Source: a virus. Taken from it: a stretch of DNA of 26,658 nt. The stretch is taken from IMG/VR virus record IMGVR_UViG_3300036823_000075, positions 1 through 26,658 of that record. One strand, written 5' to 3'. The notes beneath the pieces are model-generated. The model searched no databases and had not been told where the DNA came from. It was given only the letters and a program-made list of their open reading frames with translations. The position numbers were made by a program, and so were the translations under genes. Shown one piece after another: positions 1 to 26,658 of the stretch; positions within the stretch are counted from its first letter, which is position 1; the number at the start of each line of letters is the position of its first letter.

Positions 1-84
1 GCGCACACCGATCAGCGTTGAGTCGCTGCCTGTGTCAGCGGTGGCGGGAAGGCCGTTGATACCGACCCGGACAGTGATGGTCAT
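1..84 (-). CDS. start of a further tail-region gene (3' end outside window)
   Basis: ATG at 82-84, overlapping the upstream TGA as ATGA. The first 28 codons read MTITVRVGINGLP, a beta-like opening, then ATADTGSDSTLIGVR, and run off the left edge. Too little is visible for a family call; another minor tail protein is likely from coupling to the preceding gene. Confidence 0.65.
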   Translation of the reverse strand, partial: MTITVRVGINGLPATADTGSDSTLIGVR

Positions 85-548
85 TGCGCCAGGGCGACGA
101 CGCCGTTGGAGAAGTCGACGGTGAACGACTCGCTGTTCTTGATCTGATCGGTGCCGTAGTCGATGCAGCCGATCATGATGTTGTCGACCGACTGGGTGAC
201 CCATTTGTAGACGATGGCGTACCGCACGACGCCGGTTAGAGCGGACCAGGTGACACTGTCGGCGGTCAGCATCGCGGCCTTCTTGACCGGGTCATAGCTC
301 CAGGAGACGCTCTTGAGCTGCTGACCGTTCCAGCTGTAGACCGTGTCGGAGTCCAGTGTGCCGGTAGTCGCTTCCTCCGGAAGCTCAGAGTCATGACGAA
401 ACGTGAAATAGTCGGAGTCGTTGTCAAAGTCCGGTGTGTAGTAAGTGCCGGTCCACAGAGCGACCCAGATTCCGTCGCTGGTGAAGTCGATGTCGCCCTC
501 GCCGAGGCTGGCGAGGAACTGCCCGTACGCGGTTGCGGTGATCGCCAT
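81..548 (-). CDS. conserved actinophage-type structural protein, 155 aa
   Basis: ATG at 546-548, two bases after the previous stop. Its pattern, MAITATAYGQFLASL..., then DGIWVALWTGTYYTPD, VTWSALTGVVRYAIVYKW and IDYGTDQIKNSESFTVDFSNGV, corresponds to a widespread family of uncharacterised virion-associated proteins in actinobacterial phages (A-x-G...DxIxVAL...YTP...VTW...RYAVVY...I-x-FG). Predicted beta-sandwich. The TGA overlaps the next ATG (ATGA). Its exact role is not established; a tail-tip or baseplate component is likely from position. Confidence 0.78.
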   Translation of the reverse strand: MAITATAYGQFLASLGEGDIDFTSDGIWVALWTGTYYTPDFDNDSDYFTFRHDSELPEEATTGTLDSDTVYSWNGQQLKSVSWSYDPVKKAAMLTADSVTWSALTGVVRYAIVYKWVTQSVDNIMIGCIDYGTDQIKNSESFTVDFSNGVVALAQ

Positions 549-549
549 A

Positions 550-945
550 TCAGCTGTCCGAGGTGTCGAGCGGCGTGACGCCGGAGGTGGTGGAGTCGAC
601 TGGGCTGACCCAGTCGGCGGGGTACGCCCGGAGACCGGCCGTAAAGGCCTGCTCAGTGGCGGTCTGGCCGGTGACTCGGCGCAAGGTGAAAATGGGGCTG
701 TAGGACTGCGGAGGGATGTCGCCGACCTCGATCGTCGCGGTGAAGACCTCGCCGTCGTCGGAGAGCCAGAGTTGGTCGGCGGCGGAGCCGATGATCAAGA
801 CGGTGACGTTCTCGCACTGGTAGGCACTGCTGTTGTTGTAGACCCGCATCGTGGTGTCGTCGCTGGTGCTGCGGTTGACCGCACCCAGATCGAGGCCGGT
901 GACCAGTAAGCCAGTCTCGACGTCGTAGAAACTCAGGCTGTCCAC
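550..945 (-). CDS. small tail-tip-region protein, 131 aa
   Basis: GTG at 943-945, GAGG 6 bases upstream, 7 bases after the Dit stop. The protein is acidic and all-beta in appearance (SLSFYDVETGLLVTGLDLG, TTMRVYNNSSAYQCENVTVLI, DGEVFTATIEVGDIPP, IFTLRRVTGQTATEQAF), without membrane or signal segments. It resembles an immunoglobulin-like beta-sandwich domain of the kind found on phage virions. I cannot name the family. Two bases separate its stop from the next start. A minor tail role is inferred from position. Confidence 0.72.
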   Translation of the reverse strand: MDSLSFYDVETGLLVTGLDLGAVNRSTSDDTTMRVYNNSSAYQCENVTVLIIGSAADQLWLSDDGEVFTATIEVGDIPPQSYSPIFTLRRVTGQTATEQAFTAGLRAYPADWVSPVDSTTSGVTPLDTSDS

Positions 946-952
946 ATCGGCC

Positions 953-1903
953 TCACACGTAGGGGGGCCGGAAGGTGAGCACGGCGTGCCCGCTGCCGGA
1001 GCTGGCCTGGAACCCGATCTTGTTGGCGCCGGGCAGCAGGTTGACCCAGAACCGGGCGCCGTAGCTGGTGACCTTGCCGATCTTGTTGACGTTGGCCGAC
1101 ACGTCCTGGCACTGGAAGCGGTTGATGACCATCTCGATCTGGCTGGACGAGCTGATCGTGCCGTTGTACTGCACCCAGCTGTCGGGTTCGGTCGAGTAGT
1201 TGGTGATCCGCGGGTTGGTCAGCGAGCCGTAGAAGTCGACCTGGAGGTAACCGGAGGCGGCCACGTCGTGACCGTCGTTCCACACGTGGACCACGTCGCC
1301 GGGGCGCATGTCGACGGTGACGGTGTCGCCATAGAAGTAGGGGTCGGCCAGGGTGAAGTCGAGCTGGAAATCCGAGCGGAACCGGCCGGTCATGGCGGGG
1401 TCCATGGTGCCGGTCATCTCTGCCCAGGCGAACGCCTTCAACAGCCGGGCCTGACCGGAGGCGGGAACACCGGGGTCGCCCTGGATGCACTCGTCGGTCT
1501 GTCGGGTGGTGCCGAACTCGGGCGCGGTCAGAAACCAGCGGCGGGTGAGCTTGACCCGCTGGTCGTCGGCGAGGCTGTTGCGGTAGACGATGCGCCGAAG
1601 CTGGTCCCAGTTGTCGTTCCATTGCAGACGCTGATCGGGCGGGGCGTCGCCGGTGGCGGGATCCCAGCCGACCATGAACATGACAAGGCTCATCGGCCGG
1701 GCGTCCGGCAGCTTGCGCCGGTGGATCTGGCCGGGCCGGTAGGCCATGGTCATGTCGGAGCCGCGCCGCGGCGGGAGGTCATAGCGGCTGCCGCCGACGG
1801 TGGTCACCGACCAGCCCCACTGATGAAGACTGATCTCGCTGCCGTCGGTGTCGATGATGGACCACCACTCAGGCGAAGAGTTCGCGGATAGTGGGCTGCT
1901 CAC
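953..1903 (-). CDS. distal tail protein (Dit-like), 316 aa
   Basis: GTG at 1901-1903, 14 bases after the tape measure stop, with a fair AGGGG upstream. The order TMP then ~300-aa protein is that of Dit in siphoviruses. It shows SRYDLPPRRGSDMTMAYRPGQIHRRKLPDARPMSLVMFMVGW, the pattern of N-terminal Dit ring-forming domains in which the start of the protein describes the binding of the ring to the last tube ring, and a C-terminal beta-sandwich half (FHVW-type strands: GDVVHVWNDG, WVQYNGTISSSSQIEMVINR, FWVNLLPGANKIGFQASSG). Dit hexamers form the hub carrying the adhesion device. Good confidence from order and size. Confidence 0.8.
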   Translation of the reverse strand: MSSPLSANSSPEWWSIIDTDGSEISLHQWGWSVTTVGGSRYDLPPRRGSDMTMAYRPGQIHRRKLPDARPMSLVMFMVGWDPATGDAPPDQRLQWNDNWDQLRRIVYRNSLADDQRVKLTRRWFLTAPEFGTTRQTDECIQGDPGVPASGQARLLKAFAWAEMTGTMDPAMTGRFRSDFQLDFTLADPYFYGDTVTVDMRPGDVVHVWNDGHDVAASGYLQVDFYGSLTNPRITNYSTEPDSWVQYNGTISSSSQIEMVINRFQCQDVSANVNKIGKVTSYGARFWVNLLPGANKIGFQASSGSGHAVLTFRPPYV

Positions 1904-1917
1904 CTAAACCCCTACTC

Positions 1918-4900
1918 TCATCGCCGGTGCCGGATAGCGGCTAGCTGAACCTGGCGGCGCAGGGAGTACTCCGACTTCTCCCGCACGGGGTTGTTGATGG
2001 TCACGTCGCCCATCACCGGGGCGTGGTTCACGGTGTTGTTCACGACCGTCGGGACGCGGCCGGTCAGGCCCTGTGCCTCGGGGGCGACCATGCTCATGAC
2101 CTGCGGCTTCGTGGAGGCGGAGAGTCCGGAGTAGAGGGCTTCCATGCCGCGCTCGTTGAAGTCCTGGAGGAACATCTTCGCGCCGGGTTCCTGGGTCTTG
2201 GAACGACGAATGACCATCTCGCCGGGGGTGACCCAGGACAATGCCTTGTCTTCGACGCCCTGGTAGACGCCCTTGATCAGACCGCCGGACATCTTCCGGT
2301 CGATGAACGCGTCCTTCAAGGAGCTGAAGAAGTCTCCCGGGTGGGTCAGCCAGTAGCCGAAGTCGTGCTTCTTCATCAAGTCGAAGAAGTGCTGGAACGG
2401 CCCGATCAGCGCGTTCTTCAGGAACGGCCCGATCTTACTGATCGCGTTCGGGATGTCCTTGGTGAAGAAGTTCGGGATCGTGTTGCCGAAGAAATTAGCG
2501 ATCGGGTCGAAGAAGATCGACTTGAAGAAGGCCAAGCCTTTACCCAGCGAAGCGGGCAGGTGCTTGATGAAGAAGTCTTCGACCTTGTTGGGCAGGTCGA
2601 CGAACCAGAAGTGCAGGAACTGAGCGAAGCCCTTCAGGAGGAACCCGATGGCCTTGGCGGCGTAACCCGGCAGCGTGACAAAGAAGAATTTCAGGATCGT
2701 CAGCGGAAGGGTGATGTACCAGAACTTCAGGAAGTCCAGGAAGATCGTGACGAGTCCGACGACAGCCTTGACGGCGTAGCCGGGCAACGTCACGAACAGG
2801 AACTTGAGGACCGTCAGCGGCAAGGTGACATACCAGAACTTCAGGAAGTCCAGGAACAGCCCGACCACAGTGGTCGCGGCCTGCGCAGCCCATTTCCCGA
2901 TTCCTTCGAAGAAGTGACCGATCGACTTGCCGACGTCAGCGAAGAAGTGACCGACGATGTCGAAGGCCTGTTTCCAGCCGTCCTTCAAGAACTTGAAGAA
3001 ACGCCCGACACCATCAAGGGCACTCTTGAAACCGTCGGCAATGATGTGGCCGACATTGGCCAGCTTCTTCTCGACAAAGTCGCGGAGATTCTTGTCCTTG
3101 AACAAGCTGTAGATGCCACCGGCGACACCGCCGAGCGCGCCGCCGATGAGCGCGCCTCCCGGACCGAGGAACCCACCGATCGTCGAGCCGATGCTGGCGC
3201 CGTTGGAGACGGCACCGACAGCGCGGGTGAGACTGCCCTTGTCCTTGTCGTTCTTGACGAACTTGTCGATCAGGGCGTCGCCGCCCAGCTCCAGGCCGCC
3301 GGAGATCGCGGCACCGGCCAGGCCCGCGCCTAGGCCCTTGCCGAGGCCGCCGCCGAGCTTGCCGAGCAGACCCTTACCGCCGCGACCGAGGTTCTCTTCG
3401 GCCTCGCTCTCGACAAAGCCTTCGACGGAGCCCAGCGACTTACTACGGCGGCCCTTGGTGCCGCCGAACTCGTCCTCAAGTTCGCCCTCGACAGCTGAGG
3501 CGGCACCGCCCTTGCCCCGACGACCCTTCTTGCCCTCGCCCCGGCCGGGCCCGTTGGAGCCGCCGGAACCCCCGACGGCGTCGGCGTACCCGGCCTCATA
3601 ACCCTCGTCGTACTCCGGGTCCTCGCCAGCCGAAGCGCCCGTCAGCCCACCAAACAGCCCACCCAGCAGGCCCTTGACCTTGCCGCCCCGGCTGGGCTTC
3701 TTGGTGGTGCGGTTCTTGCGGCTTCGGGCGGTCCCGTCGTCGATGTCGTCGTCACGAGTACCGATGCCCAGCCCCACCGAGCCGCTGTCGTCGGACGGAA
3801 ACAGCCGGTTGAGCGCCCGGCGCTTCTTCGACGGCTTCTCCTCGGGCACACCTCCGATCTCGACGCCTTCATCGAGATCGGAGGGAGGACTGTACTGGGC
3901 CTGCTCCAGCGCCCGGCGGCGCCGGTCCCGGCGGCTGGTCGGCTCCGGCTCCGGCTTTGTGAACTGGCCTTTGGCATTGCGAACCGGCGCAGACGAAGAC
4001 GCCTGCTGGGCAGGCGACTTGGGCAGGAATCGGCCGGTCTTAGGGTCACGCGGCTGTACGGCCCGGCCGGTGCCCGGGGTTTCCTCGATCGGCGCGATCG
4101 ACACGTCGGGGCGCTGGCCGGGCTGGCCGTTCCCATCGAATGACGGGACATGCCGCCGCTCGGTCTGCGACTGCACGACGTTGTTGAGGCGCTGTTGCTG
4201 CTGGTAGGGCAGGTTCTTGTTCGCCGTCGGCGTCGGCCGGGGCGCAGGCTCATCCGGACGCAGTGGAGGAAGGCCGGTGCGGCTACGGCGCGCGTTCTCG
4301 ACCTGCCGGTAGCGGTTGTCCTTGTCAGTCGGGCCGCCCGCAGTGACCGGGAAGTTATGGACAGCATTCGGGTCGGCCGCGCCGACGTCGGTGTTGCCGG
4401 TGACAGCGGTGGTTCGCGAGTCGGTACCGATGTCCGGGGGCAGCGGCGAAAGCTTGGCCTTCTTGCGCCGCTCGTTGGCGGCCTGGCGTTCCGGGCTGTA
4501 CCCGGTGGTGGTCGCCTGACGGCGTGGGCTGTCCTCGCTCAGCGTTCCCGGCTTGTAGCTGGTGGACGGGGTGACCGGGCCGAGGCCGATGTCCTGCCGC
4601 TTGCGGTTGGTCTCAGTCTGAGCGCTGCTGTACTCGTAGGTGCGCCCGAGCCCGGTGGTTCGCTGACTGCGGGTGCTGTTGCCGTACGGGTCGATCTGGT
4701 CGCGAATGGAGTCCCGGGTCGGGAACGCGGTCGCTCCGCCGCCGGTGTAGCTGGGGCGGCCGGTCTTGCCGCCGGTGCCGGTCGGCTTGGTCGGATCGCT
4801 TGGACGACCGCCGCCGCCTCCCGAGCCGCCACCCCGGGGCTCGGTGGTGCCCGAGCCACCCGTTCCGCCGGTGCTGCCCCGGCGGCGGGTGTTGATCTCG

Positions 4901-7900
4901 ATGAGGCGGGTGTATTCCTCGATCCGCTTGATCACGGAGGTCGGGTCACTGGCGCCGGTCAACGAGTCTTTGAGGTTGGTGTTGGCGGTGTTGACGATTC
5001 GCCGGTACCGACTGGTCGGCTGGTTCTCGCCGGTGCGGTTGACCAGACCGCCGCCGGAGTTGCGGGTGCCGGTCTGCGGTTCCGTGGTGTTACGTGCGTC
5101 GGTGCCCCGGCTGCTGGTCGGCCGGTTCAGGTTCGGGGCGCCGGGGTCCTCAAGGGGCTTGTTGCGGTTGCGGATCCGGCTGACGATGCCGGGCTTCTTG
5201 CCGCTGCTGCCGGTGCTGGGTTCGGTGGAGGTGTCGACCTTGGGGACACGGACGTCTCGGACGACCCCGGCGATCCCTTTGAACAGACCGAACAGGCCCT
5301 TGAGAACCAGGGAGATGCCGGACAGCTGGGTCAGCAGGGCCAGGCCGAACACCGCAGCGATGGACGCGCCGACGATCTTCAGGACACCGGGCAGGGCAGT
5401 GAACGCGCTGACGAGTCCGTTGAGGATCTTCCCGGCCTGCACGACGTCGTCGAGGACGATCTTTAGCGAGTCGAGGCCGCCCGCTTTCAGGAACTTGTCG
5501 ACGGCGACGAAAATGTTGGAGATGTATTCGCCGAGTTTGGAGATCAGGCCGGAACTGGCGAGCTGCCCGAAGACACTGACCAGCGTCGGCAGCCACTTGG
5601 TGCCAATCTCCTTGAGGATGTTCTTGGCCTCGGTGATGTTGCGCTTGTCGGAGAACAGGCCGCCGAAGAAAGTGCCGACCTGGCCGAGGAAGTGGACGAT
5701 GTTCTTGAGCAGTGGCCCGACTTCGCCGAGCCACTTGCGGAACCCGCTGTTCGGCTTCGCCGCCTCTTCACCGAGATCGCGGAACGTCTTCGCCATTCCG
5801 GCGAGACCCTTGTTGAACTTCGACGTGAAGTCGTCGCCCGCGCCCGCCTTACTCGGCGCGTTGAGAGCCTCGAAGAATCCCGCGAACCCGGCCGCGAAAT
5901 CCTTGATGATCGGCCAGATCTCTTTGATCCGCCGCTCGGTGTTGTCGAGGAAGCTGACGACCGCGTTCTTACCGCTGGTGCTCTTGCTCCAGTTGCCGAA
6001 TTCCTTCGCTACACCGGCGACCGCACCAACGAGCCAGTTGGTGAACGGGGTCGCCGCATCGACGATGTTCTTGATGCCGTCGGCGATGCTGAACGCGGCG
6101 GTCGCCATCTGCTGGAGAATGACGGCGCTGTTCTTGCCGGTGCGCTCGAAGAACGCTTTCCAGTCCGGACTCGACAACCACGCCAGAGCCTGCTTCGCGA
6201 TGCCGCCGATGGCGTCCGCGACCGGGGAGAGCAGCTTTTCGAGGTCGCCGAGGACGTCCTTGAATTTGCCGGTGTCCGACGAGATCGGGCCGAAGATCTT
6301 CTCCGACAGCCGGTTGCGCATCTTCTCGAAAGCGCCACCCGGCTTGATCAGGTCGACGATCGCGAGCGCGACCTTTTGGGTGTCGGCGGGCAGCTTCTTC
6401 AGCTGGGCCTGGTAGTCGGCGAGCTGAGTGTTACCACCCGCGCTCTTGGTGTTGAGGGCTTTCTGGGCCGCCAGAATCGCTTTCTGCCAGGCGATGTAAG
6501 CCAGCTGCAAATTGTTCGTCTGGTCCGCGAGGGCCCGCTCGGCGGAGATGACCTGCTCGTTGCCTTCGACGCCCTGGCTGATGGCCTCTTTGGCGTCTTC
6601 CTGAGTACGTTTCCCCTGCTTCTGGGTGTCGTACTGGTTCTCCAGGGCGCCCTGATAGTCGTGCTGGGCCTGACGGCGGTCCAGTGCGGACGCGGTCGGG
6701 TCGGCCAAGGTGCGCTTGTAATTCTGAAGGGCCTGATCGACGTCGAGCTGGGCACCCTCCTCGTCGAAGGCCAGCTTTTTCAAGGACTCCTGGTAGTCCT
6801 CGACGTTGCGTTTGGCTTCCTTGCGGGCGTCGTCCACCCGGCGTTGCAGCAGGATGCCGTCCTGCTGAGTGCGGTGATAGTCGGTCTCAGACTGCTTCTG
6901 CTGAAGCAGAGCCTGCTTGTAGTCGAGCGCCGCATCCTTGGCCTGGGTGGCCGTGGCGGCGCTGGTCTTCATCGCCGACTCGTAGCTACTGAGCAAGCCA
7001 GTCAGCGGCTTGAGGACCAGGGCGAGTACACCGAAGCCGGAGATGACCGCGGTCAGAATGCCGGGGAGAGCGAACAGGGCACCACTGAGCGCGACCACGT
7101 TACTGGCCACCCCGAGCGCAGCCGCGCCGACCGCGCCGAGGATCGCCGCCAGCGGACCCAAGGCGGCCACAACGGCGACGATGATCGATTCCATCGACGC
7201 GAAGTGCTTGGCCAGGCCACCGAGCTTGAAGTCCAGGGCCTCGCCCAGACCGATGGCGCTCTGGAACAGGTCGGTGAACAGCTTCGCGCCGCCGCCGCCG
7301 CCGGAACCTCGGGCCCGGTTCAGGTCGCCGAAGAACGCGGTGACCTCGGCCCGCATCTTGCGGACGGCCAAGACACCGTCTTCGGCGTCGCGACCGAAGG
7401 CGTGGAAGAAGTTCCCGACGATCGCTTCGCCGCGGGTGACTTCCTTTTCCAGGTCCTTGAACGAACTCTGGCCGAAGTCCTGAAGACCGCGCCGCTGCTG
7501 GAACTGCTTCTCGACGTCCTGCCCGGCCCGGCGGGCCGCGGAGGGTGCGCTGACGACGCTACGGCCGCCGAGAACGGCCGTGTCGCTGGCGACGTTGCCC
7601 AGGCTCTTGAAGAACGCCCCCAGGCCCTGCTGGCGGGTCTGAGCGGCTTTAGCGCTACTAGCCTCGGTCTTCGCCCGGCGCTCCACGATCTCCAGAGCGC
7701 GCTGCTCCAGCACGTTGCCCTGCTGCGCGAGGTTTGCCAGTTCCTGCCGGGACCGGCGCTCGGTCTGAAGGCTGCGGGAACGCCGGTCGACGGCGTCGGC
7801 GGAGCGCCCGTCCTGCGCGGCCAGTGCGGCCGTCTTGGCCAAGGAGGCGTCGGAGGCCGCGGCGTCGGCCAGGCTGCCGCGGTGACGGGCGTCGTGCTGA

Positions 7901-8502
7901 CTGCTGTCAGTCTGGGCCTTGAGCTGCTTGGAGGCCTGCGAGATCTCGTCCAGCAGCCCCTGAAGCCGATTCGGCTGCGACGCATCCCGCAGGAACTCGC
8001 TGTCATTGATCTCGTGCTGTTTGCTGGCGAGCTGCTGATTGAGTTTCTGCTGTTCCCGGCTGGCCCGGTCGGCCGCGTCGATCCGGACCTTTTCCAGGTC
8101 CCGCTCGGCCTGCGCCTGGGCCTTGTACTGATCCAGATTGCGCCGGTGGGCTTTGTCATCGGCTTCTTGGATCTTGTTGATCGAGTCGGTCTGCGCCTTG
8201 GTGTTGGCGGCAGCCTGCTTCGTCGACTGATCCAGGCGGTCTTTGGCGTTACCGGCGTCGCGGTTGACCGCGGCCTGGTGGTCTTCGACAGCGCGACGGT
8301 TGTCGTCGATCGCGTCTTTCTGACGCTCATATGCCTTGGCAACATCTTCGGCAGATTTGATGCGGTTTTTGTCAGACTCTTTCCCCGCATCGTCAAGAGC
8401 CTTGAGCTTCTCCTTGGCCTTCGCGATGTCCTCAGCGAGGCCGGTCTGGTCGACAAGGATACGGAGGATGACGTGGCGTACAACGTCGTTAAAATCCGGC
8501 AC
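1918..8502 (-). CDS. tape measure protein, 2194 aa
   Basis: GTG at 8500-8502 with AAGGGGG 10 bases upstream. Layout: coiled coil at ~20-330 (many Lys/Asp/Gln heptads); a hydrophobic block at ~420-505 (IIVAVVAALGPLAAILGAVG); a second coiled coil at ~515-680; a helical part with WLSSPDWKAFFERTGKN at ~690-1030; hydrophobic helices near 1034-1085; a disordered Pro/Arg/Thr/Gly-rich stretch of over 600 residues (~1090-1700); Gly-rich membrane-type helices (~1704-1800); three exact 38-residue repeats at 1883-1996; and a C-terminus ending in Arg-rich RRQVQLAAIRHRR. Tape measures set tail length, fill the tube and enter the host envelope on infection. I see no lytic transglycosylase, peptidase or lysozyme motif. 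It is long, and the disordered middle makes tail length hard to predict from the residue count. Confidence 0.93.
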   Translation of the reverse strand: MPDFNDVVRHVILRILVDQTGLAEDIAKAKEKLKALDDAGKESDKNRIKSAEDVAKAYERQKDAIDDNRRAVEDHQAAVNRDAGNAKDRLDQSTKQAAANTKAQTDSINKIQEADDKAHRRNLDQYKAQAQAERDLEKVRIDAADRASREQQKLNQQLASKQHEINDSEFLRDASQPNRLQGLLDEISQASKQLKAQTDSSQHDARHRGSLADAAASDASLAKTAALAAQDGRSADAVDRRSRSLQTERRSRQELANLAQQGNVLEQRALEIVERRAKTEASSAKAAQTRQQGLGAFFKSLGNVASDTAVLGGRSVVSAPSAARRAGQDVEKQFQQRRGLQDFGQSSFKDLEKEVTRGEAIVGNFFHAFGRDAEDGVLAVRKMRAEVTAFFGDLNRARGSGGGGGAKLFTDLFQSAIGLGEALDFKLGGLAKHFASMESIIVAVVAALGPLAAILGAVGAAALGVASNVVALSGALFALPGILTAVISGFGVLALVLKPLTGLLSSYESAMKTSAATATQAKDAALDYKQALLQQKQSETDYHRTQQDGILLQRRVDDARKEAKRNVEDYQESLKKLAFDEEGAQLDVDQALQNYKRTLADPTASALDRRQAQHDYQGALENQYDTQKQGKRTQEDAKEAISQGVEGNEQVISAERALADQTNNLQLAYIAWQKAILAAQKALNTKSAGGNTQLADYQAQLKKLPADTQKVALAIVDLIKPGGAFEKMRNRLSEKIFGPISSDTGKFKDVLGDLEKLLSPVADAIGGIAKQALAWLSSPDWKAFFERTGKNSAVILQQMATAAFSIADGIKNIVDAATPFTNWLVGAVAGVAKEFGNWSKSTSGKNAVVSFLDNTERRIKEIWPIIKDFAAGFAGFFEALNAPSKAGAGDDFTSKFNKGLAGMAKTFRDLGEEAAKPNSGFRKWLGEVGPLLKNIVHFLGQVGTFFGGLFSDKRNITEAKNILKEIGTKWLPTLVSVFGQLASSGLISKLGEYISNIFVAVDKFLKAGGLDSLKIVLDDVVQAGKILNGLVSAFTALPGVLKIVGASIAAVFGLALLTQLSGISLVLKGLFGLFKGIAGVVRDVRVPKVDTSTEPSTGSSGKKPGIVSRIRNRNKPLEDPGAPNLNRPTSSRGTDARNTTEPQTGTRNSGGGLVNRTGENQPTSRYRRIVNTANTNLKDSLTGASDPTSVIKRIEEYTRLIEINTRRRGSTGGTGGSGTTEPRGGGSGGGGGRPSDPTKPTGTGGKTGRPSYTGGGATAFPTRDSIRDQIDPYGNSTRSQRTTGLGRTYEYSSAQTETNRKRQDIGLGPVTPSTSYKPGTLSEDSPRRQATTTGYSPERQAANERRKKAKLSPLPPDIGTDSRTTAVTGNTDVGAADPNAVHNFPVTAGGPTDKDNRYRQVENARRSRTGLPPLRPDEPAPRPTPTANKNLPYQQQQRLNNVVQSQTERRHVPSFDGNGQPGQRPDVSIAPIEETPGTGRAVQPRDPKTGRFLPKSPAQQASSSAPVRNAKGQFTKPEPEPTSRRDRRRRALEQAQYSPPSDLDEGVEIGGVPEEKPSKKRRALNRLFPSDDSGSVGLGIGTRDDDIDDGTARSRKNRTTKKPSRGGKVKGLLGGLFGGLTGASAGEDPEYDEGYEAGYADAVGGSGGSNGPGRGEGKKGRRGKGGAASAVEGELEDEFGGTKGRRSKSLGSVEGFVESEAEENLGRGGKGLLGKLGGGLGKGLGAGLAGAAISGGLELGGDALIDKFVKNDKDKGSLTRAVGAVSNGASIGSTIGGFLGPGGALIGGALGGVAGGIYSLFKDKNLRDFVEKKLANVGHIIADGFKSALDGVGRFFKFLKDGWKQAFDIVGHFFADVGKSIGHFFEGIGKWAAQAATTVVGLFLDFLKFWYVTLPLTVLKFLFVTLPGYAVKAVVGLVTIFLDFLKFWYITLPLTILKFFFVTLPGYAAKAIGFLLKGFAQFLHFWFVDLPNKVEDFFIKHLPASLGKGLAFFKSIFFDPIANFFGNTIPNFFTKDIPNAISKIGPFLKNALIGPFQHFFDLMKKHDFGYWLTHPGDFFSSLKDAFIDRKMSGGLIKGVYQGVEDKALSWVTPGEMVIRRSKTQEPGAKMFLQDFNERGMEALYSGLSASTKPQVMSMVAPEAQGLTGRVPTVVNNTVNHAPVMGDVTINNPVREKSEYSLRRQVQLAAIRHRR
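2515..2856 (-). repeat. three 114-bp repeats in the tape measure gene
   Basis: Three consecutive units of exactly 114 bases (38 codons): 2856-2743, 2742-2629 and 2628-2515. Units 1 and 2 both start FLDFLKFWY and contain TLPLT(V/I)LKF and FVTLPGYA; unit 3 is diverged (FAQFLHFWFVDLPNKVEDFF). Each unit is rich in aromatic and hydrophobic residues and may form one amphipathic or membrane-inserting hairpin. Confidence 0.8.
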
Positions 8503-8522
8503 GGTACGCCAGCCCCCTTACT

Positions 8523-9454
8523 TCACCGGCCAGCCCATCGAGCAGGACTACCGAAAGTCATCATGAAACGTTCATAACTTCCGGGTTCCGGCTCGGCCGG
8601 GCTTTTCTTCTGCTGTTGTTCTTCCTCGTCGAACTCGTCCTCAAGACCGATCTTGATAGCCGAATCCAGCAGCGCGTTCTTGGCGCCTTCCTTCTCGACC
8701 GGCACCGTCGCTGCGACATAGGTGCAGATCAATCTGGTCTGCCATTTCAGCCAATGCTGGCGTTCCCACCGCGCGTAGTGCTGCGCTTCCCCGATCGCGG
8801 CGAGGCATTGTCGGAGCCGTCCAAGAGGGAGGTCGCGGATTTGATCGTCCGACCAGCCGTACTGCGACGAGACGAGGTGGAACGCCCGCGAGAACCCTCC
8901 GAGGAGTCCGAGATCGACTCCTTCGGGCTCGGGGACTTCGACGAGGTCGGCATCTGGCCGGTCATCTCCGCCAGCTTGAACATGCTGGCCAGGCGTTTTC
9001 CCAGTGCCTGAACGTCACCAGCTTCCCGCTTGATGACGGCCTCGATAATCGTGACCAGGTCATCCAGATCCGGGTTGACCAGTTCCTCGTCGAGGGCATC
9101 CCAGAGCAACTGGTTCTGCTCGACGTCCTGCTTGTTCAGGCCCCGCTTACCGCCCGGCTCGACGAGCCCGCTCGGGTAGCACAGGCTGCGAACGAAGTCG
9201 ACGGTCTCGTTCTCCGCGTCCGGAATGGACAGCAGGGTGACCGAGAGCAGGCGGCCCATGAACTCACTCGTGTCCTCGGCTGCCTGAATGTTCAGCAGCC
9301 CGGCCTCGCGCATGCCCGGCAGCGCCCCGTGGGTGAGGATGCGCATCAGCTTGAGGAACTGCCGAAGCCGCAAAGCCTCAAGCTGGACGACCATTCCGGA
9401 GCGCAAAGTGACGGACTCCGGAATGGGGTCCAGCTTGTCGATTTCAGTCGCCAT
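8523..9454 (-). CDS. tail assembly chaperone, frameshifted long form (gpGT-like), 310 aa
   Basis: Made by a -1 slip at 9002-8996. The reading leaves the gpG frame after codon 153 and continues as TPGQHVQAGGDDRPDADLV, then a well-formed domain (LGGFSRAFHLVSSQYGWSDDQI, LPLGRLRQCLAAIGEAQHYARWE, HWLKWQTRLICTYVA) and an acidic, Gln/Lys-rich tail, to TGA at 8523. In lambda the GT fusion binds the tube protein through T and the tape measure through G, so tail length and tube growth depend on the G:GT ratio. The T part has no good start codon of its own near the overlap, which supports frameshifting as its only means of expression. The stop is 20 bases before the tape measure start. Confidence 0.85.
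8747..9454 (-). CDS. tail assembly chaperone, short form (gpG-like), zero-frame product up to 235 aa
   Basis: ATG at 9452-9454 with GGAGG 6 bases before it. The first ~160 residues are a genuine helical protein (LRSGMVVQLEALRLRQFLKLMRIL, FMGRLLSVTLLSIPD, DLDDLVTIIEAVIKREAG), typical of chaperones that coat the tape measure during tube assembly. After codon 153 the zero frame stays open another 82 codons, but becomes Ser/Arg-rich low complexity, while the -1 frame looks like real protein. The short form is thus either a gpG with an unusual 82-residue tail or one trimmed after translation. Confidence 0.82.
   Translation of the reverse strand: MATEIDKLDPIPESVTLRSGMVVQLEALRLRQFLKLMRILTHGALPGMREAGLLNIQAAEDTSEFMGRLLSVTLLSIPDAENETVDFVRSLCYPSGLVEPGGKRGLNKQDVEQNQLLWDALDEELVNPDLDDLVTIIEAVIKREAGDVQALGKRLASMFKLAEMTGQMPTSSKSPSPKESISDSSEGSRGRSTSSRRSTAGRTIKSATSLLDGSDNASPRSGKRSTTRGGNASIG
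8970..9002 (-). promoter_or_regulatory. programmed -1 frameshift signal: GGGAAAA slippery site plus hairpin
   Basis: GGGAAAA lies at 9002-8996 in phase as G-GGA-AAA relative to the chaperone gene (GGA is codon 152, AAA codon 153), the canonical X-XXY-YYZ form. Six bases after it GCCAGC pairs with GCTGGC across the 8-base loop ATGTTCAA (8989-8970), at the distance expected for a stimulatory hairpin. The coding quality changes frame exactly here. Confidence 0.88.
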
Positions 9455-9498
9455 TACGGCCTCCAGGGCTCCAGCGAGATTTATTGAGAAAAGAAGGC

Positions 9499-10059
9499 TC
9501 AGACAGCCGGGCGGTTGATGAGTCGACCGATCGACCGGCGCGCCAGAGGAGTGCCCGTCTCGTCCTTGTCACTCATGACCGCGCGGCCGGTGTAGTTCAG
9601 GAGCAGACCGGACTTGTAAGCCGGACCATCGAAGCTGAACGGGCCGAACTGGACCTTGTAGAGAACGAAGTCCAGCGTCCGAATGGCGCCGTCCTTGTCT
9701 TTACCGGGAACCCGAACGAGCATCGGCCGAACCGGCTGGTTCAGCGACGTCTCTTCCCACAGCGGAAGGCTGTAGTAGTCGCCAGTGCCAGAACCCGAAG
9801 ACGTGATGTCCGAACCCGCGAGAAGCGCGATCGTATCGAACGGGATATATCCCGACTGAATCGTCACGGTCGCGTAGTTGAACCAGAACCACGAGCTGAG
9901 AACAGCGTCGTCGCCGGTGTTGTCGTAGTTGCCCGTGTCCACGGCGATGGTGCCGGTGCGAACACCGTAGATATCGCCAGCGGCCTCTTCGGCGCCGGTG
10001 GTGCCATTGAGGATTGCGGCGTGGGTAAGAGAAAAGCCTTCAACCGTAGTGCTAGTCAC
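9499..10059 (-). CDS. major tail (tube) protein, 186 aa
   Basis: GTG at 10057-10059 with AAAGGGTG 7 bases upstream. A beta-rich, Thr/Ser/Gly-rich protein (VRTGTIAVDTGNYDN, WFWFNYATVTIQSGYIPFDTIALLAG, RTLDFVLYKVQFGPFSFDG) with the size and composition of siphovirus tail tube proteins, and placed immediately before the chaperone pair and the tape measure, the conserved tube-G/GT-tape order. Hexameric rings of this protein would stack into the tail tube. The fold family is inferred from order and composition; no single motif is decisive. It is a candidate substrate of the glycosyltransferase. Confidence 0.8.
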   Translation of the reverse strand: MTSTTVEGFSLTHAAILNGTTGAEEAAGDIYGVRTGTIAVDTGNYDNTGDDAVLSSWFWFNYATVTIQSGYIPFDTIALLAGSDITSSGSGTGDYYSLPLWEETSLNQPVRPMLVRVPGKDKDGAIRTLDFVLYKVQFGPFSFDGPAYKSGLLLNYTGRAVMSDKDETGTPLARRSIGRLINRPAV

Positions 10060-10113
10060 GCTGACACACCCTTTAGACGGCGCGGACGGGTCAACGTGTC
10101 TAATCGGACGGAC

Positions 10114-10401
10114 TTAACGCAGGGTCTGCCCGATCGCGCAGCAACGATCATCGTGACTACACGTGCTATACCGGCACAGCCAGAGTTCCTCGCCTCGGGT
10201 ACTGATCAGCTCGCCGACGAAGTTGTAACTGTGAAAGATTCGAAAGAAGTGATTGGTCTTCCGGCGGAAAGCCTTCGCACAGTCAGTGCACGTGAACTCA
10301 ATCAGCCCGTCGGGCAAGTACTTTGCGAATTCCTCGCCGAGCTTGAGTTTCGTGAAGAGCTTCTTCGGCCCGACCGGGCACCGAACCTCAACCGTGCTCA
10401 T
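10114..10401 (-). CDS. Com-like zinc protein, 95 aa
   Basis: ATGA overlap with the glycosyltransferase stop. The start VEVRCPVGPKKLFTKLKL and central FTCTDCAKAFRR resemble the treble-clef/zinc-ribbon type of small phage proteins related to Mu Com, but only one cysteine stands in the first knuckle, so metal binding there would need another ligand. FHSYNFVGELISTR is a segment also typical of actinophage members. Four more cysteines lie in the tail (LCRYSTCSHDDRCC). Com activates translation of a phage DNA-modification gene by binding RNA; by analogy this could regulate the coupled glycosyltransferase, but that is speculation. Confidence 0.65.
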   Translation of the reverse strand: MSTVEVRCPVGPKKLFTKLKLGEEFAKYLPDGLIEFTCTDCAKAFRRKTNHFFRIFHSYNFVGELISTRGEELWLCRYSTCSHDDRCCAIGQTLR

Positions 10402-11531
10402 AAGACCACCGGGATTTCACGCTCTTCACGGACCCGGGCCTGAGCCACCCGGTACTTGTGCAGCACCCGCTCACCGCGCTCACCGATCTCACCGACCCGC
10501 TCCATGAGCCGGTCAAGGACCTTCGGCCAGTTACACATCGCCGGGATGAGGTCGGCGGCCAGCTCAGCCTTGCGGGCCACCTCACCGCGGTTGGCGTAGG
10601 CGTGCAGCATCAGTTGCTTGAGGTGGTCCTTGGACGCCTTCGCCCACCGGCAGTTCGGGATCCCCGCGTTCAGCGGCTCCAGCTGGTACTCCAGCGGGTA
10701 AGCGATCTGGCCCGACAACCACTGGGTGTGCCCGCCCCAGTTGGTAGCGATCACGGTGCCGCCGGTGGACAGCATCTCCAGCGCGGGCAGGTTCTTGCCC
10801 TCGCCGTGGCTGGGTGCGAGGAGCACGTGCTGGCTGTAGTAGAAATCCCGTAGAACCTCTTGAGGCCAAACCTCGTAGAAGATCCTCACGCCGGGAACGG
10901 CTTCTTCGATCTTGGAGTGCAGGCCGGGGGCGACGGTCTTGATGTTGAGCCGGATGTCGATCTCCGGGTGTTCCTCCCGCAGCTCCCGGAACGCGTCGAT
11001 CGCCACGAACGGGTCCTTGCGCGGGCCCAGTGCACCGACCATGCAGAAATTGAACGGCTTCGCCGCCCAATCACGAGGCCGGGCGGGCCACATCTGCGGC
11101 CAATAGCCGCCCTGAACCGTGGCCTGACCCGTCGTGACATACGGCTTGAGAGCCTCGGTACTGACCTGGTCGTAGCCGACAACCAGGTCATAGTTCTTCA
11201 GGTTCTTCTTCAGCTTGGAACGGCCGGGCATGTTGTCCAGCGTCTCGAACTCCCACATCGTCCAGGCGACGGTGATCTTCGCGGCCCGGCGGGCGCCATC
11301 GGTGATCCCGAAATGCGTCGGATCCCAGTGATGCAGATGCAGATCGAACGGTGCTTCGAGGCGTTTGGTGAACAGCTCGGCAACCGCTGACGGAAGCGGT
11401 GCCTGAACAGCGTGCGGCTCCAGATAGACGTCACACCCGGCATCCCGTAACGCCAAAGCCAACGCACACCCATCATTCCCGTAGCCAGAATGTGCGTTGA
11501 TCGGAGAATTCAGAAGGACTCGCACAGTCAT
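10398..11531 (-). CDS. GT4-type glycosyltransferase embedded in the structural operon, 377 aa
   Basis: ATG at 11529-11531 in an ATGA overlap with the terminator gene. The N-terminal half has LLNSPINAHSGYGNDGCALALAL, the Gly-rich acceptor-side loop of GT-B enzymes. The C-terminal half begins NFCMVGALGPRKDPFVAIDAF, followed by the EX7E motif of retaining GT4 enzymes (E244 and E252 in HGEGKNLPALEM) and GGTVIATNWGG. These contact the nucleotide-sugar. It most likely transfers a sugar to a protein or glycan; in a late virion operon the obvious substrates are the tail tube, capsid or the Thr/Ser-rich fibres, but a role in modifying the host wall or phage DNA cannot be excluded. Soluble, without signal peptide or membrane span. 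Its stop overlaps the next ATG. Confidence 0.85.
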   Translation of the reverse strand: MTVRVLLNSPINAHSGYGNDGCALALALRDAGCDVYLEPHAVQAPLPSAVAELFTKRLEAPFDLHLHHWDPTHFGITDGARRAAKITVAWTMWEFETLDNMPGRSKLKKNLKNYDLVVGYDQVSTEALKPYVTTGQATVQGGYWPQMWPARPRDWAAKPFNFCMVGALGPRKDPFVAIDAFRELREEHPEIDIRLNIKTVAPGLHSKIEEAVPGVRIFYEVWPQEVLRDFYYSQHVLLAPSHGEGKNLPALEMLSTGGTVIATNWGGHTQWLSGQIAYPLEYQLEPLNAGIPNCRWAKASKDHLKQLMLHAYANRGEVARKAELAADLIPAMCNWPKVLDRLMERVGEIGERGERVLHKYRVAQARVREEREIPVVL

Positions 11532-12016
11532 CCTTGAGTGATCGCGTAGTACGCCTGCATCCGGATCAGTCCGTCACCATCGCCGACACTGTTAACGGAG
11601 GGTTCGGTCAGCCGGATCGAGTCGAGAACCCGCAGGGTCCCCCACCACATTTCGCCGCTGCCGATGCAATGCAAGTACTTGTCGAAGGTCTCGAAACAGG
11701 CGTTCGCCCGGCGCTGCAACATCGGATCCCGGGCGTTGCCGTTGCCGTCGCGCAGCGGGTCGGCCAGGACGCTGAGCAGCAGTCGCGGGAACCGCATGCT
11801 GTTGACGATGTTCGGCGCCGCCCAGCCGCCGTCGTGGGTGATCAGCACACTGGTCCGTTGGGACTGCTCCATGCGTACGCCCAGCTGGTAGGCGAAGATG
11901 CCTGGCACGACTCGGCCGCTGATGTTGAACGTGTCGACTGCGGTCAGGCACTCAGGTTGCGCTTGCAGGTATTTGGTGGCGCCGGTGACGATGTCATCGC
12001 CCAGGGGTTGGGTCAC
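11528..12016 (-). CDS. tail terminator protein, 162 aa
   Basis: GTG at 12014-12016 in a GTGA overlap; the longer frame upstream overlaps the preceding gene and is compositionally shadow. It has an N-terminal helix typical of terminators (PLGDDIVTGATKYLQAQPECLTAV), then alternating strands (VVPGIFAYQLGVRME, QRTSVLITHDGGWA, FPRLLLSVLADP), a long helix with RRANACFETFDKYLHCIGSG, and a final LIRMQAYYAITQG. Lambda gpU-type terminators form the ring that stops tube growth and docks with the head. Position before the tube and chaperone genes agrees, although two enzyme-like genes intervene here. Its stop overlaps the glycosyltransferase ATG (ATGA). Confidence 0.65.
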   Translation of the reverse strand: MTQPLGDDIVTGATKYLQAQPECLTAVDTFNISGRVVPGIFAYQLGVRMEQSQRTSVLITHDGGWAAPNIVNSMRFPRLLLSVLADPLRDGNGNARDPMLQRRANACFETFDKYLHCIGSGEMWWGTLRVLDSIRLTEPSVNSVGDGDGLIRMQAYYAITQG

Positions 12017-12504
12017 CGCAGTGGCCCTTCCGGGTGCGGGGTGTTGCGGCCCCGGGAGATGAACGAGCTGGCCGGGCCGAGCATGTCGTCCTCGATCGGC
12101 ACGCCCTGGCTGGACTCGGTGTTGGAGATCGGGCCGACGTTCCACGGCACCGGCGCGCCGGGCGCCGCGAAGCGGGGTAGCGGCTGCCAGCCGACCTTGC
12201 GGAAGTAGGCGTGGCTCGGGTAGCCGCCGTGCTTCGGCGAGTAGCCGAAGTGCTCGCTGGCGGCCCATCGGACGTTGCCGCCACCGAAGCTGATCTCTCC
12301 TGCCCAGGTCTCCGGCGTGCTGCGTTCTACGTCGGCTCGCCCGGATGCTTTGAGGCGGCCGGTCTCGACGTGAACATCACCCTCGACGCGAGCGAACACC
12401 ATCAGCAGGACCCGGCTGAAGTTGGTGTAGTCGTAGCTGGTGAAGCCCGCTTCGAGCCGGTCGAACTCCAGGTCGGCGCAACGGGTGTCTACCCGGTAGC
12501 TCAT
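12013..12504 (-). CDS. neck / tail completion protein, 163 aa (HK97 gp10-like position)
   Basis: ATG at 12502-12504, one base after the upstream stop. It contains DYTNFSRVLLMVFARVEGDVHVETGRLKASGRADVE, the pattern of the HK97 gp10-like family (a helix followed by TGxLxxS and a beta part), then NVRWAASEHFGYSPKHGG, typical of the (x)YAxxxExG(x)P segment of that family. Such proteins are small neck components needed to join tails. The C-terminal third (LPRFAAPGAPVPW to NTPHPEGPLR) is Pro-rich and probably flexible. Its TGA overlaps the next GTG (GTGA). Confidence 0.65.
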   Translation of the reverse strand: MSYRVDTRCADLEFDRLEAGFTSYDYTNFSRVLLMVFARVEGDVHVETGRLKASGRADVERSTPETWAGEISFGGGNVRWAASEHFGYSPKHGGYPSHAYFRKVGWQPLPRFAAPGAPVPWNVGPISNTESSQGVPIEDDMLGPASSFISRGRNTPHPEGPLR

Positions 12505-12505
12505 C

Positions 12506-12934
12506 TCAGCCCTCCGGCCCGGCGAGGAAGTTGATCTGGTCCTTCTGGGCGACCTCGATCACCTGGACTTCGAGGTGATGTGCACTGCTGTAGTCCTGTG
12601 CCGGGTCGGCCTGCACCCGCATCTCGAAGGTGCCGGAGACCGGCCCGTCGAGGCAGTGGAAGCGGTCTCCGGCGAGGATCTCGGTAGTGGGGTCGAAGAA
12701 CATCAACCCGACTCGGTCCGGGGCTCGTCCGGCGACGATCGGTTGTGGCTGGTCCTTGCCGGGGCGCTGGAACGACAGGTCGAGGCGGCACAGCATTTCC
12801 CCGGGCACCCCGAGGTAGGGGTCCACGATGGTCTGGAGCTTTTCCCAGGACTGGGTGGCGACACCGTCGGTGAAGTCCAGATCGAGCCGCAGGACCTCGA
12901 CCCGGGAGGCGTAGAGATGCCGCAGTGTCGACAT
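12506..12934 (-). CDS. head closure / head-tail joining protein, 142 aa
   Basis: ATG at 12932-12934 overlaps the upstream TGA by one base; the same frame is open further upstream but that part is Arg-rich shadow. The product starts MSTLRHLYASRVEVLRL and is mostly beta (LDFTDGVATQSWEKL, GEMLCRLDLSFQRPG, DRFHCLDGPVSGTFEMRV), with a late HHLEVQVIEVA strand. Small beta-barrel proteins in this position (SPP1 gp16, lambda FII type) close the head after packaging and form the docking ring for the tail. The assignment rests on gene order and size; I see no diagnostic motif. Confidence 0.62.
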   Translation of the reverse strand: MSTLRHLYASRVEVLRLDLDFTDGVATQSWEKLQTIVDPYLGVPGEMLCRLDLSFQRPGKDQPQPIVAGRAPDRVGLMFFDPTTEILAGDRFHCLDGPVSGTFEMRVQADPAQDYSSAHHLEVQVIEVAQKDQINFLAGPEG

Positions 12935-13428
12935 CAGGAGATCCGGATGTAGGGCGGCCGGTCCGCTCCGGCGTGTGGGTTCTCGATCATCCAGCCCCCG
13001 TTGGGGTCGACGACGATGCCGTTGTCGTAGACGTGGACTCCGCCGTTGGCTACCAGCGACTGCCCCGGCTGGGTGAGCTGGTCGACGGCGAGATCCCACC
13101 AGTAGAGGCCGGTGCGGGCCCCGGCCTGCACCTTCAGCGAGGTCTGGGTGACCCGGCTGTAGGAGTACGACCCGATGGTCTCGGTCTGGAACGGGCTCGC
13201 CGAAATCGACTGGTACGGCTGCTCCAGGACGAGCCGGTCAGCCAGCTCCATGATCGCGAAGCTGGCCAGCTTCGCCTGGTCCGGATCTTCCGGATAGTCG
13301 CTGAGCTGGGTGACGATCGAGAACATCAGCGCGGACTGTTCCAGCGCCGCGGTCGCGAACGGACCGAACGTGGCAGCCGGGCGGCCGGTGAATGCCGCCA
13401 GGTCGTCAATGGTGGGCGGGGTTAGCAT
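12934..13428 (-). CDS. head-tail adaptor (connector), 164 aa
   Basis: ATG after GAGGAGA, 164 residues. The helical N-terminal half (TIDDLAAFTGRPAATFGPFATAALEQSALMFSIVTQLSDYP and DQAKLASFAIMELADRLVLEQPYQ) is typical of the HK97 gp6 / SPP1 gp15 adaptor family, whose rings of helical subunits bind below the portal and extend the channel through which DNA passes. The C-terminal half here is an added beta-rich extension. Its stop codon shares one base with the next ATG (TGATG), so the two are coupled. Adaptor assignment is from size, helix pattern and order. Confidence 0.7.
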   Translation of the reverse strand: MLTPPTIDDLAAFTGRPAATFGPFATAALEQSALMFSIVTQLSDYPEDPDQAKLASFAIMELADRLVLEQPYQSISASPFQTETIGSYSYSRVTQTSLKVQAGARTGLYWWDLAVDQLTQPGQSLVANGGVHVYDNGIVVDPNGGWMIENPHAGADRPPYIRIS

Positions 13429-13438
13429 CGGCGTCTCC

Positions 13439-14101
13439 TCACACCAGGGCGGTGAGCTTCGGCGCGGCCCGCTTCAGCCGCAGCTTCTCCGCCCGCGCGA
13501 TCTCCTCTTCCGGCGGCGGCCGGAGGCGACCATCGCCGCGTTCGGCTTTCATGGCCTCCCAGGTGCCGTCGGCGTAGGTCTTGCCGGGCCACGCACCGGA
13601 CCGGAACATGACCTTCCCGAACCGCTCGACCTGCGCGAAGTCGCTGTCTCGTAGGTCGAGCCAGGTCACTCCGAAGCGGTTGAACGTGTCCTTGTAGGCC
13701 TGGCCACCGACCGCGAATTCCAGTTCGTCGCCGCGGTACATGACCCGCCCGTTGACCGTGAGACCGTCTTCGAGGAAGTGGACCAGGATGTTGCTCTCGT
13801 CGCCCTCGACGATGTTCTCGTCCACCTCGGGCTCGGGGTCCTCGCGACCCTGCTTCTTCGCGAGCAGGTCGCGCAGCATCTTGATCTCTTGCTGCTCCGG
13901 CGTCAGCTCAGTCTCGGGAACCCCTACAGGTACGGAGGTGACGGTGGGGTCGAGGATTGGCGCCGCTTCGCTTTCGGCGGGCCGGGGCTCTCGATCCGCC
14001 AAGTCCTCGGCCTGCGCGGCCACGGGCGGCGGGGCGTCTCGCTTCTCGGCTGGGACTGCACGGGGCTGACGCCGCCCATTAGCTGGTACTCCTCGGGGCA
14101 T
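13439..14101 (-). CDS. conserved-type phage protein upstream of connectors, 220 aa
   Basis: The ATG at 14099-14101 follows AAAGGTGGTGG and lies after the propeller B stop; a longer frame from 14254 overlaps that gene and reads as shadow. The N-terminal ~65 residues are Pro/Ala/Arg-rich and disordered. A predicted helix (LTPEQQEIKMLRDLLAKKQG) follows, then an acidic linker (DPEPEVDENIVEGDES) and a folded beta-rich domain (NILVHFLEDGLTVNGRVMYRGDELEFAVGG ... FGVTWLDLRDSDFAQVERFG). The end is basic. I do not recognise a named family. As it is the first gene of the connector block it may be a head or head-tail accessory protein; this is inference from order. Confidence 0.75.
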   Translation of the reverse strand: MPRGVPANGRRQPRAVPAEKRDAPPPVAAQAEDLADREPRPAESEAAPILDPTVTSVPVGVPETELTPEQQEIKMLRDLLAKKQGREDPEPEVDENIVEGDESNILVHFLEDGLTVNGRVMYRGDELEFAVGGQAYKDTFNRFGVTWLDLRDSDFAQVERFGKVMFRSGAWPGKTYADGTWEAMKAERGDGRLRPPPEEEIARAEKLRLKRAAPKLTALV

Positions 14102-14169
14102 GGTTGGCCACCACCTTTCACCGTCCTTATCGGTGTCAGGCAAAGACCACGGCAGCAGGGCGCGGGCGG

Positions 14170-15195
14170 TCAGTTGTGTTTCACCGGGTAGATCTGCCCG
14201 GTGAGGTGCCGGGCCGCCCCGCTCGCTGCGCCCGTGCCGTACAGCGATATCCACGGGCTGGTGCTGGACCCCACCGCGAGGTAGTTACCGGACGGCGACC
14301 ACGCCGCCGTGTTTCCGTTGGAGGTAGGCAGGGTGGTCGGGTTGGCAAGCTTGGTCAGTGTGGTGCCGTCGAACCCGTACACCGAAATAAACGGGGTGGC
14401 CCCGGAGGCGACAGCAAGATAGTTGCCGGACGGCGACCACGCCACCGCGTACCCGGCAGCGGTGGGCAAAGTGGCCGGATCTGCAAGCTTGGTGAGCGTG
14501 CTGCCGTTGAATGAGTACACCGAAATGAACGGGGTGGCGCCGGAGGCGATAGCGAGGTGGTTTCCGGACGGCGACCACGCCGCCCCGTTCCCGGAGGCGG
14601 TGGGCAGGGTGGCGGGGTTCGCCAATTTCGTCAGCGTGGTGCCGTCGAACCCGTACACCGACATCCATGGACTGGCGGCGATGGCGACGGCGAGATAGTT
14701 GCCTGACGGCGACCACGCCACCGCACGACCGTAGCTGGTGGGCAGGGTGGCAGGGTTGGCAAGCTTGGTCAGGGTGCTGCCATTGAACGCATACACCAAA
14801 ATAAACGGACTGGCGGTACTGCCGATGACGAGGTGGTTGCCCGACGGCGACCACGCCGCCGAAACGCAGGCGGCGGTAGGCAGGGTGGCGGGGTCGGCGA
14901 TCTTCGTCAGAGTGCTGCCATTGAATGCATACACCAACATCCACGGGCTGGCCCCGGAGGCGATAGCGAGGTGGTTTCCGGACGGCGACCACGCCGCCGC
15001 GTTCCCGTTGGAGGTAGGCAGGGTGGTGGGATCGGCGATCTTCGTCAGAGTGCTGCCATTGAATGCATACACCGACATCCACGGGCTGGCTCCGGACCCC
15101 ACCGCGAGGTAGTTGCCGGACGGCGACCACGCCACCGCGTACCCGGTGCTGGAGGGCAGACCACTGTCGGGAAACAGGGCGTAGAGGGTGGGCAT
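14170..15195 (-). CDS. seven-bladed WD40/TolB-like beta-propeller protein, copy B, 341 aa
   Basis: ATG at 15193-15195 with GGAG 8 bases upstream, the site lying in a duplicated remnant of the fibre gene. Its architecture is identical to copy A: head with ALFPDSGLP, seven 46-residue blades with AWSPSGN(Y/H)LA(V/I) and VY(A/G)F(N/D)G(S/T)TLTK, and a closing tail ARHLTGQIYPVKHN that resembles copy A's VKQVTGQVYP. Blades 1-3 and 5 carry the FNGSTLTK variant and blades 4 and 6 the FDGTTLTK variant, so variants are mixed as if exchanged between blades. Like copy A it is predicted to be a closed toroid of beta-sheets, most plausibly an adhesin. No catalytic motif is visible. Possible alternatives are a structural cap or an anti-host protein released into the cell. 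Confidence 0.82.
   Translation of the reverse strand: MPTLYALFPDSGLPSSTGYAVAWSPSGNYLAVGSGASPWMSVYAFNGSTLTKIADPTTLPTSNGNAAAWSPSGNHLAIASGASPWMLVYAFNGSTLTKIADPATLPTAACVSAAWSPSGNHLVIGSTASPFILVYAFNGSTLTKLANPATLPTSYGRAVAWSPSGNYLAVAIAASPWMSVYGFDGTTLTKLANPATLPTASGNGAAWSPSGNHLAIASGATPFISVYSFNGSTLTKLADPATLPTAAGYAVAWSPSGNYLAVASGATPFISVYGFDGTTLTKLANPTTLPTSNGNTAAWSPSGNYLAVGSSTSPWISLYGTGAASGAARHLTGQIYPVKHN
14230..15144 (-). repeat. seven 138-bp tandem repeats, propeller copy B
   Basis: Same 138-base period and same core as the copy A array. Long blocks are nearly identical between the two arrays, for example around GTGGTGCCGTCGAACCCGTA, so exchange between the arrays is possible. Confidence 0.85.
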
Positions 15196-15200
15196 GGCGG

Positions 15201-15243
15201 CTACTCCGTCGCAACATAGACGAGGGTGAGGGTCACTGCGGTC
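15201..15243 (-). repeat. remnant copy of the fibre gene 3' end carrying a ribosome binding site
   Basis: Aligned base by base, 34 of 43 positions match 16296-16338, the end of the 982-aa fibre gene. It still reads TAVTLTLVYVATE-stop, against TAVTVTLVYVATE-stop in the fibre. The shared GACGGAGTA contains the GGAG used by the propeller gene that follows in each case. It therefore marks the edge of a duplicated [fibre end + propeller] unit. The frame is open back to 15290 and reads 29 residues before the stop, overlapping the end of propeller A in another frame. Confidence 0.75.
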
Positions 15244-15261
15244 GGGTTCGTATCGGCTGGG

Positions 15262-16290
15262 TCACGGGTATACCTGCCCGGTGACCTGCTTCACCACGGC
15301 TCCTGGCCCGGTCGCCACCCCAAGGCCTGTGGCGTACACCGATATCCACGGGCTGGCACTGGACCCCACAGCGAGATAGCTGCCGGACGGCGACCACGCG
15401 GCCCCACGCACGGCAGCGGTTGGCAGGCTGGCTGGGTCGGCGATCTTGGTCAGAGTGGTGCCGTCGAACGCGTAAGCCGACACCCAGGGGCTGGCGTTCG
15501 ACCCGACGGCAAGATAGTTGCCTGACGGTGACCACGTCGCCGCGTACCCGGTCCCGCTGGGCTTGGTGGCCGGATCAGCCAGTTTCGTCAGCGTGGTGCC
15601 GTCGAACCCGTACACCGACATCCACGGGCTGGCGCCAGAGCCAAGAGCAAGATAGTTGCCGGACGGCGACCACGCCACCGACTGCCCGTTGCCATTGGGC
15701 AGGGTGGCGGGGTTGGCCAATTTCGTCAGCGTGGTGCCGTCGAACCCGTACACCAGCATGTACGGGGTGGCGTTGACTGGCAGAGCCAAATAGTTGCCCG
15801 ACGGTGACCACGCCACCGATGCGACGGAGGCGGTGGGCAAAGTGGCCGGGTTGGCCAATTTCGTCAGCGTGGTGCCGTCGAACCCGTACACCGACATCCA
15901 TGGACTGGCGTTCCAACCGAATGCGAGGTAGTTGCCCGACGGCGACCACGATGGCATGTACACGGCGGCAGTGGGGGGGGTGGCCGGGTTCGCCAGTTTC
16001 GTCAGCGTGGTGCCGTCGAACCCGTACACCAGCAGGTACGGGCTGGCTCCGGACCCCACCGCGAGGTAGTTACCGGACGGCGACCATGCCACTCCGTTCC
16101 CGGTGCCGGAGGGCAGGGTTACGGGGTTGGCGATCTTGGTGAGGGTGCTGCCATTGAACGCGTACACCGCCACGTACGGGGCAGCACTGAAGGCAACGGC
16201 GAGATGATTACCCGACGGTGACCACGCCACCCCGCTCCCAGTGCCGGTGGGCAAACCACTGTCAGGAAACAGAGAGTTGATGTCAGGCAC
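15262..16290 (-). CDS. seven-bladed WD40/TolB-like beta-propeller protein, copy A, 342 aa
   Basis: GTG at 16288-16290, with GGAG from the end of the fibre gene 9 bases upstream. After a short head (SLFPDSGLP) come seven repeats of exactly 46 residues (138 bases), each with AWSPSGNYLAV, then VYGFDGTTLTKLANP and ATLPT; the seventh breaks off into a different tail (VVKQVTGQVYP). AWSPSG-x-x-LAV is the outer-strand signature of WD40 and TolB-type propeller blades, and seven units would close one ring, the N-terminal FPDSGLP completing the last blade. No membrane span or signal peptide is present. Blades differ mostly at the residues around the blade junction and near the SPW motif. A likely role is receptor or glycan binding on the virion surface, inferred from its place after the fibre. 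It is paralogous to the next gene. Confidence 0.82.
   Translation of the reverse strand: MPDINSLFPDSGLPTGTGSGVAWSPSGNHLAVAFSAAPYVAVYAFNGSTLTKIANPVTLPSGTGNGVAWSPSGNYLAVGSGASPYLLVYGFDGTTLTKLANPATPPTAAVYMPSWSPSGNYLAFGWNASPWMSVYGFDGTTLTKLANPATLPTASVASVAWSPSGNYLALPVNATPYMLVYGFDGTTLTKLANPATLPNGNGQSVAWSPSGNYLALGSGASPWMSVYGFDGTTLTKLADPATKPSGTGYAATWSPSGNYLAVGSNASPWVSAYAFDGTTLTKIADPASLPTAAVRGAAWSPSGSYLAVGSSASPWISVYATGLGVATGPGAVVKQVTGQVYP
15320..16239 (-). repeat. seven 138-bp tandem repeats, propeller copy A
   Basis: Period exactly 138 bases (46 codons). The most constant part in plus-strand reading is the stretch around GACGG(C/T)GACCACG, which encodes WSPSG on the minus strand. Six full units and a seventh with a diverged end. 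The high DNA similarity between units would allow slipping and recombination. Confidence 0.85.
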
Positions 16291-16295
16291 GGGCG

Positions 16296-19244
16296 TTACT
16301 CCGTCGCCACGTAGACGAGGGTCACCGTGACCGCCGTCGCGCCGGTCGGGGTGACCACGATAGGGATCGCCGTCGTCGGCACCGTCTCCATCGAGTAGCC
16401 GGACGGAACGGGCGACAGCTTTTGCAGGGTGCTGCCCACCGTCAGGTATTCCAGCACCAGCCCCGAATTGTCGGGTACCGCCGTGGTGATGGCCCGGGAC
16501 GTGTCGGCGCTCGCACTGGCCGCGTCGGTGTAAACGCGGACCCGGGCCGCCGCCGAGGTCGTCAATGCCAGCAGCCGGTAGCCGGTAGCCATCGTGATGG
16601 TGCCGCTGTAGTTGGTTCCGGCGACCGCACCCGAGGTGGTGTAGGTGGCGGTGGCTCGAACCGGACTACTACCGCCGCTGACGCCAGACACCGCCGTGGT
16701 GACGAACTGCGTGGTCGCCAACTGGGTGGTGTTGGTACCTGCTGTCGCGGTTGGTGCGGAAGGAATTCCGGTGAACGTCGAGGTGCCCGTGACCGTGAGG
16801 TTGGTGCCGACGATCAGGGAATCGTCCGTCTTGAGCGTGTCGGCAGCAGATCGGTACAGGTTGGTGTCCTGTGTAACCGTTCCTGGACCCCAGCCGACTT
16901 TGCCGTCCGCGCCAACGTTCACCCGGCCGAACGAGTCACCATTGACCGCACCACTCAGCAGAGACGTGCCGACCGCCGACAGCGTGGCGGCGATCCCGCC
17001 GGTCATCGTGTCACCGGCCTTGGCGACCTTCAACGCGTCCGCCGCCGCCTGCGCGGTGGAGACCGGCTTCGCCGTGTCGGCGGTGTTGTCGACGTTGGAC
17101 AGTCCGACGTGTGCTTTCGTCAGGCCGGTCGGAGTGCCCGTGAAGGCCGGGGACGCCAGCGGGGCTTTCAGGTCCAAGGCGGCCTGAGCAGCGGTGGAGA
17201 CCGGCTTGGCGGCGTCCGTGGTGTTGTTGACATTGGCCAAACCCACGTCAGCGGAGGTCAGGACAACTACACCCTGCCGCCCTGCAACTGAGGTGACCAG
17301 GTTCGTCGCCGGATCCCCAGCGGGGCCAGTCGCGCCGGTCGCACCCGTGGAGCCCGTTGCCCCGGTGGCGCCAACCGGAACGGTGAAGTTGAAGACGGCA
17401 GCGCTGCTGGATCCCGAGTTGGTGACCGCCGCGTTGCTACCGGGTGCACCGCTGGTCGTTGTACCGATTGCGATCGTGGCTGCGGTGCCCGTCGTGCCCG
17501 TTGTGCCCGTGGCGCCGGTGGCGCCGGTGGCCCCGTCTGCCCCCTTGGCGGCGAACAGCGTCCAGTTCGTGGTGTCGGTGGCCGGGTTAGTCGTTCCGGA
17601 GGCCGAGTTGACGGTCAGCAGGTAGACCTGGCCGCTGTAGGTGACCAGGTCGTTCTTGTAATACTGGGTGCCCGATACCCAGGCGCCCCGGAAGTTGTGA
17701 CCGGCGGCTTGGGTCTCGTAGATCGTGTTCGAACTGGCCGACGGGACTGCGGTTCCGCTGTAGGCGATCAGGAGCCGGTAGGTGCTGCCGCCGTAGGTGA
17801 CGACGTCGTTCACGGCGTAGCTGGTGCCCGAGACCCAGGCCCCCCGGAAGTTGAGGCCGGTGCCGTTCGTGCCAGCTGCACCCGTGGCTCCGGTGTCGCC
17901 CTTGGGAACGGTGAAGTTGAAGACGGCTGCGCTGCTGGATCCCGAGTTGCTAACCGCTGCGTTCGACCCGGCCGCGCCGGTGGTGGTGGTGCCGACCGCC
18001 ACAGAGGCGGCCGTCCCGGCCGTGCCGGTTGCTCCGGTGGCACCTGCCGCGCCCTGCGGCACGGTGAAGTTGAGGACAGCGGCTGAGTTGCTACCGCTGT
18101 TGGTGACAGCCGCGTTGCTGCCTGCCGCCCCGGTGGTGGTCGTGCCCACGGCGACACTGGCAGCTGTTCCCGCAGCACCCGTGGAGCCGGTTGCTCCCGT
18201 AGCCCCGGTCGTACCCGCAGCACCCTGAGGAACGGTGAAGTTGAGGACGGCGGCGGAACTGCTGCCGGAATTGGTGACCGACGCGTTGCTTCCGGCGGCG
18301 CCGGTGGTGGTCGTTCCCACGGCCACGGTGGCAGCCGTACCAGTCGCTCCGGCGGATCCCGTAGCGCCGGTCGCACCAGCGGTTCCGGCCGGGCCGGTGG
18401 GACCAGTCGGTCCCGTAGCTCCAGCGGTCCCGGCGGAACCGACAGCTCCCGGGTCCCCCTTGGAGACCAGCAGACTCCAGCTTGCGGAGGCTTCCGGGTC
18501 GTCCCCGGTCGAGTTCGGCAGGACGGCGATGAACGCAGACCCGTTCCAGGTGACCACATCGCCGACCCCGTAGGTGGCGACGGCGCTGTAGGTGCCCCGA
18601 GGCGTCATCCCGACCGGGCCTCTAGCCCCGTCGTCACCGGCCAGCGCGAGGACCGACCAGTTGATGTCGTCGCCGGGCAGCGGCTCCACACCGACGTTGT
18701 CCTGCACCGCGAAGAACGTAGAACCGTCGTGGGTGACGATCGCCCCGGCCGGGTAGCTGCTACCCACCAACCAGGCCCCGAGGTAGGAGTCGGCCAGCTC
18801 CCACGCCGGGAAGGTGAAGTCGAAGACCGCGTCGTTGTTCGTGCCGCTGTTGCTGATGGCCAGGACGGCGCCCAATCCGCCGTTGGTGACGGTGCCGACG
18901 GTGACGGTCGCCGCATCCCCCTGGTCACCGTGCAGGACCAGCAGCCCCCAGTGGCTGTTGGAGGCGTCTGTGGCCGGGGCAACGCCGGTACTCGCCAGGA
19001 GCGCGACGAAGCCGTTCCCCTCGTACTGCACGACGTCGCCGATCGCGTAGGCGACCGAGACGCTCCAGTACCCCCGGTAGGAGATACCCGGTCCGCCAGT
19101 GCCACCGCCGCCGCCTCCGGCTTCCAGGGCGGCGAGTCGGACGGCGAGGGCAGAGTCCGCCGCGTCCACATAGCCCTTACGGACGGCCTGAACCGTGGTA
19201 CTCGCCGCCGGAATGTCCAGGGGGTTACCGAGAAACTTGGGCAT
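16296..19244 (-). CDS. mosaic collagen-like fibre with carbohydrate-binding-like modules, 982 aa
   Basis: ATG at 19242-19244, AAGGAGG 11 bases upstream. Order: N-terminal attachment segment (LDIPAAS, VRKGYVDAAD), a short coiled coil and poly-Gly hinge (43-52); three modules like family 5/12 carbohydrate-binding domains at about 56-105, 154-203 and 215-261, each with an aromatic, Y-x-x-GDVV-x-x-x-G and a closing W; collagen-like Gly-X-Y stretches (GATGATG, GPTGPTGPAG) at about 264-303, 341-360, 398-411, 448-463, 568-587 and 624-643; four copies of a ~34-residue beta module (VAVGTTTTGAAGSN ... FTVP) between them, plus a diverged fifth near 113-146; two more W-x-x-x-x-x-Y modules at 466-512 and 518-565; then fibre repeats (VGLANVNNTTDAAKPVST, VGLSNVDNTADTAKPVST) and a beta-rich tip ending TLVYVATE. 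It is a predicted trimeric receptor-binding fibre, possibly binding cell-wall sugars. The last codons contain the ribosome binding site of the next gene. Confidence 0.85.
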   Translation of the reverse strand: MPKFLGNPLDIPAASTTVQAVRKGYVDAADSALAVRLAALEAGGGGGGTGGPGISYRGYWSVSVAYAIGDVVQYEGNGFVALLASTGVAPATDASNSHWGLLVLHGDQGDAATVTVGTVTNGGLGAVLAISNSGTNNDAVFDFTFPAWELADSYLGAWLVGSSYPAGAIVTHDGSTFFAVQDNVGVEPLPGDDINWSVLALAGDDGARGPVGMTPRGTYSAVATYGVGDVVTWNGSAFIAVLPNSTGDDPEASASWSLLVSKGDPGAVGSAGTAGATGPTGPTGPAGTAGATGATGSAGATGTAATVAVGTTTTGAAGSNASVTNSGSSSAAVLNFTVPQGAAGTTGATGATGSTGAAGTAASVAVGTTTTGAAGSNAAVTNSGSNSAAVLNFTVPQGAAGATGATGTAGTAASVAVGTTTTGAAGSNAAVSNSGSSSAAVFNFTVPKGDTGATGAAGTNGTGLNFRGAWVSGTSYAVNDVVTYGGSTYRLLIAYSGTAVPSASSNTIYETQAAGHNFRGAWVSGTQYYKNDLVTYSGQVYLLTVNSASGTTNPATDTTNWTLFAAKGADGATGATGATGTTGTTGTAATIAIGTTTSGAPGSNAAVTNSGSSSAAVFNFTVPVGATGATGSTGATGATGPAGDPATNLVTSVAGRQGVVVLTSADVGLANVNNTTDAAKPVSTAAQAALDLKAPLASPAFTGTPTGLTKAHVGLSNVDNTADTAKPVSTAQAAADALKVAKAGDTMTGGIAATLSAVGTSLLSGAVNGDSFGRVNVGADGKVGWGPGTVTQDTNLYRSAADTLKTDDSLIVGTNLTVTGTSTFTGIPSAPTATAGTNTTQLATTQFVTTAVSGVSGGSSPVRATATYTTSGAVAGTNYSGTITMATGYRLLALTTSAAARVRVYTDAASASADTSRAITTAVPDNSGLVLEYLTVGSTLQKLSPVPSGYSMETVPTTAIPIVVTPTGATAVTVTLVYVATE

Positions 19245-19285
19245 GAGCCGGGCGGCCTCCTTCCGGGATCAACTAAAAGTGCAAG

Positions 19286-20836
19286 TCAGCCGACGACAAC
19301 AACGCGGTACTGACCCGAAGTCGGGGCCTGACCGAAGTCGACGGTGACGGTATTGGCGTCGGTACGGGACACCTCGGCGTAGACCGTGTCGTACGGCGCG
19401 GCGGTCGCGAAGATCTGCACCTGCACGTCGCGGGTGTTCAGGCTGTGGGTGACCGCGATACTCGTCGCTGTGCCGTCGCCGATGGTTGCCGAGAACTTGC
19501 GCGGCATCACCGTCAGGTCAACGTGGACGCCGGTGGAGTCGACCACGATGCCCTGACCGGCAACCACCTCCAGACCGGCCGAGGTGACCCCGATGCCGCC
19601 GTTGGCGTCCAGCGTGGCCGAGATGCCGTTGCTGTCGACCGTGATGCCCATGTTCGACGACGGCTTGATCGCCAGGCCGGTCGCCGTACTGACCAGGCCA
19701 CCGGCCGGGTCGGTGTTGACGGCCAGGCCGTTGCTATCGACCGACAGGCCCTTGTTCGCGGCCAGGACCGCGCCGATGCCGGTGTTGTCGACGCTGATGC
19801 CGGAGTTCGGCTTGGCGACGGCGGCCACACCGTTGGTGTCGACCGTCAGACCGCCGGACGGGTTCGCGACCACCACTAGGCCGCTGCTGGACGCTGCCAG
19901 GCCGGACGAGGCGGGCAGCTTCGCCGCCACACCGGCTGCACCGACCTGAAGACCACCAGCCGGATCGGCGACCGCGACAACCCCGGTAGCGTCGACCGCC
20001 ACACCATTGCCTGGCGTGACCTGAAGGCCCGTCGCGTCGACCGAGAGGCCCTTGTTGGTGGCCAGGACGGTCTGTACGCCGGTCGCGTCGACCGCGAGAC
20101 CCGAGTTGGCCTTGATGACCACCGACGCGCCGTTGGCGTCGGTCATCAGACCACCGGCGGTCGTCGGCACGAACTTCAGACCCGAGGCGTCTACGGCCAG
20201 ACCCGAGTTCGACGCGATCTTCGCCGCGACGCCGTTCGTCCCGACCGCCACACCGCCGACCGGGTCGGCGACCACGCCGACGCCCGAAGCGACCGAGATG
20301 CCGCCGTTGGAGGCCGCGATCGCGGTGACCACGTGGTTGGTGATGTCGACCGAGCCGCTGCCCGTGTAGACCGGCGAGGTACCGGCGTTCAGCAGCGCCC
20401 AGTTCAAACTGGTGGTGCCGACCGTGATCGGTCCCGGGGTGATCAGGACGAACGTCTTGTTGCCGTTGGTCGTGCCCTCGGAGACGGTGACTGCCGCGCC
20501 TGGCTCGACCTCGGAGTCCTGGTCGGCGTCCGTCGCCCGGGTCAGGGCCGACGTGGCTCCATTGAAGACATAGATGCCGTTCTCAGCACCGTTGGTCTGC
20601 CCCATCAGCAGGATGCGGTTGCCGTTCGCCAGCGTGACGCTGTCGATCGTGGCACCCGGCGAACTCACGCTGACGTTGCTGGTCGCGGCCACCCGGACCG
20701 CGTTCTTCCAAACCAGACCCGTTGCGATGTTGTCGACGTACTGCTTGGTGACGGCGTCGCTGGAGAGAGCCGGAGCGCCGACATTCTGGATGCGGTTGTT
20801 GTTGAGATCAACAACATTGGTGAAGTTAATAGGCAT
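19286..20836 (-). CDS. fibre protein with triple-beta-spiral-like shaft, 516 aa
   Basis: ATG at 20834-20836 after AGGAGA (8-base spacing). Residues 1-45 (VVDLNNNRIQNVGAPALSSD, AVTKQYVDN) are the attachment motif typical of phage fibre N-termini. Residues 46-150 form a beta-rich domain (NGNRILLMGQ, ENGIYVFNG) also common in phage fibres. Residues ~178-440 hold about 16 repeats of 16-17 residues of the form (G/S)G(L/I/V)xVDxxG(L/V)xV, strongly like the shaft repeats of adenovirus fibre, which form a trimeric beta-spiral. Residues 445-516 are a tip domain (ATSIAVTHSLNTRDVQV ... GQYRVVVVG). The product is therefore expected to be a slender trimeric fibre. Its gene is close behind the capsid gene rather than after the tape measure, so it could be mounted on the head. 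Confidence 0.85.
   Translation of the reverse strand: MPINFTNVVDLNNNRIQNVGAPALSSDAVTKQYVDNIATGLVWKNAVRVAATSNVSVSSPGATIDSVTLANGNRILLMGQTNGAENGIYVFNGATSALTRATDADQDSEVEPGAAVTVSEGTTNGNKTFVLITPGPITVGTTSLNWALLNAGTSPVYTGSGSVDITNHVVTAIAASNGGISVASGVGVVADPVGGVAVGTNGVAAKIASNSGLAVDASGLKFVPTTAGGLMTDANGASVVIKANSGLAVDATGVQTVLATNKGLSVDATGLQVTPGNGVAVDATGVVAVADPAGGLQVGAAGVAAKLPASSGLAASSSGLVVVANPSGGLTVDTNGVAAVAKPNSGISVDNTGIGAVLAANKGLSVDSNGLAVNTDPAGGLVSTATGLAIKPSSNMGITVDSNGISATLDANGGIGVTSAGLEVVAGQGIVVDSTGVHVDLTVMPRKFSATIGDGTATSIAVTHSLNTRDVQVQIFATAAPYDTVYAEVSRTDANTVTVDFGQAPTSGQYRVVVVG
19517..20305 (-). repeat. about 16 coding repeats of 16-17 codons (fibre shaft)
   Basis: Tandem degenerate repeats encoding GGLxVDxxGVxA-type units, residues ~178-440 of the 516-aa fibre. 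Units such as SGLAVDASGLKFV, SGLAVDATGVQTV, KGLSVDATGLQVT and KGLSVDSNGLAVN are clearly related, and alternate units are more alike than neighbours, hinting that the array grew by copying larger blocks of several units. Confidence 0.8.
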
Positions 20837-20852
20837 CTCGGGCGTCTCCTGT

Positions 20853-21317
20853 TTAGGCCTTCAGGTAAGCCGTGCCGGTGTACGGGGCGGAATGCACAAT
20901 GAGAACGGTCTGATCACTCGGGTACTGGATCTCCCCGAACATGACCTGGCCGTTGTCGTCCAGAAGAAAGACGCTCGGAATCAAACCCAGGTGATGGTCG
21001 ATGACCCAAGTGGCCGCAGGAGTCGTCTGATGGTGCGTATATGACGCGACACCACCCGCCGCGACCTGGGCGATCTCCTCATGCAGCGAGGCCGCCTCGT
21101 CTTCCCACTGGTACTTGAACCCACGACCACCACCGGCAGCCGGATCGGACACGTCCAAGTCATCGCCATAAATCCGAGTCGTCGCACGAATGTCGTCCCG
21201 AGGCGCAGTGGTGATCAGCGGGAACGGTGCACGCGGTGACTTCTTTGGCTGGTGCCGACGGTTACGGTTCGAGAGCCGCTCGTCCAGCGGCTGCGAAGAA
21301 CTGTCGGTCCCAGGCAC
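20853..21317 (-). CDS. small virion protein with fibre-tip-like C-terminal domain, 154 aa
   Basis: The first usable start is GTG at 21315-21317, close behind AAAGGG. The N-terminal half is polar and probably flexible (basic RNRRHQPKKSPR, then a Gly-rich PAAGGGRGF). The C-terminal ~55 residues (ATWVIDHHLGLIPSVFLLDD, VMFGEIQYPSD, SAPYTGTAYLKA) follow the pattern THxLG-x-P-x-V...G-x-V...S-APxxGxAYL seen in small beta-sandwich domains at the ends of phage fibres. The 516-aa fibre next door ends with a related domain. It may be an adaptor or cap for the fibres. Homology to a particular family member is inferred from pattern only. Confidence 0.65.
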   Translation of the reverse strand: MPGTDSSSQPLDERLSNRNRRHQPKKSPRAPFPLITTAPRDDIRATTRIYGDDLDVSDPAAGGGRGFKYQWEDEAASLHEEIAQVAAGGVASYTHHQTTPAATWVIDHHLGLIPSVFLLDDNGQVMFGEIQYPSDQTVLIVHSAPYTGTAYLKA

Positions 21318-21351
21318 ACCCTTTACATCGGAAGGAGACTTCGACGCCGAC

Positions 21352-21900
21352 TTATTGATTCTGCCGGTTCAGCTGCGGTCCACCGGGATACAGCTTGTTG
21401 ACGCAAACCAGGAACTTGTCACCCTTGGGGTCGAGGTCCGCCGGGTTCGTCCGCGCACAGTAGATGACCGTCAGCTCGTACTGCTTCACCGTGTCGAGGA
21501 TCTTCGCCTGGTTAGCCGAATTGACCTGCCCACACACCCCGGTTGAGTTCACACAGTCCAGCAGCGTCTGGTTCGTCGTCTGCACAGCCCCGGCAATGTC
21601 CTTCGTCTGCTTTGCTGACTTCCGGGCAGCCGACAGGTTGAACGCATTGGTGACCGCCAACGCCAGCAAGACCACCATCGTCACCGCAACAAGGAAGGTG
21701 ACCAGCCGCATCTGATGCAGGTTCTTGTCCAACGCATCGACCTTCCGGTCACGAGCCTTCGTCTCGCTGCGGACGGTATCGACCAGGTCGGTCATGGTCC
21801 GGTTGGACGCCTCGTTCGCCGCGATCAGTTCGTTAATCGCCAATGAAGACCTCAGCTCCGAAGGGGTCTGCTCCTCAGGGTCAGGCACGGGTTGAGTCAC
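21352..21900 (-). CDS. single-span membrane protein with cysteine-containing C-terminal domain, 182 aa
   Basis: GTG start at 21898-21900 in a GTGA overlap with the upstream stop. Residues 1-62 are hydrophilic and probably helical (ELIAANEASNRTMTDLVDTV), residues 66-88 are a clear membrane span (LVTFLVAVTMVVLLALAVTNAF), and the C-terminal ~90 residues contain four cysteines (C116, C123, C148, C166) suited to disulfides outside the cytoplasm. With KARDRK before the span the likely topology is N-in/C-out, opposite to the 118-aa protein. A cysteine-paired outer domain would suit an envelope-exposed protein such as a superinfection-exclusion or lysis-timing factor, but nothing in the sequence identifies it. 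It lies between the capsid and fibre genes, a place normally reserved for virion proteins. Confidence 0.72.
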   Translation of the reverse strand: MTQPVPDPEEQTPSELRSSLAINELIAANEASNRTMTDLVDTVRSETKARDRKVDALDKNLHQMRLVTFLVAVTMVVLLALAVTNAFNLSAARKSAKQTKDIAGAVQTTNQTLLDCVNSTGVCGQVNSANQAKILDTVKQYELTVIYCARTNPADLDPKGDKFLVCVNKLYPGGPQLNRQNQ

Positions 21901-22085
21901 TTCTTCACATCCTTCAGCTCACTACGCAAGCGAGCAATAAGGTCAGCCTGCAAAGCAAGGATGCGTTTCTGCTCCTCAACCGCCTGCTGCAACTGCCACA
22001 GCGCATCATCAGAGTCATCCCGCTGGTCGTCGCTCATCTGCGGAATGCTCCTCAACAGTGCAATAAACGCCCGATCATCCACCAC
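21897..22085 (-). CDS. small coiled-coil protein, ~62 aa
   Basis: Preferred start is GTG at 22085, with GAGGA 7 bases upstream, overlapping the previous stop by 11 bases; a longer frame from 22145 would overlap the upstream gene by 71 bases. The product is hydrophilic, with an acidic DDQRDDSDD patch and then a helix with leucines spaced as in coiled coils (LWQLQQAVEEQKRILALQADLIARLRSELKD), ending KDVKK. Its TGA overlaps the next GTG in a GTGA, so the three small genes here are translationally coupled. Function unknown; it may partner the coiled-coil parts of the flanking membrane proteins. Confidence 0.6.
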   Translation of the reverse strand: MVDDRAFIALLRSIPQMSDDQRDDSDDALWQLQQAVEEQKRILALQADLIARLRSELKDVKK

Positions 22086-22431
22086 GGCGAGTCCTCGGGT
22101 TCGTGGCCTCATGAGTTTCTTGATCAGTTCGGCGGATGCTGTCACGGACCTTCATCTCAGTGATGAGTTGGATGGCTTCTTCGAGAACCTCAGCAACCTG
22201 CTTATACAGATCGGTCGCAGCAACCGTCTTCGGCAGTAGCTCGCCCCTGATGAAGTCGTTCAACTCCTTCACCTGAGCCTCAGCCCTATCTGTACGTTCC
22301 CGCTCCCGCGACAAAGAACCGCGGGTATACAAGACCAACAGAATGACGATGACGCCCAGTGCGCCGTACTGAACGAGGGTGAGCAGCGGATCAGAGGTAT
22401 CAGCAGCTGCCGCCCAATACACGATGCTCAC
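22075..22431 (-). CDS. small membrane protein with cytoplasmic coiled coil, 118 aa
   Basis: The first GTG (22431) lies almost on top of GGAGGAGGT, so a GTG three codons later (22422, 115 aa) with about 9 bases of spacing may be the true start. Residues 18-36 (TLVQYGALGVIVILLVLYT) form one membrane span, followed at once by positive RGSLSRERERTDR, which predicts N-out/C-in. The remainder is a heptad-like charged helix (AEAQVKELNDFI, AATDLYKQVAEVLEEAIQLI) and a basic tail. No endolysin or known holin motif is nearby. It is the first gene after the capsid gene and overlaps the next small gene. It could be a holin-like protein, but position and lack of a lysin make this a guess; function unknown. 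Confidence 0.7.
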   Translation of the reverse strand: MSIVYWAAAADTSDPLLTLVQYGALGVIVILLVLYTRGSLSRERERTDRAEAQVKELNDFIRGELLPKTVAATDLYKQVAEVLEEAIQLITEMKVRDSIRRTDQETHEATNPRTRRGG

Positions 22432-22451
22432 ACCTCCTCCACAGACAAATG

Positions 22452-22474
22452 ACCCCCGGGTTTCCGCCGGGGGT
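22452..22474 (-). terminator. second CCCCCGG hairpin, just before the membrane protein gene
   Basis: 8-bp inverted repeat ACCCCCGG / CCGGGGGT with loop GTTTCCG (plus strand). On the plus strand it is followed by ATTTTCTT, on the minus strand by CATTTGTCTG, so it is a better terminator for plus-strand (antisense) transcription. In the sense direction it lies about 20 bases before the start at 22431 and could instead be a 5' UTR hairpin. Confidence 0.45.
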
Positions 22475-22510
22475 ATTTTCTTGCGTCGATCGGCACGTCG
22501 GTCTTATCGG

Positions 22511-22557
22511 AGAGGGGTCCCCAGATAGGCCTCACGGTGCAGCCATACAGGACCTCT
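22511..22557 (-). other. imperfect dyad able to form a long stem-loop between two terminator-like hairpins
   Basis: In minus-strand RNA the outer AGAGG-TCC pairs with GGA-CC-CCTCT (two-base bulge), and an inner ATGGC pairs with GCC(T)AT around the loop TGCACCGTGAG. The segment has no plausible coding frame longer than a few codons. It could be a structured untranslated element; I find no tRNA cloverleaf. Confidence 0.35.
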
Positions 22558-22564
22558 AAGGACA

Positions 22565-22594
22565 AGTGACCCCCGGCGAAAACCGGGGGTCACT
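22565..22594 (-). terminator. strong hairpin directly after the capsid gene
   Basis: Perfect 12-bp inverted repeat AGTGACCCCCGG / CCGGGGGTCACT with a 6-base loop, starting 23 bases after the capsid stop. The minus-strand RNA continues TGTCCTTAG, so the U-run is poor; this may be a processing or stabilising hairpin or an inefficient terminator. The stem core ACCCCCGG/CCGGGGGT recurs at 22452-22474. Confidence 0.65.
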
Positions 22595-22616
22595 CGTGAA
22601 GGTCTCGCTGTTGCCC

Positions 22617-23618
22617 TTACGGCTGGCTGACGTCTGCCACGTAGATCATCTGCTCCGGCCGCGTGATGACCGGCAGAAGGTTCCACTCCAGGAGGTACTG
22701 GCGGGCGCTCGGGTCCGGGTCTTTCCAGGTCTTGGTGTATTTGCCGGTGTAGTTGTCCGGTGCCTCGTCGTCGGCGGTGGGGCCGATGAACATCTCGACC
22801 GGGCGCTGGTCGGTGTAGTTACCCATGAACAGCGCGTTGTCCGAGACGAAGAGGGTGGAGTTACCCGCGTCGTCGTCGTAGACGGTCTCGATGGTGTTCC
22901 AGTTCAGACCCATGAAGCCCGGCAGGGTGCCCGAGGAGTAGTACTGGTCCTTCATGCGGTCGCTCATCAGCAGCGGCGCGGAGGCGCCGTTGGCGGCGAA
23001 CGAGTCGAAGATGTAGGCCATGGTCAGCTCGGTGACGAAGGCGTCCTTGGCCTCGACGCGGCCGTCGCGGCGGATGAGCCGCTTCCAGGCGCGGATGTCG
23101 TTGACGATCTGCTGCGGGGTGGCGGTGTCCCAGCCGACGGTCGGGGTCGGGTGGTGGCTGGCCGGGAACTGGTAGTCGACGAACGCCTGGACGTCCGGGA
23201 AGTCGAAGCTCAGGGTGCCCTTGAGCGCCGCCCAGATCATGTACTCGGCGAAGTTGTCGAACCGCTGGTTCAGGTCGTTGATCTCGCGCAGGACGGCCTG
23301 TTCGGCGTTGGTCGCGGCGAGCTGACCCGGCTGGCGCAGCCAGTGGATGGTGGTCGGCTCGAAGACCTTCTTCTCGCGAAGGTAGACGAACGCGGCGGAT
23401 GCCTGCGAGCGACCGAGCCGGGGCACGATGTGGGCCTCGGAGTTCGGGACGTTCGGCTTGGCGACCATCCGGGAGCCCTTGATGATGTCCCAGACAACGC
23501 TCGGGAAGGGCCACGGCGTCTGCGGGATCGTCGAGAGCATGGTGAGCGTCTCGGGGGTGGTGAATTTTTCGACCACGCCGCGCAGGACAACGGGATCGAG
23601 GAGCGGAATGTTGGGCAT
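22617..23618 (-). CDS. major capsid protein (lambda gpE-like, HK97 fold)
   Basis: 333 aa, ATG at 23616-23618 with AGGAGA 9 bases upstream. The size and sequence pattern fit the lambda gpE major capsid family: LLDPVVLRGVVEKF at the start, KPNVPNSEAHIVPRLGRS, the long helix-like LREINDLNQRFDNFAEYMIWAAL, LSFDFPDVQAFVDYQFP, a WDTATPQQIVNDIRAWKRLI segment, and a beta-rich end LLEWNLLPVITRPEQMIYVADV. It would form the icosahedral shell as hexamers and pentamers. There is no long cleavable N-terminal scaffold domain, consistent with a separate protease-scaffold upstream. A perfect 12-bp hairpin begins 23 bases after its stop, as expected for a very highly expressed gene whose message is ended or stabilised there. 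Confidence 0.92.
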   Translation of the reverse strand: MPNIPLLDPVVLRGVVEKFTTPETLTMLSTIPQTPWPFPSVVWDIIKGSRMVAKPNVPNSEAHIVPRLGRSQASAAFVYLREKKVFEPTTIHWLRQPGQLAATNAEQAVLREINDLNQRFDNFAEYMIWAALKGTLSFDFPDVQAFVDYQFPASHHPTPTVGWDTATPQQIVNDIRAWKRLIRRDGRVEAKDAFVTELTMAYIFDSFAANGASAPLLMSDRMKDQYYSSGTLPGFMGLNWNTIETVYDDDAGNSTLFVSDNALFMGNYTDQRPVEMFIGPTADDEAPDNYTGKYTKTWKDPDPSARQYLLEWNLLPVITRPEQMIYVADVSQP

Positions 23619-23771
23619 CGACCCATGTCTCCTTGCGTGACGTTTTTGTTTCCGTCAGCACACCCAAATTGGGGTGTCGGCCTGCGCCGCCCTTAAAGGA
23701 CTCACTTAGCTGGCCTAGTTAGCTATCTCCATCGGTTGGAGTGCTGTGTATTCCGGCAGGTTGCAGCAGAA
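23619..23771 (-). other. leader region of the major capsid gene
   Basis: About 150 bases with no credible gene. It holds a 6-bp hairpin at 23660-23677 (ACACCC/GGGTGT), a direct repeat of TTAGCT around 23705-23723 (plus strand), and the capsid ribosome binding site AAGGAGA 9 bases before the ATG. No convincing -35/-10 pair is visible, although this would be the natural place for a capsid promoter, just after the terminator-like hairpin. Confidence 0.4.
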
Positions 23772-23801
23772 AGCCCCTCTCCGGGCAGGCGGAGAGGGGC
23801 T
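23772..23801 (-). terminator. terminator-like hairpin between decoration and capsid genes
   Basis: Perfect 11-bp inverted repeat AGCCCCTCTCC / GGAGAGGGGCT with an 8-base loop. In the minus-strand RNA it is followed by TTCTGCTGC, a weak U-tract (TTT when the end of the stem is included). It lies 16 bases after the decoration stop and about 150 bases before the capsid start, so it could cut readthrough or protect the 3' end of the upstream message. With such a short U-run I call it a partial terminator. Confidence 0.6.
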
Positions 23802-23816
23802 CTATGCGTTTACTGA

Positions 23817-24227
23817 TCAAAACTTGGCGGTGTTTCGGACGGTGTCCAGGATCATGCCGAGGTCGGTGAGTGCGGCGCTGTCGACGCCGACGAGCATGTT
23901 GTATTTGAGGATGCCCTGGATGACGATGTTGCTGACCTGGTCATTACCGACGTTGACGGTGGTGCCAGTGTCGACGGCTCGCCGTAGGACCCCACGCGCG
24001 ACCTCGGTGCCGTCCGAGTGCGCGTTGTTGTAGGCGTAGTACTTCTTGTCGCTGGTCTTGATGCCGAGGAACGTGCCTGCGGCGAGTACGCCCTGTCCGG
24101 ATGCGATCGTCACGCCCTTCTGCGAAAAGGCCGCAGTCGAGTAGAGGATTTCCGGGTCGATGTAGTCGCCGGTCGGGCTGACAAATCCCGGCACCGGGAG
24201 TTTCTGGTACTGGCTAACGGCGGACAT
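23817..24227 (-). CDS. head decoration protein (lambda gpD-like)
   Basis: 136 aa; ATG at 24225-24227 preceded by GGAGGTTAGGG. It shows the layout of the lambda D / HDPD decoration family: a flexible N-terminus (PVPGFVSPTGDYID), a beta-rich core with VLAAGTFLGIKTSDKKYYAYN, DGTEVARGVLRRAVDT, and a C-terminal IVIQGILKYNMLVGVD segment. These proteins bind as trimers at the three-fold positions of the expanded shell and lock it against internal DNA pressure. It is directly downstream of the protease-scaffold and directly upstream of the capsid gene, the same protease-D-E order as lambda. A strong hairpin (23772-23801) follows its stop, so part of the transcription may end here. Confidence 0.85.
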   Translation of the reverse strand: MSAVSQYQKLPVPGFVSPTGDYIDPEILYSTAAFSQKGVTIASGQGVLAAGTFLGIKTSDKKYYAYNNAHSDGTEVARGVLRRAVDTGTTVNVGNDQVSNIVIQGILKYNMLVGVDSAALTDLGMILDTVRNTAKF

Positions 24228-24271
24228 TGAGCCCTAACCTCCGTGGGGTGGATGCCTAAAGGGGATTGGGG

Positions 24272-25387
24272 TCAGCGCCGCGCGGCGCTCATTTCGGCGT
24301 AGCGCTTGATTTCGGCGTCGATGTCGAGCTTGTGCTGGTCGGCTTTCGGATCGGTTTTGCCGACCTCGGTCGACAGCTTCACGATCGGCTGGGCCGGAAC
24401 GAGCTTGTCGAACATGGCGGCGTTCGAAAGCTTCAGTTCGACACGGGCTTCGCGCTCGGCCGGGAGGATGTAGCCGCCGGAAATGAGCGTGTCGACGGCG
24501 TGTTCCGCCTCGCGCTTCTCCATGGCTTCGACCCGGTTGGAGAGGGTCACGTTGGTGGTGGCCAGGTCCCGGACGGCGGTGACGACGGTGTCGTTGCTGA
24601 CCTTGTCGTCGTCGCTCTTGGAGAGCTGGACGACCCCGGCCTTGGTGAGCGCGTCAACGATGGTCTGCGACAGCTCGGTCTGCTTGGTGCTCTCGGCCTG
24701 TACGGCCTGGAGGGCCGACACGTCGATGCTGTGCTTCTCTTTGAGAGCGGTGAGCAGTTCCTGGAGGGACGGCTCTGCCACGGTCTCGGTCTTCTCCTCG
24801 GGCACTTGCGTCTCCTCGACAGGTTTTGCGTCGACCGTTTTCGTTGAAAGCAGCACGGCTGCTTCGTCTGATCTATCGGTTGACGCGGAAAGGATCTCCT
24901 CGTAGTCGTCGAGGTCGGTGACGTATGGCCGGTTGGTGACGCAGGAATGGAGCAGGGTGGGTCCTACGTGGTTTCCGGTTTTGGTGTCCTCGTAGTCGAG
25001 GGAAAGCATTGCGGAGGCACCGAGGTAGGTCTTGCCCATTCGTGAGGCATGGTCGGCGTCGCGGATGTCGAGGACGGCGTAGAGCTTGCCGTTTTCGATT
25101 TGGACGTCGACGACTTCACCGATGTTCCGGTCCGGTTCCTCGCTGTGCGCGTTGTTCTTGTCCGCGAGGGGCACCTGGACGATGGGGCAGACGCCGGATT
25201 CGAAGTTGGACTTCACCTTGTTGAAGAAGTCGTCGTCGACGTCAATGTTCTGCCCGGTCTTCGGGTGCCGCAATGGCCCCTTGTTGAGCAGATGTTTCTT
25301 GAACAGTCGCCCCGTTTTCGTACGGGCCAAATTGACATACCCGTCCCCGTCGGACGGAACGATCACAAGATCATGGTTACTAGACAT
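24272..25387 (-). CDS. prohead maturation protease with scaffold-like C-terminus (Mu I-like)
   Basis: 371 aa, ATG at 25385-25387 with GGAGG 6 bases upstream, overlapping the nuclease stop. The first ~165 residues look like the Mu gpI serine protease family: VPLADKNNAH with candidate catalytic H81, NIGEVVDV, KLYAVLDI, then YLGASAML with candidate nucleophile S125, and a closing SCVTNRPYV. The rest (about 170-371) is charged, Lys/Glu/Val-rich and predicted coiled coil, ending in KRYAEMSAARR. Members with such a tail act as both scaffold and protease: they direct assembly of the capsid shell, cleave themselves and often the capsid protein, and leave the prohead. No separate scaffold gene is visible, which supports a protease-scaffold fusion. 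The catalytic residue assignments come from pattern comparison and are not certain. Confidence 0.82.
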   Translation of the reverse strand: MSSNHDLVIVPSDGDGYVNLARTKTGRLFKKHLLNKGPLRHPKTGQNIDVDDDFFNKVKSNFESGVCPIVQVPLADKNNAHSEEPDRNIGEVVDVQIENGKLYAVLDIRDADHASRMGKTYLGASAMLSLDYEDTKTGNHVGPTLLHSCVTNRPYVTDLDDYEEILSASTDRSDEAAVLLSTKTVDAKPVEETQVPEEKTETVAEPSLQELLTALKEKHSIDVSALQAVQAESTKQTELSQTIVDALTKAGVVQLSKSDDDKVSNDTVVTAVRDLATTNVTLSNRVEAMEKREAEHAVDTLISGGYILPAEREARVELKLSNAAMFDKLVPAQPIVKLSTEVGKTDPKADQHKLDIDAEIKRYAEMSAARR

Positions 25388-25991
25388 TGAGCGCCTCCAT
25401 CAACGGCGCACGTAGATAGGCCGCTGCGGCTTCTAATCGGTCTGGGTTATCGCCAAAAAATCCAAGGCCGGTGTTGCAGGAGTGGCAGACGATGCCCCTC
25501 CCCCTGCCGGTGCTATGGCAGTGGTCGAACACTGGAGAACGTGCAGTCCTACTGCCGAGAAGGTCGAAGTCGTGGGCGCAGATGACACACTTTCCGTTCT
25601 GCGCAGCAACGGCTCTGTGGAAGTCTCGCTCTGTCCAGCGCATGACTTTCCACGCCTGCGTACCTCTCCAATGAGAACAGCGGCGGCATCGCCCGTCATA
25701 GTGCTGACCCGGCTCGGTGATCGGATGGCCGTCCGTACAGTGGGTACGACCGGGCAGACGTCCTACGCCACCTTTACGGTAAGTCGTCTCGCCGCGCAAA
25801 ATCCAGGCGTGGTAGTGCGACCGGCACATAGCCTTTGAGTGCGGCTTTTCGACGCACCCAGATACCGCACACGCCTCGACTGTGGGAACGCGCGCCGCTC
25901 GGCGGCACTCCACGTTTCGGCAGGCGCGAGCGTCCGAGCGCTGCCCCCGCAGGGAGCCTTGACAAACGACGCATTGCCGTTCGTCGCCCAC
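25380..25991 (-). CDS. zinc-rich HNH endonuclease, endonuclease VII type (likely free-standing homing nuclease)
   Basis: I prefer the GTG at 25991 (203 aa) because GGGAGGT lies 5 bases before it; an upstream ATG at 26039 would overlap the preceding gene. The C-terminal third matches T4 endonuclease VII: C135-x2-C138 and C169-x2-C172 for the structural zinc, D156-H157-x-H159 for the active site, and N173 right after the last cysteine. This family cleaves branched or specific duplex DNA. The N-terminal part holds further zinc-type motifs: C7-x2-C10 with C24-x4-C29, C41-x4-C46 with C56-x2-H59-Y, and C85-x3-H89 with C102-x2-C105. Such stacked knuckles are common DNA-recognition parts of phage HNH proteins. 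The gene sits inside the head operon between the minor head and protease genes, an odd place for a packaging resolvase but typical of a homing nuclease. Its TAG overlaps the protease ATG by 8 bases. Nuclease call strong; homing versus resolvase unresolved. Confidence 0.87.
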   Translation of the reverse strand: MGDERQCVVCQGSLRGQRSDARACRNVECRRAARVPTVEACAVSGCVEKPHSKAMCRSHYHAWILRGETTYRKGGVGRLPGRTHCTDGHPITEPGQHYDGRCRRCSHWRGTQAWKVMRWTERDFHRAVAAQNGKCVICAHDFDLLGSRTARSPVFDHCHSTGRGRGIVCHSCNTGLGFFGDNPDRLEAAAAYLRAPLMEALNV

Positions 25992-26017
25992 GATTACCTC
26001 CCGGTGTCTACCGGGTC

Positions 26018-26317
26018 TTAATCGGGCTGGGTGCTCCACATGCGTCGGTAGTCGGCGAGGATCGCGGGCAGGCTGAGATCGTCGTTGACTTCAAGCGTCT
26101 GGTATTTGTCGAGCAGGGTGGGATCGCAGTCGGCGAGGAAGTCCATCCATTGCGGGACGGGGACGTCGAGGTCGCGCCGGGCCATGACTTCACGGGCGCG
26201 TTCGCTGATCGCCTCGTCCAGGCTTTCCGGATAGAAGTGGCGTAGCTTGCCACTGCCAAAGCTCCACGCGCCGATCGGGCCGCGTTCCGAGTCGATATGA
26301 ACCAGCACGTGTTGCAT
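26018..26317 (-). CDS. small hypothetical phage protein, 99 aa
   Basis: ATG at 26315-26317, stop TAA at 26018-26020. The frame stays open further upstream, but that part overlaps the minor head gene and reads as Arg/His-rich shadow sequence, so the ATG beginning MQHVLVHIDSERG is the sensible start; GAAGAAACGG upstream is only a modest ribosome binding site. The protein is acidic, ends DYRRMWSTQPD, and has no signal peptide, membrane segment or zinc motif. I do not recognise a family. It lies between the minor head protein and the HNH nuclease gene, whose own ribosome binding site lies just before its GTG at 25991. A head-module accessory role is inferred only from position. Confidence 0.7.
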   Translation of the reverse strand: MQHVLVHIDSERGPIGAWSFGSGKLRHFYPESLDEAISERAREVMARRDLDVPVPQWMDFLADCDPTLLDKYQTLEVNDDLSLPAILADYRRMWSTQPD

Positions 26318-26340
26318 AGCTGCACCGTTTCTTCGAGCAT

Positions 26341-26658
26341 TCAGAACGTCACGAGTTCTAACTTGCAACGGCAGTTGGGGTGACGGGGTGGCCCGGCCAT
26401 GTTGCGCCAGACCGGCCGAAGGTCTTTGGCCACGGTGGTGGCACGGGCGTTGAATTCGCCGTTGACGCCGACGATGGTGCCGTTGAGTGCCCGGCACATG
26501 CCGCAGGGGTCGTTGCTGGTGGTGACCCACCGTTTGCCGAGGATCTGAGGCGAGTGGAGCTGGAAGTCGGAGTAGAGCGCTTGCTGGGTGTCGGTGGCGG
26601 CGCGTTGGACGGCGGTCGAGGCGGCCTTGGTGGCACGTCCGGTGAGGGTGGTGTCGGC
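26341..26658 (-). CDS. Mu F-like minor head protein, C-terminal part (5' end outside window)
   Basis: The last 105 codons of a gene that begins beyond the right edge, ending in TGA at 26341-26343. The protein carries the C-terminal signature of the phage Mu gpF / SPP1 gp7 minor head family: a CxxC pair in NDPCGMCRALNGTIV and, about 45 residues later, HPNCRCKLELV. In this family the cysteines and histidine are thought to bind metal, and the protein sits inside the head near the portal, acting in head morphogenesis. Its place upstream of the protease, decoration and capsid genes fits. The next start (26317) is 23 bases after the stop. The N-terminal part, and any fusion partner, cannot be seen. 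The family call is strong because of the paired C-terminal motifs; its role in this phage is by homology. Confidence 0.85.
   Translation of the reverse strand, partial: ADTTLTGRATKAASTAVQRAATDTQQALYSDFQLHSPQILGKRWVTTSNDPCGMCRALNGTIVGVNGEFNARATTVAKDLRPVWRNMAGPPRHPNCRCKLELVTF

Follow-up and report, generated by a model that had tools for sequence, protein, structure and literature searches.

What role could two adjacent beta-propeller genes play directly behind the fibre gene of a tailed phage? The question is raised by a 26.7-kb fragment (26,658 nucleotides, hereafter the window) of an uncultured tailed phage, available as a virus record, with a G+C content of 64.6% and structural genes on the minus strand. 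Gene B (15262..16290, minus strand; 342 aa, GTG start) begins 5 nt past the stop codon of a fibre gene and is followed by a downstream copy, gene A (14170..15195, minus strand; 341 aa, ATG start); each encodes a seven-bladed WD40-type propeller. The reading that we favour, with some reserve, is that both proteins are receptor- or glycan-binding heads docked by their C-terminal tails on the tip of the fibre, where docking, incorporation into the virion and the binding of a receptor are what we infer.

A first-pass annotation had described twin adjacent genes with seven 46-residue blades each, and both the open reading frames and the repeat spacing agree with it. The WSPSG unit recurs seven times in each protein, at residues 23, 69, 115, 161, 207, 253 and 299, and all six spacings are exactly 46 aa, a regularity far beyond chance. 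Correspondingly, 138-bp arrays span both genes (Tandem Repeats Finder). The blades had been called almost identical; they are indeed repeats, while the wording was a little strong, as complete blades are approximately 55-82% identical in protein sequence, both within and between A and B. Over their whole length, A and B are 66-67% identical. The seventh, C-terminal unit is without strand d, which would be supplied from the N-terminus by LFPDSGLP, a segment aligning with LANPATLP, and it is therefore that we count exactly seven blades.

As for the fold, it had been given as WD40/TolB, and the WD40 half of this assignment was retained. WD40-type propeller models of Pfam match A and B strongly (PF00400 scored 44.3 and 51.4 bits, cut-off 27, with no single stretch passing alone), even if the blades carry Tyr-Gly/Ala where classical WD40 repeats have Trp-Asp. 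The TolB/PD40 class was rejected: the profile search that the annotation had proposed placed WD40-type models best and PD40 (37.7 and 39.9 bits) under several of them. The proposed structure prediction was run on B with AlphaFold2, using an alignment of A and B only, and gave a seven-bladed ring of 26 strands (pLDDT 75, pTM 0.79), with residues 1-12 and 322-342 below pLDDT 50 and with no domain besides the propeller, nor a separate N-terminal domain. This model matched solved seven-bladed propellers confidently, at Z 40-42 overall (Foldseek, VIA-align), including 2ymu (Z 41.6, rmsd 1.5 over 292 residues; VIA-align) and the designed propeller 7bie (Z 41.5). In a viral structure library, B matched POR1 Orf76, a 562-aa entry (the length of the CGphi29 protein) and several WD40/YVTN proteins of uncultured phages.

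The linkage of the propeller genes to a fibre, also proposed earlier, is borne out by the short gap upstream of B. The fibre gene (16296..19244, minus strand) encodes 982 aa with collagen-like repeats and CBM_5_12-like modules, and its profile matches are CBM_5_12 (6.5e-21), Collagen (1e-4) and the tail fiber family phrog_5073 (3.6e-63). Five stretches resemble CBM_5_12 (E 6.5e-21); being carbohydrate-binding modules, they would add sugar-binding sites. The last 110 aa of the fibre form a tip domain (16299..16628, minus strand; PHROG 15343 / 9627), the putative socket. All 18 aligned tip domains, that is, the one in the window and 17 from contig L044, marine contigs and cyanophages, matched phrog_15343 and phrog_9627, and the profile of this domain found no match among solved structures. 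The domain is widespread on cyanophage fibres, where the next gene encodes a subtilisin-like protease, or another protein followed by a small protein.

L044 is the closest relative of the window. The two share the order of tube gene (91%), connector genes, 271-aa gene, two propeller genes and fibre tip domain. The L044 propellers comprise 335 and 340 aa, and the probable orthologue of A is located at L044:11016-12038. Its tip domain is 85% identical to that of the window while the rest of the fibre gene differs, this upstream gene being short and without collagen repeats. The L044 propellers end in VTGQVYP and VTGQIYPVERS, which leads to the tails of the window proteins.

The tail of A (14173..14214, minus strand; ..ARHLTGQIYPVKHN) ends in LTGQIYPVKHN and that of B (15265..15294, minus strand) in ..KQVTGQVYP, the latter having pLDDT below 50 and lying outside the propeller. 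A tail motif R-x-[ST]-G-x-[VILM]-[YFW]-P-R is common to the C-termini of genes directly behind tip-bearing fibres, whether these encode proteases, small proteins or propellers. Examples, at or near the C-terminus, are TGQLYPRGNQ (Sf-CH1b), TGQMYPRFNK (S-SCSM1), STGQTYPRR (L155) and SGRVYPRPR (L151). The core [ST]Gx[VILM][YFW]P is present in both window proteins (TGQVYP in B, TGQIYP in A); the Arg following YP, found in nearly all cyanophage tails, is missing from them.

When the strict motif was sought in the last 25 residues of 1,474 ORFs, it occurred 11 times, in all 11 cases behind a tip-bearing fibre. At 79 further tip loci, the tail was present in 63 of 68 complete next genes, against none of 232 control ORFs. 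A second set (80 loci) provided 75 next genes, of which 43 contained the strict motif, and most of the remainder had either an added C-terminal domain or a looser core (GVKYPR, RQVFPR, SVRYPR). This looser core, which was chosen after the non-strict cases had been seen, also appeared in 7 of 805 controls, six of these being small or split head proteins encoded after a tip-bearing fibre. Many of the loci are near-duplicates, and these counts therefore overstate independence. Among proteases with a tip-bearing fibre upstream (cyanophage and marine set), 14 of 16 had the tail, the other two showing the near-matches NAQMYPR and RSQVWPR. It was absent from all six cyanophage proteases that have no tip-bearing gene next to them (S-SCSM1_228, P-SSM2_297, Sf-CH8, AG-345-E02, S-T4 and AG-345-L05; Fisher p = 0.0018 for the association of protease tail and tip, duplicates collapsed). 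The tail was similarly confined when 114 phage WD40 propellers with a genuine C-terminus were compared: only four carried it, those from the window and L044, and no others stood beside a tip domain. As one protease superfamily accounts for most carriers (a cluster of 160 and a two-member group), the number of independent kinds of carrier is about three, namely proteases, small proteins and propellers. In the cyanophage proteases L159, L160 and L257-L259, an extra C-terminal domain, plastocyanin-like by eye and ending ..YYYICQ.H..M.., follows the motif, so that the motif can also be internal.

The two propeller genes are most likely to have originated by tandem duplication. The spacer between B and A (15196..15261, minus strand) contains a decayed copy of the 3' end of the fibre gene (TAVTLTLVYVATE*) with a GGAG ribosome-binding site; its local alignment to the fibre end scored 28, the maximum among 2,000 shuffles being 20. 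From this decayed fibre end ahead of A, duplication of the fibre end together with the propeller emerges as the most likely source of A. In the L044 spacer, no such remnant was detected by comparison with its own fibre end, as 698 of 2,000 shuffles aligned equally well; a single ancestral duplication for the window and L044 is suggested by the C-terminal tails. Blades are more similar within a genome (mean DNA identity 0.754-0.763) than to the blade at the same position in the orthologous L044 gene (0.693). Exact runs common to A and B reach 57 nt, whereas none of three pairs compared between the genomes yielded a shared run of 25 nt. This excess of similarity within genomes indicates homogenisation between blades and between genes; independent duplications are another possible account.

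In WD40 proteins, the d-a and b-c loops, together with the beginnings of strands a and c and the end of strand b, conventionally belong to the top face. These are the sites at which entropy was high among the 12 complete blades; the a-b turn was invariant (zero entropy), and the c-d turn varied little. With faces assigned by strand order rather than from coordinates, and the invariant SPSGN turn left out, entropy in the window was 1.09 for the top half and 0.51 for the bottom half (permutation p = 0.005). The L044 blades showed the same bias (p = 0.0005). Structural constraint on the bottom turns could account for part of the variability of the top face.

In the model that we propose, A and B represent a detachable adhesin head present in two copies, both of them seven-bladed WD40 rings. 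The disordered C-terminal tail with its TGQ[VI]YP core would plug into the tip domain of the collagen-like fibre whose gene immediately precedes B, the fibre would display the propellers at its tip, and the variable face of the ring would contact a receptor or glycan on the host surface. Were the fibre trimeric, its three sites could be divided between the two heads, which bear the same tail. A binding role of the propellers is likely, judging from their variable face, the partner domain on the tip and the docking tail, and they are best read as exchangeable fibre-tip heads. The more general rule would be a plug and socket, in which a conserved tip domain takes any head with the R-x-[ST]-G-x-[VILM]-[YFW]-P-R tail, so that proteases, small proteins and WD40 propellers are exchanged and, in the window, two propeller heads are present whose blades have been reshuffled by recombination; we regard the chances for and against this rule as evenly balanced. 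Were it true, an attachment signal of approximately ten residues and its receiving domain would be named, the exchange of unrelated heads would be explained, and fibre-tip proteins of many uncultured phages would become recognisable from sequence. The large, unannotated family of phage WD40 proteins would gain a testable role, and that of the subtilisin-like proteases behind marine cyanophage fibres could be tested directly.

Related arrangements are known. In the gp37-gp38 fibres of T2, S16 and PP01, a separate fibre-tip protein carries the variable receptor-binding surface (PMC12892980), and it is by analogy with gp38 on gp37 in T2-type phages that we picture the propeller at the fibre tip, its tail anchored in the tip domain. 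Like gp38, gene B lies directly behind the fibre gene; gp38, however, is a polyglycine-helix adhesin attached through its N-terminal domain, whereas the window encodes two copies of a WD40 propeller, each with a short tail at its C-terminus. The earlier remark that no standard siphovirus virion part was known with this architecture needs correction, since propellers are known from the receptor-binding protein (RBP) of Staphylococcus phage 80alpha (PMC7048315) and from fibres of contractile injection systems (PMC12923769). In the former, a five-bladed propeller platform is suggested to bind the wall teichoic acid of the host; the 80alpha/phi11 RBPs are trimeric, with a coiled-coil stem and tower domains, in contrast to the seven blades and the lack of any other domain here. 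In the latter, the eCIS eBAP3 fibres combine a beta-propeller lectin with a collagen shaft for target binding, much as in the window, but as domains of one fibre protein instead of separate genes joined by a putative plug. Related propellers (24-30% identity) occur in the Orf75-Orf76 pair of Pseudomonas phage POR1, directly after a collagen-like protein, and in gene 37 of Salicola phage CGphi29, inside a tail-collar-like domain; both phages differ from the window in having neither the tip domain nor the docking tail. In ZRG1, the propeller is carried on a proline-rich (PTPDPD)n linker to an N-terminal domain. The fusions of ZRG1 and CGphi29 are located at L005:7161-8963 and L003:7347-9035, respectively. 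Related propellers thus occur on other virion parts in independent phages (CGphi29, POR1 and ZRG1), which we count in favour of adhesin heads. Cyanophage pairs of tip fibre and subtilisin-like protease share the tip domain, the near-zero gene spacing and the tail motif with the window and differ in the head, which is a protease or another protein and not a propeller. The window architecture is a new variation of the known plan of a fibre with a tip adhesin, and the plug-and-socket rule, if verified, would be the more interesting result.

The genomic setting, annotated earlier as a phage structural operon, can be specified further: it is an accessory slot with the major capsid gene on one side and the head-tail connector genes on the other. 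One border is the major capsid protein gene (22617..23618, minus strand), the other a conserved 271-aa gene (13439..14254, minus strand; approximately 30-49% identical in capsid relatives), followed by the connector genes. In 23 relatives found through the capsid protein, the distance between these borders ranged from approximately 0.2 kb to more than 8 kb. The slot of the window also holds a 516-aa fibre or head-decoration-like protein (19286..20836, minus strand; phrog_2647 head decoration, 5.7e-73). In L007 and L008, whose capsid proteins are 83-84% identical to that of the window, the slot contains other fibres and then proteins bearing a SPDGITW repeat, which match EPTP and DUF6242 and, in L007, also the designed propeller Cake8. 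These repeats (SPDGITWTQRTLP..YGNGLFVAV; L007:14944-16746, L007:19590-20726 and L008:15202-17253) are unrelated to the window blades and are probably another propeller family. For the L007 protein, structure prediction without an alignment gave pLDDT 40, and its propeller nature is suggested by profile and sequence matches. Two sequence types of propeller thus appear to share one accessory slot behind collagen-like or other fibre genes. As for the host, the capsid proteins of the window and of Microbacterium phage Magritte share 66% identity, which suggests an actinobacterium; relatives of the capsid protein were not found in bacterial and archaeal genomes, and the host was therefore left unassigned.

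This setting bears on where the fibre resides. A location on the tail may be supposed; the fibre may instead sit on the head and not serve adsorption, because the slot adjoins the capsid gene and holds the head-decoration-like protein. Fibre and propellers would then decorate the capsid and help the phage to attach loosely to particles, polysaccharide or cell surfaces, in place of specific adsorption by the tail, an arrangement compatible with docking. We take this to be possible, if not probable, given that the head-decoration labels are database annotation only and that the annotation of tip-bearing fibres in cyanophages points to the tail or baseplate. Docking itself would be dispensable if tail and tip co-occurred merely through shared ancestry of a linked gene pair, as the predominance of a single protease superfamily travelling with the fibre might indicate. 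This we find rather unlikely, as small proteins and propellers, which group apart from the proteases, bear the same tail, and as proteases lacking a tip-bearing neighbour lack it too.

Less probable still is that the propellers are assembly chaperones of the Tfa or T4 gp38 kind, which would fold or cap the tip of the fibre and then be released. Chaperones are typically encoded right behind the fibre gene, and a tip-binding tail would suit a cap, but proteases and small proteins with this tail would make an odd set for one chaperone role, and two diverged copies have kept a variable face. Moreover, in the record of S-SCSM1, for which 45 virion proteins were identified by mass spectrometry (PMC9602691), the tip-bearing fibre (231) and its partner, the next gene (232), are both labelled virion proteins. 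An enzymatic function, for example of lactonase or sugar-modifying type, is to be considered on account of Pfam Lactonase matches of 44 and 28 bits (cut-off 21.7). We set it aside as very improbable, because these scores are exceeded by those of WD40-type models and because the best matches among solved structures are designed propellers and WD40 propellers that are not enzymes.

The view that such propellers are unusual in phages held for sequenced phages, relatives being present in 6 of 50,697 phage records, and failed for uncultured ones, where a degenerate blade pattern was detected in at least 119 IMG/VR contigs. Together with the assignment of the family to phrog_19311, annotated as of unknown function, this shows that it is large and barely annotated. 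Direct relatives of A were not found in viral contigs by peptide patterns, and a search of the open-access literature for cyanophage subtilases as fibre heads or for phage WD40 fibres found no relevant paper. Seven blades per ORF are the commonest number among propellers of uncultured phages; 14 and 21 also occur, in single ORFs and as multiples of seven. Two or three adjacent propeller genes are present in other uncultured phages as well (L063, L064, L066, L067, L073 and L094).

Some further features of the window may be mentioned. At the position of the tail assembly chaperone (8523-9454), two adjoining ORFs make a programmed frameshift possible, no slippery site being evident there at a glance. 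Between the capsid and fibre genes (21352-22431), three small genes are shared with L007 and L008, one of which has a weak holin match and one a membrane-like segment. Finally, a glycosyltransferase-like gene (10398-11531; named after the Magritte annotation) lies between the connector and tail-tube genes, in the same place as in Magritte and many of the capsid relatives.

Follow-up and report, generated by a model that had tools for sequence, protein, structure and literature searches.

Why should a tailed phage encode a run of fibre and adhesin genes between its major capsid protein (MCP) gene and its head-tail connectors, and where on the virion would such fibres be carried? The question is raised by a 26,658-base fragment of a tailed-phage record (the window), in which all structural genes lie on the minus strand and which, from its gene order, we take to represent a siphophage lineage. 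Upstream of the locus lie the backbone genes for a lambda gpD-like head decoration protein (23817..24227; PF02924, E 6.7e-13) and the MCP (22617..23618; PF03864, E 1.2e-29), the latter forming the border. Downstream follow p271, a conserved backbone gene (13439..14101, with its start probably at 14101 judging from relatives, the longest open reading frame (ORF) starting at 14254); conn164, a head-tail adaptor-like backbone gene (12934..13428; weak phrog_4931 match, E 0.011); and the tape measure gene (1918..8502). An earlier note had described the intervening positions 14170-22431 as an island of two fibres, a tip protein, two propellers and two membrane proteins, and the ORFs, Pfam matches and relatives bear out both its coordinates and its gene content. 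Every island gene comes before those for the connectors and the tape measure, and so none occupies the tail-fibre position of lambda-type order, a position that is usual without being strictly defining.

The first genes of the locus encode TM1 (22075..22431), which has one membrane segment (KD19 maximum 2.52) and a charged helical tail and is only weakly holin-like (phrog_1350, E 0.068), and TM2 (21352..21900), a membrane protein with two cysteines after its membrane segment (KD19 maximum 2.75) and with homologues in the related loci L006, L007 and L008. A small 82-aa ORF between them (21897..22145) has homologues in L006 and L007. These genes are followed by p154 (20853..21317; 154 aa) and by fib1 (19286..20836), a 516-aa fibre. 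Because TM1, TM2, p154 and fib1 are colinear, at 54-75% identity, in two relatives, G001 (3300036773_000165) and G002 (3300020170_000001), their ORFs are not chance. The second fibre, fib2 (16296..19244; 982 aa), contains collagen runs (E 1.1e-4) and CBM5/12 modules (E 6.5e-21), and its best DNA match is a 'minor tail protein' gene located after the tape measure gene of Arthrobacter phage Pureglobe5. The last two genes, propA (15262..16290) and its paralogue propB (14170..15195; 66% identical), each encode seven repeats of exactly 46 aa with WD40-type Pfam matches (to 6.3e-18 and 2.4e-23), as in WD40-like beta-propellers, and are predicted propellers on this basis. Spacings within the block range from -71 to +66 bases and are operon-like.

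In fib1 we distinguish a beta domain (approximately residues 37-185), a repeat shaft of ∼240 aa of the adenovirus-like beta-spiral type and a C-terminal domain (423-516). Both end domains match PDB 9nx3 and the shaft matches 9qgo. The predicted fold of fib1 was poor (mean pLDDT 41.6, with only residues 447-516 usable), and a structure search with it returned matches to the C-terminal domain only, at Z ≤6.0. Taken with fib2, fib1 has the architecture expected of a tail fibre or receptor-binding protein (shaft, collagen or carbohydrate-binding parts). The repeat shaft is present in the window, G001 and G002, where fib1 is 514-516 aa long, and is missing from the copies of about 260-265 aa in L055, L059, L065, L080 and L092.

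Next we compared the locus with other MCP loci. Among named phages, Microbacterium phage Magritte (OR553905) is the nearest; its MCP (gp21) is 65.7% identical to that of the window. Scanning with a single protein yielded 23 viral loci and a profile scan the best 80 of 144 relatives, 61 of them new; with Magritte, the resulting 84 viral loci make up the 85 examined. The viral loci span at most 10 kb from the MCP, many being short, and the Magritte locus spans 49 kb. All counts are of records and not of lineages, and include near-copies (L026/L027, L011/L012, L067/L075 and L076/L077/L078/L081); in unnamed contigs, genes were called mechanically as the longest ORFs. p271 was found in 63 and conn164 in 56 of the 85 loci. 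Where p271 is present, its distance from the MCP gene varies from -67 bases (an overlap) to 8065 bases, with a median of 540; the gap is at most 250 bases in 19 of these 63 loci and at least 3 kb in 12. In L024-L027, two of which are near-copies, p271 begins only 19-33 bases after the MCP gene; L028 has an HNH-like gene and small ORFs in the gap, and in Magritte, L058, L066, L104 and L105 it is the next two gaps that contain adhesin-like genes (L104 and L105 as judged by eye). Consistent with what the earlier note had proposed to look for by synteny, relatives thus keep the backbone while their fibre content varies, with near-empty sites among the 63 loci. By the evidence of sequence, the locus is a variable site for putative receptor adhesins in a conserved backbone, at which relatives change, move or lack the fibres.

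The core of the locus, as defined by gene order, is a two-gene cassette, p154 followed by fib1. Profiles built on the C-terminal domain of p154 and on the N-domain of fib1 detected nine pairs in 8 of the 85 loci, and in all nine the p154 domain lies directly upstream of fib1; two of the pairs, that of L020 and the second of L007, were outside profile building. The cassette count for the phage studied here covers the window alone. The cassette lies between the MCP gene and p271 in L055 and L059. It follows the MCP gene in L006 and L007, for which the longer contigs, G001 and G002, have p271 or genes of the connector block further downstream. L065 has it between p271 and the connector, L080 between the connector and p197, L092 beyond the connector and L020 upstream of the MCP gene. 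In this lineage it occupies three alternative gaps of the capsid-connector segment. The same order recurs in G001, G002 and G004, and also in E3 gp87-88, Yvonnetastic gp55-56 and Trina (E 3e-6 to 5e-5 on the p154 side); the p154 domain was not detected in Myrna gp110 (E 0.13).

The p154 model has a disordered N-terminus, a helix (residues 70-87) and a beta domain (91-153) with pLDDT >90. Only the C-terminal domain is common to the relatives of p154 in 15 other loci, and the N-termini differ. We read p154 as an adaptor because of this shared domain, the differing N-termini and the modelled arrangement; it looks like a base adaptor with a portable C-terminal domain. The earlier note was right about the two fibres, the two propellers and the two membrane proteins, but its 'tip protein', which is p154, reads better as this putative base; we rejected the tip assignment, a base adaptor agreeing better with an N-terminal motif and a portable C-terminal domain. 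The motif, GRGxxYxW[EQ] followed by the helix, is present in p154 of the window, L006, L007, L055, L059 and L065, and it recurs at the N-terminus of a different, collagen-bearing fibre of 440 aa encoded after the MCP gene in L056. Of the 11 loci whose MCPs are closest (73-84% identity), 6 contain it, against none of the 74 others, many of which are short. None of 79 unrelated fibre loci contained it (a search with the L056 fibre gave 80 loci, mostly through collagen matches, of which 79 were new), and the copies of p154 that lie upstream of the terminase gene are without it. The putative docking segment of L055 p154 had no match among named phages.

The tips are more changeable. The G001 propellers have repeats of ∼40 aa and no significant similarity to those of the window (best E 0.37), and propellers with 40-aa repeats are also encoded in L059 (where the gap of 5.6 kb is approximate, p271 having been called on an ORF that begins inside a propeller frame). 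Elsewhere the distal genes encode a Gly-rich pair (L055), a GH16 protein (L080), a metallophosphatase (L056), a GDPD protein (Magritte gp27) or, at the conn|p197 gap, a GDSL-like protein below the curated cut-off (L066). Searches with the window propB gave 4 stretches in viral contigs and 57 in genome contigs, none of which was confirmed, and the window propeller matched in 0 of 13 relatives in a comparison that had no positive control. In named phages, propeller relatives occupy regions that are either tail-fibre-like or unassigned. At the level of sequence comparison, the tips are exchanged while the p154-fib1 base remains, which fits a receptor-binding role.

This pattern bears on how the locus arose. 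The earlier note had suggested that the module entered as a block, and the near-empty relatives (the 19 short MCP|p271 gaps, above all those of L024-L027) are what a single recombination event bringing in the whole 8.3-kb stretch could have acted upon. However, L008 has homologues of TM1 and TM2 at the site without fibres; G001 matches the window from TM1 to fib1, yet its propellers are unrelated and most of its fib2 is different, which already suggests a close relative with half of the block alone; L065, L080 and L092 have the cassette in other gaps; and GC content is 57.7% in the membrane part against 67.0% in the fibre part. TM1-like genes were also seen, as judged by eye, in L009, L055, L056 and L057. 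Entry as one block is thus not borne out, and we consider it very improbable.

We then asked what the family names of fib1 reveal about its location. The profile phrog_2647, labelled 'head decoration', matches residues 6-192 of fib1 with an E value of 5.7e-73. Because it matches the G001 copy encoded upstream of the terminase gene equally well (1.2e-71), the label is no sign of a head location. The same label is carried by genes far from capsid genes, namely before the tape measure gene (PSS2), after the lysis genes (Yvonnetastic) and in isolation (Trina), and the 'capsid decoration protein' of PSS2 is tabulated, in the part of the source consulted, as 'Lambdoid tail collar/fibre decoration protein (gpH)' (PMC2784084). 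We therefore rejected the names 'head decoration' and 'capsid decoration protein' as proof of a position on the head. The sequence of 9nx3, to which the second of these names is given, is that of a mycobacteriophage C1 protein, which resembles fib1 in both end domains but has 242 aa and no shaft, and its gene lies near 138 kb, away from the MCP gene (near 50 kb in Sebata). Another solved relative of a fib1 domain, 9efk, belongs to the LME-1 portal-tail complex.

Where, then, do the fibres dock? We favour docking on the capsid or neck by a small margin over docking on the tail, giving the former about an even chance and the latter somewhat less, with the remainder left open. A maximum-likelihood tree built from 19 fib1 N-domains united the eight first copies from the MCP-connector segment and E3 gp88 in one clade (99/98), and the upstream or distant copies of G001, G002, G004 and L020 fell outside it; the separation is imperfect, as the second segment copy of G002 groups with Myrna and Sebata. 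p154 carries the putative docking motif specific to the segment, and G001 and G002 carry, upstream of the terminase gene, another fibre cassette whose adaptor has a different N-terminus, a difference suggestive of two docking sites in one phage. These observations speak against the strongest alternative, in which the same modular adhesin is a tail-tip receptor-binding fibre encoded in the segment because the late operon tolerates insertions. That alternative, which we rate as a serious contender at a little under even odds, draws on the ORF lists of the examined parts of G002, G003, G013 and G014, in which no fibre-like gene follows the tape measure gene. A sole fibre is usually the tail receptor fibre, and in G013 (a 137.6-kb contig) the segment copy is the sole fib1, which, with no fibre after the tape measure, favours a role as main receptor fibre. 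The fib1-like domain in the LME-1 complex, the tail-collar description of the PSS2 protein and the presence of the cassette upstream of the terminase gene or far from head genes in G001, G002 and G004 point the same way. The tail-gene match of fib2 and the regions in which propeller relatives lie also count against docking on the head or neck. Within the head-or-neck share, neck (collar or whisker) fibres docked on p271, conn164 or p197 would explain why the cassette moves mainly among the MCP|p271, p271|conn and post-connector gaps, and the best structural matches of the p154 beta domain, although weak, include the necks of DT57C and P74-26 (tied at Z 5.7). Values of Z <8, however, may mean a common arrangement only, and the L020 pair lies upstream of the MCP gene; we regard neck fibres as unlikely, taken on their own.

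Several known systems resemble parts of this arrangement. Genes 13-39 of Magritte have the same backbone order (protease/scaffold, gpD-like, MCP to connectors, glycosyltransferase, major tail protein and tape measure) and, as in the window, extra adhesin-type genes inside the MCP-connector segment; searches found neither p154-fib1 nor propellers in Magritte, where the space between the conn164 and p197 homologues is taken instead by genes for a GDPD enzyme protein and two proteins of the PF23140/phrog_240 type. G001 and G002 have TM1-TM2-p154-fib1 colinear after an 83-84% identical MCP gene but differ from the window in their propellers, other distal genes and the additional cassette. The cluster-C-like myophages Rhodococcus phage E3 (gp86-gp90), Myrna (gp111-112) and Sebata (gp115) also encode fib1-type fibres between the MCP gene and the sheath gene, although their MCPs have no detectable homology to that of the window, their tails are contractile and the N-terminus of E3 gp87 is different. 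The earlier note had reasoned that a gene order universal in a well-described cluster with tail-borne fibres would speak against head fibres: such an order is indeed present in these three phages, although our literature search found no report on where these fibres sit. For Myrna, a minor capsid protein has been assigned immediately upstream of the MCP, and the fib1-like gp111 is not placed in the text covered (PMC7150772). The literature search found no paper on Magritte or on 9NX3.

Fibres on phage heads have precedents. In the portions of the sources consulted, a review counts the head fibres of phi29 and Hoc of T4 among aids to attachment (PMC7602432), the capsid fibres of phage 7-7-1, whose proteins are not identified there, contact flagella (PMC12796354), and the head spikes of RcGTA, made of a base protein and a flexible fibre, attach particles to the capsule (PMC7296036). 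The RcGTA spikes (base Rcc01079 and fibre Rcc01080) resemble the logic proposed here, in that a base protein, attached to the capsid through its N-terminus, bears a flexible adhesive fibre. According to the part of the report covered, the RcGTA base is a pentamer on the vertices and, unlike in the window, the fibre gene lies outside the head-tail cluster (PMC11409702).

Overall, the results are consistent with a variable receptor-adhesin locus, with p154-docked fib1, fib2 and propellers, on a siphophage lineage with a PF03864 capsid, a reading to which we assign a probability of roughly 0.5. The variable site, the conserved backbone, the p154-fib1 pairing, the exchanged tips and the segment-specific motif and clade are apparent from the sequences compared; the order of the chain, the binding of glycans and the docking site are what we infer. 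In the proposed chain, the N-terminal GRGxxYxWE/helix segment of p154 would dock the protein to the virion, the C-terminal beta domain of p154 would receive fib1, and the 240-residue repeat shaft would extend the fibre; fib2, with its collagen and carbohydrate-binding modules, and the twin propellers would be the distal adhesins and bind glycans of the host surface, and selection on host range would keep the p154-fib1 base and exchange the tips. More tentatively, and with odds clearly below even, this may be a locus for display on the phage head, in which a conserved docking peptide fixes any one of several fibres to the capsid or neck, with lectin propellers, glycosidases and phosphoesterases being exchanged on it from relative to relative, independently of the tail receptor proteins. 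The parts are ordinary and known, and it is their exchangeable arrangement that is unusual; to our knowledge, and within a literature search not directed at the motif, this arrangement and the putative docking motif are new.

If it is the head or neck that the motif binds, adhesins would be displayed on the capsid by a handle both natural and interchangeable, and the host range of this actinophage-like lineage would evolve at the head segment as well as at the tail. If docking is instead on the tail, the 'head decoration' names given to a widespread fibre family would be no evidence of location.

At locus L009 of a relative (positions 4348-5635, minus strand), inspection by eye showed that the ORFs between the major capsid gene and p271, the conserved backbone gene that follows the fibre locus in the window, lie on the opposite strand and include a coiled-coil membrane protein resembling the product of TM1, the membrane-protein gene that comes first after the capsid gene; the segment appears as if it were inverted. 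As read at L010 (11509-12318), the same site encodes a 269-aa protein in which one membrane segment is followed by collagen-like repeats, an unusual combination. The site at L028 (10993-19035) spans 8 kb without fibres; an HNH-like ORF is accompanied there by numerous small ones, and a membrane protein is placed last before p271.

Fibre genes were also observed far from the capsid gene. Locus L045 on contig G004 (9122-12836 in reverse-complement coordinates) carries genes for a phrog_1084 protein, a protein like p154 (the proposed base adaptor), a protein like that of the window fibre gene fib1 and further fibre proteins, and the site between the capsid gene and p271 is empty in the same phage. 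The sole DNA-level match of the window to named phages falls in its other fibre gene, fib2, where 108 bases (17046-17153) are 78.7% identical to minor tail protein genes of Arthrobacter phages Pureglobe5 and Odyssey395.

Inside the terminase ORF of L039 (contig G002, 3877-7737, minus strand), a long insertion noted by eye from the translation looks like a putative intein. The endonuclease VII-like gene of the window (25380-26039, phrog_2633) precedes the protease gene; a distant relative (35%) lies between the lambda gpD-like head decoration gene and the capsid gene in L016 and L017. The endonuclease gene is probably a mobile, homing-type gene. Between the connector and major tail protein genes, the glycosyltransferase gene (10398-11531) is retained in relatives at 39-69% identity, and its target may be a virion protein.
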